Part shown: one piece after another, positions 1 through 64,000 of the stretch
How positions within the stretch are numbered: the first letter of the stretch is position 1
How the letters are laid out: each line of letters begins with the position of its first letter
NCBI GenBank assembly: GCA_030706745.1
Contig: JAUZNX010000007.1
Location: forward strand, 141,825-205,824
Origin: Bacteroidota bacterium
GTDB taxonomy: Bacteria; Bacteroidota; Ignavibacteria; Palsa-1295
Length of the DNA: 64,000 nt
Direction: 5' to 3'
Position numbers and translations under genes: made by a program
Notes under the pieces: model-generated
The model's database searches: none
What the model was told of the DNA's origin: nothing
Seen by the model: the letters and a program-made list of their open reading frames with translations, nothing else

Positions 1-1123
1 CAGCTAGAATAACCGATCGCTCAATGACGTTCTGCAATTCCCGAATATTTCCCGGCCAATTGTACGCTGTTAGTTCGGTGATGGCTGTCTGCGATAACTG
101 GCAAGCAGGTCGCGCAAACCGCTCGCAATATTTCTCGACAAAGAACTGCGCCAGCACCGGAATATCATCCTTACGGTCACGGAGTGGCGGAAGCATCAAT
201 GAGATCACGTTGACCCGATAATAGAGATCCTCGCGAAACTTCTTCTCGGAGATCAATGCCTTCAGGTCCTTATTGGTCGCGCAAATTACACGGACATCCA
301 CGGTGATCGGTTTGGCATCGCCAATCCGAAAAATCTTGTGGTCCTGAAGGAATCGCAGTAATTTCACCTGCAATGGTAATTCCATTTCGCCCAATTCATC
401 GAGGAAGATCGTCCCACCGTTGGCCTCCTCAAATAGACCTTTTTTGTTCGTTTGCGCTCCGGTAAATGCGCCTTTGACATACCCGAACAACTCCGATTCC
501 TGAAGGTCCTTCGGCAATGCGCCGCAATTGATCGGCACAAAGGGCTTCATCTTTCTACCAGAGTTCGAGTGCAGGGCCTCGGCGACTAATTCTTTACCGG
601 TTCCGGACTCTCCATTGATTAGCACGGTCGAGTCGGTCGGAGCAACCTTCTTCACGACTTTGAGCACATCGAGCAGTTGCGGATTTTCGCCAATAATATT
701 TTCGAAGCCTTCGCGTAACCCAGCAATACGCGTGCGCAGATCGATTGCGGTCTGGAGGCTGCTTTTTTCCGCCGCCTTCTCCACGAGCAAAATGAGTTCA
801 TCCGGTTGGATATCCGACTTCCGAAGATAATCATACGCGCCGGCCTGCATGGCTTGAATGCCGGTGCGCTCGCTCCCGGCGCCCGTCATCACGATAATTT
901 CGGTTCCAGGCGAACGCCGTCGCAACAGCTTGACGAGTTCAATGCCGGACATGCCCGGCATGTTCATGTCTGTTACGATTACGTCAGCGCCTTCGGATTC
1001 AAAGATTCGGATGGCATCCTCAGCCGTGGATGCGGTCGATACGCGATGACCGCCCCGCTCCAGGACCGTGCGATACGTCAACAGAATATTCTGCTCGTCA
1101 TCAACCAAGAGTACCGATGCCAT
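1..1123 (-). CDS. Sigma54-dependent response regulator, NtrC family (3' end cut by window)
   Basis: The frame runs from ATG at 1123 (complement) to the window edge, about 374 codons, so the C-terminal DNA-binding helix-turn-helix is not seen. An N-terminal receiver domain shows the acidic pocket VDDE and a phospho-acceptor Asp near residue 52 in VTDMNMPG. It is followed by an AAA+ domain with Walker A GESGTGKE, the sigma54-contact loop GAFTGA and the WPGNIREL motif just before the edge. Proteins of this family activate sigma54 promoters when phosphorylated. It lies 75 nt downstream of a histidine kinase, the likely partner, at the end of the TonB/ExbBD/PstS-like gene row. A closely similar regulator is at 20030-21379. 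Confidence 0.95.
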
Positions 1124-1198
1124 AGTAAGGTATAATTTTAGATATCGATGTTGAACTATTACTACATTGCGGACAGAAACCGATCGGCAAATCCAGCC

Positions 1199-1960
1199 TT
1201 AACTGCTGGCGACAATCGGCAGTCGGATGCAAATATCCAGTTCGCCATTTTCTGATTTTGCTTCGATTGAGCCATTGTGCAGTTCGATGACCTTCCGAAT
1301 AAACGGAAGTTTGAGCCCCAACCCGGAATTGCGGCGATCGAAGTTTACTTCGAACAATTGCTGAGCCACTTCCGGCGAAAGTTGTGGTTGGCGATTATCC
1401 CGAATATGGATCAAACACTGGCGATCATCCGTCTGTGGCTGGCCAATTCGCACGTATTTCGCACCACGATCGACGGCATTATCGGTTAGCAGACGGAGCA
1501 CAGTACCCAGGCTTCCGGCATCGCCAAGTATATTCGCGGTTTGCCTCATTTCTGGGGTGCGGCTCTCTTCGAACGTTACCGGCAACCCTTCTCGTGCCAT
1601 TTCGGCAGCGCGCGCTCCCAAGAATTCTACCAGATCAAGTGGAAGCGCGAGGACCCGATCTGTTGAGACGAACTTCACGAACTCCTGCACAAGTTCTCGC
1701 AACTGGTCGCATTCTTCGCGGATAGACTCGACGAACGGCTGAATCTGCTCGATCTGCACTGAGCCATCGGTCCCAGTGCTCATAAAATCCTCGATGAGGA
1801 ATACGGCACTGGAGATCGCTCCAATCGGATTATTGAGTTCGTGGGCAAAGTGCCGGCCGAAGCGGGCAAGAAATTCGGCCCCTGGTTCGAGCACTGTGGG
1901 TTCGCCGGTCATTGTTTGATGCATTACTGCTAGCGGAAGGATTTCCGCTGGAAGCAGCAA
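1199..1960 (-). CDS. Histidine kinase, soluble (HisKA + HATPase)
   Basis: About 250 residues with no membrane segment. It has an H-box with HELNNP (His near residue 40), an N-box-like LTDNAVDRG and a C-terminal GLGL ATP-lid motif. The G1 box is degenerate (DNRQP in place of DNGxG). The start is uncertain: 1960 is a TTG, and ATG codons lie at 1924 and 1912. The frame also stays open upstream towards the TPR gene stop and reads there like the tail of another kinase (AVFSLLLP), so the first residues may be a relic. It sits 47 nt after the TPR gene and 75 nt before the NtrC-type regulator, with which it likely forms a two-component pair. Confidence 0.85.
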   Translation of the reverse strand: MLLPAEILPLAVMHQTMTGEPTVLEPGAEFLARFGRHFAHELNNPIGAISSAVFLIEDFMSTGTDGSVQIEQIQPFVESIREECDQLRELVQEFVKFVSTDRVLALPLDLVEFLGARAAEMAREGLPVTFEESRTPEMRQTANILGDAGSLGTVLRLLTDNAVDRGAKYVRIGQPQTDDRQCLIHIRDNRQPQLSPEVAQQLFEVNFDRRNSGLGLKLPFIRKVIELHNGSIEAKSENGELDICIRLPIVASS

Positions 1961-2007
1961 TGAAAAAACCGCACCAACCGGTGAGAGGGTTCGGTGAAAC
2001 TCCGATC

Positions 2008-3741
2008 TTATTTCTTCTTCTTGCCAGATTTTTCTTCAGATGGAGCTTGGCGGATAAATTCCAGACCTTCTTTGGCGCCTTTATTATCCGGATCGAGCTT
2101 CAGTACTTTTTCATACCAGACCTTTGCTTTTTCGATTTCATGCTGCTGGTGATACGATTGGGCCAGCAGGAGCTCGAAGTTCATGAGAAAGGGCGACTTG
2201 CCTCCTTCAAGTGGCTTGACTGCATCTTCAAGATGAGTGGCGGCCTTTGCCCAGTCCTTATGGGCTCCAAAATGATATGCCATGAAACCCTCGGCGAGCG
2301 CCACGGTATCGGTGCTGCCGGCAGCCTTGGCTGTGGCTTCGAGTTTGTCGAAGGCATCAAGAGCCTCTTGAGTCCCTGCATCGCTGGTTAGAGCATCGAA
2401 AGCAATCTGGTAGCGGACCGCAACCGAATTCGGCTCGAGCGCCAACGCTTTGTCATAATACTGTTTCGCAAGTTCAGGTTTCTTGGCAGACGAATATGCC
2501 TGACCCGCAGAGAGATACCAATGAACCGATGGAGTGGCCTGCGCCATCTCGGCGAACATCTGACCGGCCTCTTCGTACCGTTTTTGTTTGTATAGGAGAT
2601 TGATGATCGCAATTTGGGTCTGTAACTTCTCCTGCGCCGAACGAATAGTATCATCAACCAGTGATTTCTTGTACTGATCAATGCCACCGGCCGTGTCACC
2701 TTGCGTGATCAAAATCGCAGCGTAATTGCTTAAATCCAGAGGACCGAGAGTCTTCGCGTTACGATAAATATCAAGTGCCTTCGGATAGTCCTTGGAAAAG
2801 AAGTAACTCCGCGCCAGCAAGAGTTGCGAAAGCGCGCGAAGCGAATCGTTTGAAGAGACGGCCTGAAGCGCTGGGAGAGCTTCCTTATACTGGCCGTTCT
2901 CGGTCATCGCACGAGCAAGCAGCCATTGACCGGCAATATCATTCGGACGCAACGCGGCATACTTCGTGGCGTACATCGCCGCGTTCGCATATTGATGTGC
3001 GAGAAAATAGAGATTCGCGATCTGGTAATAGGCGTCTCCGTAAGTCGAGTCGATGCGAATGATCTTCAGCCACTCGCCGGCCGACTCGTTATACTTTCGA
3101 GTTCTGAAGTATAGACCCGCAAGCTTTGCGTGGACGATCACATCATTGGGGTCGCGCTGCAATGCCTGCTCGTATTGGCCGATCGCAAGATCGGGAATGT
3201 GCTGGCGCTCATACAACTCTGCAAGCCCGAGATAAGAGCGGACGTCTTTGTCATTTGTTTGCTGCGCCCGATACAACAAAATCTCAGCAGGCTTCAGCGA
3301 GTCGATTGAAATATAGTAGTGACTGAGCGCAAGATAGGTACCGATCTCTTTGTCATTCGATTTGAGCGCATCCTGAAAATCCTTGAGCGCATCCTGCACG
3401 TGCCCTTGTTTGCCATATACCGTCCCCCGCGCAATACGAACGAGCACATTACGCCGATCAAGATCGAATGCTTCTTGCGCTTCCGTCAGTGCAGCGCCCA
3501 CATTGTTAATTTCGACATCGGCAAGCGCGAGTCCCGCGTGGGCCTCGGCATTCTTCGGCTCCTGTTGCACGAGCTGCTGAAGTGTGCTTATCGCTTCACG
3601 AGCATTTCCAAGATCGATCAGCCGCAACGCCGCTTTCACTCGGCCGTCCGTTGCCTGAGCGTGGATCACGCCGGTGCATAGCATGGAAAAGGCTAACAAG
3701 GCCGATGCGAAAATTCCATTCGATGTTCTCACGTTCAACAT
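2008..3741 (-). CDS. Secreted tetratricopeptide repeat protein
   Basis: 577 residues. A signal peptide (MLNVRTSNG followed by a hydrophobic run ending at IHAQA) precedes about a dozen TPR units with the usual spacing (for example AEAHAGLALADVEI, VIVHAKLAGLYFR, VRSYLGLAELYER). The tail is lysine-rich (GKKKK). The ATG at 3741 is chosen over an in-frame GTG at 3762 because a purine-rich AGAAGAGAGAAA precedes it and it gives a compact signal peptide. In Bacteroidota a large TPR protein commonly follows exbB-exbD-tonB-pstS-like genes, as here. A periplasmic scaffolding role for the TonB/PstS-like module is an inference. Confidence 0.85.
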   Translation of the reverse strand: MLNVRTSNGIFASALLAFSMLCTGVIHAQATDGRVKAALRLIDLGNAREAISTLQQLVQQEPKNAEAHAGLALADVEINNVGAALTEAQEAFDLDRRNVLVRIARGTVYGKQGHVQDALKDFQDALKSNDKEIGTYLALSHYYISIDSLKPAEILLYRAQQTNDKDVRSYLGLAELYERQHIPDLAIGQYEQALQRDPNDVIVHAKLAGLYFRTRKYNESAGEWLKIIRIDSTYGDAYYQIANLYFLAHQYANAAMYATKYAALRPNDIAGQWLLARAMTENGQYKEALPALQAVSSNDSLRALSQLLLARSYFFSKDYPKALDIYRNAKTLGPLDLSNYAAILITQGDTAGGIDQYKKSLVDDTIRSAQEKLQTQIAIINLLYKQKRYEEAGQMFAEMAQATPSVHWYLSAGQAYSSAKKPELAKQYYDKALALEPNSVAVRYQIAFDALTSDAGTQEALDAFDKLEATAKAAGSTDTVALAEGFMAYHFGAHKDWAKAATHLEDAVKPLEGGKSPFLMNFELLLAQSYHQQHEIEKAKVWYEKVLKLDPDNKGAKEGLEFIRQAPSEEKSGKKKK

Positions 3742-3798
3742 TTTCTCTCTTCTACGTAACACTTGAGTTATTCCGCGGACTCGGCCGTTAATTATTTC

Positions 3799-4698
3799 TC
3801 ACTTCGTCGCGCCCTTCGTGTCCTCGGCATTCCGAATCAGCTTGATTGGTTGCGTCTTCGGCAGCAGACCAAAATTCTTGAACACCGTCTGCCCGTGAGC
3901 CGTCATGCAATAGACGAAAAATCCACGCGGCACCGTGTTTGCCGTTTCCGACGTATAGCCGTTCACGATGGTCGTGAGCGGATAAGCCTTTTCAGCGATG
4001 TAGGCAATGTGCAGCATCACCGGCTCCGAAATGCCTTGCGAACTAAGATCGTGCGGAATGATCGGCAAGAACTTAACGCTCGTATCACCTGCAACTTCAA
4101 GTTTATGCTTCCAAGCGGAGCTGACAAACCCGAGCGCGCCAGTATTCTTAGCGATGTATGCTAGGATACTATCGGTCGTGGCAAATCGAATCATTTGGAC
4201 CCATTTCGATCCAGCCATGGAATCCAAAATATACTCGATACTGCTCGGGTACTCTGGAAAAACAAGCGGCGACAATTCTTGGATACGCTCGAGAATATCA
4301 GAGAGTCGTTCCGTATCCTGTTTGCTTTGTCGTGAAGTAATGCATCCAATCCCATCCTCAGCCATGCGAAACACCGGGAGAGTCACCGAATCCTTCGCCA
4401 GAACCTCGCGCTCCATCGGAGTGAGTCCCCGATCGATGATGATGGCGCGAGCCTCATGATTCATCAATTCTCGCACCGCTTCGCCCGCACTGACATACTT
4501 GACCGTAACCTTCGCCGAAGGATTCTCGGTAGTGAAGCCCTGCACGAGGCTGTCGATCACGGGCTTCAGGACTTCATCGGCAACCAGTTCGAATGAGCCG
4601 GAAGTTGCTGTCTCGCCCGTGGGAAGGTTCTCAGTTTTGCCGCAGCCTGATGCGACCAAAACCAGTACAATCATAAATGGGAGTAATCGAGAGGTCAT
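3799..4698 (-). CDS. PstS-like substrate-binding lipoprotein
   Basis: 299 residues with a lipobox LVASGC (lipidated Cys19). The mature part resembles the PBP-like fold of phosphate-binding proteins: early strand SFELVADEVLKPV, a central VSAGEAVRELMNHEARAIIIDR segment read in two pieces, and the late motif ALGFVSSAW typical of PstS-like proteins. No ABC permease or ATPase is adjacent; the neighbours are TonB/ExbBD and a TPR protein. A role in an ABC importer is therefore not shown, and it may instead work with an outer-membrane transport module. Its ATG overlaps the stop of the small membrane gene at 4695 (ATGA), implying translational coupling. Confidence 0.8.
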   Translation of the reverse strand: MTSRLLPFMIVLVLVASGCGKTENLPTGETATSGSFELVADEVLKPVIDSLVQGFTTENPSAKVTVKYVSAGEAVRELMNHEARAIIIDRGLTPMEREVLAKDSVTLPVFRMAEDGIGCITSRQSKQDTERLSDILERIQELSPLVFPEYPSSIEYILDSMAGSKWVQMIRFATTDSILAYIAKNTGALGFVSSAWKHKLEVAGDTSVKFLPIIPHDLSSQGISEPVMLHIAYIAEKAYPLTTIVNGYTSETANTVPRGFFVYCMTAHGQTVFKNFGLLPKTQPIKLIRNAEDTKGATK

Positions 4699-4967
4699 AT
4701 GCTCTTCGACTTTCCGTTCAAGTTGTACTTACCTTCGGCTTCCGCGGCTTTGCGGATCGCAGCAATCCCTGTGAATATGCGGAAACCGCCGTAAAGCCCG
4801 ATCACAACCGCGAACCCGACACGTGCCATTGGATTGACACCGAAAAAGCTTCCGGGTACAAGTGCAACAAAGCCCGAAATGAACAACGCGAACATTCCGA
4901 GCAGGATATAGACCAACCCCGAGATCCTGCTCGGCGGTCGCTCTCGAATCTTATCGCGCTGTAGCAT
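4695..4967 (-). CDS. Small two-helix membrane protein, unknown function
   Basis: 90 residues with two hydrophobic segments (around residues 15-36, GLVYILLGMFALFISGF, and 47-70, ARVGFAVVIGLYGGFR) and a basic, polar C-terminus. No family was recognised. It is placed between tonB (stop at 4970, 2 nt away) and the PstS-like gene (4-nt ATGA overlap), so it is clearly co-translated with them and probably serves the same envelope module. Confidence 0.75.
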   Translation of the reverse strand: MLQRDKIRERPPSRISGLVYILLGMFALFISGFVALVPGSFFGVNPMARVGFAVVIGLYGGFRIFTGIAAIRKAAEAEGKYNLNGKSKSI

Positions 4968-4969
4968 AT

Positions 4970-5398
4970 TTACCTGAGCTTAAAGGTGATCGTCCGAGTG
5001 ATCCAAATGCGAACGGGCTCTCCATGATATTTTGCCGGAGCGAACTTCGCCTTCATCAATGCATCAACGGCCGGATGCCTAAAAACATCGTAGTCCGATC
5101 TGAGCACTTGCACCTTCTCTACGTGTCCATCCTTTGCGATGAGAGCCTGTACGACGACCCGACCTTCGAGTCCGCTTCGCTTTGCGACGTCAGGATACAC
5201 AATGAGTCTCTCGATCGGCGTAATCGCTACTGGCTCTTCACCATCGAATCGTTTGGACGATGGCTCGAATACAGCGGTATCGGCTTTCAGAATTCCAGTG
5301 GCAGTATCCGCCCGTTGCCCGTAAGCACTATCCGAGAAAAGTCCGAACGCGTGAAGTATGCCGGCTATCAACAGCAACGCACACGTCGAGTGTCCCAT
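4970..5398 (-). CDS. Soluble periplasmic TonB C-terminal domain protein (paralogue of the adjacent tonB)
   Basis: About 142 residues. The N-terminus is a cleavable-looking signal peptide (hydrophobic ALLLIAGILHAFGLF, then AYGQ) instead of the usual TonB anchor, there is no proline-rich linker, and the C-terminal 80 residues form a TonB C-domain (YPDVAKRSGLEGRVVVQALI ... RIWITRTITFKLR). That domain is nearly the same as the one in the tonB at 5410-6150, pointing to a recent tandem duplication that lost the inner-membrane anchor. ATG at 5398 is used; a GTG directly precedes it. It is the fifth gene of the exbB-exbD-exbD-tonB row. Confidence 0.85.
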   Translation of the reverse strand: MGHSTCALLLIAGILHAFGLFSDSAYGQRADTATGILKADTAVFEPSSKRFDGEEPVAITPIERLIVYPDVAKRSGLEGRVVVQALIAKDGHVEKVQVLRSDYDVFRHPAVDALMKAKFAPAKYHGEPVRIWITRTITFKLR

Positions 5399-5409
5399 CA
5401 CTCAACGAC

Positions 5410-6150
5410 TTAGCGAAGCTTGAAGATGATCGTACGTGTAATCCAGATCCGAAGTGGTGTGCCATTCTGCCGTGCCGGAGTGAACTTTGCCTTGAGCATC
5501 GCATCGATTGCGGGCTGCTTGAAGACGTCATAGTCCGACTTAAGCACTTCGGCTTTCTCGACATGTCCATCTTTTGCGATGAGCGCTTGAACCACGACTT
5601 TGCCTTCGAGTCCGCTGCGTTTTGCCACTTCAGGATACTGAATCTGTTTTTCGATTGGCGTGATCGGCTCCGGTTCCTGAGAAACGTCGATAAACTCATC
5701 CTTGGATGGCTCGGCTTCTTCGACCGGCTGATTGATATGCAGATCGGGTGCAGCCTGGACTGGACCGTTGCTTTGCACGGCAGCTTGCGGAGCCGGTTCG
5801 TTCATGTTCGGCAACGTGAGTTGCGGCGCAATGGCGTCGGGCACTGGTACGGGAATGCCAAGGCTCGGGCGCACGACATCGCTCGGCGGCGGCGGAGTGA
5901 CCGGCTGCATCTCTTCCTGATTTTCGGTGGATGGCGGCGGCGCAAGCTCCGCAATCGAGTGAATACGGATGTGCGGCACGCGCTTCTCATCGTTCGAGAA
6001 CCACGACCATCCAATGTAGAGAAGAATGACGATCAGATGGATTCCGATCGAAATCCCGAGTGCATTCGAGAAGTACTTCTGCTGGTTTCGCTTGAGATCG
6101 ATCCCGCCGTACTGCTCTAATTTTTCTACGACTAAGTTACTGAGTGCCAT
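5410..6150 (-). CDS. tonB: Energy transducer TonB
   Basis: 246 residues with classical TonB architecture. There is a short cytoplasmic N-terminus, one membrane helix (around residues 30-51, ALGISIGIHLIVILLYIGW), a Pro/Glu-rich periplasmic linker (ELAPPPS, VTPPPPSDVV) and a C-terminal TonB domain (YPEVAKRSGLEGKVVVQ, ending IIFKLR). It couples the proton motive force captured by ExbB/ExbD to outer-membrane receptors. The start ATG at 6150 is preceded by GAGAGG. It lies 29 nt after the second exbD; no TonB-dependent receptor is seen in the window. Confidence 0.95.
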   Translation of the reverse strand: MALSNLVVEKLEQYGGIDLKRNQQKYFSNALGISIGIHLIVILLYIGWSWFSNDEKRVPHIRIHSIAELAPPPSTENQEEMQPVTPPPPSDVVRPSLGIPVPVPDAIAPQLTLPNMNEPAPQAAVQSNGPVQAAPDLHINQPVEEAEPSKDEFIDVSQEPEPITPIEKQIQYPEVAKRSGLEGKVVVQALIAKDGHVEKAEVLKSDYDVFKQPAIDAMLKAKFTPARQNGTPLRIWITRTIIFKLR

Positions 6151-6179
6151 AAATCCTCTCGCTTGTCATTGCGAACATT

Positions 6180-6680
6180 CTATAAACTACTGACCAACTC
6201 ATGGTCCTTCTCATCCATGGCGACGAGGCTGAACCGCTTTTCAGTCTGCCCCAACTGCGCCTGTGTCAGGTTCAGGTCGTCGATCATGTTGACGAGCGCC
6301 TGATACTTCGCGTTACGATCGATCTTGATGAGCGTCGAAAGTTTTGGATTGACTTTCAAATGCTCCTTCAACATCACCGGTACATCCTTCTCTGCCATCT
6401 TCTGCGGCGCCTCGCTGCCCATGTTCCAGAACACCGTCTGGTCCGCGCGGATGCGGAGAGTCAACAAGTTCGACTCCGCGATCTGCACCGGGACTTTGCT
6501 ATCCGGCGGCAACGAAATCTCCATGACCTGCGGCGTTAGCAGCGTGGTCGTGAGCATAAAGAACGTGAGCAACAAGAATGCGACGTCTACCATCGGCGTC
6601 ATGTCCAACCGCACGCCGATGCGCGATTTGTGCCTCTTGCCTTTGTGTCCTCGGCTTCCGCCTTGTACTACTTCTGCCAT
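6180..6680 (-). CDS. exbD: Biopolymer transport protein ExbD/TolR (second copy)
   Basis: 166 residues. A basic N-terminus precedes the single membrane helix with the family motif RLDMTPMVDVAFLLLTFFML, whose membrane Asp takes part in proton-driven rotation; a periplasmic domain follows. The start overlaps the stop of the upstream exbD by one base (TAATG), so the two are co-translated. Two different ExbD proteins next to one ExbB is the usual arrangement in Bacteroidota. Confidence 0.95.
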   Translation of the reverse strand: MAEVVQGGSRGHKGKRHKSRIGVRLDMTPMVDVAFLLLTFFMLTTTLLTPQVMEISLPPDSKVPVQIAESNLLTLRIRADQTVFWNMGSEAPQKMAEKDVPVMLKEHLKVNPKLSTLIKIDRNAKYQALVNMIDDLNLTQAQLGQTEKRFSLVAMDEKDHELVSSL

Positions 6681-7210
6681 TAGCCCTTCTCCTTGTTCAT
6701 GGTGACTAAGTTGAACCGCGTCGCGCCATACTTCTGTAACGCGCGCATGACATCATCGACCGTCCCGTAGCTAATCGAGCTATCAGCGCTGATCGCATAA
6801 CGCATCGAGGGATTCTGCAAACGGGATTGCTGGATGACAGTCTCAAGCGAAGCCAGCGAAACGCGGACATCGCCTTTGGTTGCCAGTTCAGCATCCGTGA
6901 GTGGCTGACCCGTCTTTGGATCGGCGAGGTTCAATGGTTTCAGGATCGGCGCGCGATCTTTTTCGTTCGAGACGCCGAACAGAATCACCGTGTCCGCGCC
7001 CTTGAGTCCAACACTGATCGTCGCCAGATTCATATCCGGCAGTTTCGTTGTGTCGGCGACTGCGACAGGCAACGAGATTTGTAACGCCTCATCGCTCTGC
7101 GGCTTGAACTTCGCCGTGAGCATGAAGAACGTCAGCAATAGAAAACCCACATCGACCATCGGCGTCATATCAAGCCGAAAGCCGTGGCGTTTCATTTTTA
7201 CTTTTGCCAT
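6680..7210 (-). CDS. exbD: Biopolymer transport protein ExbD/TolR (first copy)
   Basis: About 176 residues, with the TolR/ExbD helix FRLDMTPMVDVGFLLLTFFM near residues 10-30 followed by a periplasmic domain longer than in the second copy. The ATG at 7210 (MAKVKMKRHG) is preferred over the further in-frame start at 7270, because the extra 20 codons would be encoded by the stem-loop at 7226-7273 and would place an unusual tail before the basic N-terminus. It lies downstream of exbB, separated by that hairpin. Confidence 0.92.
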   Translation of the reverse strand: MAKVKMKRHGFRLDMTPMVDVGFLLLTFFMLTAKFKPQSDEALQISLPVAVADTTKLPDMNLATISVGLKGADTVILFGVSNEKDRAPILKPLNLADPKTGQPLTDAELATKGDVRVSLASLETVIQQSRLQNPSMRYAISADSSISYGTVDDVMRALQKYGATRFNLVTMNKEKG

Positions 7211-7225
7211 AGTTTCCGTTATTTT

Positions 7226-7273
7226 GTAGTGGATCGGTTTCCCGCGTGGTTTGCGGGAAAACCTCGCCACTAC
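7226..7273 (-). promoter_or_regulatory. Long stem-loop between exbB and exbD
   Basis: An imperfect inverted repeat: outer arms GTAGTGG (7226-7232) and CCACTAC (7267-7273), inner arms GTTTCCCGC (7237-7245) and GCGGGAAAAC (7253-7262, one bulge), loop GTGGTTT. It lies a few bases past the exbB stop, in the transcribed spacer before exbD, with no T-run. It may be an mRNA processing or attenuation site setting the exbB:exbD ratio, or a small repeat element; neither is shown. Confidence 0.55.
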
Positions 7274-7279
7274 AGCCAG

Positions 7280-8080
7280 TTATCCCGCGTAGTCGCCCTT
7301 ACCGAGGAAGCGTGTGTTGAGCGTCTCGACCAAGTTTAGTGAAGCCTCATCAATCGTATAGATGAATGCATCCACCTTGTTGGTGAAGAAGTTGTAGAAC
7401 ACAATGGCGATGATAGCGCCAAAGATGCCAAATGCCGTATTCACAAGAGCTTCCGAGATTCCAATCGAGAGCTGCGTTGCGCTTGCCGCACCGGCTTCGC
7501 CAAGTGCGCGGAACGACCGGATCATACCAAGCACGGTTCCAAGCAGTCCAACCATCGTCGAAATCGACGCGATTGTCGAAAGCCCGACGAGATTACGCTC
7601 GAGAAGCGGAGTCTCGATCATCGTCGCCTCTTCGATCGTCCGCTTGACTTCCGCGATCTTGCGAGATGCATCCATGCTGCCTTCGCTCTTGAGTGTCTTG
7701 AATTGTTCGAGTCCGGCACGCATGATGTTCGCTACTGTCCCGCGCTGTTTGGAGCAGAGATCAATGGCGGCGTCAATGTTCCCTTCCTTGAGGCGAGTCT
7801 CGACGTTCACGAGAAATTTCGTCATGTCGCCGGATCCTTTGGCCTTTGCAAGCGAAAGAAAACGCTCGATGATGAAGGTGAAGACCATGATGGTCAGCAT
7901 GAGCAAAAGCGGCACGATAATTCCGCCTGTGTAGATGATGCCCATGACATCCTTCGGATGCTCGCGAACACCGGGATCGGCGAAGTGCGAACCAGCACCG
8001 AAAACAAACATGTAAATCAGCACGGCTGCAATGAAGGCCGCACCAATGACGATCGTTACAAAAAGTGAGTTCTTCTTCAT
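7280..8080 (-). CDS. exbB: MotA/TolQ/ExbB proton channel protein
   Basis: 266 residues. There is an N-terminal membrane helix (VTIVIGAAFIAAVLIYMFVF), a second helix (IIVPLLLMLTIMVFTFIIERF), and the conserved C-terminal pair of helices with LVGLSTIASISTMVGLLGTV and EALVNTAFGIFGAIIAIVFY, the signature of the ExbB/TolQ/MotA family. It forms the stator channel that, with ExbD, powers TonB. It is the first gene of the minus-strand row, followed by two exbD genes. Confidence 0.95.
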   Translation of the reverse strand: MKKNSLFVTIVIGAAFIAAVLIYMFVFGAGSHFADPGVREHPKDVMGIIYTGGIIVPLLLMLTIMVFTFIIERFLSLAKAKGSGDMTKFLVNVETRLKEGNIDAAIDLCSKQRGTVANIMRAGLEQFKTLKSEGSMDASRKIAEVKRTIEEATMIETPLLERNLVGLSTIASISTMVGLLGTVLGMIRSFRALGEAGAASATQLSIGISEALVNTAFGIFGAIIAIVFYNFFTNKVDAFIYTIDEASLNLVETLNTRFLGKGDYAG

Positions 8081-8276
8081 GTCTTAGGTTGGATTTCTAA
8101 AAATCGTGGTCGAGATTCTACTTTGAGTATATACAGTAAAATGCCAGCGCGAGAATCGGCCTGTTTAGCCCATTTGGGGCAATCATCGTTCCTGAATTCG
8201 TGTACATTGCAGGATGTCGCACGATGGCATCTTGCATGATGCAAGACGTATGAAAGGTCATACTTTGTCAATGTGC

Positions 8277-8310
8277 ACAAAAAACCCGGAAGCCATACTG
8301 CTTCCGGGTT
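8277..8310 (-). terminator. Rho-independent terminator of the VWA lipoprotein gene
   Basis: On the minus strand, AACCCGGAAG pairs perfectly with CTTCCGGGTT across an 8-nt loop, followed by a T-run (TTTT then G). It sits 25 nt after the stop at 8335. The rest of 8081-8334 holds no convincing gene; it should contain the promoter of the exbB row. Confidence 0.9.
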
Positions 8311-8334
8311 GCCCGATCGAGGGAAAAAACACCG

Positions 8335-9402
8335 TTATGGGAAGGTCACCTGGAATGGCGCACTTAGCATTCCGTTCGTCTTGCTCGCGACATGCAATGT
8401 ACCGCTGATTTGCCTTCCAGCAAGGGACGCGGTATTAGCAAGCTTCACATGCCATGTGGTCTTTAGGTAGGAGGTCCCACCGTACACGAGCTTCGGCAGA
8501 CCAGCGTAATAATTAACGACCTGCTGCGGATCGGAAGTCTTCATCACTCCACCACCCGTGCTCATCGCAGCGTTAAATAAAGCCCACTCACTACCGGGTG
8601 CGATTTGAGAGTCGGTATCCTTGCCGGTCTTAAGAGCAATCGCAAAGACCTTGATTCCAAGATCCTTCGCGTGATTGATTGACTCCCATAGCGAATGATA
8701 AGACTCATTGTCATCACCATCGGTCATAACGATGAGCGCTTTGTTCGAATTATGAGAATTTTGTGAAAGCGAATCCGCCATGATGTACATAGCATCATAG
8801 AGCGGCGTGCCAGGTCCGAGTACCTGCTCTAAACTGTCAATTGCGCGATCGAACGCATGCCCATTCGAGGTAAATGGACCATAGGTGTTGATACCAAACG
8901 TATAGTCATTGAAGGTGGAAAGCTGAACCTCATCACCACCCAACGCGGGAGTGACAGTGCCAAGGAATAGGCCCGCTGCCATCCATCGAAGATTCATTGG
9001 GTCGTTCCACGCCATACTATTCGATTGGTCGATCAGGACTTCTGCGGAGAACGGCCCATTGGCCAATGTCATAGCGGCTGCAATACCCGTTGATGAGAAC
9101 AAGGTATCTATCGCCGAGGCAATATTGATCGAAGAAGGATCGAGGGTATTAATGGGCTTTCCGTTCGAATCGGTCAGGAACAGATCGAGTTCGAAATCAC
9201 CGGCATTGCCAAGTTCGCTGATTGCCTTAACGCCGATCACACCGACAGACCCAGGGATCATCGGCTGACCCGCCTGAATATCAGGCCCTGTCGGTGGCTC
9301 CGATGCCCGGCGGCAACCTGCAGCCGCAAAAACCAAAACTACTGACACGACCAAACCTGCGTATTGAATGCTACGACCGAGAAGCGGAAGATGGACTTTC
9401 AT
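8335..9402 (-). CDS. Lipoprotein with von Willebrand factor A domain
   Basis: 355 residues. The signal ends in lipobox FAAAGC, so the protein is predicted to be membrane-anchored by lipidation. A vWA domain follows with the metal-site motif DQSNS (DxSxS), and later MTDGDDNE carries the distal MIDAS acidic residues. ATG at 9402 is chosen over 9414 because GGAGGTGTCC ends directly at it, a textbook ribosome-binding site. The gene is probably monocistronic: a strong terminator follows and 86 nt separate it from the polyprenyl synthase gene. Its ligand or partner is unknown. Confidence 0.85.
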   Translation of the reverse strand: MKVHLPLLGRSIQYAGLVVSVVLVFAAAGCRRASEPPTGPDIQAGQPMIPGSVGVIGVKAISELGNAGDFELDLFLTDSNGKPINTLDPSSINIASAIDTLFSSTGIAAAMTLANGPFSAEVLIDQSNSMAWNDPMNLRWMAAGLFLGTVTPALGGDEVQLSTFNDYTFGINTYGPFTSNGHAFDRAIDSLEQVLGPGTPLYDAMYIMADSLSQNSHNSNKALIVMTDGDDNESYHSLWESINHAKDLGIKVFAIALKTGKDTDSQIAPGSEWALFNAAMSTGGGVMKTSDPQQVVNYYAGLPKLVYGGTSYLKTTWHVKLANTASLAGRQISGTLHVASKTNGMLSAPFQVTFP

Positions 9403-9488
9403 GGACACCTCCATTTGTGATGAGTACGATGAATAACACCGCCACGGACCGAAAGTTACACCCTAAAAGCCACTTTCTTCGGGCTATT

Positions 9489-10490
9489 TTACTTCACCCG
9501 ATCGATAACATACGAGGCAAATGCCTCCAGTGAGTGCCGAGATTCGCTTTGCGGCAGTTTTTGGAGCGATTCCTTGGCCCGAAGGGAATATTCCTCGGCC
9601 TTCGAGACCGCATAGTTCACCCCTCCGTGATATTCGACAAACTCCAGCACTTCTCCATAAGCACGCGTTGCCGCCTTGCCATTCTTGATGAGCGAAAGGA
9701 TGTGCCGCCTATCGCGGTCGGACGATTTCGAGAGCGCATGAAGCAACGGAAGAGTCAGCTTCTTATCTTTAAAGTCGGTTGTTGCGGGTTTACCGATCGA
9801 GCCTAGGGATGGATCGAAGGCAAACAAATCATCACGGATCTGGAATGCAATACCGACACATTCGCCGTACTCGCGCATCGCCAACTGGTAGCTGTTTTCT
9901 TTCACACTTGCCGCTCCCAATTCGCAGCATGTCGCGAAGAGCGATGCCGTCTTATCGCCGATGATCCGGAAATAGTCTGCTTCATTGGCATTGAGCTGCC
10001 GAGACTTCTGAAGTTGGTAGAGCTCCCCCTCGGACATTCTCCGGACGGCTCGTGAAGTAATCTGCAGAAAGTGATATTCCTGCGTCTCCACCGTCCGAAG
10101 CAAACCTTGCGCAAGCAGAAAATCGCCCATGAGTACTCCGACCTTATTCTTCCATAGGGCACGAATGCTTGCGAAGCCGCGGCGCGTATCGGACTCATCA
10201 ATGACATCATCGTGTACGAGCGTTGCGGTATGCAGAAGTTCGACCAAAGTCGCGGCGCGATATGTCGCTTCGGTCACTTCGCCAGATGCCTTCGCGGCCA
10301 GCAGGACCAGCATGGGTCGAACCTGCTTGCCCTTGGTCCGAATAATATATTTCGCAACGAGATTGACAACCGGCACCTCGGAGATCATCGCGCGCCGAAA
10401 TTCTTGGTTGAATCCCACCATCTCCCGCTCGACCGGAGAGGCTATCTCGTCAAGATTCGCACTTCGGGACTTGGTAGAGAGCGAGTTCAC
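9489..10490 (-). CDS. Polyprenyl diphosphate synthase
   Basis: 333 residues of the trans-isoprenyl diphosphate synthase family. The first Asp-rich motif HDDVIDESD and the second QIRDDLFAFD are both present, as are the GKQVRPMLVL and LLAAKASGE segments near the N-terminus. The enzyme condenses isopentenyl diphosphate onto an allylic diphosphate; in related bacteria members of this length make the quinone side chain or undecaprenyl precursors. Chain length cannot be read safely here. The start is GTG at 10490, 12 nt after the tatC stop, indicating co-transcription. Confidence 0.93.
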   Translation of the reverse strand: MNSLSTKSRSANLDEIASPVEREMVGFNQEFRRAMISEVPVVNLVAKYIIRTKGKQVRPMLVLLAAKASGEVTEATYRAATLVELLHTATLVHDDVIDESDTRRGFASIRALWKNKVGVLMGDFLLAQGLLRTVETQEYHFLQITSRAVRRMSEGELYQLQKSRQLNANEADYFRIIGDKTASLFATCCELGAASVKENSYQLAMREYGECVGIAFQIRDDLFAFDPSLGSIGKPATTDFKDKKLTLPLLHALSKSSDRDRRHILSLIKNGKAATRAYGEVLEFVEYHGGVNYAVSKAEEYSLRAKESLQKLPQSESRHSLEAFASYVIDRVK

Positions 10491-10502
10491 GTGACCACAA
10501 AG

Positions 10503-11297
10503 TTACGATGCTGTTGATGCTGCATTCTTCCGGCGCTGTCGAACAGCAAGTGCCGTTCCAAGGATTGAGATTTCGAACAATGCCCAAAGCGGTCCGAACA
10601 AGATCAACTGCAATAGCGGATTACCTCCCGGCGATAGCACTGCAGCAATCGCCAGCAGCATCACAATGGCGTGACGACGGTAGTGCCGCATGAATGTCGC
10701 CGTGAGAATTCCCATGCGCCCGAGGAAATAGGCGATTAAGGGTAGTTCGAAGACGATCCCACTCAGCAATATGATTTCGAGGAAGACCGAAAGGTACTTA
10801 TGCACCTCGATCATGTTCGTAACGGTCCCGATCACAAAGCCCATCGCGAAGCTCAGCACCATCGGCAGCATTACATAATACGCGAAGGCCATTCCGCACA
10901 GGAAACTCAGGATCGTGAAGAATGTGATCTTCGCGACGTTCGCCTTCTCCTTCTCATGAAGCCCGGGAGCGATGAACTTCCAAATCTGGATCAGCGTGTA
11001 GGGAAATGAGACGATGATTCCACCCCACATTACGATCTGCATCCACACCGAGAGCTGACCATACACCTCTGTATTCATCAGCTTCATCGGCGGCGTGGTG
11101 CTCGATGTTGGATCAGTGATGACCCAGGCGGTGATCTGATCGAAGAAAATCCCGCACAGGATCATGCCCACGATGATTCCAATCACCGCCCGGACTACTG
11201 TCCAGCGCAGATCCTCGAGATGCTCCCAAAGCGACATCTCCTGATCCGCTTTCGGCACACTACCCTCGATGGCTGGAATCTCTACCTTCTTGCTCAT
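10503..11297 (-). CDS. tatC: Twin-arginine translocase subunit TatC
   Basis: 264 residues with the conserved N-terminal motif MSLWEHLEDLRW and six predicted membrane helices, including the FPYTLIQIWKFIAPGL segment typical of TatC. It is the receptor subunit for folded Tat substrates in the inner membrane. No tatA/tatB is adjacent. The ATG at 11297 has no clear ribosome-binding site and is immediately preceded by a small GC-rich hairpin at about 11300-11317. It heads a two-gene unit with the polyprenyl synthase gene. Confidence 0.96.
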   Translation of the reverse strand: MSKKVEIPAIEGSVPKADQEMSLWEHLEDLRWTVVRAVIGIIVGMILCGIFFDQITAWVITDPTSSTTPPMKLMNTEVYGQLSVWMQIVMWGGIIVSFPYTLIQIWKFIAPGLHEKEKANVAKITFFTILSFLCGMAFAYYVMLPMVLSFAMGFVIGTVTNMIEVHKYLSVFLEIILLSGIVFELPLIAYFLGRMGILTATFMRHYRRHAIVMLLAIAAVLSPGGNPLLQLILFGPLWALFEISILGTALAVRQRRKNAASTAS

Positions 11298-11617
11298 TGG
11301 CCCGCGCTAAACGCGGCTGCCTTTGCTTTCGTCCCTGTTTTCTGCGAGCAAGCTCGCCTCTTCCATCATTTTAACAATAGAATTGTTTTTCATGAATATA
11401 GGCGGTTTTTCTTAGTTTTTCATTTTGTACTTGTTCAAACAACAAGTTACGAAAAGCTCGCAATTGTTTTCAAAGTGCCTTAAGACTTTCCTAAACCCAA
11501 CCGGAAATAGTTTACCCTCATTAGTATTAACCTCATAGGTCAAACCCACCACAATCGCGCTTTTTGTGCGATTCGAGTTTCAGGCACGCATCTTCGCTCG
11601 CCTTCAGGTGAAATACT
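11298..11617. other. Divergent intergenic region between tatC and the Spy-like gene
   Basis: About 320 nt, clearly richer in A+T than the neighbours, between oppositely directed genes. It must contain both promoters. I see a GC hairpin abutting the tatC start (11300-11317) and an inverted repeat ACTTGTT-caaac-AACAAGT at 11429-11447 that could be an operator. No coding frame is convincing. Confidence 0.5.
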
Positions 11618-12163
11618 ATGAAGAAATATCTCACCCTCTCACTTCTTTGCCTATTTACAGCCTTCTCGACAGTTCAAGCCCAGACGCGACCGGCCGATCG
11701 AGAGCAGCGTGTGAACTCTGAGGTAGAAAAATGGCGGAAGGCCCTCGAACTCACTCCGGACCAGACCGCACGTCTGCGACCGATCATGACCGAGCAAGAA
11801 ATCCAGGCGGAGCAAGATCGTGCTCGGCTCGAAGCGGCACCTGTGAACGATGAGGAACGGCTGCAACAGGAATATGCAAGGAATATGATTTCTTACGACA
11901 GCCGATATGACGAATTACTAGAGCCCTGGCAACGGGATCGAGCAAGGAGCCTTGACCTATACCATGAGCACCGTCGTTTCCTGCGAGGACTCTGGATTCG
12001 CTGGTGGTGGTGGCCTTGGTCACACAGGCATGGTCATCACGGGTGGCGACATGGGCATCATGCTCCACCGCCAACGAATATTCCACCGCCTCCTCGGAGA
12101 CCACCATCGCCCCCTCCACCACCGCGGCCGCCACGACCTCATGGTCCACCGCACGAGCGATAA
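11618..12163 (+). CDS. Spy/CpxP-like periplasmic protein with His/Trp- and Pro-rich tail
   Basis: 181 residues. A signal peptide (MKKYLTLSLLCLFTAFSTVQ, then AQ) is followed by a helical region with LTPDQTARLRPIM, reminiscent of the LTxxQ motifs of Spy/CpxP-type periplasmic chaperones. The last third is unusual: WWWWPW, a run of paired histidines (HRHGHHGWRHGHH), then a proline-rich tail. The His cluster could bind metals; this is inferred from composition only. The gene is convergent with glyA, and a long perfect hairpin separates them. Confidence 0.7.
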   Translation: MKKYLTLSLLCLFTAFSTVQAQTRPADREQRVNSEVEKWRKALELTPDQTARLRPIMTEQEIQAEQDRARLEAAPVNDEERLQQEYARNMISYDSRYDELLEPWQRDRARSLDLYHEHRRFLRGLWIRWWWWPWSHRHGHHGWRHGHHAPPPTNIPPPPRRPPSPPPPPRPPRPHGPPHER

Positions 12164-12170
12164 CTGCACA

Positions 12171-12212
12171 TTACCGAATCCATAGATTCCAAAGAATCTA
12201 TGGATTCGGTAA
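12171..12212. terminator. Bidirectional terminator-like hairpin between convergent genes
   Basis: A perfect 19-bp inverted repeat with a 4-nt loop (arms 12171-12189 and 12194-12212, core CCGAATCCATAGATTC). It lies between the Spy-like gene stop (12163) and the glyA stop (12214, minus), so it can serve both transcripts. It lacks a long T-run on either strand. Confidence 0.75.
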
Positions 12213-12213
12213 C

Positions 12214-13482
12214 TCAGGCGTAAAGTGGAAACCTTGCCGTTAGTGATTTGACTTCATCCCTGACCTGGCGCGCAACGCTTTCATCGGCAGGACTAGTAAC
12301 CACTCGATCAATCAATCCTGCGATCAAATCCATTTCGGGTTCTTTCATCCCTCGCGTCGTGATTGCGGCAGTTCCAATACGAATACCACTCGTAATTAGT
12401 GCAGACTTGTCATCATATGGGACTGCATTTTTGTTCACGGTGATCGCAGCCTTGTCCAAGGCTTCTTCCGCAGCTTTTCCGGTGACGTTCTTGCCGCGAA
12501 GATCGGCAAGCATCAGGTGATTGTCGGTACCACCGGATATGATGTAAAAACCTCGTTTGACCAGTTCGTCCGCAAGCCGCTTCGCGTTGCGAATGACCTG
12601 AACTCCGTAAGCTGTAAAGCTATCCTCCAACGCCTCACCAAGTGCGACGGCCTTTGCAGCGATGACATGCATGAGCGGGCCGCCCTGAATACCCGGCATA
12701 ACGGTTGAGTCGATCAACTCCGAGACCATTTTCGTGCGGCCGGATTTTGGCGCAACCGCGCCCCAAGTATTTTCAAAGTCCTTTCCAAGTAAGATCAGCC
12801 CGCCGCGCGGTCCGCGCAGTGTCTTGTGCGTCGTCGAAGTAACGATATGGCAATGTGGAAGCGGGCTCGTGAGATGTCCCTTTGCGATGAGTCCTGCCGG
12901 ATGCGCCATGTCGCACAGCAGAAATGCGCCGACCGAATCAGCGATGGCGCGAAATCGCGCAAAGTCGATATCACGCGAGTAAGCACTCGCGCCGACCGTG
13001 ATCATCTTCGGCTTTGTCGCGTGCGCTTGACGCTCGACATCTTCATAATCGATGTAGCCTGTCTCGCGGGATACGCCGTAGGCACTGAATTGGTAAAGTT
13101 GTCCGGAGAAATTCGCCGGATGACCGTGTGTGAGATGTCCGCCATGCGAGAGGTTCATACCAAGAACGCGATCGCCGGGCTTCAGAAATGTGAAGTATAC
13201 GGCCATGTTGGCTTGCGAGCCGGAGTGCGGCTGCACGTTGGCATACTCTGCACCAAACAGCTTCTTTGCTCGATCGCGCGCAAGATTTTCCACCTGATCG
13301 ACAAACTCACAGCCACCATAGTATCGCTTACCAGGATAGCCTTCAGCGTACTTATTAGTGAGCACGCTCCCCTGCGCGCGCAACACAGCTTGAGATGTGA
13401 AATTTTCGCTGGCGATGAGTTCGAGTCCAGTTTGCTGGCGCTCAAGTTCGCGATCGATTGCACTAAATACTTCTTGATCCAT
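12214..13482 (-). CDS. glyA: Serine hydroxymethyltransferase
   Basis: 422 residues, the usual bacterial length. It interconverts serine and glycine with transfer of a one-carbon unit to tetrahydrofolate, using PLP. Visible hallmarks are LELIASENF near the N-terminus, [24 protein letters not shown], and the PLP-binding lysine in [14 protein letters not shown]. The ATG at 13482 is clear. It is probably monocistronic, with a hairpin directly after the stop. Confidence 0.98.
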
Positions 13483-13539
13483 GGTTGTATAATATAGCTT
13501 CGATAGAAAACCCAGAGAGTCTGTGGGATTCTATCTCAT

Positions 13540-14859
13540 TCACTCTCGACGCGTCGGAACGAACCATTTATCCGACAGACTGACGCTTGCACCCAAACGG
13601 AGGAAGGTCTCTTTCGGCGCAACGCTAGCGTCCGTTGGATTCCGTTGACCAACGGTCAACGAAAGATTCATCAGCGTCTCGAAGCTAAGCGGAATACCAA
13701 GCCCAGCGGAGAGGGCGAGTTCGGTTACTCCACCGGATGATGATGAACCTGTACCGTTTGGAGAAAAGTTGAATCCGGCAACCTCAATGGGAAGTTGACT
13801 ATATGCAAAGCCAAGTCGCAATCCCCAACGATCAAGCCCGAACGATGTACCAAACTCACCAGAAATATTCGGCAGACGTTCGACTCCAACGGAGATACGG
13901 CTACCATTACGAAGTGATGGATCCCCGCTCGAAGTCAATGGCGCGAACACATAGGCGCTCGCAAAATTCTGCGCCGAGTAATCGACTTCAGCCCGATAGC
14001 GATAGCTAAAATGATATGAAATGCCTGCGGCGAAGGAAGATGGATAGTAGCCTTTTCCTGATTCGTCGATCGTCGTGTCGAGGGTGCTGGAAATCGGCGT
14101 GATGATCGTCTCCCGGGTAGCAGTCAGGCTGGCTCCGAGGCTGTAGGAGGCGCCGATGGTAAGGCCGCGAAGACCGTCCGCAATCGAATCACCGATCAGT
14201 TCGATGCCGAATGTCGGACGCAATCCATTAAACAGATAGTCGCGTTCATACTCAGCGGAATCTTGCGTCAGATCGGTAAATGCCAGATGGTCCTGATGCC
14301 GAATATTTCCGGTGATAAGATCGAGCCGTGCGCCGATGGCCAATGCGCTCGCAAGCCGCATTCCTGCGCCGAGAAAGAGCATATTGGCACCACCTCGGCG
14401 AACATATGTCTTCGTTGCCATTGAATCTGACGCTTCGATCTTACCACTTGCATCAGTGAGAGGGACGTACCCGAGCGCAAGCGCAGCGGAATGCTCGCTC
14501 CAGAATGGCACACCAAAAGAAATACCGCTCAGCGTGATATTATGTTGCTGCTCGGTGATTCCGCCAAGCTGATCGTTCGCATAATCATATCGAAGCGCCA
14601 CATTAAAGCGAGCCCGTGTCAGCCAATTCCAGTCGGCCGGATTGATGACGTTTACAACACGAGTCCCTTGCAACGCCACCCCCGTCCCACCCAGCCCTTC
14701 GATCGTTGGATCGGCGGTAGGAAGAGGCGTACCGAACCCAAAGAAGTTATAGGTCGAACCTTGCGCGAAGGCCGAGTTCGTGAAGACAAACCATGTAAAA
14801 ACAAGCACTGCAAGCGTCATTGCGAGGGAAGAGATGCTATCCAGTCGGGATTGCTTCAT
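13540..14859 (-). CDS. Outer-membrane beta-barrel protein, FadL/OmpP1-like
   Basis: About 439 residues with a signal peptide (MTLAVLVFTWFVFTNSAFAQ) and a long mature part of alternating amphipathic strands, Gly/aromatic-rich, for example IGARLDLITGN and LRLGFAYSQLPIEVAGF. The general look is that of Bacteroidota FadL/OmpP1-like barrels; ligand unknown. The start is ambiguous. ATG 14910 overlaps the previous stop (ATGA), ATG 14859 has AAGGAG just upstream, and ATG 14820 gives the shortest signal peptide. All codons between 14820 and about 14886 are encoded by the palindromic repeat at 14816-14886. Confidence 0.75.
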   Translation of the reverse strand: MKQSRLDSISSLAMTLAVLVFTWFVFTNSAFAQGSTYNFFGFGTPLPTADPTIEGLGGTGVALQGTRVVNVINPADWNWLTRARFNVALRYDYANDQLGGITEQQHNITLSGISFGVPFWSEHSAALALGYVPLTDASGKIEASDSMATKTYVRRGGANMLFLGAGMRLASALAIGARLDLITGNIRHQDHLAFTDLTQDSAEYERDYLFNGLRPTFGIELIGDSIADGLRGLTIGASYSLGASLTATRETIITPISSTLDTTIDESGKGYYPSSFAAGISYHFSYRYRAEVDYSAQNFASAYVFAPLTSSGDPSLRNGSRISVGVERLPNISGEFGTSFGLDRWGLRLGFAYSQLPIEVAGFNFSPNGTGSSSSGGVTELALSAGLGIPLSFETLMNLSLTVGQRNPTDASVAPKETFLRLGASVSLSDKWFVPTRRE

Positions 14860-14886
14860 CGCTCCTTCGTCGCTTCTCGCAATGAC
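14816..14886. repeat. Palindromic repeat element at the start of a gene
   Basis: 71 bp bounded by GTCATTGCGAG (14816-14826) and CTCGCAATGAC (14876-14886), with GAAGCGACGAAG-like and GCAATC-like internal words. This matches the general form of a palindromic repeat found dispersed in many bacterial genomes. It overlaps the 5' end of the barrel gene and supplies its possible start codons and Shine-Dalgarno sequence. A fragment of the same word (GTCATTGCGAA) occurs near 6169. Confidence 0.75.
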
Positions 14887-14906
14887 AGTATGAGAGGCGA
14901 TTCGCG

Positions 14907-16154
14907 TCATGGCAACTTGGAATAGGAAAGAATGAATTTCGGCCGCTTTGTTGGGTCCGTCGCGTCCTGACCATAAAATGTCCAGCGGTTGATCGTATTG
15001 TCTTCAACACCGAATGCGTCTCCGGCGACAAATGTCCGCGTGTTATAGCCTGCGCGCAATTCGAACCCGAAGTTTTTCGTAGGATTGCGCAGCCAGTACT
15101 CGACTAATGTTCGTATTTGGAAATGATAAATATTCGGATCGCTCGCGTCGTGGTATCCGCTGGCAAAGAGTGCAGCGCCGGTATCATTCGTACCTAACAA
15201 CTGCACGATCGCAGGCCCCGCTGTGTCAAACGAAAGCGTCGAACGCCGAGATCGTGCCGGGTCCAGACTCAGGATCAACTCAGCACTATTAATAGTCGAA
15301 AATGCAGTGAGCTGTGCCGTATCGCCAGGTCGGGTCAGTGACAATGTGTCGAAAACGCGCCATCCTGTACTGCCGCGTAACATAAACTCGCCAGCAGGAG
15401 TCGGATCGCTTTGGTCCATCGCAATGTGAAGATCCTTCAGCGCCGTCAAGCGCGTCACTAGAATTCCGGTATCGACTTTAATGCTATACTCGATTTGGGG
15501 CCGCGCGTTCGTATCGCCGCTTTCCATTGAGCCGAATCCCCGTGCCGTTGTCATGGTTGCACCAGGCGCGACCACAAAGGCAAGTGAAGCCGAGCGAAGG
15601 TCTTTCTTAACAATGGATGTATCGATCGAGAAAGCCAGAACGCTGTCGTTCACATCGGCGAAATCGCCCTGAAATGAGCCCAGTGGCGTTGAAACAAGCG
15701 CGGACTTCGATAGAGAGGTCAACGAATCGAGATAGGCGCCAGCCAGCGGAGAATATTCGTAGACTTGCAAGTCCAGCCGGTTCGGGCTTGTAGTCGTATC
15801 TCCATACTTATATGTTTGGTCCTTCAGCAGCAAGCGAATCCCAACGACTTTAGCGATCGTCGTGTCGGGAAGTGTCGGGAATTGAAGCACGCCCCAGGAC
15901 TCGATATTTTCACCTTGCGTGACCTTGCCCACGATCAGGAGCGGTGAGAAGAGCGTAATCGAATAGGTGTTCCCACCGAGCACGATTCTCGGCACCGAAA
16001 CTGGCCGCATCTTCATAAAGCCGGTATCCGTGCGGATGGTACGGTTGAACTGCACGGTATCCCGATAATACGGCGCGCCGAGCGTCGAGACTTTTTCCTC
16101 ACAGCTCGATACCACCAGAGCCAGGCAGAGAAGAACGAAAAGACGAAGAGTCAA
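14907..16154 (-). CDS. Secreted lipoprotein, possibly DNRLRE-like, unknown function
   Basis: About 415 residues from TTG at 16154, which gives an ideal lipoprotein signal (MTLRLFVLLCLALVVSSC, Cys18). The only in-frame ATG upstream is at 16322, inside glgA; it would add 56 residues before the signal and has no ribosome-binding site. The mature protein is beta-rich. Near the end, VEYWLRNPTKNFGFELR followed by DATDPTKRPKFILSY resembles the end of DNRLRE-type domains seen in secreted proteins. The stop overlaps an ATG of the barrel gene (ATGA), suggesting co-translation and a shared outer-envelope role. Confidence 0.7.
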   Translation of the reverse strand: MTLRLFVLLCLALVVSSCEEKVSTLGAPYYRDTVQFNRTIRTDTGFMKMRPVSVPRIVLGGNTYSITLFSPLLIVGKVTQGENIESWGVLQFPTLPDTTIAKVVGIRLLLKDQTYKYGDTTTSPNRLDLQVYEYSPLAGAYLDSLTSLSKSALVSTPLGSFQGDFADVNDSVLAFSIDTSIVKKDLRSASLAFVVAPGATMTTARGFGSMESGDTNARPQIEYSIKVDTGILVTRLTALKDLHIAMDQSDPTPAGEFMLRGSTGWRVFDTLSLTRPGDTAQLTAFSTINSAELILSLDPARSRRSTLSFDTAGPAIVQLLGTNDTGAALFASGYHDASDPNIYHFQIRTLVEYWLRNPTKNFGFELRAGYNTRTFVAGDAFGVEDNTINRWTFYGQDATDPTKRPKFILSYSKLP

Positions 16155-16275
16155 AGCCGAATGGAAAGGATGAAGGAAAAAAGGTCTTCGAAAATCCGAA
16201 TGAGCAGGGCTAAAGGCTATAGCGCGGAGTTCTGTTCCTGAGGCAAAAGTCCTCAGACCTCCTGCCGCTTCCGTC

Positions 16276-17823
16276 TTAAGTCTTCTTACTGGGGCACAAG
16301 ATCTTTTCGTAGACTTCGGCATATCGAATTGCGGATGCGTCCCAGGAAAAATCCTGTTTCATCCCATTGGCCTGCAGCGTACGCCACAGTTTCTTGTCTT
16401 TATAGTAGGCGTGAAGCGCGCGCTCGAGCGCCTTCCAAAATGCTTTCGCATCATATTTCTCGAATGTAAACCCGGTTGCCGGAAGACGCTTCGTTCCATC
16501 TTCGACGTCGATGACCGTATCGGCCAATCCACCCGTCTTGCGGACGACAGGGATCGTGCCATAGTGCATCGAGTACATCTGATTCAGCCCGCACGGTTCA
16601 TAGGCACTCGGCATTAAATAAATATCGCTACCCGCTTCGATCTTGTGTGCAAAATTATCATGGAATCCGAAATGTACGCCAATCTGGTCCGGGTGTTTCT
16701 TCTGGAGCTTGCGGAATAGGTCCTCGTAGCGTTTCTCGCCCTCACCGAGCAATACAAACTGGGCGCCGCTCTTGATAAGTGGTTCCATGCACTCCGCTAC
16801 GAGATCGAACCCCTTCTGGTCTGATAGCCGCGCGATCATGCCGAGAACAGGCTGGTCCTCTTTGTAAGGAATTCCCATCGCAAAGCAAAGGTCTTTCTTA
16901 CACTCTTCTTTGCCTGAGAGATCATCGACGGAAAATGGCCGCACAATGTTCACATCCTTGAGCGGGTCCCAAACCAAAAGATCGATCCCATTCAGAATCC
17001 CATATAGATCCTTTTTGCGCTTGGCGAGGATTCCTTCCATGCCGCAGCCGAACTCCGGCGTGCGAATTTCTTCAGAATATGTTTCACTCACGGTCGCAAT
17101 CGCGTCCGCGTACGCGATACCCGCCTTGAGGTATGAGACCCTGCCAAAGAACTCGAGTCCCTGAGGCGAGAATGCCTCAGGTGGTAGAGCAAGTTTTGGG
17201 AATGTCGTTTCCGGGAAGTTACCCTGATATGCCAGATTGTGAATGGTGAAGACTGTTTTCGTACCCTCGAAGAACGGGTCGTCTTTGTAAATCAGCTTCA
17301 TCAATGCCGGGACGAGCCCACTTTGCCAATCATTGCAATGGATGATATCCGGCTTCCACATGAGCCGCTTGCACAATTCGATCGCCGAAAGAGCATACAT
17401 CAGAAATCGCTCATCGTTATCGGGATAATCCTTTCCGGTCTCAGGATCGAGATAGATGCCCATCCGCTGAAAGTACTCTTCGCTTTCGAGCATGTACATC
17501 TGAATGCGCGTCTTCTGCGTAAGAATCGCGCTCGACTTGATATTTGCGACGCAGTACTTGTCGCCGATCTTAAAATCGACGCCTTGCAGGCGGTTGATCA
17601 GATGAATCTTCTGCTTCTTCTCGCCAATAAATCCATACTTCGGCATGAGGACGCGAACATCGTGGCCAAGCATGCGGAGCTCCTGCGGTAACGCGGAGCT
17701 AACATCGGCCAGACCGCCAGTCTTCGCATAGGGAAAGACTTCAGTCGAGAGAAACAGCACGCTGCGCGGAGGGAATTTCGCCGGCGGTAGCGTCATCTGA
17801 GCGGCGCCACGGGGTTGACTCAT
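16276..17823 (-). CDS. glgA: Glycogen synthase (ADP-glucose)
   Basis: About 515 residues of glycosyltransferase family 5. It has the N-terminal ADP-glucose motif YAKTGGLADV, the mid-protein CNDWQSGLVPALM and the C-terminal PSAYEPCGLNQMY with the KTGGLADTV loop. It elongates alpha-1,4-glucan. ATG 17823 (MSQPRG) is preferred over 17880 because GAGAAG lies just upstream and the extra 19 residues are unlike GlgA. No other glycogen gene is next to it. A small inverted repeat CTGAGG/CCTCAG at about 16232-16255 follows the stop. Confidence 0.97.
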   Translation of the reverse strand: MSQPRGAAQMTLPPAKFPPRSVLFLSTEVFPYAKTGGLADVSSALPQELRMLGHDVRVLMPKYGFIGEKKQKIHLINRLQGVDFKIGDKYCVANIKSSAILTQKTRIQMYMLESEEYFQRMGIYLDPETGKDYPDNDERFLMYALSAIELCKRLMWKPDIIHCNDWQSGLVPALMKLIYKDDPFFEGTKTVFTIHNLAYQGNFPETTFPKLALPPEAFSPQGLEFFGRVSYLKAGIAYADAIATVSETYSEEIRTPEFGCGMEGILAKRKKDLYGILNGIDLLVWDPLKDVNIVRPFSVDDLSGKEECKKDLCFAMGIPYKEDQPVLGMIARLSDQKGFDLVAECMEPLIKSGAQFVLLGEGEKRYEDLFRKLQKKHPDQIGVHFGFHDNFAHKIEAGSDIYLMPSAYEPCGLNQMYSMHYGTIPVVRKTGGLADTVIDVEDGTKRLPATGFTFEKYDAKAFWKALERALHAYYKDKKLWRTLQANGMKQDFSWDASAIRYAEVYEKILCPSKKT

Positions 17824-18030
17824 AACTTCTCGTGTACGGCCTAAAAAATTGTCGTATATTAGACTGATTGAATATGACATGTCATCCGCCTAAGCGGACG
17901 AAACGTCCTACAAAAATACGGAATTTCTGTCCTCACTCCGTGAGATCGATGAAATAGTGCAACTTGGGCCCACCAAAGACAGCGCCGGGAACAGCCTTGC
18001 TTTGATACGGAGTTAAGGGGCCGCACACCT

Positions 18031-18112
18031 GGAAGGCTGGCACAATGGTACTGCAGCAGTCTTGAAAACTGCCGCCCGCAAGGGCTTCCGAGTTCGAATC
18101 CCGGGCCTTCCG
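18031..18112 (+). tRNA. tRNA-Ser (anticodon TGA)
   Basis: 82 nt folding as a class II tRNA: acceptor GGAAGGC/GCCTTCC, D-stem GCA/TGC with GG in the loop, anticodon stem GCAGT/ACTGC with loop CTTGAAA (anticodon TGA at 18063-18065), long variable arm GCCC-GCAA-GGGC, T-loop TTCGAAT and discriminator G. The T-stem has one A-C mismatch. CCA is not encoded. The flanks at 17881-18030 and 18113-18344 hold no convincing gene. Confidence 0.96.
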
Positions 18113-18244
18113 CAAGAATTCGCCGCAAGTCCTTATATGCCAATGACTTATTACCTTTCCAAAAGTGTTGATTCATTTTGGTTAGCATCACTGTAGCAAC
18201 AAATTTGTGAGCTTTGGGGAGAATCGAGGGTGAATTAGTCGAAT

Positions 18245-18265
18245 AGAGTCCTCAGCGAAGACTCT
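18245..18265 (-). terminator. Weak hairpin downstream of the BNR-like T9SS gene
   Basis: AGAGTC (18245-18250) and GACTCT (18260-18265) form a 6-bp stem about 80 nt past the stop at 18345 on the minus strand. There is no T-run, so the assignment as terminator is tentative. Confidence 0.35.
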
Positions 18266-18344
18266 TCCCGGAATCGTCCAATTGCATGATCGAAGGCCAA
18301 CACGAGAGGCAATCTTGCAAATAGGAGAATTCTCAGAGAGTAAG

Positions 18345-19673
18345 CTATTCCTTCACAACCTTGACCGTCTGCACCTCGCCAGTGCCGAGGAAGACGCGGA
18401 CGAAATAGACGCCCATTGGGAGGCCGCCAACATCGATGATTGCCATGCTCGCCTCCCGTCGTTCGTTGGCAGCAGCCACACGGCCGAGAACATCAAGCAC
18501 CTCCACCCGCGACGCGCTCTCCGACGACGACACGGTAAGAGTGCCGCAAGCAAGCGAAACAGAAAGATTCGTTGAAGGGGGTCCGGGGCTCTCTTTCACA
18601 CTCGACTCAGGATCGATCTTCTCCCACAGACCATCGAAAAAAGGACCGTAAGCACTACTGTCATATGCTCTCGAAGCGATCGTGACAGTTTTATTGCTAT
18701 AGAATCGAGAAAGGCCATTCGCTGGCCAAGATGGGCCACCCTCACGATGCCAAGTGATACCTTCGTCTGTCGACTTGTACATTCCCGAATCCATCGTCTG
18801 AAGGTAGAGGTGTTTCAGTGTTCCTCGAATAATCGGCAAGACAACGGCTGAATCATTCGGGGCGGCAATGAGACTCCAGTTCATTCCAGAATCATCGCTC
18901 CGCCATACTCGAAAACCATCGTGCCCTTCGACTTCGAAATATGTTGACGTGCCCGGAATAGCCAGCGGCTGAAAGGCATAACCATTTGCATACCGGTTAA
19001 ACGGCTGATGTCCCATTCGCCATGTCACGCCGCCGTCCGATGTCACAAACACATGGGAGAGACTATCGATCACGGTGGGAGTGCCCGATGTCGGAAGGTA
19101 CACTATAGGATTGGTAACGACGATTCCATTCGCGGGAGAAGTAAATGCAAACGCGACGGCACACTTAATTGGCGTACGTTCCCAAGTATCGCCCTGATCG
19201 TTTGAAACCAGCATCACGGAATCGACGAGTCCAAGAAAGAGCCGGTTTGAGAAATCCGAATAATAAACAGCAAACGGATCTGGATCACCAGAAATGGGGG
19301 TATATAATGGCTTCCAGGAGTATCCCCCGTCCGTTGTTTGAAAACAAAGATAATGTGTGCCAATGGCTTGTGAGACGGCCCATCCTAAGAGGGTGTCCTT
19401 AAAAACAATGTCATAAGCAAAGTATGGTTCATTCTTGCTGCTCAAACGAAACCAGCTATTTCCACCGTCCGTGGTCTTCCAAAGATCATCAGCGCATGCG
19501 AAGCCAATCCGAGGTGGCCCCGGAAGATCCAAGAAATAAACACAATTAATTTGTTCTTCTCTCTGAGTGACACTGTCTTTGAAGCTTCCTATCCTTTTCC
19601 ATTGCCCATCAGCGGGCTGTGCCCAAAAAGCACAGCCCACAATCGCAAGGCAAGCGAAGACTCGTGTCCTCAT
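18345..19673 (-). CDS. Secreted BNR/Ycf48-like repeat protein with T9SS sorting tail
   Basis: 442 residues: signal peptide (MRTRVFACLAIVGCAFWAQP), then beta-propeller-type repeats with the sialidase/Ycf48 signature (LWKTTDGGNSW, CFQTTDGGYSW, SNDQGDTW, SDDSGMNW, STDEGITW). The C-terminus has the form of a T9SS sorting domain (VEVLDVLGRV ... GLPMGVYFVRV ... QTVKVVKE). It is expected to be exported by Sec and anchored or released by T9SS. It starts one base after the stop of the small ORF at 19675. Confidence 0.88.
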   Translation of the reverse strand: MRTRVFACLAIVGCAFWAQPADGQWKRIGSFKDSVTQREEQINCVYFLDLPGPPRIGFACADDLWKTTDGGNSWFRLSSKNEPYFAYDIVFKDTLLGWAVSQAIGTHYLCFQTTDGGYSWKPLYTPISGDPDPFAVYYSDFSNRLFLGLVDSVMLVSNDQGDTWERTPIKCAVAFAFTSPANGIVVTNPIVYLPTSGTPTVIDSLSHVFVTSDGGVTWRMGHQPFNRYANGYAFQPLAIPGTSTYFEVEGHDGFRVWRSDDSGMNWSLIAAPNDSAVVLPIIRGTLKHLYLQTMDSGMYKSTDEGITWHREGGPSWPANGLSRFYSNKTVTIASRAYDSSAYGPFFDGLWEKIDPESSVKESPGPPSTNLSVSLACGTLTVSSSESASRVEVLDVLGRVAAANERREASMAIIDVGGLPMGVYFVRVFLGTGEVQTVKVVKE

Positions 19674-19674
19674 G

Positions 19675-19998
19675 TCAGTTTATCACGGAGTAGTTTAAGG
19701 TGAGCGCAAGTACCCCAGCGGAAACGTGAATAAAATATGTTCCGGGGGTTGCTGGAGCCGGTATTTGAACGCGGTCCCAGGAAGATCCGTCAGAAGTGGT
19801 CTGAACGGAATTTCCTACCTGATTGCCCATAACATCGAAAACACCAAAATGTTGCGTCCAGTACAAGCACGGATTCGGCATTGATCCTATGGATCCAACA
19901 CCACGATCGGCGGACTTTATTAAAACGGACTCTCCTTCGCGCGGGATTAGATTAGAACTCTGGATCATCGAAGACAGGTAAGGAATTTCCCTGTCCAA
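19675..19998 (-). CDS. Small ORF resembling an isolated T9SS C-terminal tail
   Basis: 107 residues without a signal peptide. The second half (FGVFDVMGNQV ... PATPGTYFIHVSAG) reads like a T9SS C-terminal sorting domain, which normally ends a much larger exported protein. It may be the remnant of a truncated gene, or a real small gene co-transcribed with the BNR-like gene 1 nt downstream. The start is only 31 bp from the divergent regulator at 20030, so no upstream coding part remains. Function unknown. Confidence 0.45.
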   Translation of the reverse strand: MDREIPYLSSMIQSSNLIPREGESVLIKSADRGVGSIGSMPNPCLYWTQHFGVFDVMGNQVGNSVQTTSDGSSWDRVQIPAPATPGTYFIHVSAGVLALTLNYSVIN

Positions 19999-20029
19999 CT
20001 GTTTTTACCTTACGAGAGGCAATCTACAA

Positions 20030-21379
20030 ATGGCATCCATTCTTTTCGTCGACGATGAACTTTCAACCCGCGACAACTATCGTACAATTCTCGAACACTA
20101 TGGGCATCAGGTAACGCTCGCTTCTAACGTGCAGGAAGGCGTCAATCTGCTTTCCTCGAATGGAGTGTTTGACCTCGTTATTACCGATATGCGAATGGGT
20201 TCGGAAAGTGGGCTCGACATGCTCAGGCAAGCAAGGACGCTCGCGCCGGAAACCGAGGTCATCGTTCTAACGGGTCATGCTCAACTCGAGAACGCTGTCG
20301 AGGCGATGAAGCTTGGCGCGGCGGACTATCTCACGAAAGAGACGGACTACAAAGAAATCATGCTGGTCGTCGAGAAGGCGTTGGAAAAGCGCACGCTCAA
20401 GCAAGAGATCGAGCGATTGCGCAAACGGGTCGGCAACGAGTTCTCGTTTCGGAAGATTGTCGGCCAAAGCCCAGCGATCCTGCAGCTTCAGGATACATTA
20501 CGCCGGGTCGCTCCAACGACATCGCGCGTTCTTATAACGGGCGAGTCAGGCACGGGTAAAGAGCTGATTGCGGAAACGATTCACACAAATAGTCCCCGCA
20601 AGGACGCGCCATTTATCGCCATCAACTGTGGCGCAATTCCACGGGACTTGTTAGAGAGCGAGTTATTCGGTTACGTTCGAGGTGCGTTCACTGGCGCCGA
20701 TCGTGATAAGACAGGCCTCTTAGCATCGGCAGATCGTGGGACAGTATTTCTCGATGAGGTTGGTGAGATGTCGCTTGAGACGCAGGTCAAATTACTGCGG
20801 TTCCTCGAACAGGGAGAGATTGCACCCGTCGGAAGCACGAAGACCAGAATCGTGGATGTCCGCGTCATCGCAGCGACGAACCGGGACCTCGCGGAGGCGG
20901 TCCGCACTCATTCCTTTCGCGAGGACCTGTATTATCGCCTCAAGGTCATTTCGGTTCACCTGCCGCCACTTCGCGAACGGAAACAGGACATCCCGTTGCT
21001 TGCTGAAGCTCTCCTACGGGAGCTTGCAATGAAAGCCGGACGCAAAGTCTATCGCATCTCGGCAGATGCCATGCGCGGACTGGCGGACTATGACTGGCCC
21101 GGCAACGTACGTGAGCTCAAGAATGTCATCGAGCGCGCTCTCATTTTTGCAGATGGCGATCAGATCGAACTCGAACACCTCCCAGAAGAACTATTTCTGC
21201 ATCCGGCGATCGCATCTGGCCAGCTTGAGAACGGTGTTGTCCCGCTTGATGAGGTAGAGAAGAAGTATATCCTGGACCTGCTCGAACGAAACGGGGGCAA
21301 CAAACTCCAAACCGCGAAGCAACTCAATATCGCCACCACGACGCTGTACCGCAAACTCAGGATGTACGGGATCGAGTAG
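20030..21379 (+). CDS. Sigma54-dependent response regulator, NtrC family
   Basis: 449 residues: receiver domain (VDDE pocket, phospho-Asp near residue 53 in VITDMRM), AAA+ domain with Walker A GESGTGKE, the sigma54 loop GAFTGA and the WPGNVREL motif, and a C-terminal Fis-type helix-turn-helix (NKLQTAKQLNIATTTLYRKL). It should activate sigma54 promoters after phosphorylation, most likely by the kinase at 22409-23683. It directly precedes the Kdp genes, where KdpE, an OmpR-type regulator, would be expected in enterobacteria. Two small hairpins follow at the stop (21376-21390 and 21399-21413). Confidence 0.96.
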   Translation: MASILFVDDELSTRDNYRTILEHYGHQVTLASNVQEGVNLLSSNGVFDLVITDMRMGSESGLDMLRQARTLAPETEVIVLTGHAQLENAVEAMKLGAADYLTKETDYKEIMLVVEKALEKRTLKQEIERLRKRVGNEFSFRKIVGQSPAILQLQDTLRRVAPTTSRVLITGESGTGKELIAETIHTNSPRKDAPFIAINCGAIPRDLLESELFGYVRGAFTGADRDKTGLLASADRGTVFLDEVGEMSLETQVKLLRFLEQGEIAPVGSTKTRIVDVRVIAATNRDLAEAVRTHSFREDLYYRLKVISVHLPPLRERKQDIPLLAEALLRELAMKAGRKVYRISADAMRGLADYDWPGNVRELKNVIERALIFADGDQIELEHLPEELFLHPAIASGQLENGVVPLDEVEKKYILDLLERNGGNKLQTAKQLNIATTTLYRKLRMYGIE

Positions 21380-21467
21380 CAGAATGCTACGGGTCACCGT
21401 AGCGAAACGCTATACGCATGCTCGTGGCGGATAGCGAAACAGTGCGAGTTTGTTCGATTATCTGTTC

Positions 21468-21483
21468 TGGCACCGGTTGTGTA
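21468..21483 (+). promoter_or_regulatory. Weak candidate sigma54 promoter before the kdp-associated genes
   Basis: TGGCACCGGTTGTGTA has the -24 element TGGCAC and correct spacing, but the -12 element reads GTGTA instead of TTGCA. It would start transcription almost at the ATG at 21497, making a leaderless message. It is listed because the upstream regulator needs sigma54. Confidence 0.2.
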
Positions 21484-21496
21484 TTCTCTCTCTGCC

Positions 21497-22174
21497 ATGA
21501 AAGCACTCGCCATTGCCATCGGGCTCGCCGCAGTATTCCCTAATCTTTGTCGCGCACAGCAGACAATCTTTAACGTCCCCAGTCAGGACGTGCTGGCACC
21601 TGGTTCGGTCTATGCTGAAGTCGATGGATCGTTCCGAACCAATGAACCAAGGTTCGTAGCAATAACGCCGCGTGTCGTCTTCGGTTACGGATACAATTTT
21701 GAAGGGGGTCTCAATCTTCCCGGTTACATCAACATAGGTGATAAGCTTTGGGCGGCGCACATTACGCTGAAACATGGTCAGGTGCTGGATACGACAGCTC
21801 CCTGGACTCTGACGGAAGGTGTCCATCTCTATTTACCGCTGACATCGGGTCGCACCGTGGCCTTTTTCGCGTACGCGATGACAGGATACAAGCTCGCCAC
21901 GAAGCTACGTCTTGATGGCGGCGTCTATATCGCAACGGACGCATTCACTGGCATCGGCAATGTGGTCGGGGCGCTCGGCAGCATCGAGTATGCTCTGAAT
22001 GATTGGCTCACGCTCGCGCTTGATGCCTACTCGGGACAGAATGCACTGGGATTTGTCACGCCAGGACTCTTCGTCGGTCCCTTCGGCAAATGGATCCTCT
22101 ATCCGGCCTACCAAATCTCGAACGTCTCCCGCGATGGCGACAGCTTTCTCGTTGAGATAGGATATAGCTTCTAA
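21497..22174 (+). CDS. Small outer-membrane beta-barrel protein in the kdp cluster
   Basis: About 225 residues: signal peptide (MKALAIAIGLAAVFPNLCRA), then Gly/aromatic beta-strand-rich sequence ending in the outer-membrane-type terminal strand FLVEIGYSF. No family was recognised. An outer-membrane protein between a sigma54 regulator and its kinase, followed by kdp genes, suggests a porin-like role in cation passage; this is inferred from position. ATG 21497 is preferred over an alternative start at 21479 because it begins a compact signal peptide. Confidence 0.72.
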   Translation: MKALAIAIGLAAVFPNLCRAQQTIFNVPSQDVLAPGSVYAEVDGSFRTNEPRFVAITPRVVFGYGYNFEGGLNLPGYINIGDKLWAAHITLKHGQVLDTTAPWTLTEGVHLYLPLTSGRTVAFFAYAMTGYKLATKLRLDGGVYIATDAFTGIGNVVGALGSIEYALNDWLTLALDAYSGQNALGFVTPGLFVGPFGKWILYPAYQISNVSRDGDSFLVEIGYSF

Positions 22175-22408
22175 ATGTTCGCGGCAACTCTCAACGGAGC
22201 CTTCATTGGCAGCGTCGTACCCGCCGCAATATGGGTCGGACGGGCGAACGATGCCAGAATCCTGCAGCGCGCAAGCCAGATGCGCCAACAGGCGGCGTTC
22301 GCTCGATCTGCGCGGTGGGTCGGTGGAAGTAACGATCTGCTCTTAACTGGGCATCCCGCACATATCATCGGCGCATACCGTAGTTTTGGAGACAATCCAA
22401 GACGACCC

Positions 22409-23683
22409 ATGGCCAACCGCATCCTGGAACGAGGTCTTCGCATCCGCATTTTGACGGGTTTCTCGCTCGTCATTTTTCTTACGCTTCTGATTGCGGGGTG
22501 GTCATATTACAGCATCACCTCGTTGGGCCGCGTGGCTGAGAACGTATTCATTGCGAACTACCGCAGCATCCAATACGCCCACAGGATGGAGCACGCCGTC
22601 GACGCCCTCCTCGACTCGCGTCCTGGCTCTGCCGCGATCCGAAGTACAGATGCCGCCTTCCATGAGGCGCTGGATTTGGAATTTCATAACATTACAGAGC
22701 GAGGCGAACTGGAAGCGGCGCGAACGATTGAAGCCTCTTATAAGGAATTCTATACTGCTTTGATCTCCGGTGGCACGTCCAATCTCACGGCCATGAGCAG
22801 CGAGGTCATGGCCGCCATCGAGCGAATGCTCCGTCTCAACGAGCGCGCGATGTTCGCCCGGTCGGACGCGATGATCGAGAAAGCGAATATCGCTCGGACC
22901 TCTACACTCGTCATCACTGGATTGCTCGTTAGTATTGCGATCCTGCTTGCCGTTGCCGTCTCAAGGAGAAGTCTCGCCGAGTTTCAGGAGTTGGACCGTG
23001 CCAAAAGCAATTTCGTGGCAACGGCGGCGCACGAACTGAAGAACCCGCTCAGTGCCATCAAGACAACGAGCGCACTATTGCGAGATGGGATTGCCGGGCC
23101 AATCAGCGAGAAGCAAGCCGAACTCGTCACCAGTATCCAAACCGAATCCAATCGGTTGTTGAGTCTTGTCGGTGAATTGCTCGACCTTGCGAAGCTTGAA
23201 ACAGGAACACTGGAACTTCAGCGCTCTGTGGTCGATGCCGATACCCTGATCGAGAGCGCCATCATGCCGATTGCCATGCACGCAGATCGTGCGAACGTTG
23301 GCATCGACATCGTCGTGATGCCGGATGTACCTGAGCTATCAGTCGATCCGAACAAGATGGCATGGGCGATAACGAACTTGCTGTCGAACGCCATTCAGTA
23401 CTCTCCGCGTGGCGCATCAGTCGAGATCCGAGCCAGTGCAATTGAGCGCGAAGTCTGGCTATCCGTGACCGATCATGGCAAAGGCATCCCGGAAAAAGAT
23501 ATCGAACGCATCTTCGAGAAGTTCGCACAGGTCGAGGCCGGCGCAATGGGCGCTGGCTCCGGCTCGGGACTTGGACTTGCTATCGCGCGAGAGATCGTCC
23601 AAGCCCACGGTGGTCGCATTTGGGCCACGAGCAGTCTTGGCCAGGGATCGACATTCACGATTGCGCTGCCACTCACAGTTTAA
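22409..23683 (+). CDS. Membrane sensor histidine kinase (probable Kdp regulator)
   Basis: About 424 residues: membrane helix (around 12-34), a helical sensor region of about 130 residues, a second helix (around 165-186), then HisKA with HELKNPL (His208), N-box NLLSNAIQYSP, G1 DHGKGIPEKD and G2 GSGLGLAIAREIV. The frame is open from 22175, right after the previous stop, but those 78 codons lack any signal or helix and are unlike kinases, so ATG 22409 is preferred. It is the likely partner of the regulator at 20030 and replaces the kinase half missing from the KdpD-like protein at 28250. Confidence 0.9.
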   Translation: MANRILERGLRIRILTGFSLVIFLTLLIAGWSYYSITSLGRVAENVFIANYRSIQYAHRMEHAVDALLDSRPGSAAIRSTDAAFHEALDLEFHNITERGELEAARTIEASYKEFYTALISGGTSNLTAMSSEVMAAIERMLRLNERAMFARSDAMIEKANIARTSTLVITGLLVSIAILLAVAVSRRSLAEFQELDRAKSNFVATAAHELKNPLSAIKTTSALLRDGIAGPISEKQAELVTSIQTESNRLLSLVGELLDLAKLETGTLELQRSVVDADTLIESAIMPIAMHADRANVGIDIVVMPDVPELSVDPNKMAWAITNLLSNAIQYSPRGASVEIRASAIEREVWLSVTDHGKGIPEKDIERIFEKFAQVEAGAMGAGSGSGLGLAIAREIVQAHGGRIWATSSLGQGSTFTIALPLTV

Positions 23684-23694
23684 TCACACAACAC

Positions 23695-23778
23695 ATGGAA
23701 GATCTCCTATACGTTGCCATCATCATCGCCTTCTTCGCGATTTCCATCGCGTTCCAGGCTTATTGCGACAGGATATAA
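23695..23778 (+). CDS. 27-residue membrane peptide of the kdp operon
   Basis: A tiny gene: MEDLLYVAIIIAFFAISIAF followed by QAYCDRI and stop. One membrane helix with an acidic start and a short polar tail. Similar peptides of this size are often found just ahead of kdpF. It lies 11 nt after the kinase stop and 4 nt before kdpF, in the same orientation. It may stabilise the Kdp complex; function is unproven. Confidence 0.7.
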   Translation: MEDLLYVAIIIAFFAISIAFQAYCDRI

Positions 23779-23782
23779 CATC

Positions 23783-23866
23783 ATGAGCGGAATTATACTT
23801 CTCGGCCTCGTCATCGCGGTCATCGCGTACCTCATGTATGCGTTGCTCTATCCTGAAAAATTCTAA
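23783..23866 (+). CDS. kdpF: K+-transporting ATPase subunit KdpF
   Basis: 27 residues: MSGIILLGLVIAVIAYLMYA then LLYPEKF. A single membrane helix ending in the typical KdpF tail (YALLxPEKF). KdpF is a small stabilising subunit of the KdpFABC potassium pump. It lies 9 nt upstream of kdpA. Confidence 0.93.
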   Translation: MSGIILLGLVIAVIAYLMYALLYPEKF

Positions 23867-23875
23867 CACACTGCC

Positions 23876-25603
23876 ATGACTGCCAACGGCATCTTACAAC
23901 TCGTAGCCTATCTCGTGGTGCTCATTCTCATCACGAAACCGATGGGGGTATTTCTTACGAAAGTCTTTCGCGGAGAGCGAACGATCCTGACGCCCTTCGT
24001 GGGCGGCCTGGAACGTCTGATCTACCGGCTCTGCGGCATTCATCCAGAGACCGAAATGAAATGGACAGCATATTCCGGCGCCATGCTGATATTTAGCGCC
24101 GTGACCGGGCTTGTACTCTATGGGATGCTGCGGTTTCAGCATGTGCTTCCGTGGAATCCGCAAGGTTTCGGCGCCGTCGCGCCCGATCTCAGTTTCGGAA
24201 CCGCGATGAGCTTCACCACCAATACCAACTGGCAGGCATACAGCGGCGAAACGACAATGAGTTACTTCACGCAGATGGCTGGCCTTGCCTTCCACAATTT
24301 CGCTTCGGCTGCGGTCGGCATCGCAATCGCTTTGGCTGTCGTGCGAGGTCTGGTTCGTTCGTCAGTACAAACAATCGGCAACTTCTGGGTCGATCTCGTT
24401 CGCTGCACGCTTTATGTGTTACTGCCGATGTCGATTGTCGCTACCATCATCTTCATCGCAACCGGGATGATCCAGAACCTCTCGCCATACGTAGTGGCCA
24501 CAACGCTCGAAGGCGCCAAACAAACCATTGCGATGGGACCAGTCGCATCCCAAGAGGCAATCAAGATTCTTGGCACGAACGGTGGCGGGTTTTTCAATGC
24601 AAATTCCGCGCACCCATTTGAAAATCCTTCGGCGCTGACCAACTTCATTCAAGTTATCCTCATCTTTTCCATTGGCTCCGGTCTGACCTATATGTTCGGT
24701 CGCATGGCAAAAGACCAAAAGCAAGGCTGGGCAATTTGGGGTGCAATGACGTTCCTCTTTCTGGCTGGGCTGATGACATGCTACACCGCAGAACAATCTG
24801 GAAACCCGATCACGGAAAAGCTCGGCATCCAGCGCACAGCAACCGACACACAGCCTGGCGGCAACATGGAAGGGAAAGAAGTCCGCTTTGGGATTGCGCA
24901 GAGCACCCTCTTCGCAACTGTAACGACCGATGCATCCTGCGGTGCGGTGAACTCGATGCACGAGAGTTACACGCCGATCGGCGGGATGGTCACGCTCTTC
25001 AATATCTTGCTTGGCGAAGTGATCTTTGGTGGTGTCGGAGCAGGGCTGTATGGGATGATGATCTTCGTGATTCTTTCGGTCTTCATCGCAGGCCTCATGG
25101 TTGGACGAACGCCTGAGTATCTCGGCAAGAAAATCGAATCCAAAGAGGTGAAGCTCTCGATGCTCGCGCTTCTCTCGATGGCATTCTGTATCCTCGGTTT
25201 TACGGCATGGGCGGTAGTCAATCCGGCGGCGCTCAAGAGCCTTGCCAACGCTGGGCCTCATGGACTCACCGAAATCCTTTACGCTTTCGCTTCGGCGACA
25301 GGGAACAACGGGTCGGCCTTTGCGGGACTAAGTGCCAACACACAGTTCTATAATCTCACGCAAGGGCTATCCGAACTGGTCGGTCGCTTCTTCGTGATTG
25401 TGCCGATGCTTGCTGTTGCCGGAAGCATGGCGCGCAAGACGGCGGTCGCACCTTCATCAGGCACATTCCTGACCAATACCCCACTTTTTAGCACCTTGCT
25501 TGTGATGGTCATTATTATCGTCGCTGGACTTACCTTCTTTCCCGCGCTATCGCTCGGTCCTATTCTGGAGCACCTGCTTATGGGTGCCGGCAAATTATTC
25601 TAA
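23876..25603 (+). CDS. kdpA: K+-transporting ATPase subunit KdpA
   Basis: 575 residues, slightly longer than the Escherichia coli protein (557). A multi-pass membrane protein with the K+ selectivity-filter regions of the SKT superfamily: TNTNWQAYSGE, GTNGGGFFNANSAHPFENP and SATGNNGSAF are visible. It takes up potassium from the periplasm and passes it to KdpB. It follows kdpF by 9 nt and precedes kdpB by 12 nt. Confidence 0.98.
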   Translation: MTANGILQLVAYLVVLILITKPMGVFLTKVFRGERTILTPFVGGLERLIYRLCGIHPETEMKWTAYSGAMLIFSAVTGLVLYGMLRFQHVLPWNPQGFGAVAPDLSFGTAMSFTTNTNWQAYSGETTMSYFTQMAGLAFHNFASAAVGIAIALAVVRGLVRSSVQTIGNFWVDLVRCTLYVLLPMSIVATIIFIATGMIQNLSPYVVATTLEGAKQTIAMGPVASQEAIKILGTNGGGFFNANSAHPFENPSALTNFIQVILIFSIGSGLTYMFGRMAKDQKQGWAIWGAMTFLFLAGLMTCYTAEQSGNPITEKLGIQRTATDTQPGGNMEGKEVRFGIAQSTLFATVTTDASCGAVNSMHESYTPIGGMVTLFNILLGEVIFGGVGAGLYGMMIFVILSVFIAGLMVGRTPEYLGKKIESKEVKLSMLALLSMAFCILGFTAWAVVNPAALKSLANAGPHGLTEILYAFASATGNNGSAFAGLSANTQFYNLTQGLSELVGRFFVIVPMLAVAGSMARKTAVAPSSGTFLTNTPLFSTLLVMVIIIVAGLTFFPALSLGPILEHLLMGAGKLF

Positions 25604-25615
25604 TCGTCACCGGAC

Positions 25616-27658
25616 ATGGCAAAACACGAAATCCATCAACAGAAGAAGCTCTTCGACGCGCCGATTGTCAAACGCGCCAGCTTCGATGCGCTGAAGAAAC
25701 TCGACCCGCGCATTCTATACAAGAATCCGGTGATGTTCGTCGTCGAGATCGGCGCGGTGCTCACGACCTACTATTGGGTTCTCGACTTGGATAGGGCCGT
25801 GCATGGCGATGCCTTGTTCTCAGGTCTGATTTCGGCGTGGCTGTGGTTCACGGTGCTCTTTGCAACGTTTGCCGAAGCCATGGCCGAAGGGCGCGGCAAG
25901 GCTCAAGCTGACGCACTTCGCAAGACGAAGACCGAAACCGTTGCAAAGCAAATAGGCAAGGATGGCAATACCGCACAAGTCAGCGCCACCATGCTCCGTA
26001 AAGGCGATGTGGTGCTGGTCGAGGCCGGTGATGTCATTCCCGGCGATGGTGATGCGATCGAAGGCATCGCCTCGATTGACGAGTCCGCGATCACCGGCGA
26101 GTCCGCACCGGTCATTCGTGAAAGCGGCGGCGACCGGTGCGCAGTCACTGGCGGCACGCGCGTCATTTCGGATTGGCTCAAAGTCAAAATCACCTCGAAT
26201 CCGGGCGAGACGTTCATCGACCGGATGATTTCGCTCGTCGAAGGTGCTTCACGCCAGAAGACACCGAACGAAATTGCGCTCACGATCCTGCTCGCGGGCA
26301 TGACGATCATATTCTTGATCGCCGTCGTCGCACTGAGTTTTTTGGGGCAGTACTTATCGACCACGATCTCCGTCGTCGTTTTGATCTCGCTTCTCGTGTG
26401 TCTGATCCCTACGACCATCGGCGGCTTGCTGTCAGCGATTGGTATTGCGGGTATCGACCGAGTGTTGCAACGCAATGTGCTTGCCATGTCGGGTCGCGCG
26501 GTCGAAGCCGCCGGCGATGTGAATACACTTCTTCTGGATAAAACGGGGACGATCACCATTGGCAACCGGATGGCAACGGAGTTTCTGCCCGCACCTGGCA
26601 TTACGCTCGAATATCTCTCACAAACGATCCACTTATCCAGTCTTGCGGATGAGACTCCCGAGGGCCGCAGCATTGTCGCGCTCGCACAACAGACTGTCAA
26701 GGAGTTACCAGAGGACTTGTTCAAGGCCGATAAGACTTTCATTCCGTTTTCCGCACATACGCGCATGAGTGGCGTGGATATTGGCGGTCGTGCGATTCGC
26801 AAAGGCGCAGTTGATGCGATCTCAAAACTTGCTGGCCTGAATGGAATGCCAGCCGAACTGACCGTGCAGGTCCAGCGAATTGCCACTTCAGGCGGAACGC
26901 CCCTCGCCGTGGCGGAGGATGGAAATATCCTTGGTGTGATCCATCTTAAGGACATTGTGAAGCAAGGGATGCGCGAGCGGTTCGATCAGTTGCGCACCAT
27001 GGGAATCAAGACGGTGATGATTACCGGCGATAATCCACTGACCGCCAAAGCGATTGCGATGGAGGCCGGCGTAGATGATTTCCTCGCCGAGGCCACGCCC
27101 GAGACCAAGATGGCCCTTATTCGCAAAGAGCAAGCGAGTGGCAAGCTTGTTGCCATGACTGGCGATGGCACAAACGATGCACCGGCGCTGGCGCAAGCCG
27201 ATGTCGGCGTCGCAATGAACACCGGCACCATGGCCGCAAAAGAAGCGGCTAATATGGTCGATCTCGATAGCAACCCGACCAAACTCATTGAGGTCGTCGA
27301 GATCGGCAAACAACTGCTCATGACTCGTGGAGCCCTGACCACGTTCAGTATTGCTAACGATGTCGCGAAATACTTCGCGATCATTCCAGCGATGTTCATG
27401 GCGGCGTTCCCCGAACTGCGCGCGCTGAACGTCATGGGATTGCACTCTCCAGAAAGTGCGATACTGTCAGCGGTCATATTCAATGCGCTTATCATCATAG
27501 CTCTTGTGCCACTTGCGCTCAAAGGCATTAAATACCGTCCGCTTGGCGCGGCAGCGGTGCTCCGGCGCAACATTCTGGTCTATGGCGTAGGTGGTGTTAT
27601 CATCCCATTCGTCGGCATCAAGGCGATCGACCTCATTGTATCGGCATTCGGAATTTGA
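25616..27658 (+). CDS. kdpB: K+-transporting P-type ATPase subunit KdpB
   Basis: 680 residues, the usual size. P-type ATPase hallmarks are the TGES actuator motif ([10 protein letters not shown]), the phosphorylation site DKTGT (Asp308), the membrane motif [20 protein letters not shown] read in part, [10 protein letters not shown] and [17 protein letters not shown]. It hydrolyses ATP to drive potassium uptake through KdpA. The TGA stop overlaps the GAAGG ribosome-binding site of kdpC. Confidence 0.99.
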
Positions 27659-27669
27659 AGGTTACGACT

Positions 27670-28248
27670 ATGATAAAGACAATCATCACATCTACCATCA
27701 TGACTGTCATCCTGACGGTGCTCGTTGGCATCGTCTATCCGCTGGCGATGACGGGAATCGCTCAACTCGTGTTTCCGAAGCAGGCGAATGGCAGTCTCAT
27801 CGAACGCGATGGCAAAGTGATTGGCTCGGAATTGATCGGGCAGCAGTTCGCAGACGCGAAGTTCTTCCGATCCCGACCGTCGGCTGCCGGCACTGGCTAT
27901 GATGCGGCAAACTCTGGCGCGACCAATCTCGGGCCGACCAGCAAGGCACTCATGGATCGCCTGACTCACGATCGCGATTCGCTTCGCAAACTCTATCCTG
28001 AGCTTGCTGGTGCGTTACCCGCCGACATGATTACCAGTTCGGCTTCGGGGCTCGATCCGGACATTACCATTGCGAATGCCATGCTGCAGGCGAAGATCGT
28101 GGCGCGAACGAATAATCTTCAAATGGATGCCGTTGAAGCACTTGTGAGGTCGCACATTCAGGGCCGCGATCTGGGATTTTTAGGCGAGCCACGAGTCAAC
28201 GTACTTGCACTCAATCTCGATCTGCTGAAGCATCGCAAGCAACCGTAA
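27670..28248 (+). CDS. kdpC: K+-transporting ATPase subunit KdpC
   Basis: 192 residues: one N-terminal membrane helix (TIMTVILTVLVGIVYPLAM) and a periplasmic domain with the family motifs FRSRPSA, SGATNLGPTSKAL, DMITSSASGLDPDI and the final LGEPRVNVLALN (read here as FLGEPRVNVLALNLDL). ATG 27670 is chosen because GAAGG lies just upstream; a TTG at 27655 overlapping the kdpB stop is the alternative. KdpC stabilises the complex and aids potassium affinity. Confidence 0.97.
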   Translation: MIKTIITSTIMTVILTVLVGIVYPLAMTGIAQLVFPKQANGSLIERDGKVIGSELIGQQFADAKFFRSRPSAAGTGYDAANSGATNLGPTSKALMDRLTHDRDSLRKLYPELAGALPADMITSSASGLDPDITIANAMLQAKIVARTNNLQMDAVEALVRSHIQGRDLGFLGEPRVNVLALNLDLLKHRKQP

Positions 28249-28249
28249 C

Positions 28250-29971
28250 GTGACCGAATCTCTATCAGTCGAAGATCTCCTGCACGAGATCAAATATGCG
28301 AAGGAAAGTCCGCTCCGAATCTATCTCGGCGCGGCACCGGGCGTTGGAAAAACGTATCGGATGCTCCAGGACGGGAATGCGCTGAAGCGCCGCGGCGTCG
28401 ATGTGGTCGTCGGTTATGTCGAGCCGCATGAGCGCCCTGACACGCTCAGCCAGGTCGGTGAGCTCGAAGTCATTCCTCCGAAAACTTACGAGTATAAGGG
28501 TGTGTCGCTCCGGGAAATGGATACTGATGCAGTCATCGCCAGGAAGCCCGAAGTCGTCCTCGTTGACGAACTTGCACACACCAATGCTCCAGGTACGAAG
28601 CACGTAAAGCGATACGAGGACATCGAGGATATTCTCGCAGCAGGAATTGCGGTCTTCAGCACCTGCAATATCCAGCATTTGGAGAGTGTCCACGATATGG
28701 TGGAACGGATGACCGGCGTGGAAGTAAAGGAACGCGTGCCCGACACATTCTTTAGTCTTGCGCGCGAAATGATTATCGTCGATGTAACCCCCGACGAACT
28801 CCGCGAACGTCTCGAACAAGGCAAGATTTATCCAAAAGAGCGCATCGAGCGGTCGCTCAAGAATTTTTTCACTCGCAGCAATATTAGCATGTTGCGAGAG
28901 TTGGCATTACGGGAACTCGCCAACGATGTTGAGCAAAAGGATAAAGAAGCGCGGCACGAAACGAATACGCCGGGCACTGCGGCGAGCGGCGAAAAGGTCC
29001 TTGTGGCAATACCGGCGACATCAGCCGCTCAAAAGCTTGTTCGCTATGGCTCCCGCATGGCCGGTCGTATGAACGCGAAATGGATTGCCGCCTTCGTCGA
29101 AGCGGAGGATACGAAACCCACGGAGCAAGAGGCCAACACATTGCGAGAAGCCTTCGCGCTGGCTCGCTCGCTTGGCGCGACGGTCGTTCAATTGCGGGGT
29201 CGCTCAACCGCCGAAACGCTTATCCATTTTGCCAAGGAAGAAGGAATAACACAATTCGTGATCGGCGCGACACAACGCGCTTGGTGGAAGCGACTCATTT
29301 CGCGCTCAGTGGTCGGCGATTTGCTGAAGCAGGTGGGCGAGGTCGGTGTCTCTATCGTGCCGATGAGGAAAGAGGACTCAGATGGCGACTTACTTCCCGC
29401 ACCGCCATCGGTGCTACCACCGCACGACGAACGACTTCGACTGTCGGACTTCCTCCGGCCTCAATTTATTGTTGCCAATCTTCGAAATGTCGAAACGGTG
29501 GAACAAGCAATCTCAGTGCTTATCGATCAACTGATCCAGCAGGCGCCCGGCCTCTCGCAGTATCGGACGGAGATTCTGGATATGATTATGCGGCGCGAAC
29601 GGCTGATGAGCACATTCCTCGATACCGGTATTGCCATTCCTCACTCGGCGGGTTACGAAGCGATCACGGACATTCATGCCATGATGGCGCTTACTCCGCA
29701 AGGCGTCATGTCGTTGGGGCGCGACGAGAAAGCCTACATCGTCCTCCTCTTTCTTTCACCTGCGGTCGGCCGTGCAAATCACCTCAAATTTCTCGCTGCC
29801 ATCGCGCGAGTCTTCATCGACAAGACTACTACGCGTGAAATCGCGAACCTGGATTCAGGTCTGGCGGCGTATGAGTTCATCGCAAAACTGGAGTCTCTAG
29901 GACGAGCTGGCGGCAACTATCACCCACCTTCGCAGGAGCAAGAACGGAAGAACGGATCGGCTGATCATTGA
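28250..29971 (+). CDS. Kinase-less KdpD: KdpD sensor domain + universal stress domain + PTS EIIA(Ntr)-like domain
   Basis: 573 residues from GTG 28250, one base after the kdpC stop. Residues 1-215 are the KdpD N-terminal domain (Walker A GAAPGVGKT at 27-35, EVVLVDELAHTNAPGTKH, the CNIQHLESVHD segment). About 236-370 is a UspA-type domain (KVLVAIPATSAAQKLVRYGS ... ATQRAWWKRLISRSVVGDL). About 395-550 is an EIIA type-2/PtsN-like domain with the phospho-acceptor GIAIPH (His465) and LGRDEKAYIVLLFLSP. KdpD membrane helices and the histidine kinase are absent. In E. coli EIIA(Ntr) binds KdpD; here the two are one polypeptide. It probably modulates the kinase at 22409 or the pump (inference). Confidence 0.9.
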   Translation: MTESLSVEDLLHEIKYAKESPLRIYLGAAPGVGKTYRMLQDGNALKRRGVDVVVGYVEPHERPDTLSQVGELEVIPPKTYEYKGVSLREMDTDAVIARKPEVVLVDELAHTNAPGTKHVKRYEDIEDILAAGIAVFSTCNIQHLESVHDMVERMTGVEVKERVPDTFFSLAREMIIVDVTPDELRERLEQGKIYPKERIERSLKNFFTRSNISMLRELALRELANDVEQKDKEARHETNTPGTAASGEKVLVAIPATSAAQKLVRYGSRMAGRMNAKWIAAFVEAEDTKPTEQEANTLREAFALARSLGATVVQLRGRSTAETLIHFAKEEGITQFVIGATQRAWWKRLISRSVVGDLLKQVGEVGVSIVPMRKEDSDGDLLPAPPSVLPPHDERLRLSDFLRPQFIVANLRNVETVEQAISVLIDQLIQQAPGLSQYRTEILDMIMRRERLMSTFLDTGIAIPHSAGYEAITDIHAMMALTPQGVMSLGRDEKAYIVLLFLSPAVGRANHLKFLAAIARVFIDKTTTREIANLDSGLAAYEFIAKLESLGRAGGNYHPPSQEQERKNGSADH

Positions 29972-30210
29972 AGCCAAGCTCTCAAGCTGCCAGAAACGAC
30001 GGATCTTAAGATTATTAAACTCTATGTCCCAGTACAGTCGGCCCAGAGGCCCATTGCCGACGCTCAGGGCACTTGTTTCTGGGGTGTGTGGATCAGATCG
30101 TGGCTCCTTAACCGATCCCCGCGATCCAAGCATTTCCAAGCAGGTCACTTATTTATCCCGTACCATTGTACTGAGAGGGTGTAACCTTTTGCCTTCTCGC
30201 GGGTCTTCTT

Positions 30211-32007
30211 ATGAGTATGAAGCAACGTGCCCTGAGACGGTCGGTGGGTTTGATAGTCCTGATAGCACTCCTTTTTGTAGGAGGGGAAGCTCATTCTCAA
30301 AACACGCCATTCAGTAGCCCCGCGCTCGATTCGAATTGCTATTTCCCGCAGTTCGGTGTGCCGGGCGAGATCGATACGATTTATGGCGCGGTGTACGGTC
30401 AGGGGCTGGGAGGCAATCTGATCAAAAACCTGGGGCCAAGTCCAGACGGCAGCCCGGGTAACATCATTGTCGGCGATCTGGACCGAGTCAATCACGACAG
30501 CATCTCCGGCACCTACTACCAGGCAATGACGGGGTCTGGATTCAATCTGCACAACCTCAGCGGCAAGCGGATGATTCTCACGGACCAGCAAATCGGGAGC
30601 AAACCCATCTTTGCCCACCTCCGGACAGGCAAGACGCTCGATCTCTTCACAGGCGCCCAGATATTTTGGGCTAATGATGCGGGAAATTACGATTCCGCGC
30701 GGGTCACAACCTTGGGGACGTACGTTCAAGGAATAGCCAATGAGGAGCGTCCAATCATTCCAGCATACATTGCCCACCTCACAAGCGACACGATCGATGA
30801 TATTCTCCTGATAGGTTACATTCCATTTGCGGATGCCTCGAAAGACACCGTCTTCTGCCTCCTTTTCAAAGGTGGCGCCGCTCTTGCCGCCAAGGACACT
30901 GCGTGTGAGGATACGACGGCGGTCGTGGGCCCTTTGCAGATGGGGCACGATGGCGGTGCACTGCAAGCAGATTACAGAGGCACTGGCCGAGATGATCTGA
31001 TGGTCGGGGACTATTATAACGACAGCAGCGGGGCAATTCGATGGACTTACTGCTATTTCCGAAACGATCCGCCGTTCGCTCTTGAGCGATTCGCCAAGGC
31101 TATTGTGCGAGATACTCTGATGGTCTCCTGGGAGTTGCCAAACGGGGTAGAGGCAGGACCTGCCTTCTCCATGCGCTTGCTGCCAAAGACGGCAGGCGAT
31201 TCTTCCCTGGACCTACTGATGGATGTTGGAACACACTCGAACATATACAGTGATGATTCGATTGTGGTCCTTCGTGGCGGACCTGACTTTGGCTCGCGTC
31301 GCATCACGATCGACAGCGCAGCATTCGAGATCCGTAATCCGAAGTATCTTGATGCGAGGTTCTATTTCAACTACTATTGGCCCTCCTTCCACCAATTTAT
31401 GTTCATGGATGCGGGCGACATGACGGGGACGGGGAATCACGTGCTCTATCTCAATGCGGACAACGATGCACACGTCACGTTCGATCACTTCTACATTACT
31501 GGTAAAGCGCTGGATGAGAAAACGGATATGTTCGTTGCTGGCGGCGGAGGTCTCGACGCCGATACGCTGACGGCTGACGCCGATAAGTACGGTGACATTG
31601 TCTTTTCAGATCCGAGCTACACGAGCGACTCCGACCTCGTGAATTACGGGAAGCAAGGGGCCGGAACGCTCCGGCTCTATCATGGCTCAAAGGACATCCC
31701 CGTTCATCTCAATCCGCGCTGGGCAGGGGTCAAACAAGCTACGTCTATCGCTTCCGCAACGCTCAGCCTCTCGCCGAATCCCGCGCAAACGAGCACGGTC
31801 GCGGATATGGTCTGGCCGGTATCCGAGGCAGTCACGCTCACGATCCGGAATATCTTAGGCGCAGCCGTACTCACGAAAGCCTTCCGGCTTGAAGCTGGAG
31901 AATCAGAATTGCACTTGTCGCTCGGGATCCTGGCTCCCGGAGTGTACTACGTTAGCATCGAAGGGTCAGCCGGTGAGGCGCGAGCAAGATTCGCGATCGT
32001 CCGGTAG
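30211..32007 (+). CDS. Secreted FG-GAP-like repeat protein with T9SS sorting tail
   Basis: 598 residues: signal peptide (LIVLIALLFVGGEAHSQ), then repeats of the FG-GAP/integrin-alpha type with Asp-rich turns (IIVGDLDRVNHD, LMVGDYYNDSSG, MDAGDMTGTGNH, DIVFSDPSY). The C-terminus is T9SS-like (ATLSLSPNPAQTS ... LTIRNILGAAV ... LAPGVYYVSIEG ... RFAIVR). It is predicted to be surface-exposed or released. Upstream, 29972-30210 shows no gene. It lies 36 nt before the secreted protein at 32044 and may share its transcript. Confidence 0.88.
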   Translation: MSMKQRALRRSVGLIVLIALLFVGGEAHSQNTPFSSPALDSNCYFPQFGVPGEIDTIYGAVYGQGLGGNLIKNLGPSPDGSPGNIIVGDLDRVNHDSISGTYYQAMTGSGFNLHNLSGKRMILTDQQIGSKPIFAHLRTGKTLDLFTGAQIFWANDAGNYDSARVTTLGTYVQGIANEERPIIPAYIAHLTSDTIDDILLIGYIPFADASKDTVFCLLFKGGAALAAKDTACEDTTAVVGPLQMGHDGGALQADYRGTGRDDLMVGDYYNDSSGAIRWTYCYFRNDPPFALERFAKAIVRDTLMVSWELPNGVEAGPAFSMRLLPKTAGDSSLDLLMDVGTHSNIYSDDSIVVLRGGPDFGSRRITIDSAAFEIRNPKYLDARFYFNYYWPSFHQFMFMDAGDMTGTGNHVLYLNADNDAHVTFDHFYITGKALDEKTDMFVAGGGGLDADTLTADADKYGDIVFSDPSYTSDSDLVNYGKQGAGTLRLYHGSKDIPVHLNPRWAGVKQATSIASATLSLSPNPAQTSTVADMVWPVSEAVTLTIRNILGAAVLTKAFRLEAGESELHLSLGILAPGVYYVSIEGSAGEARARFAIVR

Positions 32008-32043
32008 GCGCTTCATTTCGTTTCACGTTCAACCGTCACTGTT

Positions 32044-33723
32044 ATGAAACACATTCTCACTGCATTGCTCGTTGCATTGCTGGCCGGATCCGGCGTGCTG
32101 GTGCTCACCGCAAACGCGCAGGACTCGCGCCCATCGCCGCCCGTCCCCTATACCGTCTTCCCGCTCGGGGGGCTGTCGTTCGGCCTGACGCACGATTCCG
32201 TCAAATGGAATAAGTACCTTCCGGGACTTGGGCTCAATACGGTCTCGAACGATGGCGTGAACGGTGACAATGGCAGCACGGGCCGCCAGGACGTGTTGGG
32301 CGGAGGGCTCACGAAAGGCCTCGACGGATGGCCCGCGTTCAGCGACTTCGGTGCCAATGGGCAAGGCTATCTTTTTTACTACGGTCAAAGCGATCTCAAC
32401 CTGGCCTCCAACGAGCGAGGCGCGGCTGCCTGGGACCTTGGAGCAAACTGGAGGCTGAAGAAGTGGCCTACGCCGCTTGATCCTCAGAGTCTCCCACCCG
32501 GGTACCCCTACCCAGAGTATTACATCGGCTCGAGTGACTGGGCCGAGCCCAGCCACACCTATTATCTGGAGGACTTCGATAACGCACCTGCTGACTACGT
32601 TCCGGGCACAGCGTATCACTATCAAAATCGGGTACGTTACAGTGGGACCGATAATGAGGGATATCCAATCTGGGAGTGCTTCTGGGACAACGGTGTGCCA
32701 CAGGGCATTACGAATATTCCTCCGGGCAATACCGGCCCAAACTGGGGGACGAGATCTGACGGTTCGGTTGGGTTTCTCTATTGGACGCCCGTGCCCCTGC
32801 CTAACATGCCGAACTTCGACCAGTTCTTCTACATCCCGAACTACAGTGGGTCTCAGGCATATTCGAAGGGTCACATGGTGCACGATGTCATTGCGGGTTG
32901 CACGCCCCAATATTGGCAGTGCAAGGTTGACCAATCGCAAGGCACCGAGCCATCATGCCCGGACGGGGGAGCGAATTGGCAGCCAGCATCGCCGGACATT
33001 GCGCATCTTGTTCCGAATCCGACCATGTCTTTCTTTCTTGACTTCATCTACCGGCTCGATAACGATGCGGCACACAACTTTCCTTACAACTATGCAGGGC
33101 GCACCGACGCCGACGTCGCGTACAACCTGGAACTCGGCGTGGTCTGGGGCGATGGCACGGGCGATGCCACGAGCAGCTTCAGCTACTCGCATGACACGAA
33201 TCACTCTCCTTTCAATTCGGTCACGTCCGGCACCGTTGATGTTCCGATCACCTGGGGCGACTTCAGTAACTTCCTCAGTTCGCCGAGTAATGTACCGAGC
33301 GAGAATCCGATGGTCCTGAACTTTCCCGCTCAGAAGTGGCAAATCGGCAATACTCAATCCTACGTCATCAAGCGGATCATGGTGCAGGCACCCTCCATCC
33401 AGAACACCGATGGCACGACAACATTTCGATGTCCGAACGCGATTACGCTGAATCTCAAGCAGGGAGGAACGCACGGCGGAGGCATCACAAATAGCCAGGG
33501 TATCTACGTCCGTGGCGTCCGGCTTCGCACGGATGAGTCCGATCACTTCTTCCGGCACTGGTATGACACCCACGCGCGCCCGGGCGGGGCCGTCAGTTTG
33601 GCACAGGCTTGCCAGAATATTCACGACTACCTCGGGGTCGCAGAATGGAAAAGCCTGCACACCATCAAAATTGCGAACGAGGGTGTACCCTTTCGCACGT
33701 TCGCGTATGTGAACGAGTTCTGA
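32044..33723 (+). CDS. Large secreted protein, unknown; ends at an in-frame TGA
   Basis: 559 residues with a signal peptide (MKHILTALLVALLAGSGVLV, then LTANAQ). The mature part is rich in Tyr, Trp, Pro and Gly with no recognised domain; it has several cysteines (EPSCPD, FRCPNA). No sorting tail is present at its TGA stop (33721-33723). The same frame remains open for a further 122 codons to TAA at 34090, with protein-like composition, so the TGA may be a nonsense mutation or a recoded codon. Confidence 0.75.
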   Translation: MKHILTALLVALLAGSGVLVLTANAQDSRPSPPVPYTVFPLGGLSFGLTHDSVKWNKYLPGLGLNTVSNDGVNGDNGSTGRQDVLGGGLTKGLDGWPAFSDFGANGQGYLFYYGQSDLNLASNERGAAAWDLGANWRLKKWPTPLDPQSLPPGYPYPEYYIGSSDWAEPSHTYYLEDFDNAPADYVPGTAYHYQNRVRYSGTDNEGYPIWECFWDNGVPQGITNIPPGNTGPNWGTRSDGSVGFLYWTPVPLPNMPNFDQFFYIPNYSGSQAYSKGHMVHDVIAGCTPQYWQCKVDQSQGTEPSCPDGGANWQPASPDIAHLVPNPTMSFFLDFIYRLDNDAAHNFPYNYAGRTDADVAYNLELGVVWGDGTGDATSSFSYSHDTNHSPFNSVTSGTVDVPITWGDFSNFLSSPSNVPSENPMVLNFPAQKWQIGNTQSYVIKRIMVQAPSIQNTDGTTTFRCPNAITLNLKQGGTHGGGITNSQGIYVRGVRLRTDESDHFFRHWYDTHARPGGAVSLAQACQNIHDYLGVAEWKSLHTIKIANEGVPFRTFAYVNEF

Positions 33724-34092
33724 CGCAAGTGGACGAAAGCTCATGGCGGGCAGAAAGACGGAACAATTATCGCGATCGGTGGAGGGGAAGCCTATCGCGC
33801 GATCTATGAAGACCAATCGGCGGGCATTCCGCCGCCGCCAAAGCAGGAAGAGGTAATCTACTTTGGTGCTGCACTGCGTTCAGCCGTAAACGGCGAACAC
33901 TCTTATACGTTCGATCATGATTCCTGGTTCTTCAACCAGGGTGACCCAGCCGGGCCTGTATATCCTGGTGATGCAATACCGTCCTCGATTAAGAACCCAA
34001 TCCGGCCATTGGAAGAATGCCGCTCCGCGTGGCAACAAGGTCAACGAACCGTTCCTAGTTCTAATCATCGCGCGGTCACTATAACCCGGTAA
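33724..34092 (+). pseudogene. In-frame continuation of the 32044 gene beyond TGA
   Basis: 122 sense codons directly after the TGA, beginning RKWTKAHGGQKDGTIIAIGG and including YFGAALRSAVNG and DHDSWFFNQGDPAGPVYPGD, then TAA. No start codon with a ribosome-binding site lies near its beginning, so it is best read as the detached C-terminus of the upstream protein. Its last 28 nt overlap the convergent Fn3 gene (stop at 34065). A hairpin CCTGGTT-CTTC-AACCAGG sits near 33922-33941 within it. Confidence 0.5.
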
Positions 34093-36194
34093 CTCAACCT
34101 CGACTCAGTACCATTCGAATCGAATGCTTTGATCGCGTAGGTATATGATGTTTCATGCGTTACAACGCGATCGACAAACTGACTGCCTCCATCCGGCAAT
34201 TGGGCATACTGCTCGATTGGATGGTCTCCCATTCCACGATAGATGATGATGCGTAGCGGGCCACTCGTTGGATTAGTCCACGAGAGTTGGACAGCACGGC
34301 CACTATCGACTGCAACCGCACGTAGATCGCGCACGCCATCAATCACCGAACGGCGATAGGGGCGGGCAGTGACGGAGCCAGACAACTTTGAATGGTTGCC
34401 AGTGGTATCGACTGCCTGCAGGGCGTATTCGTAACTGACATTGGCTTTGACGTCTTTGTCCATTGCCCGTTGGTCTGCGGCCGTCAACTCGCTGGCAGTC
34501 TCCCACGCTGTGGCGCCCGACTCGCGCCGCAAGAGCAGTTGCGTCCGAACGTCCTTGCTCGATGATGGGATAAAGTCGATGGTCACGTTACTATCGGTCA
34601 CCATCACATCCGTAATAACCGGCGGCACCGGCGGAATGCGATCCGGCCGTGGCACTGCGAGCACCGCCGAGAGCGGCGACTCATTATAGTTGCGGTCGAG
34701 CGCGACCGCGCGATAGTAAACATACGGTGTCAGGGTTTGTAGCGTGACCGTGTCGTGATACGTCGCTCGACGCGCTTCGGGTGCGTCGGGATCAGCATAC
34801 GATTCCTGGATCACGGAGAACTCGTGCTCCGGCCCATTCGCACGGAGAAGACGATAGCCCATGAGATCGCGCTCGGTGTTGCCTTTGAGCTTCAGCGTCA
34901 CGATGCCGTTGGTATCCATAGAGCCACTGAGCCACGCGGGCGATGCGGGTGGCGTGGTGTCCTGCAGCGGAGCGTAGACCGCAAACGAGCGAGCGCGATT
35001 ACGCGCCGTATCGAAACACTCGATCACATAATAATTGTGAACCGTATCGGAGAAATGCGCATCCGTAAATGACCGCGTTGCGGGTGGAAGCTTTTCCGAG
35101 ATTGCAGTGAATTCGCCCGAATCCGTCTCGCCCCGCAGCACACGGAATCCCGCAAGATCTTGCGCAACCGGCGACGCCATTTCCCATGTCACTTCGATTG
35201 TCCGATCTGTCGTCTGCTTGGGCTGATGGAGCAGCGGCATTCCGGGCGGCGTTAGGTCACGGCCCATGGCATGTACCTCACCAACGATTTCGACATCCGC
35301 AAATGACGTGGTGCCGCTGATGCGATAGACGTAAGGCCTGTAATTGACAATCGCAGTATCGAGATAACTTTCGCTGTCAGTCGATTTCAATGGCGATTGC
35401 CGAATCGTGATGAGCGGCAGGCGATTGAGCCGCCTGAAGCTCTTCCCGCCATCTTCGCTACGACTAACGATATACGACCCAAGCTTTGGCGAAGCCTGCC
35501 AATTCAGCGAAATCGTACGGTCCCCTTCGATGGGCGTGATCGGCTTTCGGGAGAGCGCCTTGTTGTAAGGGACGTTCTCAATCGTGACGCTACCCGTGTC
35601 CGCATGATACACAGCAAGCGCCCGCTGCAACCTGACGCGATAGGTGTAGTGCATGCCGCGTTGCACGTTTCGATCGACGAACCGAAGCCCAAGCCCATCG
35701 GCGGTCTCTGCATCACGATCGGCTGCGATCAGTGCGAAGCTGCGACTCATATCGAGTGAGGCTTGTTTTTGGCCGATCTCCTTCTCGTCTTCAAAACCCT
35801 CGTGCAATCCCACTCCGGCTTGTGCGGAATCATACAACAGACTATATGCGATTTGCGCATAGTCGATCGCGGAGTCATCCGTCGCGGCGGCTTCTCGTGG
35901 TGTCAGAAACGTGACCCATCGATTGCGCGGCCACGGCTTGATGAGCGCTCCAATTTGGGTGAAGCGATTTTCCCCGGCCACGGAGCGCTCAATCACGTAA
36001 CCCGACTCGTTCCCGCCAAGCCAGAGCGCCGTGTTCGATGGGCCCCATCGAAGAATAATGGAGTCTCCCGTTGCACGCGCAGTCACACCGATATGAGCCG
36101 CGAGCGGATCGGCTTCCGACTGTGCGAGAGCGACCGGAGCTTGATCGCAATAGATTGCGAGCAGTGCGATTAGAATTAGATAGGATTGTCTCAT
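34065..36194 (-). CDS. Secreted fibronectin type III-like multidomain protein
   Basis: About 709 residues with a signal peptide (MRQSYLILIALLAIYCDQAP, then VALAQ) and repeated Fn3-type modules. Repeats begin like TPPGMPLLHQPKQTTDRTIEVTWEM (in part), DTTPPASPAWLSG and RIPPVPPVITDV, and end in Tyr-containing strands (YVYRISG, YYVIECFD, YEYALQAVDTTGN, YTYAIKAFDSNG). ATG 36194 is preferred over TTG 36206. Third gene of a unit with the 1662-residue protein and the barrel. It is likely part of a surface assembly; the role is unknown. Confidence 0.82.
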   Translation of the reverse strand: MRQSYLILIALLAIYCDQAPVALAQSEADPLAAHIGVTARATGDSIILRWGPSNTALWLGGNESGYVIERSVAGENRFTQIGALIKPWPRNRWVTFLTPREAAATDDSAIDYAQIAYSLLYDSAQAGVGLHEGFEDEKEIGQKQASLDMSRSFALIAADRDAETADGLGLRFVDRNVQRGMHYTYRVRLQRALAVYHADTGSVTIENVPYNKALSRKPITPIEGDRTISLNWQASPKLGSYIVSRSEDGGKSFRRLNRLPLITIRQSPLKSTDSESYLDTAIVNYRPYVYRISGTTSFADVEIVGEVHAMGRDLTPPGMPLLHQPKQTTDRTIEVTWEMASPVAQDLAGFRVLRGETDSGEFTAISEKLPPATRSFTDAHFSDTVHNYYVIECFDTARNRARSFAVYAPLQDTTPPASPAWLSGSMDTNGIVTLKLKGNTERDLMGYRLLRANGPEHEFSVIQESYADPDAPEARRATYHDTVTLQTLTPYVYYRAVALDRNYNESPLSAVLAVPRPDRIPPVPPVITDVMVTDSNVTIDFIPSSSKDVRTQLLLRRESGATAWETASELTAADQRAMDKDVKANVSYEYALQAVDTTGNHSKLSGSVTARPYRRSVIDGVRDLRAVAVDSGRAVQLSWTNPTSGPLRIIIYRGMGDHPIEQYAQLPDGGSQFVDRVVTHETSYTYAIKAFDSNGTESRLSYRVIVTAR

Positions 36195-36202
36195 GCTCGC
36201 GT

Positions 36203-39200
36203 TCAATGAAAGTTCTGGTTTTGATACACGGCGACGTACGGTCCCGAGCGCTTGCCGGTATAGAAGTAGCTGGTCCAGGCTTGCGTGACGAGCGTATTAT
36301 TTCGCTTTCTCGCCTGGACCCACGTGTTGTTGACGCGCTCCCAGAGTTGGCCGGTTACGATGAGCCGGAAGTGCGTCGAATCCTGTAGCGCGGGAATCGG
36401 TCCGTTCGGATTGAATGGATGATTGCCGGTTACTACCCGATAATACTCATACTGACCGAGCACGTTTGGCTGCGGCATACATGCAAGCACGATTTGTGTG
36501 GCCGGACCCGGCACAGGTGGTGCGGGAGGAATTTCGTGATTTCTTCCTGTACCATTGATGTAACTGACCGGTGGCGGAGGAGGTCCTCCCCCATCGGGCG
36601 AATTATGCAAATTCTGATTTCCAAGTACCGGATGAACTGGTTGGGGTAGTCCTCCGAGCGAGTCGATCTGCACCGTGTAGCGTGCCTGGAATGTCCGGTA
36701 CAACAGCGTTCCATTGGCCTGCCGCTCTTGTACATCGAACGCGGCGTTCGGCGTGAAACCATAAAGCACTCGCACCGTTCGGTCGGACGGAATATTGGTT
36801 GCGGCGTTTGCAGGATCGGAGTTGATGATGAGCGTCCCAGCTTGATCGGCTGCGGCATCTTCCTGTGTATAGACCACGGCGGGGTCCTGCGGTATCTGCG
36901 GTTGGCACGGACTGCCCACGCTGACATCAACATTAAAGCTGCCACTCACAGCGCCATCAAGCACGTTGTACGATCCATGCGCCGTCCCAACGACCCACGT
37001 TGGGTTCGGGAATCCCGCAGTGACCCATGCCCCAGCCTTGAACGACGCCAGTTGGAAATCGCATCCATTCGGATGATTGTGATGGCAGCACCAGAGACAT
37101 GGATCGTCCCAAGTGCCGGTCTTCGGAGCGATGTGGAGGTTCGCCCAGCAATAGAACCACGCTGCGACGCCGCCCTGCGTGTACCAGCCACGCATTCCGA
37201 TGGGCGACGTCCCACCGCATGAGACATTGTTCGCGTATTTCAGAAGCGAGAGATCAATCTCGAATCCAGCACCAGCACCATACTGCAAATGTAGACGTCC
37301 GCACAAATCGACGTCCTTTGTCCCGGTGTTTGCAGAGACAGAAAGTCCCATCGCGAAACCGGTGCCGGAATGTGCTGAATTCGAGATCGAGACGTTTGGA
37401 GTCGTCCAGACGCCCACATCATGTAAATTGTTGTTCGTGTTGTCCATGAAGCCACTCGGCGGGTTGATGTCGTTGCCGAACATCAAATATTCCGAGCACG
37501 TGATGGCATTCAGGACGGTGATGTTGTTGAGATGGGTTGGCTCACCCAGCTTAAAGTACCACTTGTTGTTCTTGGCATCGACGCGCAGATGCAGCCAAAC
37601 GCCTTCGCCGCGAACGATCTCGCCCGACGCGTGATACTTGAAGTTCGCAACGGCCGACATGTCGAACAATTTATCCGGCGGCACATAACTGATCGATGCC
37701 GAGCCATAGACCGGCGCATTCGGACGATCGGTTAGTTCGGCAGCAGCCCAGAAATTCAAACCAAATTGGATCAGCGTCAAGCCGCCACTTTGGCTAAACT
37801 GGCCGTCCAGAATTGCATCGGCATTGAATGTCTTCGGCGCCGGATCGGTCCCAACGATAGCAACAACTTTGAATCCGAACGCAGTCTGGTAGTTCGGCAT
37901 GTATGTGGCGCCGGACGCTGTGTCAGTGTGGCTCGCATTCGCATTCGCAATGGTGACCGGATCGGGCGATGGGAAATTATTGACATTCATATGCCGCCAC
38001 GCCCCGAGTCCGCCCCCATACAACGCGAAGCCGGTGAAAATCGGAATGCCCGAGCTTGGCGGCAAGATCACCTTGGCATCGACATACCAGTACCGGTAGA
38101 GCGAGTTGTTGTTCTGATAGGCCGTCGATCCGAACTGCAATCGAGAATTGATTTCCAGTTTGACTGAATTAAATGTGGCCTTGATGATACCACTGAACCC
38201 GCTTCCATAAATGGCGTCGCCGCTGAAGATCTTGATCGTGCCATCTAAGCTGACGGCGGAGAGATGGGCATAGACGGTGATGTCCTTAATCTTAACGTCC
38301 CGATACGCAGGCATAAACTTCCCGTTCACCTTACTGACAGAGCCAATGACTTCCATTGTGGTCCGGCCGCCGATCTTATTCTCGTCCAGATTGACGATAA
38401 GATCGAATTGCAGACCGCCGCGAATCAACTCGCCCGGCTGCTTCGTCTCGGGGACGTAGCTAATCTTGTCGATCGACACCGGAAAATTATGTACCGACTT
38501 TTGTGGACTCGCAAAGGCCCACGTGCCTGGACTGAAATCGAATTTGTTCGCGGTCACATCATACGACAAGTCCATGTCCTCGAACGTAAGTCCCATACTG
38601 ACATTCTTGATCGGCCCAATGTTAATATTGTTCCAGTCGAATCCGCCTGTGAGAGCCAAACCAAAACTGGTCGAGCCACTCATCTTTACGTATAATGAAG
38701 ATGTCGGCGCGAGCGTCAGGACGGCGTTGTGCCACAGCGTGGCTGTCAGTGGCGCGGATGGATAGAGCGCGAATGTGAATCCGCTGTCGGAGCTAAAGAG
38801 CGCCTTGTACTTGATGGCGTTTGGCTCGGTCGTATCGGTCACTGGCAGCACGATGCGCCCAAGGATGGCCGCCTCCGTGATCGAACCATTCAACATCACG
38901 AGGCGCGCGGTATCGATGCTCGCGCCAAGATTCGAGACGTTCAACTTTGGGAAGTTCAGAACGTTGTATGCGCGGATGATACCGGTCAGACCGTTCGAGC
39001 TGATGATGAGATTGCTGCCACCGATATTAATCTTCTGATTGGGATTATCGAACGACCGCAGCTTGTCCGACAAATAGACATCGCACGACTGGATAAAGAA
39101 CCCGCGAAACATCAAGCTGGAATCGCCGGAGTAATTGTGCGGAAAGACGATGCCCGTCGGATTTCGAACGTCCGAGTGATCGTAGGCCATATTATAGACC

Positions 39201-41191
39201 GCTAACTCAGCGCCATTTGTGTGCGTGATCGTGCAAGGATCGAGCGTGACGTTTACGATCCAGTCATTCCAATCGACGATCAGCGTCTTGAGGAGTGAGT
39301 GGACTTTCTTCGTCGGGTCCGGATCGGGCTTCGGCACGAGCCACGAGCGCGGGTAGGCGACATCGATCGCGAGCGAGAGATCGCGGAAGCCGGAGCAGTC
39401 CCACTCGACATAGGTCCCGCTCGTCGTATCCATCGCCTTGATCGTGATAACATAAGTGTTATTTGGATCGATGTTGCCGGTGATAACCTGATCTTCAAGC
39501 AGTCCGAGCTTGCCCGCCGTTGTCTTCGGTCCTGAGGGTGTACATGGTATGTCCAGCGCTTTAAACCCCAACGTATCGTTAGCATCCGGTATCGGAAAGG
39601 CAGCGACGGCGGCGAGTTCAGCCCCGGTCGTCGTGAACTTCATCTCCGAAATGGCGATCGTGTATCCCTTGTCGTTGTTGATGCCGAGCGGCAACTTCAG
39701 CGGCGTGTTCGTAGCATTCGCGATCTGCGTGTTCAGGTCGAGATTTCCGACCTGCTTTGAAAAATTCGCGTGCAGCCACGTGTTGAGTTTCTTGACGAGC
39801 GACTTCGTCCACGAGATATTGCCAACGATGTTCAGACCCCACTGTTTGGGCAGTGCATCCGGAGTGGAATCGAGTTGCGAAGTGACTTCACCATTGCAGA
39901 CTTGGCTGTCAGTGTTGACTTTGATCCCGTGGAATTCGACGGCGATCGGAGTCTTAAGCCAACTAACAAGTATAGAGCCTGTACCCGTAAGCACAGCACC
40001 ACTGCCCGCGGCGGTTAAGACCGTCATCGGAAACGAACCGATCGTGACCTTATGCCCGACAAACTGCGCGCCGGTCCAGGTCGATGGGTATTGATTTGTG
40101 ATCGTTGGGGGCGGCGGTGCATTCGTGCATGCACTCGCTGGCGGCTGTGGATTGCCGGCGCCAAAATCTGTCGGAGCGTGCCCGTGCGGAGCTTGAAATA
40201 CGTTGCCACCAATGAGCACTCCAGACGCCATGGAGTCCATTCCAGCTTGCGCGTGCGGACCTGCTGGAGGCTGCGGATTCGCCATACGTCCAGCAGGTTG
40301 TCCGCCTCCTCCCATTTGTCTGCCCTGTGCGGCCTGACCAGGATCCGCCAAACGGTAGGCCTGCTGCGTGACGGTAAAGGTAAACGGCTGCGCATATCCA
40401 TCGGGATCGCCGACGGAATTCCCCTGATCGTCAAGCGAACGGACGGTCCAGATGTATTGCGGCACTCGGCCGGGCAGGTCGATGTCAAGCGGCCAGAGCA
40501 ATTGCGTCATGCCAGTCACGGTGCGATTCAGGATCGGCTGATTGCCACGATACGCCTGCATCGGCTGCTGACCCGGCATGACTTCGAACACGAGCACCTG
40601 ATACCGAACCGCATACGGCGGTTGTGGCGAGAGTGCCGTCCACCGCATTGTTGGCCGCTGACTCGGCGTAAGCGCCGATTGATCGAGCGGCAACAGTAGC
40701 GATGGTACTTGATACGAGGTCAGTAGGAAGGGCTTACAGATCTCGGTCCCGATGAGACTTTGCGATCCGGCAGCATTGAGGATGTCAACGCAAAAACTAT
40801 AATTACCAGAGGGTAGCTGACCGGTTTGGGCAGCGGTATTCCGAGCCGTGCCAAGAAAATCGACATAGTTGAACGGGATCATGTCCTCGGCATTCCATGT
40901 CGAGACGCCTGGTGGAAATGTGAGGACTTGCATGTTCGCCGTCTTCGTTCGCGCGACAATGTTACCATCCTTACTCACTTCAACTTTGAATTTGCCCTGC
41001 ACGCTTGCGCCGCTATTCGTAACGACGATGGTGGCTGTTGCCTGACGCCGCGCCCAGTTCGCGAGATAGGGATCGGGCTGCGGCGAGACGGTCAGGACCG
41101 CACGAAGGGTTTGGGCACGGGCTTCTCCGTGCATCAGAGATGTCACTGCAACGAGCGCTAGGGCGATACTCAAAGAGCGTTTCAGTTTCAT
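36203..41191 (-). CDS. Giant secreted protein, 1662 residues, unknown function
   Basis: Signal peptide MKLKRSLSIALALVAVTSLM then HGEARAQ. ATG 41191 is set by AGGGG seven bases upstream; the frame stays open to 41278 but inside the preceding gene. Early Ig/Fn3-like segments (LTVSPQPDPYLANW, TPSQRPTMRWTALSP) lead to a Gly/Pro/Gln-rich stretch, then a very long beta-rich body of repeated strands. Near the end are a His/Cys cluster (CLWCCHHNHPNGCDF) and a Pro-rich linker. No catalytic motif or T9SS tail was recognised. It lies between an outer-membrane barrel and an Fn3 protein. Confidence 0.8.
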   Translation of the reverse strand: MKLKRSLSIALALVAVTSLMHGEARAQTLRAVLTVSPQPDPYLANWARRQATATIVVTNSGASVQGKFKVEVSKDGNIVARTKTANMQVLTFPPGVSTWNAEDMIPFNYVDFLGTARNTAAQTGQLPSGNYSFCVDILNAAGSQSLIGTEICKPFLLTSYQVPSLLLPLDQSALTPSQRPTMRWTALSPQPPYAVRYQVLVFEVMPGQQPMQAYRGNQPILNRTVTGMTQLLWPLDIDLPGRVPQYIWTVRSLDDQGNSVGDPDGYAQPFTFTVTQQAYRLADPGQAAQGRQMGGGGQPAGRMANPQPPAGPHAQAGMDSMASGVLIGGNVFQAPHGHAPTDFGAGNPQPPASACTNAPPPPTITNQYPSTWTGAQFVGHKVTIGSFPMTVLTAAGSGAVLTGTGSILVSWLKTPIAVEFHGIKVNTDSQVCNGEVTSQLDSTPDALPKQWGLNIVGNISWTKSLVKKLNTWLHANFSKQVGNLDLNTQIANATNTPLKLPLGINNDKGYTIAISEMKFTTTGAELAAVAAFPIPDANDTLGFKALDIPCTPSGPKTTAGKLGLLEDQVITGNIDPNNTYVITIKAMDTTSGTYVEWDCSGFRDLSLAIDVAYPRSWLVPKPDPDPTKKVHSLLKTLIVDWNDWIVNVTLDPCTITHTNGAELAVYNMAYDHSDVRNPTGIVFPHNYSGDSSLMFRGFFIQSCDVYLSDKLRSFDNPNQKINIGGSNLIISSNGLTGIIRAYNVLNFPKLNVSNLGASIDTARLVMLNGSITEAAILGRIVLPVTDTTEPNAIKYKALFSSDSGFTFALYPSAPLTATLWHNAVLTLAPTSSLYVKMSGSTSFGLALTGGFDWNNINIGPIKNVSMGLTFEDMDLSYDVTANKFDFSPGTWAFASPQKSVHNFPVSIDKISYVPETKQPGELIRGGLQFDLIVNLDENKIGGRTTMEVIGSVSKVNGKFMPAYRDVKIKDITVYAHLSAVSLDGTIKIFSGDAIYGSGFSGIIKATFNSVKLEINSRLQFGSTAYQNNNSLYRYWYVDAKVILPPSSGIPIFTGFALYGGGLGAWRHMNVNNFPSPDPVTIANANASHTDTASGATYMPNYQTAFGFKVVAIVGTDPAPKTFNADAILDGQFSQSGGLTLIQFGLNFWAAAELTDRPNAPVYGSASISYVPPDKLFDMSAVANFKYHASGEIVRGEGVWLHLRVDAKNNKWYFKLGEPTHLNNITVLNAITCSEYLMFGNDINPPSGFMDNTNNNLHDVGVWTTPNVSISNSAHSGTGFAMGLSVSANTGTKDVDLCGRLHLQYGAGAGFEIDLSLLKYANNVSCGGTSPIGMRGWYTQGGVAAWFYCWANLHIAPKTGTWDDPCLWCCHHNHPNGCDFQLASFKAGAWVTAGFPNPTWVVGTAHGSYNVLDGAVSGSFNVDVSVGSPCQPQIPQDPAVVYTQEDAAADQAGTLIINSDPANAATNIPSDRTVRVLYGFTPNAAFDVQERQANGTLLYRTFQARYTVQIDSLGGLPQPVHPVLGNQNLHNSPDGGGPPPPPVSYINGTGRNHEIPPAPPVPGPATQIVLACMPQPNVLGQYEYYRVVTGNHPFNPNGPIPALQDSTHFRLIVTGQLWERVNNTWVQARKRNNTLVTQAWTSYFYTGKRSGPYVAVYQNQNFH

Positions 41192-41207
41192 GGTTGATCC
41201 CCTGTGT

Positions 41208-42983
41208 TTAGAATTGTACCCCAATCGAAGACTCCAGCAGTGACTCGCGGAATGACTCGCCGGGTCGAGTGCCGCCATACGTAAAGCCAGTCGTGGTGCC
41301 CGTCATCCGCAATGTGATTTGCTTTGCAATCTGCCATTTCAGCCCCGCGCGCAACTGTCGCTGGATGTCGGGACTGAATGCGATCGCCGGAGTTTTCGTC
41401 GTCCCCTCGGAATAGGTCGCTTGCGCGATCGGAGTAAGTTTGATGTCTGCGAGCGCGTAGTCGAGTTCGAGCGTCATCGAATTGATCGTGAGATCCGCGC
41501 TCGGCAAATGATTCAGAAGGCTCGAAACGATAAACGTCGTCGAAAGCGGAATGGCCGACCATGACGCGGAATACAAGCCCTGGATATTCCGCGTATTATT
41601 CGATGCCAAAGCGCCAGTGATCGTGTTGTAATCGTTGAAAACGTCCAACGAGTATGTCACGCTGATATTGTGCGTGCCTGTGCTGCCGGTGAGCACATAC
41701 GTTGGCGTAACCGAAAATGAGTTGGCGACGCTCTGAATCTTCAGCGTGTCGTTCGTCTCCGAATTCTTCACGCCAAAGTTCGCGAACTGCCCGCTGATCG
41801 AGAATGCGTCACTGAACGTCGCAAGAGCGGTGGCCGAGCCAATAATCTGCGTCGATGTCGCGGCCTTGGTCTGGCTGAGATTATTGACGCGATATCCAAG
41901 CGAAGCGTTGAGCGCCAAGCCACCACTAAACAACGCGACACGTGGCGCAACGAGAAACTCTAGTCTGTCCGGCGTCAAGTACGGATAGCCGGGTGTGACG
42001 AATCCGGCGCCAATATACTTGCCGCTGGTCTTAATGCCCCAGGTCTTCTCTTTCCAATCGATGACGAGTGTACCGGCGACATCCGCGCGGGTCGAGATTC
42101 GTTGCGCGAGAATCGATTGTGGAATAATACCACCTCCGATATCAACGCTCGTCGAGTTGAGATCCATTGTAAAGCCCGAGACCGCTGCCTCGCCAGTAAT
42201 CCGCAGAGCATCCATTGCCTGAATTCCAAAATTCATGCTTGCAAGTGCTCCCTCTTGCGCCTGAGGTGCGGTCGAATCGCTCTTGGGTATTAGGATCGAG
42301 TTTGGATCGTCCTTCATTCGCAAGAGATTAATTGCAAAGCAACTGGAATCGGGATTGCCGAAGCCAATCTTCGCCATGGAGAGCGTGCGAGCATACGCAC
42401 CCTTGATGCCGTGCGCGGAATCTGGTTCAATCGCGCGCTGCGCGATGCCGGTGGATGCAGCCAACTCGAACTTGCCGGGAGTGAGATCGAATCCCCCGCC
42501 GAAGATTTGCTGATCGCCTGTCGAAAGCTCGGAATACATTGGCGTGTGCGTGCCGATAAATGCCTTGGCCCAACCGATCTTGGGCGAGAAGCTAATGAAG
42601 CCAAGATTGTTCAGCGGGTTTTCGATGAATTGCACGAACGTCGGATTCGGAACGGATGACGTGATAAAATTCGTCTCCCGTGAGGAGAGCTGAATGTTGA
42701 ATGGTAGCGAGATGTAATCGCCGATCGTGATCGTGGGAGCGAACACGAGGCGTGTGAGATTTGGAGGACGGCGCGGTACTTCGATACCGTCCGGAGTCGT
42801 TTTGAAATCATAGATATCCTCCGAAAGCGTCACCGTGCCGGAAACGGCGACGAATGGTGTTTGCGCGCTATCATGCTGTGCAAAGATCGATAAGGGCGTG
42901 ATCAATAGGAACGCCAGCGCATTCAAAATAAAGAAGACAGCACCACGCAAGCGCCTAGGCGCAACGGTCAAACGAATTAGCAT
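41208..42983 (-). CDS. Outer-membrane beta-barrel protein, unknown
   Basis: About 591 residues. A signal peptide (hydrophobic GAVFFILNALAFLLITPL, then SIFAQ) is followed by porin-like alternation with many strands of 8-12 residues (GTLVIDWKEKTWGIKTSGKY, LALNASLGYRVNNLS, HNISVTYSLDVFND), ending in the terminal Phe typical of outer-membrane barrels (SSIGVQF). ATG 42983 is used; a TTG at 43004 is in frame. First gene of the three-gene surface unit, 16 nt upstream of the giant gene start. It may be a secretion or anchoring pore for its neighbours (inference). Confidence 0.8.
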   Translation of the reverse strand: MLIRLTVAPRRLRGAVFFILNALAFLLITPLSIFAQHDSAQTPFVAVSGTVTLSEDIYDFKTTPDGIEVPRRPPNLTRLVFAPTITIGDYISLPFNIQLSSRETNFITSSVPNPTFVQFIENPLNNLGFISFSPKIGWAKAFIGTHTPMYSELSTGDQQIFGGGFDLTPGKFELAASTGIAQRAIEPDSAHGIKGAYARTLSMAKIGFGNPDSSCFAINLLRMKDDPNSILIPKSDSTAPQAQEGALASMNFGIQAMDALRITGEAAVSGFTMDLNSTSVDIGGGIIPQSILAQRISTRADVAGTLVIDWKEKTWGIKTSGKYIGAGFVTPGYPYLTPDRLEFLVAPRVALFSGGLALNASLGYRVNNLSQTKAATSTQIIGSATALATFSDAFSISGQFANFGVKNSETNDTLKIQSVANSFSVTPTYVLTGSTGTHNISVTYSLDVFNDYNTITGALASNNTRNIQGLYSASWSAIPLSTTFIVSSLLNHLPSADLTINSMTLELDYALADIKLTPIAQATYSEGTTKTPAIAFSPDIQRQLRAGLKWQIAKQITLRMTGTTTGFTYGGTRPGESFRESLLESSIGVQF

Positions 42984-43326
42984 GTCTGGCAAAGCCGCAG
43001 TCAACTCAGCGAATCATATCCAAGGGTGGGCGACGGTGAGCCCACAACTCCGGGCCTTTGACCTCTTAATCGAAGCGAACTTCCAACAATTCAGATTCGA
43101 TCGTCAAAAATATGCACGACAAACTAACCTCGGAAGCTGAGGAGACGTGCCCGTATGTATCAAGAGTGTAGGATAGCTATTCTGGCACACTGATCCTTAG
43201 CAGGCACTTCATGCCCGACCCTCCGCTATTCCCGTAAGCTATTGCCAGCAAAGAGTTTGTGGAATTCGTAGATTTGGATGGCAACAATATTGCAACAAGT
43301 GCGAGAGTTGTGATCAAGAAGGTGAT
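42984..43326. other. Intergenic region upstream of the surface operon
   Basis: About 340 nt between the barrel gene and the hsdR fragment. No convincing reading frame on either strand. A small inverted repeat GTGGGC/GCCCAC lies near 43025-43046. The promoter of the surface operon should be here, but I cannot place it. Confidence 0.4.
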
Positions 43327-43938
43327 TCAGGCTGCCATCGCCGTGTAGATACTCCGTCCCTCGCCCTGATAAGACTCGTAAATGTGAAGATACACCTGTT
43401 CGCACTTCTTCTGCCAGACGGGCGAAGTGCATGTGCGTGGCAATTGATCGAGCACTTCCTCGATTGTCTTGCGAACTGCGGAGCTGGTTGCCTGCTTCTT
43501 CTTCCAGTCAAGCACTAACTGTTGCCCCTTGAGCTTGCCCAAGAGTTCTTTGGCAACGAGCTTCACTTCTTTCGCTTCCTTTTCGCTCAACTCCATTTCC
43601 GGTTTTGTCAGGAGATCGAAGATCGTCATTTCTTCTTCGGAGAGTCCTCCGCGGCGGGCGCGTTTGCCCTCCGCATCGAGATTCTGCATGAAGTCCTTGA
43701 GCGCGTCAAATGTCTCCTCCATGTTATGCGCTCTTGTGTCATAGTCGTCGAGCATCTGCTGGAATTTCTCCAGAAAACCCATGCGCGCAGAGTTCTCCGC
43801 AATCATCTTCTGCAACGCCTGTTCGACAGAGCATTTCATCAGTTCGATCTCAGCCCGTTTGGTCTTGCTCTGCTGGGAAGAAACCGAGCTCGCCTCGAAG
43901 GGATCTACGAAAGCTTGTGACAGATCGAGTCGCATCAT
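43327..43938 (-). pseudogene. hsdR: C-terminal fragment of type I restriction enzyme subunit HsdR
   Basis: 203 residues matching the look of the helical C-terminal domain of HsdR: ENSARMGFLEKFQQMLDDY, RARRGGLSEEEMTIFDLL, KEVKLVAKELLGKLK, VLDWKKKQATSSAVRKTI, ending in YLHIYESYQGEG. Full-length HsdR is around 800-1100 residues with a nuclease and helicase; none of that is present upstream, where a TAG closes the frame just before the ATG. No hsdM or hsdS is in the window. It is best read as the relic of a lost type I restriction system, although a small gene made from this domain cannot be excluded. Confidence 0.75.
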
Positions 43939-44480
43939 CCAGTGCTACGCGAGACGAAGTCACTCTCCGCGCATTAGCGATGGCGATGCTACCATTATAG
44001 AAGGTCGGAGAACTCCTGTGCATTATTGAGAATATGGTTCAAAATCACTCGCAAATCGCTCGGATTCACCTTAACTTACCGCCGGGTACTCCCATGCATC
44101 ACATCCTTTCATAGAAGTGTAACATGCTTTTTCAGGAAGCTGAAGTAAATTACTAATTGGGGGATTTCTGGGGGTTGAACCTTCCTGGTCTCCTGCTATG
44201 TTTGTAGCGGCTCTTACGCAAACGTGTCCCACCCCCAGACACGTGATGCGAAGGAACTGACCGAAGCTCCGAACGGAGGAGTCAAGACTCTTATCCGCAT
44301 CGCGACATGGACCCATGTGTTGCGATCGTGTTCGGGGACTTTGTTTTCCGTCAATATCTCGGCCACCTTGTAGAAGGCACAAAACCGCGACGCTCTTGAA
44401 GGAGCGGATCCAGCGGCCAATAGAGCTCGTAATCGGTGAGCCGGGAGTACACTTCTCTACCTAACAAAGGAACACCGTAC
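43939..44480. other. Intergenic region with the first G-rich element and a hairpin
   Basis: About 540 nt between the inverted hsdR fragment and the first LuxR-type gene. It contains element copy A (44157-44179) and, about 40 nt after it, a hairpin ACGTGTC/GACACGT (about 44219-44241). Short frames here look like chance. This is probably the long leader or promoter region of the HTH gene. Confidence 0.5.
44157..44179 (+). repeat. G-rich direct-repeat element, copy A
   Basis: TTGGGGGATTTCTGGGGG followed by TTGAA: two G-runs one helical turn apart. It shares its plan with copies B (44980), C (45803) and D (46074), all on the plus strand. It lies 324 nt upstream of the first LuxR-type ATG and is followed by a hairpin. 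Likely a protein-binding site or promoter element. Confidence 0.65.
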
Positions 44481-44966
44481 ATGTTGAAACAACTGACGCT
44501 TGTGGCAGCGAGCGTATTACTGTGCCCGATTGCGGCGCGAACCGACACCGGCAGCCGTGGGATACGAACGGGCAATCTCGTGAACGCTCAAACTAGCGTC
44601 TCCGATGGACGTTTTGAACCGTGGAGGCCGAGTCCGACTCGGTCAAAACGACGTCACCGGAAACGCCACCTCGCGTGGGAACAGGCAGAACTTGCAGCAG
44701 ATGGACTCTATGCCCACAATCTTCAGGATCTCGAAGCACGATTTCCACGGCTGACTCCGATGGAGCTACGCGTCTGTGCGCTTGCCAAAGCGATGCTTCC
44801 CAGCTGGAAAATCGGTGAGATCCTTGGAATTTGCGAAAAGACTGTCGAGAATCACTTGCGTGATACGCGGCTGAAACTGGGACTCCCTCCCGGAACGCGG
44901 CTGCACCATCTTCTCTCCAGCGACGGTCTCTCGGTTGAGGTCGCTCCCGTAAAAGAAAAAAGTTAG
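44481..44966 (+). CDS. LuxR-type HTH protein with signal-peptide-like N-terminus (paralogue 1)
   Basis: 161 residues from ATG 44481, preceded by AAAGGA. The first 20 residues (MLKQLTLVAASVLLCPIAAR) look like a Sec signal, odd for a DNA-binding protein. A basic linker (RSKRRHRKRH) leads to a GerE/LuxR-type helix-turn-helix: FPRLTPMELRVCALAKAM then IGEILGICEKTVENHLRDTR. The tail is short. The paralogue at 45338 shares the basic linker and the whole HTH. A frame open from GTG 44436 is less likely. It may be a regulator of the downstream pilus locus; export of the HTH part cannot be excluded from sequence alone. Confidence 0.8.
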   Translation: MLKQLTLVAASVLLCPIAARTDTGSRGIRTGNLVNAQTSVSDGRFEPWRPSPTRSKRRHRKRHLAWEQAELAADGLYAHNLQDLEARFPRLTPMELRVCALAKAMLPSWKIGEILGICEKTVENHLRDTRLKLGLPPGTRLHHLLSSDGLSVEVAPVKEKS

Positions 44967-44979
44967 TCTCATCCAACAA

Positions 44980-45003
44980 TTAGGGGATTTTAAGGGGGTT
45001 CAA
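44980..45003 (+). repeat. G-rich direct-repeat element, copy B
   Basis: TTAGGGGATTTTAAGGGGG then TTCAA, 24 nt, the most divergent copy. It starts 14 nt after the stop of the first LuxR-type gene. It is 823 nt from copy A and 823 nt from copy C, as expected for tandem duplication of a gene-plus-element unit. Confidence 0.6.
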
Positions 45004-45029
45004 TTCCTCTCAAATCCCGTAGCTTTGCC

Positions 45030-45064
45030 ATTGCTCCAACGCACCTCTCGTGCGTTGGAGCAAT
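45030..45064 (+). terminator. Strong hairpin after the first LuxR-type gene
   Basis: A perfect 15-bp stem ATTGCTCCAACGCAC / GTGCGTTGGAGCAAT with loop CTCTC, followed by only a short T-run (TT, C). It can end transcription of the first HTH gene or act as an attenuator in the leader of the second. Confidence 0.65.
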
Positions 45065-45278
45065 TTCGCAGGCATTCGCATCGCAGGTAGGGATCGAGGA
45101 GAGCATCCCGATGTGTGTGACGCAATGTTTGGTCTAAGTCACACAGTCCATTTCGATCGCGCGAGGAATCGAGTGAACGTGCTGAGTAGGACATCGCTCC
45201 GTTCATCGCGATAACGTTCAAGCAGCAGTTATCATGATGCAGGGCGGCAGTGGCTGCTCGACTCTCGAATGTGTGAAC

Positions 45279-45315
45279 CCCGGCGCATGCCGGGCGTACT
45301 GCAATCTATTATAAT
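45279..45315 (+). promoter_or_regulatory. Candidate promoter of the second LuxR-type gene
   Basis: A perfect -10-like TATAAT at 45310-45315 lies 23 nt upstream of the GTG start. There is no good -35 box. The hairpin CCCGGC-GCAT-GCCGGG occupies the -30 region and could be an operator. The AGGAGG ribosome-binding site lies at 45329-45334. Confidence 0.35.
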
Positions 45316-45337
45316 CAGGAAATATTCAGGAGGATTC

Positions 45338-45817
45338 GTGTACCATAGTAGTATCGAGGGAGAGGACGTCACCCAGCAGAATCACGATCCGGGAGGATCG
45401 AACTCACAGCCAGAGCTTCTGCAGAATTACCGCACCATGACACCGGGGACATTGGTGTCAATGACTCCTCGCAGATCAGCGATTCAGCGGCGGCACCATC
45501 GGCGAAATCTCGATTGGGAACAAGTGGACCTTGCATCGAATGGTCTCTATGCACGCAATCTCGAAGAACTCGAAGCACGGTTTCCTGCGCTGAGTCTAAT
45601 GGAGCTTCGCGTTTGCGCGCTCGCAAAGGCGATGCTTACCTCTTCCATGATCGCGGAGTTGCTCGGCATTTGTACGAAGACCGTTGAGAATCACCTACGC
45701 AGTGTACGAATCAAACTCGGCCTTCCACCTGGCACGAAGTTGCACACCGTCTTTTCCACACGTGCAGATCCTGTTGATAAAAAAAATGCCAGCATTCAAA
45801 TCTTGGGGGATTATTAG
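45338..45817 (+). CDS. LuxR-type HTH protein (paralogue 2)
   Basis: 159 residues from GTG 45338, chosen because AGGAGG ends 3 nt upstream; an ATG at 45269 in the same frame lacks such a site. The N-terminal part is polar (no signal peptide). It is followed by RSAIQRRHHRRNLDWEQ and a LuxR-type helix-turn-helix (FPALSLMELRVCALAKAM, IAELLGICTKTVENHLRSVR). It is strongly similar to paralogue 1 across the linker and HTH, and unrelated before it. The last codons (ILGDY, TAG) are encoded inside element copy C, so gene end and element overlap. Probable regulator of neighbouring genes or of itself. Confidence 0.82.
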   Translation: MYHSSIEGEDVTQQNHDPGGSNSQPELLQNYRTMTPGTLVSMTPRRSAIQRRHHRRNLDWEQVDLASNGLYARNLEELEARFPALSLMELRVCALAKAMLTSSMIAELLGICTKTVENHLRSVRIKLGLPPGTKLHTVFSTRADPVDKKNASIQILGDY

Positions 45818-45825
45818 GGGTTGAA
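45803..45825 (+). repeat. G-rich direct-repeat element, copy C
   Basis: TTG then GGGGATTATTAGGGGTTGAA, identical to copy D. It overlaps the 3' end and stop codon of the second LuxR-type gene. The 30 nt beginning about 20 nt downstream (GTAAGTTCGCATTCGTTATT) are also shared with copy D. Confidence 0.7.
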
Positions 45826-45984
45826 TTGCCGTGGCTACCGCGTAAGTTCGCATTCGTTATTACGCGAGCGTTGCACACACAGCGAACGCGATCTAACAGG
45901 GACAACAAACACCTTCTTGCCTCTCCTCTGCGGATCATTGATCTTCACCGAGAGGGAAGTCACACATTGGCAAACGAACTAACC

Positions 45985-46018
45985 GGCCGGGCACTTCACT
46001 CTCACCGGGTGCCCGGCC
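45985..46018 (+). ncRNA. Conserved hairpin H1 (structured leader or terminator)
   Basis: Stem GGCCGGGCAC/GTGCCCGGCC (10 bp), loop TTCACTCTCACCGG. It shares AACCGG, GGGC and the loop word CTTCRCTCTCACC with H2 at 47586, while three stem pairs differ by compensatory changes. It lies 56 nt upstream of element D. Confidence 0.55.
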
Positions 46019-46073
46019 AGTGATATAGACCTTCGACAGCGAAGAAGATGAAAAAAAATGAAGCGAACGAAAA

Positions 46074-46096
46074 TTGGGGGATTATTAGGGGTTGAA
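46074..46096 (+). repeat. G-rich direct-repeat element, copy D
   Basis: Identical to copy C over all 23 nt, with GTAAGTTTGCATTCGTTATC downstream nearly matching that of copy C. A hairpin CGCAC-ATCTTA-GTGCG follows. It is about 760 nt upstream of the first pilus subunit gene. Confidence 0.7.
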
Positions 46097-46831
46097 GGCT
46101 CCGATCAACGCTGTAAGTTTGCATTCGTTATCACGCACATCTTAGTGCGAACGGAACGAGCCGAAAATCCGGAACAGAGTAGGCTTTTGAAATTTGAAAT
46201 GTTTTTGTAAGACTCACAACGGTAGCGTGGAGCGCATGGGCCAATCAGAAGACCCCTCATTTCACTCTTCGCTACCAGGCTACTTGAATTGCCGCAACGC
46301 GAAACGACTTATGCGCGAGCGGCAAACCGGTCAAAGTCGCGATTTCACCCGCGACGTTTGACATGAGGTTTCCACCACCTCACGAGGTCAACGCAACAAC
46401 CGAACATGAAATCATTGACGCTCACCGTAGCGAAAGTACGGTATTGCCTTATCACACGAGCGGCGCAGTTGAAGCGCCTTGAGACTGTGGCCAGTTCAAC
46501 GGCTCGGTCCATCATGACGATCGAGGACTCGGTGGCAAGCGTAGTGAGCGTCACAAAAAAGTTTGCTGTCAAAGCAATCCTGGGAGGTCCAACACGGTGC
46601 GGGCTGCACCACCTACGAGCCAGATATCAATCGACTCGAACCATTGGGGAGTTACCCCGCGCAGCTCACTGGATCGGACTGCCCTTCGGCCGGCGGCAGG
46701 CGTACTTGATTCTCATCTCTGCAGAGATAAGACCCAGATACGTGAGCCAACTGCCAGAAACTCAACAGGCCGGCTTGCGCCAGCCCGGAGAGTGTCTTAC
46801 TTAACCCGTACACCTATCTTTACGGAGCGGT

Positions 46832-47488
46832 ATGCGGATTTCTCAACAACCTGATAACAACTTAACTCAGATGAAGATTACAATTAAACTCATGGCGGTA
46901 GCGGCGATGCTCGGGCTCGCTGGTTCCGCAATGGCACAGAGCTCTGACAATGCACTTGCACACATTGGTTTCAGACTGGCTGTTCCGATTCACATCGCAG
47001 CGTGGACGGGCGACGGGCAGAACCCATCATACCTCGATTTCGGTACACTCATTTCGCAGAACTCGACACTCGATGGTAGTGCGACGTTGACCCCATGGGC
47101 GCTCGGATATTCTGGTCCGTTCGCTTATGGAAGCAGCCTCACCAATCTGACGAACCTGAACCCAGTCGGCGATATGCCTCACTCTTCATACTGGCAGATC
47201 ACCGGCGAGCCGGGCGCGCTCTTCACGCTTTCGATCAACGGCACAACCGTATATGGCAGTGATGGAATTCCGAAGCAGATGACGCTTGACCCCAATCCTC
47301 CCGTCGTGAGCAAATGGCGGTGGTTTGCACAGTTCCCGAATCCCGCGAACGACAAGGCATGCTCGATCGTGACGATGCCGGGTTCCGGATCGTTGGTCGT
47401 CGCGATTGCTGGCACGCTCACAATTCCGTATCAATATACGGCGGTTGGCGACCACAGCGCAGACTTCCCAGTGACCGTGTACTATTAA
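46832..47488 (+). CDS. DUF4402-like pilus subunit candidate 1
   Basis: 218 residues from ATG 46832 (GGAG just upstream), or 205 from ATG 46871, which gives the more typical signal peptide MKITIKLMAVAAMLGLAGSA then MAQ. The mature part resembles DUF4402-type secreted subunits: early strand SYLDFGTLI, central WQITGEPGALFTLSINGTT, ending in paired strands PYQYTAVGDHSADFPVTVYY. Such beta-sandwich proteins occur with chaperone-usher-type genes, as here. Probably a pilus or surface-fibre subunit. Confidence 0.7.
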   Translation: MRISQQPDNNLTQMKITIKLMAVAAMLGLAGSAMAQSSDNALAHIGFRLAVPIHIAAWTGDGQNPSYLDFGTLISQNSTLDGSATLTPWALGYSGPFAYGSSLTNLTNLNPVGDMPHSSYWQITGEPGALFTLSINGTTVYGSDGIPKQMTLDPNPPVVSKWRWFAQFPNPANDKACSIVTMPGSGSLVVAIAGTLTIPYQYTAVGDHSADFPVTVYY

Positions 47489-47585
47489 TCGGATGGAATC
47501 CAGGACTCTTGACTCTTGTGATCGAAGACATCGATCCAGAACGGGAGTTCGATCCTGAAGAACAGGAAATACAAGAACAGGGTAA

Positions 47586-47623
47586 CCGGTTGGGCGCTTC
47601 GCTCTCACCAAGCGTCCAACCGG
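47586..47623 (+). ncRNA. Conserved hairpin H2 (structured spacer between subunit genes)
   Basis: Stem CCGGTTGGGCGCTT/AAGCGTCCAACCGG (14 bp, one G-U pair), loop CGCTCTCACC, followed by GATTTTAT. It is homologous to H1 (45985) in plan and loop. A second small hairpin ATGAATC-TTCA-GATTCAT follows at 47631-47648, immediately before the ribosome-binding site of the next gene. It could be a leaky terminator that lowers expression of downstream genes relative to subunit 1. Confidence 0.6.
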
Positions 47624-47661
47624 CGATTTTATGAATCTTCAGATTCATCAGGAGTATATCC

Positions 47662-48570
47662 ATGAAGAGCCTCAAAGAACTTCTCGAATATGCGCAACAC
47701 GCACTTCTCCTGATTGCATGTGTTAGTGCGTTTCTCGGCTCCATCATCGTCGCATCAGTCTCCCTTTCTGGCGCGCAAAGCTTGAGCGATCGCCTTACCG
47801 ATACCTCGCTGAGGTCAAGAGTGAAGGCGTCTACGCCAGTGCCCGCGCTCTCGCCTCAACCAACACAGAGTAATACAGTCGTAGTTAACGTAGCGCCTCG
47901 CTCGTCCAGAAACTCACAAGTCACAGTTCCGAACCATTCGGGCGCTTCAGCCGGCTCAACGGGCAACGGATTCCAGGCAAACTCGCATCTGGCCTCGACC
48001 AGTACGGCAATGGAAGGGAACACTATTGCAGGCATGAAGTCTCAGCTTTCGTCGATAGGAACAACGCGGAGTAATAGTTTCAGCAACGGTCGCATCAGGA
48101 TCACACCAATCCGCGATCTCAATTTTGGAGTGGGCGTCATTGGCGCAGGTGGTGGTACGATCACAACGACTCCGGCCGGAGTGTCAAGTTGCACCGGCGC
48201 CGTCATTCTTGAGCCCACTTCGAACGCCACCGCTGGAGCATTTCAGTTCTCGATTGCGGGAGACGAAGACGAGGAAGATCCATGGGTCGATAACGGCCAT
48301 GGGCGAGCCCGCAGACACAATCATCATCGCAACGGCAGCCGCAATGCCGACAGTGATCAGCAAGACGGCAGTCTGCAGATCCTCTCCATCATGATGCCGG
48401 ATCACGCGGTGCTTACTCGTGTTGGCGGCAGCGGAACATACACGGCTGATCATTTTACGTACGCGATCGATCGCGAGACAGTATATGTCGGGGCCACACT
48501 TCACGTTACCCAAAGCCAGATTTCCGGCCCGTTCGCGGGAAGCTATTACCTCACGCTCATTCTTGAGTGA
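47662..48570 (+). CDS. DUF4402-like pilus subunit candidate 2
   Basis: 302 residues: N-terminal hydrophobic segment (HALLLIACVSAFLGSIIVAS), a long Ser/Thr/Asn-rich linker, then a DUF4402-like domain from about residue 130: ITPIRDLNFGVGVIGAGGG, TPAGVSSCTGAV, and the closing VYVGATLHVTQSQISGPFAG with YYLTLILE. A charged insert rich in Asp, Arg and His (EDEEDPWVD, RARRHNHHRNGSR) interrupts the domain. AGGAG precedes the ATG. Its larger size and linker suggest an adhesin or tip role (inference). Confidence 0.7.
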   Translation: MKSLKELLEYAQHALLLIACVSAFLGSIIVASVSLSGAQSLSDRLTDTSLRSRVKASTPVPALSPQPTQSNTVVVNVAPRSSRNSQVTVPNHSGASAGSTGNGFQANSHLASTSTAMEGNTIAGMKSQLSSIGTTRSNSFSNGRIRITPIRDLNFGVGVIGAGGGTITTTPAGVSSCTGAVILEPTSNATAGAFQFSIAGDEDEEDPWVDNGHGRARRHNHHRNGSRNADSDQQDGSLQILSIMMPDHAVLTRVGGSGTYTADHFTYAIDRETVYVGATLHVTQSQISGPFAGSYYLTLILE

Positions 48571-48615
48571 GCAATTGGATGTTTGCATAAACTGTTCAAA
48601 TAATTTCTTGGTGTT

Positions 48616-49458
48616 ATGAAGAATCACTCCGTCACACTCATGCTGATGCTGGCGTCCTTGGCCAGCCTGACAGCTTCAAAAGTCGTTCGCTCACAGGCCC
48701 CGATGATAGAGCCAAGGCGCATCGTCTTGGACGCAAAGCAGCGAAGTGCTACCGCAAATGTGTACAACACTACGGATGATACCGCAACGTACACTGTCAG
48801 TTGGAGTCATCTCCGAATGAACGAGAATGGTGAGTACCAGCCGATCGACAGTGTCACGCCGGAAGATAGGATCGCCGATTCGATCGTCCGGTTCTATCCA
48901 CCCGAGATCACATTGCCGCCTCATGCCGCACAAGTTGTTCGCGTGCGCTTTTTGAAACCGAGGGACCTGGCTCCACTGGAATTCCGCTCGCACCTCTTAT
49001 TTTCTGAGGTCGCCCGAGCAGTTTCTGTGGAACGGGCCTTGAGCGATACCGGGAAATTACGAATACTACTCCATCCCAGATGGGCGGTGGCCATCCCGGT
49101 CATCGTACGCAATGAGACAACTCCGGCATCAGTAAGCCTTGATAGTGTTGCAATCTCGGATTTGGATACGGGGAGGCGTGCTCAGTTTTCTGTGAACATC
49201 CGCCGCTCCGGCGTCGAGTCGAGTTATGGGATGATCGTGATCAAACACGTCGATTCTGATGGCAAAGAGACCCAGGTTGCCTTCTTCAAGAATGTAGCGG
49301 TGTATCCACCCGTCGGGGTCCGCAAGCTCCGGCAGACCATCACCGTACCGAAAGATATCGACCTGACCTCAGGAAAGATCACGGTGGAGTATCAAACTTC
49401 TACCGGGAGCCAGACTGAGCAAGTTCAGGCATCCGCTCAACTGGCGCTCGGTAAGTGA
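48616..49458 (+). CDS. PapD-like periplasmic pilus chaperone
   Basis: 280 residues: signal peptide (LMLMLASLASLTASKVVRS), then an Ig-like domain with features of fimbrial chaperones: MIEPRRIVLDAKQRSATANV, VSWSHLR, FYPPEITLPPHAAQVVRVRF (the G1-strand-like region) and a second domain ending LTSGKITVEYQTS. Such chaperones fold and cap pilin subunits for delivery to an usher. The gene sits between two DUF4402-like subunits and the usher-like barrel, 45 nt after subunit 2. Confidence 0.85.
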   Translation: MKNHSVTLMLMLASLASLTASKVVRSQAPMIEPRRIVLDAKQRSATANVYNTTDDTATYTVSWSHLRMNENGEYQPIDSVTPEDRIADSIVRFYPPEITLPPHAAQVVRVRFLKPRDLAPLEFRSHLLFSEVARAVSVERALSDTGKLRILLHPRWAVAIPVIVRNETTPASVSLDSVAISDLDTGRRAQFSVNIRRSGVESSYGMIVIKHVDSDGKETQVAFFKNVAVYPPVGVRKLRQTITVPKDIDLTSGKITVEYQTSTGSQTEQVQASAQLALGK

Positions 49459-49498
49459 GCCGCCATGTGTGATCTATTCGGAGGAATTCTCAAGTCCA

Positions 49499-52267
49499 AT
49501 GCATGGCACAACGAATGGCAATCACCCCGGCCTCAAGCAAGCAACAGGCTACCAAGCGGTCGCTGAATCGAGAGGCAAGGCCGTCACGTGGAACGGGCGA
49601 ATCCGGAGTCTTCTTCTTTTTCTTTGCCTGGGATTCCTTTGGCTGGGAATCCCAGGTGTCGGAGTAGCTCGAGACAATCCCAAGCCAACCGCAAAGCGAA
49701 CCTCTGCAGCACTCCGACCTGCGGATATCGAGCTAGTCAACAAGACCATCGGCAGTACTGATGCTCAGGCGCTCATCCGTGACACCATCGCCTATGTTAA
49801 CCCGCTGGACGTCTTCAATTTCATCCACGTTCACACGACTCTCTCTTCGAACGAGGATATTCTCTCCGGCTTTTACATTGATGAGAAACGGACGTTCATC
49901 ATCAATTCGGCCGAACGATCCATCACGTTCGAGGGGCATCGATACGCGATCGGAGACAGTGAATTCGCAGGGGGATCGACCGGGACGTATCTTGCCACGA
50001 GTGTCCTGGAAAGGGTCTTTAAGCTGAAGTGCGCTTTTGACTTGCGGAAGCTCCAGGTCGCGATCTCCTCTGGTGAGAAGCTTCCCGCTGAACGTGAATT
50101 CGAGGATGAGAAGCGGAGAAACAATGCCCAGGGCCTCACGAAGACTCTGTACCGAAAGCCAGACCGTGTATTCACTCTGCCTCGCTCTTGGTTCTCGCTG
50201 GGGATTCTGGACTGGTCGTTTGGGGCGTTCTACTCCAAATCCTCCGAGTCGGGCAACTACCACCTGCAACTTGGCAGCCAATTCGCCGGCGGCGATCTCG
50301 ACGCATCATTGGACGGGAATTACAATGAAACGATCGATTGGGCACGGACGCCATGGCGGTGGCGATTGCCGGTCCAAAATAGCTCGCTGTTGAAGACGAT
50401 CCTCGTTGGTCGCCGAGCACCATTTTCCAATCTCCAACTGGCAGACTCGATGGTCGGAATTCAGTTCAGCAACACCCAGTCCTCCATGTCGGGTCCTGAC
50501 CAATCAACGTACACAAACTATACGATCGCAGACCGCACGGAGCCGGACTGGACGGTTGAGCTATACCTCAACGAACAACTCATCACATACGTGAAGGCAG
50601 ATCAGACGGGATATTATAAGTTCGTCTTTCCACTTCCATACGGCTCGACGGATGTGCGACTGCGATTTCTTGGGCCGTATGGTGAGGTTCGTACGAAAGA
50701 GTTGGCCTTTCGGATCCCTTACACATTTCTCCATCCCGGCGAGGTGCAGTATGAACTGACGGCTGGGACTTCCGTCGCGAATCCAGAGCTGAGCAATTCC
50801 GTCGCAAAGCTGGACCTGAAGTTGGGTATCAGTAGTGCAATCACTCTCGGAGGAGGCGTGCGATATTCGATGGACCCGATCGGCAAGCCGGTGTTTCTTC
50901 CAAGCGCTTCGGGCTCGCTAAGAATCTCGAGCGATGTGGTGGCTTCCGCGGACTATTATCATAAGGCCGGTATTCAAAGTTCGCTCAATGTGACAAGCCC
51001 TCTTGGATTTGCCTTGGATGCACAATATCAGTCTTCCTTGGGATGGCAAGCGAGCGCTCTTGACAATCTGGTACTTCAAAATCGGCGATCACTCAATGTA
51101 TTCTTCCCGCTGCCCTGGAATATCGGCACGGTACAGCTCGGTGGAACGGATATTCCAATAAACTCTCGGGAGGGCGACGTACAGGCATCTGGTACATTCA
51201 ATCTCAACCTATTTGGGTACGACCTAAGCTCGAGCGCGAGTGTCTCCTATCATCGGGATGGATTTCATCTCAAACCAACCTCCGAGATTCAATTGCAGGG
51301 TGGCCTCATGTTCTCGCTGCCACCAGTTCTTGGTGTTCAATTTCGGCCCTCGGCAAACGTGGACTACACACATCTTAGAGTCCTGGATGCCAGTCTCAGC
51401 GCTACCAAGTACATTGGCGATCAGCGATCTGTGAGCCTCTCGGGTGTACATGATTTTCGATCGCGCTCGAATTCCATTCAGGCAAGCATCGGTTTCAACT
51501 TCCCGTTTGCGCAAACCGGGCTGCAATCGACGTATGGTACCGGGTCGCCCCTTTCGGCTGGTACCACGATGCAGGGCTCGGTTGTGCTCGATCCCGGAGC
51601 CGGGAACATCCTGTTCGAGAATCACTCGGCAGTCCGCACCGGGGGTGTTACGATCGAACCATTCCTCGACCAGAACAACAACGGGAGGCGTGATGCCGGA
51701 GAGCCCATTGTTAAGAAAGTTGAGATCGAAGCCCCTGGGACAGTTGACAATCAAAAGGATTGGAGTCTCCGCATTATGGATCTGGAGCCATACGTTCCCT
51801 ATTACTTTAAGACTTCAATGAAGGCCGTGGAGAGCGCTTCGTTTGTATCGAAGTATGAATCCTTCGAGATCACGCCTCCCGCGAATGGATTTGCGAGGGT
51901 CCAGTTACCGATCTTGAGTGTCGGCCAAATCGAAGGTTATGTATCGATGGCGAAATCCACCGGTCAAAAGCCAATGGGAGGAGTACGGATCAAGATACAG
52001 CATGCTGACGCGAATGATACTTCCATGGTGATGCCTACTGAGGATTTGCTCACTTACTCGAATGGGGAGTACTTCTATTTGGGACTCATGCCCGGCAAGT
52101 ATCGTGTCTCACTCGATCCGAAGCAACTCGAACTTCTGCACGGTGTAGCAACACCACCGTATATCGAATTCAAAATAGAAAACAAGGACGACGGCGACCT
52201 CATCGAGCGACTAGACTTTTCAATCAGCGCACCCCCCGAGGGCAACACAACGAAAACTCCTAAATAG
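49499..52267 (+). CDS. Usher-like outer-membrane protein with C-terminal SdrD B/CarboxypepD-like domains
   Basis: About 922 residues from ATG 49499; GTG 49469 is an alternative, and a GGAGGA lies between them. A signal region (SLLLFLCLGFLWLGIPGVGV) precedes an N-terminal domain, then a long porin-like barrel with usher-style motifs (VELYLNEQLITYVKADQTGYY, read as plug/loop; FLGPYGEVRTKELAFRIPY; LHPGEVQYELTAGTS). After the barrel comes an SdrD B-like segment with DQNNNGRRDAGEP and a carboxypeptidase-regulatory-like beta-sandwich (GQIEGYVSMAKSTGQKPMGG). It should translocate and assemble subunits 1 and 2. Confidence 0.78.
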   Translation: MHGTTNGNHPGLKQATGYQAVAESRGKAVTWNGRIRSLLLFLCLGFLWLGIPGVGVARDNPKPTAKRTSAALRPADIELVNKTIGSTDAQALIRDTIAYVNPLDVFNFIHVHTTLSSNEDILSGFYIDEKRTFIINSAERSITFEGHRYAIGDSEFAGGSTGTYLATSVLERVFKLKCAFDLRKLQVAISSGEKLPAEREFEDEKRRNNAQGLTKTLYRKPDRVFTLPRSWFSLGILDWSFGAFYSKSSESGNYHLQLGSQFAGGDLDASLDGNYNETIDWARTPWRWRLPVQNSSLLKTILVGRRAPFSNLQLADSMVGIQFSNTQSSMSGPDQSTYTNYTIADRTEPDWTVELYLNEQLITYVKADQTGYYKFVFPLPYGSTDVRLRFLGPYGEVRTKELAFRIPYTFLHPGEVQYELTAGTSVANPELSNSVAKLDLKLGISSAITLGGGVRYSMDPIGKPVFLPSASGSLRISSDVVASADYYHKAGIQSSLNVTSPLGFALDAQYQSSLGWQASALDNLVLQNRRSLNVFFPLPWNIGTVQLGGTDIPINSREGDVQASGTFNLNLFGYDLSSSASVSYHRDGFHLKPTSEIQLQGGLMFSLPPVLGVQFRPSANVDYTHLRVLDASLSATKYIGDQRSVSLSGVHDFRSRSNSIQASIGFNFPFAQTGLQSTYGTGSPLSAGTTMQGSVVLDPGAGNILFENHSAVRTGGVTIEPFLDQNNNGRRDAGEPIVKKVEIEAPGTVDNQKDWSLRIMDLEPYVPYYFKTSMKAVESASFVSKYESFEITPPANGFARVQLPILSVGQIEGYVSMAKSTGQKPMGGVRIKIQHADANDTSMVMPTEDLLTYSNGEYFYLGLMPGKYRVSLDPKQLELLHGVATPPYIEFKIENKDDGDLIERLDFSISAPPEGNTTKTPK

Positions 52268-52456
52268 AGGCGCACTCAATGTGCCTCCTGTAGATCGACC
52301 CACCCCGGGCTTCGTTGCACGTTGCGCGATTCCGGTCGATGCCGCAAGCGGCCCGCGAGTTGCCTCAATGCCGTCAACGGTGATCTGGAAATTCGAATTG
52401 AAGAGGCGCCCGGATGCAAAGAGGGGTTAAGGCCCCATTGTGGGTTAGTAGGGTAT
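52268..52456. other. Intergenic region between convergent usher and hyfI-like genes
   Basis: 190 nt with a weak hairpin directly after the usher stop (GAG-GCAC/GTGC-CTC around 52267-52287). No clear terminator with a T-run for either operon and no reading frame of note. Confidence 0.4.
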
Positions 52457-53260
52457 TCAGGTCTTTTCCAACCGATCAAGCAGGCGCAGCAGGCCATCGA
52501 GGATAGTCAGTGGATGCGGTGGACAGCCGGGGATGTAGAGATCGACAGGCACGACGGAGGTCGCGCCATTAAGGATTTGCGGATTGCCAACGAAGGGGCC
52601 ACCGGCAATCGCGCACGCGCCAACTGCGATGACAATCTTTGGCTCGGGCACTGCATCCCAGGCCTTCTTCAAGGCGAGTTCCATGTTCTTTGAAACGCAA
52701 CCGGTGATAAGCAGGCCGTCTGCATGACGTGGTGAAGCCACATATTGGATCCCGAAGCGACTGATATCCCACCCGATGGTACTAAGCACGTTGACGTCTG
52801 CTTCGCAGCCGCCACAACCACCGGCACTCACCACACGTAAACGCAACGAACGGCCAAATAACTGACGCATTTTTTCGTCGAGAGCAGTTGCGAGACGAAT
52901 CTCTTCGCGGCCGGGATCGCCGAGAATGAGATCTTCACGATGACGCACGGCCATGCGATGATCCCCGGTTTGCGTGATGGCGTTTGGTGGACAGACCTCT
53001 ACACATGCGGAGCAGAAAATGCAGCGACCGAGATCAAGAGCGACCGGAGACCCGAGCGTGCGCGTGATCGCTTTGGTCGGACAAACGGAGATGCAAGCGC
53101 TGCAACCGTCGGTACATTTGCCAGCATCCACCCTAAGTGTACCGCCATGACGGTCAGGCAGCGCGGGCGCCGGGCCATCTGGATAGGCCATGGTTTCGCA
53201 GCCGCTCTTCAGACGATGCGCGACGGTATCAATGACAAACATGCGTTTGCGTGACTTCAT
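52457..53260 (-). CDS. hyfI: Ferredoxin-NuoB/HycG-like electron-transfer subunit (HyfH-HyfI fusion)
   Basis: 267 residues. The N-terminal half carries two [4Fe-4S] ferredoxin motifs (CTDGCSACISVCP and CIFCSACVEVCP). The C-terminal half is a NuoB/small-hydrogenase-subunit domain with GGCGGCEADV, TGCVSKN, GACAIAGGPF and the final PGCPPHPL. These are separate proteins (HycF/HyfH and HycG/HyfI) in E. coli formate hydrogenlyase. All Fe-S cysteines look intact. Its start overlaps the large-subunit stop (ATGA). Last gene of the operon. Confidence 0.88.
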   Translation of the reverse strand: MKSRKRMFVIDTVAHRLKSGCETMAYPDGPAPALPDRHGGTLRVDAGKCTDGCSACISVCPTKAITRTLGSPVALDLGRCIFCSACVEVCPPNAITQTGDHRMAVRHREDLILGDPGREEIRLATALDEKMRQLFGRSLRLRVVSAGGCGGCEADVNVLSTIGWDISRFGIQYVASPRHADGLLITGCVSKNMELALKKAWDAVPEPKIVIAVGACAIAGGPFVGNPQILNGATSVVPVDLYIPGCPPHPLTILDGLLRLLDRLEKT

Positions 53261-54738
53261 AAATCAAAGCCGCAATAGGAGAGGTTAAAGCTCTTGTTGC
53301 AAATTGGGAAATCCGAGATCGCCGCGCCACGCGTCGCTAACGTCAGTCCCGTCCAATTGTGGAATGAAGGATCGATAATCTTATAGCGGCGAAATCGGCC
53401 GGCGGCGTCCGTCAGCACCACATGGCAGACTTCGCCACGCCAGCCTTCGATGAGTGTAACGGCAATTGTATCCGGTGTGGGAGCAGGGAGTTCGCATCGC
53501 ACATCACCATCAACTGGAGCGGCAAGTTGTGCGCGAAGGTATTCGCCGGAACGTTGGACTTCCAATGAGCGCACCATCGCGCGCGAAAACACGTCACCAC
53601 CCGGCCAGACTGCAACTGGAACCTGAGCAAAGCGATGCCAGCCAATTGGATGATCGTAACGAACGTCACGCACCAATCCACAAGCCCGCGCCGCCGGACC
53701 AACCATTCCAATATCAGTGGCCTGTGATGAGGAGACAACGCCAACATTTTCAAATCGCGTTCGGACGGAAGCAGCGTCCCAAAACCAGCCGAGAGCCTGT
53801 TCGATCTCACTGAGCGCGATTTCGAAACGTTCAACCAGTTGAGCGGCGCGTTCGGGTTCGAGATCGAGACGGCAACCACCGGGTCGCACGAGACCGCGCC
53901 CAAACCGGTTGCCGCAAATAAGAGCAGTGAGATTGAGAATGTCACCACGAATTTTGCCGCACGCCGACATTGTTGGCAGAAACGCAACGTCACCAGCCAG
54001 TGCACCCATGTCGCCGACGTGATTGGCCATTCGTTCGAGTTCGAGAGCAATTGCTCGAAGCCACTGCCCACGCAACGGAGCTTCGATCCCTGCGAGCGAT
54101 TCTAGTATGGACGCGTATCCAGTCGAATGGGCGATAGTGGTATCCCCTGCCACCGTCTCGATCTGGCTCATAGTCGAAAGATGCGGACCGCCAGTCAGGG
54201 CCTCCTCTACCCCACGATGCTGGTAACCGAGCGCGATTTCCAAGTGCAGCACTTCTTCTCCATTGCACTGAAATCGAAAGTGGCCCGGTTCGATGACACC
54301 CGCATGGATCGGGCCAACAGCAACTTCGTGTATTTCAGGACCGTCGACTCGAAAAAATTCTCCGTTTGCCGGTGCGTTCCCATTAGTCTCGCGGACAAGC
54401 CTGAGCCATGGATGCCCTTCCGGAATAAGACCGTGTTGCTCCCAGACTTCGCGTTCAAACAAATGAGCCTGCGGGTGCGACATAGTTAGTGAGGGGTACC
54501 CACCCGTGAACGGCGTACTCCGAGCGACGGCAAGCGTGTTATCAACATCGAACGCAAGCACTGCAACGAGACGCGTTGCTGAGCCTTCGGTCACGCCGAA
54601 CCATGCACACAAGCGTGCGCCGCGCGCCAGTTCGTATGCTGTCGTGCGTACAAATTCCTCTGGCTGCCAGACGGGGACTTTTTCCCATGGAAGGCTGGTA
54701 GCATTAGCCCCTAAGGCAAATGGTGTGGAAGCGCTCAT
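53257..54738 (-). CDS. hyfG: Hydrogenase-4-like large subunit lacking NiFe ligands (Ehr type)
   Basis: 493 residues from ATG 54738, which overlaps the hyfF-like stop (ATGA). The N-terminal NuoC-like domain (HLFEREVWEQHGLIPEGHP) is fused to a NuoD/HycE-like body (LEIALGYQHRGVEEAL, ALELERMANHVGDMGALAGD). The two CxxC pairs that hold Ni-Fe in true hydrogenases are replaced: AGDT (residues 197-200) where CGIC is expected before the conserved AHS, and DPSFHNW (from Asp456) where DPCxxC is expected. It is therefore unlikely to handle hydrogen; it matches the concept of Ehr (energy-converting hydrogenase-related) complexes. Confidence 0.88.
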   Translation of the reverse strand: MSASTPFALGANATSLPWEKVPVWQPEEFVRTTAYELARGARLCAWFGVTEGSATRLVAVLAFDVDNTLAVARSTPFTGGYPSLTMSHPQAHLFEREVWEQHGLIPEGHPWLRLVRETNGNAPANGEFFRVDGPEIHEVAVGPIHAGVIEPGHFRFQCNGEEVLHLEIALGYQHRGVEEALTGGPHLSTMSQIETVAGDTTIAHSTGYASILESLAGIEAPLRGQWLRAIALELERMANHVGDMGALAGDVAFLPTMSACGKIRGDILNLTALICGNRFGRGLVRPGGCRLDLEPERAAQLVERFEIALSEIEQALGWFWDAASVRTRFENVGVVSSSQATDIGMVGPAARACGLVRDVRYDHPIGWHRFAQVPVAVWPGGDVFSRAMVRSLEVQRSGEYLRAQLAAPVDGDVRCELPAPTPDTIAVTLIEGWRGEVCHVVLTDAAGRFRRYKIIDPSFHNWTGLTLATRGAAISDFPICNKSFNLSYCGFDL

Positions 54739-56177
54739 GGTATTGGGAAAAGTTGGGCGACGGCTGCTCGCCAAGCCTCGCGCAAAATCTGCGGCGTAAA
54801 AAGTCCGAGCCACAAGGATAATCCGAGCAGCGCGAGCGGCGGTGCAATTACACCGGCGGTTTCGACGAAACGTTCTGCATTCGAGCGCGTTGCGGGGCTC
54901 GGGCGTCCATCGACGATGGCAAAGACCACGCGGGTCATTCCGAAGAACGCGAGTAACAGGCAACTGAGAAACACCACGGTAGCAACTCCTTGCCCGGAAG
55001 CGAGTGCAGCCCGCAGCACTAACAACTCACTGAAGAATGGAGCGAACGGCGGCAAGGCTGTTACTGCAAACATGCCGGTGACAAAGATAGCTGCCGAACG
55101 TGGCGTGAGTATAGATATGCCTCGCACGTCATCCATTGAGGGCGATCCAGCCGCGCGCCGGATGTTGCCCGCACTCAGAAACAACGCGCCCTTCGTCAGG
55201 CCGTTACTCCATACATGAAACAGTGCGGCGGCTACGCCCGCAGGGCCGAGCGCCGCGCCGATACTCAGAATGCCCATATGTTCCACGCTCGAATAGGCCA
55301 GCATCCGTTTGAAATCGCGGGTGCCCAACAAGAACAATGCTGCCACCAGCATCGAAAACAATCCGATGATGAGCAAGGTCCGGTCAGCGATCGGACCTTC
55401 TCCCGCCGCGCCAACGACCGCGCGTACGCGCAAAATGGCGGTGAATGCGACGGTGGTGACGCCACCAGCGAGAATTGCGCCGACAATGCTGGGCGCTTCG
55501 CCGTAGGCGTCGGGCTTCCATGTGTGCATCGGTGCGAGTCCCATCTTCGTTCCGTAACCCACAAGCAGCAGCACCCATGCGGTCAGGACCCACGGACGCG
55601 ACAACCCAGCACCTTGAGCAGTCAGCGCGGCAAATGTCAAATTGCCCTCGCCGCCGCCGTGCAAGGAAGCGTAGCCAAGACAGAAAGAACCGAGTAGGGA
55701 GAGCGCGATGCCCGTGCCGCCCACCAGCAAATATTTCCAGGTCGCTTCGAAGGCACGAGGTGTGCCGTTGAAATGCAGGAGTGGAACGGTAGCAAGCGTC
55801 ACCGCTTCGGTGGTAATCCAGAGTAGTCCCAAATGCCGGGCCTGATGCCCGGCACTAAGCAATCCAAGGATGGCCAGCAACAATGCCACAAACACACGGT
55901 TGGGTCGTTCCGAACGGATACGAAGATATGAGGCGCCATAAGCGGCACAGACCAGGAACAGCAATGAGACGACCGGCAACATCGCCCGCGCGAGCGGATC
56001 GAAGCCGAACCAGTCGCCCGGAGCAACCGGCGGTGGATCGATGAATAACCAAAACGTCAACACGACATGCGCAATGCCAAAGACCGGCAGCAGCCAGGGC
56101 CGGGTCCGGTTGTCCGGCCACACGGCGGCGACGGCTGCTCCAGCCAACGGCACGATGATGAGTAAGAGATTGCTCAT
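54735..56177 (-). CDS. hyfF: Antiporter-like membrane subunit HyfF/NuoN-like
   Basis: 480 residues with about 14 membrane helices of the Mrp-antiporter/NuoL-M-N family: MGLAPMHTWKPDAYGEAPS, LGTRDFKRMLAYSSVEHMG, FHVWSNGLTKGALFLSAGN and the broken-helix region GMFAVTALPPFAPFFSE. Charged residues in membrane segments (Lys, His, Glu) are those expected for ion conduction. It overlaps the hyfE-like stop upstream and the large subunit start downstream by ATGA, indicating tight translational coupling. Confidence 0.92.
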   Translation of the reverse strand: MSNLLLIIVPLAGAAVAAVWPDNRTRPWLLPVFGIAHVVLTFWLFIDPPPVAPGDWFGFDPLARAMLPVVSLLFLVCAAYGASYLRIRSERPNRVFVALLLAILGLLSAGHQARHLGLLWITTEAVTLATVPLLHFNGTPRAFEATWKYLLVGGTGIALSLLGSFCLGYASLHGGGEGNLTFAALTAQGAGLSRPWVLTAWVLLLVGYGTKMGLAPMHTWKPDAYGEAPSIVGAILAGGVTTVAFTAILRVRAVVGAAGEGPIADRTLLIIGLFSMLVAALFLLGTRDFKRMLAYSSVEHMGILSIGAALGPAGVAAALFHVWSNGLTKGALFLSAGNIRRAAGSPSMDDVRGISILTPRSAAIFVTGMFAVTALPPFAPFFSELLVLRAALASGQGVATVVFLSCLLLAFFGMTRVVFAIVDGRPSPATRSNAERFVETAGVIAPPLALLGLSLWLGLFTPQILREAWRAAVAQLFPIP

Positions 56178-56842
56178 TCGCGGAGCGTGTTAAGTTTGCG
56201 GGTGTCCAATGAATCGAACGCACGCTGGATGCGGTCAACAATGAGGCCGATAATGAACACACCCACCGTGAGATCCAGTAAGATCCCGGACTCAACCAGC
56301 AACGGAGTCGAGTGAATGAGCAGCAGACCGAATAGATAAATGCCATTTTCCAGAATTAGGTATCCGCAGACTTGCGAGATGGCACGAACCCTGCCAATCA
56401 TCAAAATGAAACCAGTCAATACTGAGGCAATCGCTCCGGGCACCAGAAGTGACCCCGAATGTTCCGGCAACAGCGGTAGTGCACGCGCGAGCGCCACCGC
56501 CGCGATCGTCCCAGCGGCGCCGAGCAACAGTGATGGCACATAACCGAGAAACGGTTGGATATCGCGCTCGATGTTCGCGGCTCGCATCGCGCGCCGCAAC
56601 AGACCGGGAATTACGAAGCCCTTACCAACGATCGTGGCCAGTGCGACCAAGAATATTCGCCAGTCGAGATTGCCGGCCTCCAACAGGAGCGGCATGAGCC
56701 CCAGCAACATCCCTTGCACGGACATGGAGCGGATCATCGATGGCAACCGGCTGCTGCCGAGCGCGAGCAAATTTAACCCCATCGCCAGGCCGATCAGGAG
56801 ATTCAGATCTGGATGACCGATCATCCACGTTCCGTTGCTCAT
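56174..56842 (-). CDS. hyfE: Membrane subunit HyfE-like
   Basis: 222 residues, strongly hydrophobic with about seven helices. The C-terminal part resembles NuoK (GYLILENGIYLFGLLL, ILLDLTVGVFIIGLIVDRI), including a Glu in the membrane. This matches the HyfE family of hydrogenase-4-like complexes. It overlaps its neighbours on both sides (ATGA). Confidence 0.9.
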   Translation of the reverse strand: MSNGTWMIGHPDLNLLIGLAMGLNLLALGSSRLPSMIRSMSVQGMLLGLMPLLLEAGNLDWRIFLVALATIVGKGFVIPGLLRRAMRAANIERDIQPFLGYVPSLLLGAAGTIAAVALARALPLLPEHSGSLLVPGAIASVLTGFILMIGRVRAISQVCGYLILENGIYLFGLLLIHSTPLLVESGILLDLTVGVFIIGLIVDRIQRAFDSLDTRKLNTLRE

Positions 56843-57756
56843 TCAACACCGCCTTTCCATGCAACCAGCAGCGCGAATAAACAGAACAGAATTGCCGTTG
56901 TGAGCAGGAGCGGCACGCGGCGAAACGCGAGCCTTGCGAGCAAAGACTCTATGAAGCCCACGCTGACCGTTACCACCAAAACACCCGCCGCCAAAACCCC
57001 GACCGCACCGAGCACTGTGAACTCACGCATCGGCAACACCGCTTGAACGAGCAGCACCGTAAAGAGAAGAAGTTTGATGGATGCGCCGTGTAATACGACA
57101 GCGAGCGGTGGCCCACTGTGATCGAGCACCATGACTTCGTGGATCATCGTCAATTCGAGATGCGTGTTGGGGTCATCGAATGGCACGCGACAATTCTCCG
57201 CAAGTAACACGGTGAATATTCCTGCCGCCAACAAAACCGCTCCTGCACCGAGCGAGGGCGATAGCATTGTGACCAGCGTAACACTTCCGGTCTCGACGCT
57301 TAGTGATAGCACCGCTGCGATGATAGCAACTTCCGCAAGCACCGCATAGCTGACCTCTCTCACGGCACCCATGCCTTCGAAGGCCGAGCCGGTTTCCATC
57401 GCAGCCCAAACCGTGCAAAATCGCGCAAGCGCTAATAGGTAGATCAGCAATAGCACATCGCCGGGGAAGCTAACTGCGCATCCCACTGGCCCAAGTGGCA
57501 TTAGCATTGCTGCTCCGATCAATGCCACCCATGCTATCGCAGGTCCGGCGATGAAACCCGGCGATGCAAGACTGCTCATCACCACACCTTTACGCCATAG
57601 CTTCGCGAGATCGTAGTACAACTGGAATACCGGTGGTCCTCGGCGGCCCGCAACCCACGCTTTCACCTTATTGATAATGCCTGGTAGCAACGGCGCCAAC
57701 AACAACCATACTGCGAGTCGCAGGACGATACCGAGCATGGGAATCAGTGCGTGCAT
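56839..57756 (-). CDS. hyfC: Membrane subunit HyfC/HycD-like (NuoH family)
   Basis: 305 residues, eight predicted helices. NuoH/HycD motifs are visible: KAWVAGRRGPPVFQLYYDLAKLW near the N-terminus (read in part), ETGSAFEGMGAVREVSYAVLAE and the CRVPFDDPNTHLELTMIHE loop. It anchors the hydrophilic arm and forms the entry of the proton path in complex I-type machines. It starts 4 nt after the HTH-EIIA gene. Confidence 0.95.
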   Translation of the reverse strand: MHALIPMLGIVLRLAVWLLLAPLLPGIINKVKAWVAGRRGPPVFQLYYDLAKLWRKGVVMSSLASPGFIAGPAIAWVALIGAAMLMPLGPVGCAVSFPGDVLLLIYLLALARFCTVWAAMETGSAFEGMGAVREVSYAVLAEVAIIAAVLSLSVETGSVTLVTMLSPSLGAGAVLLAAGIFTVLLAENCRVPFDDPNTHLELTMIHEVMVLDHSGPPLAVVLHGASIKLLLFTVLLVQAVLPMREFTVLGAVGVLAAGVLVVTVSVGFIESLLARLAFRRVPLLLTTAILFCLFALLVAWKGGVE

Positions 57757-57760
57757 CCTA

Positions 57761-58456
57761 TTACGCTGAAGCTAATGAGTCGATCGACGCATCCAGTGTG
57801 TCCACCGCCTGGAGAATCTCATTGTCGGATGCGCCCTTGAGGATCAGTTCGCGCAACGGCCCTCGAGTCAATCCACGACTCAATCGTCCCAGGAGATCAA
57901 GGTGTCCGCGCGGCGAGGGTGCAATGAAGAAACACAGCCGCGTAATCGGCACGCCATCAGGAGACGCGTCGGCAGCAGGGAGTGCATCGCGCAAGAAAAT
58001 GAACGCCACTGTGCCGGATTCGCGGCCAAGGGTGATTCGTTCGCTCAGATGCGGCAAAGCAAATCCACCACCAACGGGCGCGATTGTCACGCCACCTTTC
58101 AAGCGCACCCGCTGAACGAGCAGTTGCCGGACGGGTGGAGTCGCTCCGGGCAAGGTGGTGACGACTCGCTCGAACACCGCCTGCACCTCCACTGCCGGTA
58201 TATCCCGCCAGATACCACCAGTGCGCAGTAGGGTCCCGAGTCGCAAACGCGTCCCCAGTGAGGAGGTTTCAGGTGCCAGAAAACCCGCTTTCGCGGCGAG
58301 TCCACGTTTGGCCGCCCAATCCGCCACCTGGGCGCGATCGAATAATAGCCGGCCCCGATCCGGTGTGTGAGGCAACCCTTCGTGCCGAATCCAGCCGTCA
58401 ACGACGGCCTCGGAAACTCCGAATGACTCAGCAATTTGGATGAGGTTCAGATACAT
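57761..58456 (-). CDS. HTH (excisionase/MerR-like)-PTS EIIA(Ntr) fusion regulator
   Basis: About 231 residues from ATG 58456. The N-terminal 55 residues form an excisionase-type winged HTH (LNLIQIAESFGVSEAVVDGW, LLFDRAQVADWAAKRG). The C-terminal about 150 residues form a PtsN-like EIIA type-2 domain with the phospho-acceptor motif GGFALPH (His136) and FIFLRDALP. No sugar-permease domains are nearby. It is embedded in the hyf-like operon: 19 nt after hyfB and 4 nt before hyfC. It is probably a PTS-phosphorylation-dependent regulator of the membrane complex or its transcription. Confidence 0.85.
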   Translation of the reverse strand: MYLNLIQIAESFGVSEAVVDGWIRHEGLPHTPDRGRLLFDRAQVADWAAKRGLAAKAGFLAPETSSLGTRLRLGTLLRTGGIWRDIPAVEVQAVFERVVTTLPGATPPVRQLLVQRVRLKGGVTIAPVGGGFALPHLSERITLGRESGTVAFIFLRDALPAADASPDGVPITRLCFFIAPSPRGHLDLLGRLSRGLTRGPLRELILKGASDNEILQAVDTLDASIDSLASA

Positions 58457-58475
58457 GGTTTGTGAATTTGCGCTG

Positions 58476-60425
58476 TCATTGGCCACCCCCAAGCAGGACC
58501 ACAATTGCCAGCGCCGCCAGACCGATAAGTAAGTATAACAGGTAAAATTGCAGGCGTCCGTGCTGCAGACTGCGTGCTGCGGTGGAGATGCGCATCACCA
58601 GGTTGCCCACGGGCGAGACAATGTATTCGAGCACGGTATCCGGGGTATGCGTAGCGAAGCTCGCGTTATGCGGGAAGATCCCTTCAGGCCGATGTTCGTG
58701 CCGTATTGGCTGGAGAATCCATGCAAACCACTCGGTGATGATACTGGCAAATGAACCAGCGGTGTATTGCATCCTCGACGTCGGAAGAGCATAACCACAA
58801 TCCCAGGTCAGTGCACGCCTAAAAATTCCGCATCGCACGCGTCGCCAAAGCCAGACCGCCGCCAGGAGCGCGACCATCGCGAGCGCGATGTGAAACAGGC
58901 CAAGCGTCGATAACGCCACAGGCGTCACTGCCCCAGCCCAAGCGGGATTCCAAACGTCCACCGCCCGCACCACCCCCGGCCAAAACACAACCGGTGCAAT
59001 TCCAATTGCCACGCACGCCGCGCCCAGCAACACCATTGACCAGCGCATCCCCGGCCCACTTTCGTGAGCGTTCGCCGCCGCTTGAGAACGCGGTGCGCCC
59101 AGAAATACCACCCCACATACTTTCGCAAAACATGCGAGTGCCAGCGCAGCCGTCATGCCGAGGAGAATCGCCGCCGGTATCGCGGCCCAAGCCGATGGCC
59201 CACGAGCCAGAGTGGCATCGAACAATCCGAGATAAATGAGCCATTCGCTCACGAAGCCGTTCAACGGCGGCAGTCCGGAAATCGCGACGGCGCCGAGACC
59301 AAACAGCGACGCTGTCCACGGCATCATTCGCCACAATCCACCGAGCCTGCTCATTTCGCGTGTCCCTGTCGCGTGCACCGTCGAGCCAGCGGATAAGAAC
59401 AGCAGTGATTTGAACAGCCCGTGATTCCACACGTGCAGAAGCGCACCTGCTAATGCCAGTTGGCCCCAACTTGCATTCGATTGTCCCGTCGCGAGGATCG
59501 CGAAGCCAAGCCCAATCAAGATGATGCCAATGTTCTCAACACTATGATAAGCAAGCAGGCGCTTGAGGTCATGTTGACCAAGTGCAAACGCAACCCCGAG
59601 CACCGCGCTGGTCACGCCAAGAAATGCCACCACCCATCCGGCCTCTGGCGGGACCGGTAACCAACCGCTAAATCGCACAAGCCCGTATATGCCAATTTTG
59701 AGCGTCACGCCCGAAAGCATGGCAGAAATATGGCTCGGTGCATTGGCATGAGCCGATGGCAGCCAAACATGGAGCGGAAACATGCCGGCCTTCAGTCCGA
59801 ACGCAACGAGTGCCAGCCAAAACAATGGCGCGAGGTCCATGCGGTCGCGCATTGATCCAAGCTCCCAACTTCCGGTGCGCACCGCAAGCATCGTGAAGAA
59901 TGCGAACAGGCAAAGCATCGCCACATGCGACGCGCCGAGATACAGCCAACCCGCAGCACGAACTTCGCTCCGCTGACGATCGAGTGTAACTAAAAAATAA
60001 GCCGCGACCGTGAACAACTCCCACGCGATGAGAAAATGCAGGCCATTGGAGACGAGCAGTACTCCTCCAAGGCTCAATAGCATTACACTCCACCAGACGC
60101 GACCAGACCGAACGGAGCGCGGATGCGCGACCTTCGACCAATATTCATGCGCATAAATAGCCCCTGCCCCACCGACCACGCATAACAATATTAGAAAGAA
60201 TGCGCTAAGAGCATCCAGTCGAAGATGCACTGGTTCTCCACCCAACGGAAAAGCGCTACGCCATTCCCATACAACACTACCCCCGAGCACTATTATGCTC
60301 GCCGCGAGTCCTACAATCACACTTGCCAGTGTGACTATCAGCCACAGACGCGCTGTAGCACGTCCCATCAGGATGCTCAGAAGCATCCCGCCAATCGCTA
60401 TGAATAACAGAGGACCAACGGTCAT
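58476..60425 (-). CDS. hyfB: Antiporter-like membrane subunit HyfB/HycC-like
   Basis: 649 residues with about 16 helices, first gene of the operon. NuoL/HycC hallmarks are LLVSNGLHFLIAWELFTVAA, GLKAGMFPLHVWLPSAHANAPSHI read in part, LGQHDLKRLLAYHSVENIG, LLHVWNHGLFKSLLFLSAG and AISGLPPLNGFVSEW. The C-terminal extension with CGYALPTSRMQYTAGSF is typical of HycC/HyfB. It conducts protons or Na+ in energy-converting complexes. ATG at 60425; a 6-bp hairpin GAGAGC-TTCCTT-GCTCTC lies in its leader (60437-60454). Confidence 0.95.
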   Translation of the reverse strand: MTVGPLLFIAIGGMLLSILMGRATARLWLIVTLASVIVGLAASIIVLGGSVVWEWRSAFPLGGEPVHLRLDALSAFFLILLCVVGGAGAIYAHEYWSKVAHPRSVRSGRVWWSVMLLSLGGVLLVSNGLHFLIAWELFTVAAYFLVTLDRQRSEVRAAGWLYLGASHVAMLCLFAFFTMLAVRTGSWELGSMRDRMDLAPLFWLALVAFGLKAGMFPLHVWLPSAHANAPSHISAMLSGVTLKIGIYGLVRFSGWLPVPPEAGWVVAFLGVTSAVLGVAFALGQHDLKRLLAYHSVENIGIILIGLGFAILATGQSNASWGQLALAGALLHVWNHGLFKSLLFLSAGSTVHATGTREMSRLGGLWRMMPWTASLFGLGAVAISGLPPLNGFVSEWLIYLGLFDATLARGPSAWAAIPAAILLGMTAALALACFAKVCGVVFLGAPRSQAAANAHESGPGMRWSMVLLGAACVAIGIAPVVFWPGVVRAVDVWNPAWAGAVTPVALSTLGLFHIALAMVALLAAVWLWRRVRCGIFRRALTWDCGYALPTSRMQYTAGSFASIITEWFAWILQPIRHEHRPEGIFPHNASFATHTPDTVLEYIVSPVGNLVMRISTAARSLQHGRLQFYLLYLLIGLAALAIVVLLGGGQ

Positions 60426-61129
60426 CTTTTAGTGGAGAGAGCTTCCTTGCTCTCATAATAAAGGCTCATCAAGCTGGAGGAGTAACCAATCTCGATCAAC
60501 CGTGCCAATATGTTAACGGGCCAGAGATAACTTGCGATCACTTCGTTACCGAGTTCAGGTCAACTGAAGATGCACCTGCGCCTCATGGTACAAATGGCGT
60601 CGGATAAACTACATGCCACTGCAAGCACAAAGCCCATTCCGGACGCATCTATGTTTCATCGCTGGTGTGAAAGCATCCGAGATGAGGAATGATTCACGCT
60701 TCGACCTGCTCAATTACAGCATGCCGCGTGAAGTCTGACTTTGTGACTGGATGAAGATTTGGAAGTGCACTATGCAGCTGCATTCAATCATTATTTTCTT
60801 TCATAGCCATTGTTATAATATAGTAGCAGTTATTCGTCCTTTTTCAACTATCACGGCCGTATACAATCAAAACGAACAACCTCCCATGGATTATCCTAGG
60901 ATTATTCGAATCGTTCTGAGAATTCGATGTAACTTTTGGCACTTCTCAGGTGTCGGAACGGTATGGCCGAAAAATCTGTGTCATTCTTCCCAAGTATGAC
61001 TTAGAATTCAGGCTTGGATTATATCGCTCGAATTTTCGAGCTATGTGATTCCAGATCGTTGCCGTCGCAGTTGCATCCAGTTGTTACGATAGCACCGTCT
61101 TCATTTACAATTAAACCTTAATTTACGCT
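60426..61129. other. 700-nt divergent intergenic region
   Basis: A+T-rich towards the plus-strand gene, between the hyf-like operon (minus) and the giant exported protein (plus). No convincing reading frame. The hairpin at 60437-60454 belongs to the hyfB leader. A TATAAT at 60814-60819 is a possible -10 box for the plus-strand gene but has only TTATTT in the -35 position. Confidence 0.5.
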
Positions 61130-64000
61130 ATGAGGAAACTCTACATTTTCTTCCTGGCTGTGTTGCTTTTTAGCGCGATCCTTCCGCCAAGGCTCGCGCA
61201 GGCACAGCCATATACTATGAACCAGTATCTGCTGCGGACCACGACTGGTTCGGGCAGTAGCTGGCAACCGCTCGCATCGGGTACGGTGCTCTCGGGACTC
61301 CCGAGTTACTACTACAATATGTCGAGCGCACAGCCGTTCCCATTCTCCTTCCGCTTCTTAAACACGACGTATACCAGTAGTAATAGTTTCGTCGTCAACG
61401 GATGCGGATCTGTTATCCTGAGCCAGACTTATGTCGGCCAGCCATACGACTTTGAGGATGGCTATAATTACGGCTACCATTACGATTATGGCAATGGACA
61501 GATCTCCAGTGCCTACGATGCGCCGTACGATTTCATGTATAACCAGAGCGGCTATTATTATCCGAACTATAAAGCCGCCGCAATGGAGTACCTTAACTAT
61601 AACGCCTATTGCCCCGGAGGCTCCGCCGCGCAAATTCAGTGGGCTGTGCTTGGGACAGCTCCGAATCGCCAGCTCGTCGTCGAGACGCTGCATAATCACT
61701 CATATTACAGGTACATCTTCACTGGCGACGGAACGCTTGAAGAGAGCCATCAGGTCGTCTTTTTCGAGAATGGAATCTCCAAATTCCAATTCAATTATGC
61801 GCCCCAAATCGGATCGCGCAACAACAGCTACGGTTTTGGTTATGGTGCTGTCAGCGGCTCATATCACTATGAGTACGATGGTGCTGAGACCGGTATCAAA
61901 GAGACCGGCGGCCAGTACATGATGATCAATTTCAATAATCCAAACCAGTCTTATAATAACGGCACGCAGGTGCTCGGCGCCCCGATCTGGGCGTATAGTT
62001 CTGGTGTTGGACAGTACACGCTCAACGCACTCGGACAGCGTATCACGTACAGCCCATACCCGGGTTATGGTGCACCATATCTTGGCAACTGTAATCAGGA
62101 TATGCCGACCTCGAGCCTCATGATCTTCATCGCTTGGCCATCTGATTTTTCGGCAGACTTCTGCTACATGAGCCAAAGCCCGACGGGTACCAGGCCAGCG
62201 ACTCCATACTATCAGCCGAGCACGCAGCTTTACCCGACGGTCCAGATCACAAATCAGGGGACGAATATTCCGACCCAGCTCACCGTGCGGTTCCGTACGA
62301 CGATCCTCGGTGCGTCGAACTATATCTACACGTATGACTCGGTGATAACGGCAGCAAATCTTCCAAGCTCGTTTGCTTCGAAGCTGATCGTATTCAACAG
62401 TCCCACGTCATCGTATACGACAGGTCCGGCCCCCGGCTCATGGAATATCTATGAGGACACGGCAACGGTATTCGGTCTGACGCCAACGGCGGATCAGGCC
62501 CCGTCGGACAATCTCACGATCGACGAATGGATCTGTTCGCCACCACACGATATCAAGGCGATCACGGTGACGAGCTTCCCGACGGGATCTCGGACCCCTG
62601 TAGCCTTCCCGGCCAGCGTAAGCATTCGGTTCAAGAACATCGGCTCGAATACCAGCCCCGAAACGAATATTCCGGTGACGGCTGCCATCAAGGATAAGAG
62701 CGGAGCCGTCGTCTATCGCGACACTGTGATCATCGGCAACTGGCCGCAGGGCGTCGATTCGAATGTGACGTTCAACAACTTCACCCCGCAACTCAATGGC
62801 GTTGATACCTGCTGGGGCATTGCGATCTGGCCAACCGACCAGTTGCATGCTGACGATACGACCAAGGGTACCTTCACGGTTGCATACGGCGATGATGTGC
62901 AGGCCATATCGGTCTTCAATCCGCAGCAGGATGAAGAGAAGCCGTACTACACGTCATGGAAGCCCGGTGCGTACTTCCGTTCGGTCGGAGCGGCTCCGGG
63001 TGAGTTCAACGTACCGGCCCGAGTCGAGATCCGCCGGTGTTCGGACGGTCAGCTCGTCTTCCGCGCCGACTCGAGCATTCCGGAGCTCAATATTGATAAC
63101 GTGCAGGTGCCGTTCTTCTTCCCGACCGTTCAGGGTGGCTGGGATATTTCGAAGATCCCGCCGGGATGTTATAACATCTGTGCGATCGCACGTTTGAACA
63201 ACGACGGCGATCGATCGAACGACACCGCCTGCGGTTCGTTCTCGATCATCGACCGGTTGAAGGGCGATATCTATGTGGGCGTTGGCCAGCGGTTCCAAAC
63301 ACTGCATGCCGCAGTCGACTCGCTGATCTATCGCGGAGTCGGCGGCAATGTTCGCCTGCTGCTCGCCGATAACAACTACACGGAGAACGGGACCTATAAG
63401 GTCAGTGATGCCAACGGCGCGCTGGACTTCACAAAGATCCGCGGTCTTGCCGATACGGCTCGTCTGACGATCACTCCGAAGCCGGGCGTTCAGCCACGGA
63501 TCCTCTTTACGGGCAGCCGTCCGTTCTGCTTCTACTTCGGTGATTACGTAACAGGCGTCGGCGCATCTGCCGCGATCGTATCGGCTCCGTTCGGTGGATA
63601 CGTCACGATCGAGGGGTATAACCCGCTCGGCATTGGCGCACCGGACCAACTGGTTGCCGAACCGAACAAGCGCACGATGACGATCGTCGATTCCTCGACT
63701 GCTGTCGGTGGTATCTTCTCGATCGAGAACGGCGCGAGCAACATCACGCTCAAGGACCTTCGCCTCATCGGCAACGGCTTGATGCAGGTCGATTCCATCC
63801 GCGTGCCGATCACAGCTCCAACCAAATCGCTGTGCTACGGCATTTCGCGCGATTCGGATGCGGTCATCCGTATCTACAACGAGCACAACTTCCAGTTGTA
63901 CTCTGCCGGTGTTCGTGACACGACACCGATCAACCATATCCGTATCGAGAACTGCGAGATCGCGGGCGCCAAGTATGGCATCTACGATCACGGGTTCCAC
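61130..64000 (+). CDS. Giant exported protein, CARDB-like and beta-helix-like regions (3' end cut by window)
   Basis: The frame is open from ATG 61130 to the window edge, 957 codons. A signal peptide (FFLAVLLFSAILPPRLAQAQ) is followed by an unusually Tyr/Asn/Gly-rich domain (YNYGYHYDYGNGQ, SYNNGTQVLG). CARDB-like modules follow (DIKAITVTSFPTGSRTPV; VEIRRCSDGQLVF), and from about residue 700 a right-handed beta-helix-like segment (YVGVGQRFQTLHAAVDSL, ENGASNITLKDLRLIGNG, NHIRIENCEIAGAKYG). This is the architecture of very large T9SS substrates; the sorting tail would lie beyond the edge. Confidence 0.88.
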   Translation, partial: MRKLYIFFLAVLLFSAILPPRLAQAQPYTMNQYLLRTTTGSGSSWQPLASGTVLSGLPSYYYNMSSAQPFPFSFRFLNTTYTSSNSFVVNGCGSVILSQTYVGQPYDFEDGYNYGYHYDYGNGQISSAYDAPYDFMYNQSGYYYPNYKAAAMEYLNYNAYCPGGSAAQIQWAVLGTAPNRQLVVETLHNHSYYRYIFTGDGTLEESHQVVFFENGISKFQFNYAPQIGSRNNSYGFGYGAVSGSYHYEYDGAETGIKETGGQYMMINFNNPNQSYNNGTQVLGAPIWAYSSGVGQYTLNALGQRITYSPYPGYGAPYLGNCNQDMPTSSLMIFIAWPSDFSADFCYMSQSPTGTRPATPYYQPSTQLYPTVQITNQGTNIPTQLTVRFRTTILGASNYIYTYDSVITAANLPSSFASKLIVFNSPTSSYTTGPAPGSWNIYEDTATVFGLTPTADQAPSDNLTIDEWICSPPHDIKAITVTSFPTGSRTPVAFPASVSIRFKNIGSNTSPETNIPVTAAIKDKSGAVVYRDTVIIGNWPQGVDSNVTFNNFTPQLNGVDTCWGIAIWPTDQLHADDTTKGTFTVAYGDDVQAISVFNPQQDEEKPYYTSWKPGAYFRSVGAAPGEFNVPARVEIRRCSDGQLVFRADSSIPELNIDNVQVPFFFPTVQGGWDISKIPPGCYNICAIARLNNDGDRSNDTACGSFSIIDRLKGDIYVGVGQRFQTLHAAVDSLIYRGVGGNVRLLLADNNYTENGTYKVSDANGALDFTKIRGLADTARLTITPKPGVQPRILFTGSRPFCFYFGDYVTGVGASAAIVSAPFGGYVTIEGYNPLGIGAPDQLVAEPNKRTMTIVDSSTAVGGIFSIENGASNITLKDLRLIGNGLMQVDSIRVPITAPTKSLCYGISRDSDAVIRIYNEHNFQLYSAGVRDTTPINHIRIENCEIAGAKYGIYDHGFH

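Follow-up and report, generated by a model that had tools for sequence, protein, structure and literature searches.

A KdpD-Usp-EIIA fusion protein encoded with potassium uptake genes in Bacteroidota: a predicted serine kinase with a candidate phosphotransferase input

What is the role of a KdpD protein that has no histidine kinase of its own, ends in an EIIA domain of the phosphotransferase system (PTS) and is encoded directly behind kdpC? The question is raised by a 64,000-nt stretch of the genome of a Bacteroidota bacterium (GCA_030706745.1, contig JAUZNX010000007.1; hereafter the window). All features of the window given below lie on the forward strand.

Domain structure of the fusion protein

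The gene at 28250..29971 (GTG start) encodes a chain of 573 aa, characterized by its open reading frame and by profile and fold comparisons. The original prediction placed KdpD, Usp and EIIA domains in this single chain, and the matches to Pfam PF02702, Usp and PF00359, together with the folds, confirm it. The KdpD domain (residues 20-227, positions 28307..28930; PF02702, 304.9 bits) carries the Walker A motif GAAPGVGKT of the G-X5-GKT form (residues 27-35, 28328..28354), read from the sequence and mapped onto E. coli KdpD, and the Walker B pair Asp106-Glu107 (28565..28570), which corresponds to D109/E110 of E. coli. The Usp domain (residues 248-361, 28991..29332), recognized by profile, alignment and fold, has RxxxR-x8-W at 265/269/278, part of the motif given for E. 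coli-type KdpD (PMC4686210). The Pfam Usp match is found in most Kapabacteria-type fusions and in few Chlorobiaceae ones, the domain being assigned in the latter by alignment.

The C-terminal part does match PTS_EIIA_2 in the profile search (residues 401-545, 29450..29884; PF00359, 55.4 bits, curated cut-off 27), and its predicted structure has the EIIA-Ntr fold. The score against the PtsN model TIGR01419, 40.2 bits, is below the NCBIfam cut-off of 138.7; judged by its sequence, the fused EIIA is PtsN-like and not a PtsN. Conservation was followed in 202 proteins, the window protein among them, in which KdpD and EIIA domains are combined; they come from the matches listed in two protein searches, and their number is a lower bound. 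The phospho-acceptor His465 named in the original prediction (codon 29642..29644) is invariant in all 202 fusions listed, as are Arg449, Glu450 and Thr455, while His511 (codon 29780..29782), aligned to the second histidine of the EIIA active site, is kept in 201 and falls in a gap in the remaining one. The EIIA domain may accept phosphate at His465. The standalone PtsN-like protein of the same genome (G000:C10; L002/L074) has its acceptor His in FAIPH and an Arg aligned to His511.

Neither transmembrane helices nor a histidine kinase were found in the chain, which is therefore not a full-length KdpD sensor kinase. In the predicted structure of the whole fusion (pTM 0.46) the mutual arrangement of the domains is undefined. 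A frameshift joining two genes, or an assembly artefact, was considered and rejected, since the identical domain chain recurs in many clusters and genomes.

E. coli KdpD is reported to be an atypical serine kinase that phosphorylates Ser162 of KdpB and shuts the pump off, its residues 1-230 being sufficient for this phosphorylation (Silberberg et al. 2024, PMC11018627). According to the same source, the short KdpD/Usp protein of D. geothermalis (DgKdpD) phosphorylates the KdpB Ser under c-di-AMP. The residues of the fusion were mapped by alignment onto E. coli KdpD, with those reported necessary for KdpB phosphorylation as the reference. G27/G33/K34/T35 of Walker A, D106/E107 of Walker B and R187, the adenine Arg, all align with their E. 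coli counterparts. Among the fusions listed, the equivalents of E. coli D109/E110/R190 are kept in 202/202, and the Walker A Lys and Thr in 197/202, with gaps in the other five rows. The position of E. coli W39, occupied by Tyr36 in the window protein, is aromatic in 180/202, Leu in 18 and a gap in four; Tyr can probably stand in for Trp here. The candidate target is likewise present, as Ser163 of the window KdpB (codon 26102..26104, in TGES) maps to E. coli Ser162.

The original prediction spoke of a chain with no kinase. This holds for the histidine kinase and the KdpD membrane helices, but the KdpD domain keeps the residues for KdpB phosphorylation as they are reported in PMC11018627, and we predict it to be a serine kinase for this pump subunit. 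DgKdpD resembles it in combining KdpD with Usp, in having no transmembrane, GAF or histidine kinase parts and in keeping the catalytic residues, and in some species short chains of this kind are reported to be encoded 3' of the pump (PMC11018627). Unlike DgKdpD, the window protein has a C-terminal EIIA domain; moreover, DgKdpD takes c-di-AMP as its input, and the synthase of this nucleotide was not found in the 33 Chlorobiaceae fusion carriers examined. The closest curated model, NF038185 (KdpD-like non-kinase potassium sensor), is covered in positions 5-370 of 373 by residues 6-370 of the fusion, but it stops ahead of the EIIA domain, and the score of 404.4 bits is under its curated cut-off of 550. 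In the text of PMC11018627 consulted, no EIIA-carrying form of KdpD is mentioned, and no description of a KdpD-EIIA fusion was found among the open-licence papers searched by title or opening of abstract.

Gene row of the window and candidate regulatory sites

The row includes an NtrC-type sigma54 response regulator with the GAFTGA motif (20030..21379; profile and sequence). It is followed by a 231-aa protein with a signal-peptide-like start and no Pfam match (21479..22174, likely start 21497), whose slot is occupied by a BBP2 porin in two related loci (L037 and L038). The separate membrane kinase that the original prediction placed earlier in the row is present at 22175..23683 (likely start 22409), with two hydrophobic helices, HisKA and HATPase (profile and sequence). 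Behind it are a 27-aa hydrophobic ORF (23695..23778), with similar ORFs at the corresponding position in L037, L038 and L040, and a second ORF of 27 aa, presumably kdpF from its position and resemblance (23783..23866). The profile-assigned genes kdpA (23876..25603), kdpB (25616..27658) and kdpC (27655..28248, likely start 27670) follow, with the fusion directly behind kdpC. Transcription is likely handled by the membrane histidine kinase and the NtrC-type regulator of this row.

The palindrome TAGCGAAACGCTA at 21400..21412, a candidate operator of the kdp row, has one exact copy in the genome. Its looser form TAGCGNNNCGCTA yields two sites in the 3.8 Mb genome, compared to 22 for the reversed control pattern, and is found ahead of the kdp row in 5/5 genomes of the genus covering the region (the window genome and four others). 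With one mismatch allowed, there are three matches in the window versus 1.3 expected, a number reached by 12 of 100 shuffles, so the evidence lies not in the window count but in the genome count and the conservation. The NtrC-type regulator may bind at this palindrome. A related sequence, TAGCAGAATGCTA, starts at 21377. In a relative (L055), a BBP2 porin and a further kdpA are encoded (16695-19541) divergently from the kdp row of the fusion, with palindromes between them (16534) and at 19857.

Sigma54 promoters are not enriched in the window (15 matches, 15.8 expected from shuffles), and the best sigma54-like site before the gene of the 231-aa protein is weak (20.5 of 26). In 6/11 Chlorobiaceae loci, sites scoring at least 22 of 26 occur within 150 bases before the histidine kinase gene, namely 22-51 bases before it (L064, L062, L065, L068, L077, L078); a score of 22 was reached in 8 of 5000 shuffles of one 59-base stretch and in 109 of 2000 shuffles of one 450-base stretch.

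Distribution, gene order and origin

The fusion is a real, conserved domain combination. In the search with the window protein, 82 of the best 120 matches have KdpD and EIIA domains (its own entry included, the others at 50-86% identity), the names, where given, being Candidatus Kapabacteria, Kapaibacterium, Bacteroidota and Elusimicrobiota. In the search with a member of family f24, both domains are present in all 120 best matches, named, where a name is given, Chlorobiaceae, Chlorobiales, Chlorobium or Chlorobaculum, Chlorobium limicola DSM 245 among them; by the names of the matching proteins, f24 is Chlorobiaceae. Every one of the 63 matches (E <= 1e-8) to a query with the EIIA part only contains a KdpD domain as well, in a search covering proteins of about 315-1000 aa, so that standalone EIIAs were outside its reach. 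Three proteins (P0051, P0090, named Aphanocapsa, a cyanobacterium, and P0091, named Cytobacillus) are tandem KdpD-Usp-KdpD-Usp chains of 752-785 aa.

The idea of a rare chain did not survive the genome survey. Among 296 genomes of the phylum, 35 have a match spanning into EIIA, two of them from the window genus and 33 from f24, and one more f24 genome (G260) has a fragment of the fusion at a contig edge. In the family of the window genome, the fusion occurs in 7/13 genomes, which are 7/7 of the genus, and in two other genera of this family (G208, G298) the chain is unfused, of about 400 aa.

That the fusion always follows kdpC, as the original prediction considered, is true of many loci, but not a strict rule: in the 23 Chlorobiaceae loci, it is accompanied by kdpB in 15, while in eight there is no kdpB in the stretch (L067 and L136 reach contig ends). 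In G161 and G221, two genomes with such loci, the same contig has the kdp row or another fusion further away. A histidine kinase gene stands before kdpA in 5/5 Kapabacteria loci reaching that far (window included) and in 15/15 Chlorobiaceae loci with kdpB; over all Chlorobiaceae loci, a histidine kinase match is found in the row of the fusion in 22/23, the exception being L140. The regulator adjoins the histidine kinase in most fused kdp rows, though it was not seen there in L037 and L038. In the single Elusimicrobia locus (L043), kdpABC and the fusion have no histidine kinase or regulator match among the ORFs over 1-15923. In the unfused loci, the histidine kinase is directly 3' of KdpD in 11/11 and the regulator is before kdpA in 9/11. 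One unfused relative (L060, genome 67% complete) has a separate EIIA gene between the regulator and kdpA (1882-2361).

Several Chlorobiaceae loci have a KimA-type transporter between the regulator and the histidine kinase; the copy of L076 matches PDB 6s3k at 1.9e-64, and the others were assigned by their match to L076. In L076, L134, L137 and L141 the row is regulator, KimA-type permease, histidine kinase and fusion, with no kdpABC in the stretch. The W39 position is Trp, Tyr or Phe in 15/15 Chlorobiaceae loci with kdpB, and Leu in six of the eight without it (Trp in L140 and L141). All 18 Leu-form proteins listed retain His465, and they differ from other fusions at three more conserved positions of the KdpD domain. 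The Leu form probably arose as one event: its three members in the KdpD tree are grouped with 100/100 support, and the remainder were assigned to it from residues they have in common.

In this tree, the fusions of Chlorobiaceae are found together with unfused Bacteroidota sensors (99/97), those of Kapabacteria together with the Elusimicrobia ones (100/100). The topology test speaks against uniting all fusions in a single clade (p-AU 0.032; 0.0575 when the tandem rows are left out). The EIIA tree has all fusions on one side, weakly (86/37) and with long branches meeting there. In the EIIA tree, kinship of the fused Chlorobiaceae EIIA with the PtsN of the same organisms was not rejected (p-AU 0.247), while grouping of the Kapabacteria/Elusimicrobia EIIA with Kapabacteria PtsN was (p-AU 0.022).

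Phosphate supply, proposed mechanism and alternatives

Of the 57 genomes covered by the family searches, the fusion is encoded in 40 and an unfused short KdpD in 14 (G298 and 13 of the 37 genomes with an unfused short frame in the phylum sample); three have neither. HPr is encoded in 40/40 fusion genomes and the EI N-terminal domain in 38/40, the two misses being 88% and 91% complete. The permease domain PTS_EIIC (PF02378), the one permease family covered, was found in none of the 54 genomes searched, all 40 fusion genomes among them. Five of the 14 genomes with unfused short KdpD have HPr and EI, and nine have no EI, HPr or any PTS_EIIA_2; the association of the fusion with EI and HPr is confounded by kinship, since all nine fall outside the two fusion families. 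The window genome itself encodes HPr, EI and the separate PtsN-like EIIA, and the link between PTS phosphorylation and potassium uptake that the original prediction suggested is plausible.

Less can be said for its idea that the fusion makes the known contact of PtsN and KdpD permanent. In the E. coli system the same two protein families act jointly on potassium uptake, but PtsN (EIIA-Ntr) is there a free protein acting on the HisKA domain of a full-length sensor kinase, whereas in the window the EIIA domain is covalently part of the fusion and HisKA belongs to a different protein. The reported binding sites of PtsN are HisKA in the KdpD of E. coli and GAF in that of S. fredii (PMC9239096), and the domain search found neither in the fusion chain. 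Permanence of the E. coli contact is therefore not enough to describe the fusion, whose EIIA would act either in cis on KdpD/Usp or in trans on the separate kinase of the row. A kdp-linked EIIA gene is also described in alpha-proteobacteria, where a second ptsN lies inside kdp operons (PMC13104625), though as a separate gene and not as a fused domain.

We propose that the fusion is a KdpB serine kinase whose activity depends on whether its own EIIA domain is phosphorylated, and give this reading an even chance; the kinase activity, its coupling to EIIA and the direction of the coupling are what we infer here from conserved residues. Phosphate would pass from PEP through EI and HPr to His465. 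With the relay charged, phosphorylated EIIA would release the kinase, KdpB would be phosphorylated at Ser163 and the pump would stop. With the relay drained, unphosphorylated EIIA would hold the kinase off and potassium uptake would be allowed, a sense that would match E. coli, in which the unphosphorylated form of PtsN turns on kdp transcription. The membrane histidine kinase and the NtrC-type regulator of the row would control transcription, and the fusion may also contact them.

In the main rival, the fusion serves the membrane histidine kinase of its row as a cytoplasmic input subunit, docking on it and tuning transcription of the importer as free PtsN does with KdpD in E. coli, and the KdpD domain is a scaffold or nucleotide sensor. 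In favour of this rival are the histidine kinase matches in the same row (22/23 Chlorobiaceae loci, 5/5 Kapabacteria loci reaching upstream of kdpA), the copies without kdpB, which adjoin a histidine kinase in 7/8 and keep His465 while the ATP pocket has Leu in 6/8, and the binding of PtsN to HisKA in E. coli, as reported in PMC9239096. Still, we consider it rather unlikely, as the kdp-linked copies retain the residues for KdpB phosphorylation and the Elusimicrobia fusion has no histidine kinase match nearby; moreover, unfused short KdpDs directly precede the histidine kinase gene in 11/11 loci, so adjacency to this gene alone says little on EIIA.

Alternatively, c-di-AMP could control the serine kinase of the fusion through Usp, as in the short KdpD of D. 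geothermalis, with only a minor or structural role of EIIA. The Usp fold does match the c-di-AMP-bound structure 7ji4, and diadenylate cyclase is encoded in 7/7 Kapabacteria genomes of the genus, including the window genome, which leaves room for c-di-AMP input in this genus; but it was found in 0/33 Chlorobiaceae fusion genomes, which makes c-di-AMP input unlikely there, and the invariant active-site residues of EIIA would be superfluous in a structural leftover. The cyclase occurs in 11/14 genomes with unfused short KdpD, and the three without it are also without the EIIA fusion. The c-di-AMP motif of the S. aureus KdpD Usp domain, SXS-X20-FTAXY (PMC4686210), in a slightly relaxed form, matched 0/202 fusions listed, but equally 0/12 unfused relatives, and was discarded as a discriminator. 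On balance, control by c-di-AMP seems improbable. Least probable, to a degree that we would hardly expect it, is that EIIA is a phosphate sink or an ordinary duplicate with no effect on potassium. A further EIIA is encoded in 39/40 fusion genomes, so that the fusion is not needed as EIIA supply; this reading has to face the fusion adjoining kdp or KimA/HK genes in every complete locus read, and the EIIA gene inside the kdp row of the unfused relative L060.

The proposed EIIA-controlled KdpB kinase has a candidate input covalently attached in a natural chain, and some of its hosts have no c-di-AMP enzyme. The unfused relatives, and the copies distant from kdpB in which the ATP pocket is altered, are natural controls, and the fusion is encoded by a named strain, Chlorobium limicola DSM 245. 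Tentatively, and at somewhat under even chances, the fusion would represent a third class of input to KdpD serine kinases, namely the PTS relay acting by fusion, as opposed to direct potassium sensing or c-di-AMP, with the energy state switching pumps off directly through a regulatory-only PTS. In Chlorobiaceae, the module would have been copied to a KimA-type importer, and one lineage would have lost the aromatic residue of the ATP pocket and would work via the histidine kinase alone. If true, potassium uptake in these bacteria would be tied to their carbon and energy state not through transcription only, but also through an ion pump controlled post-translationally.
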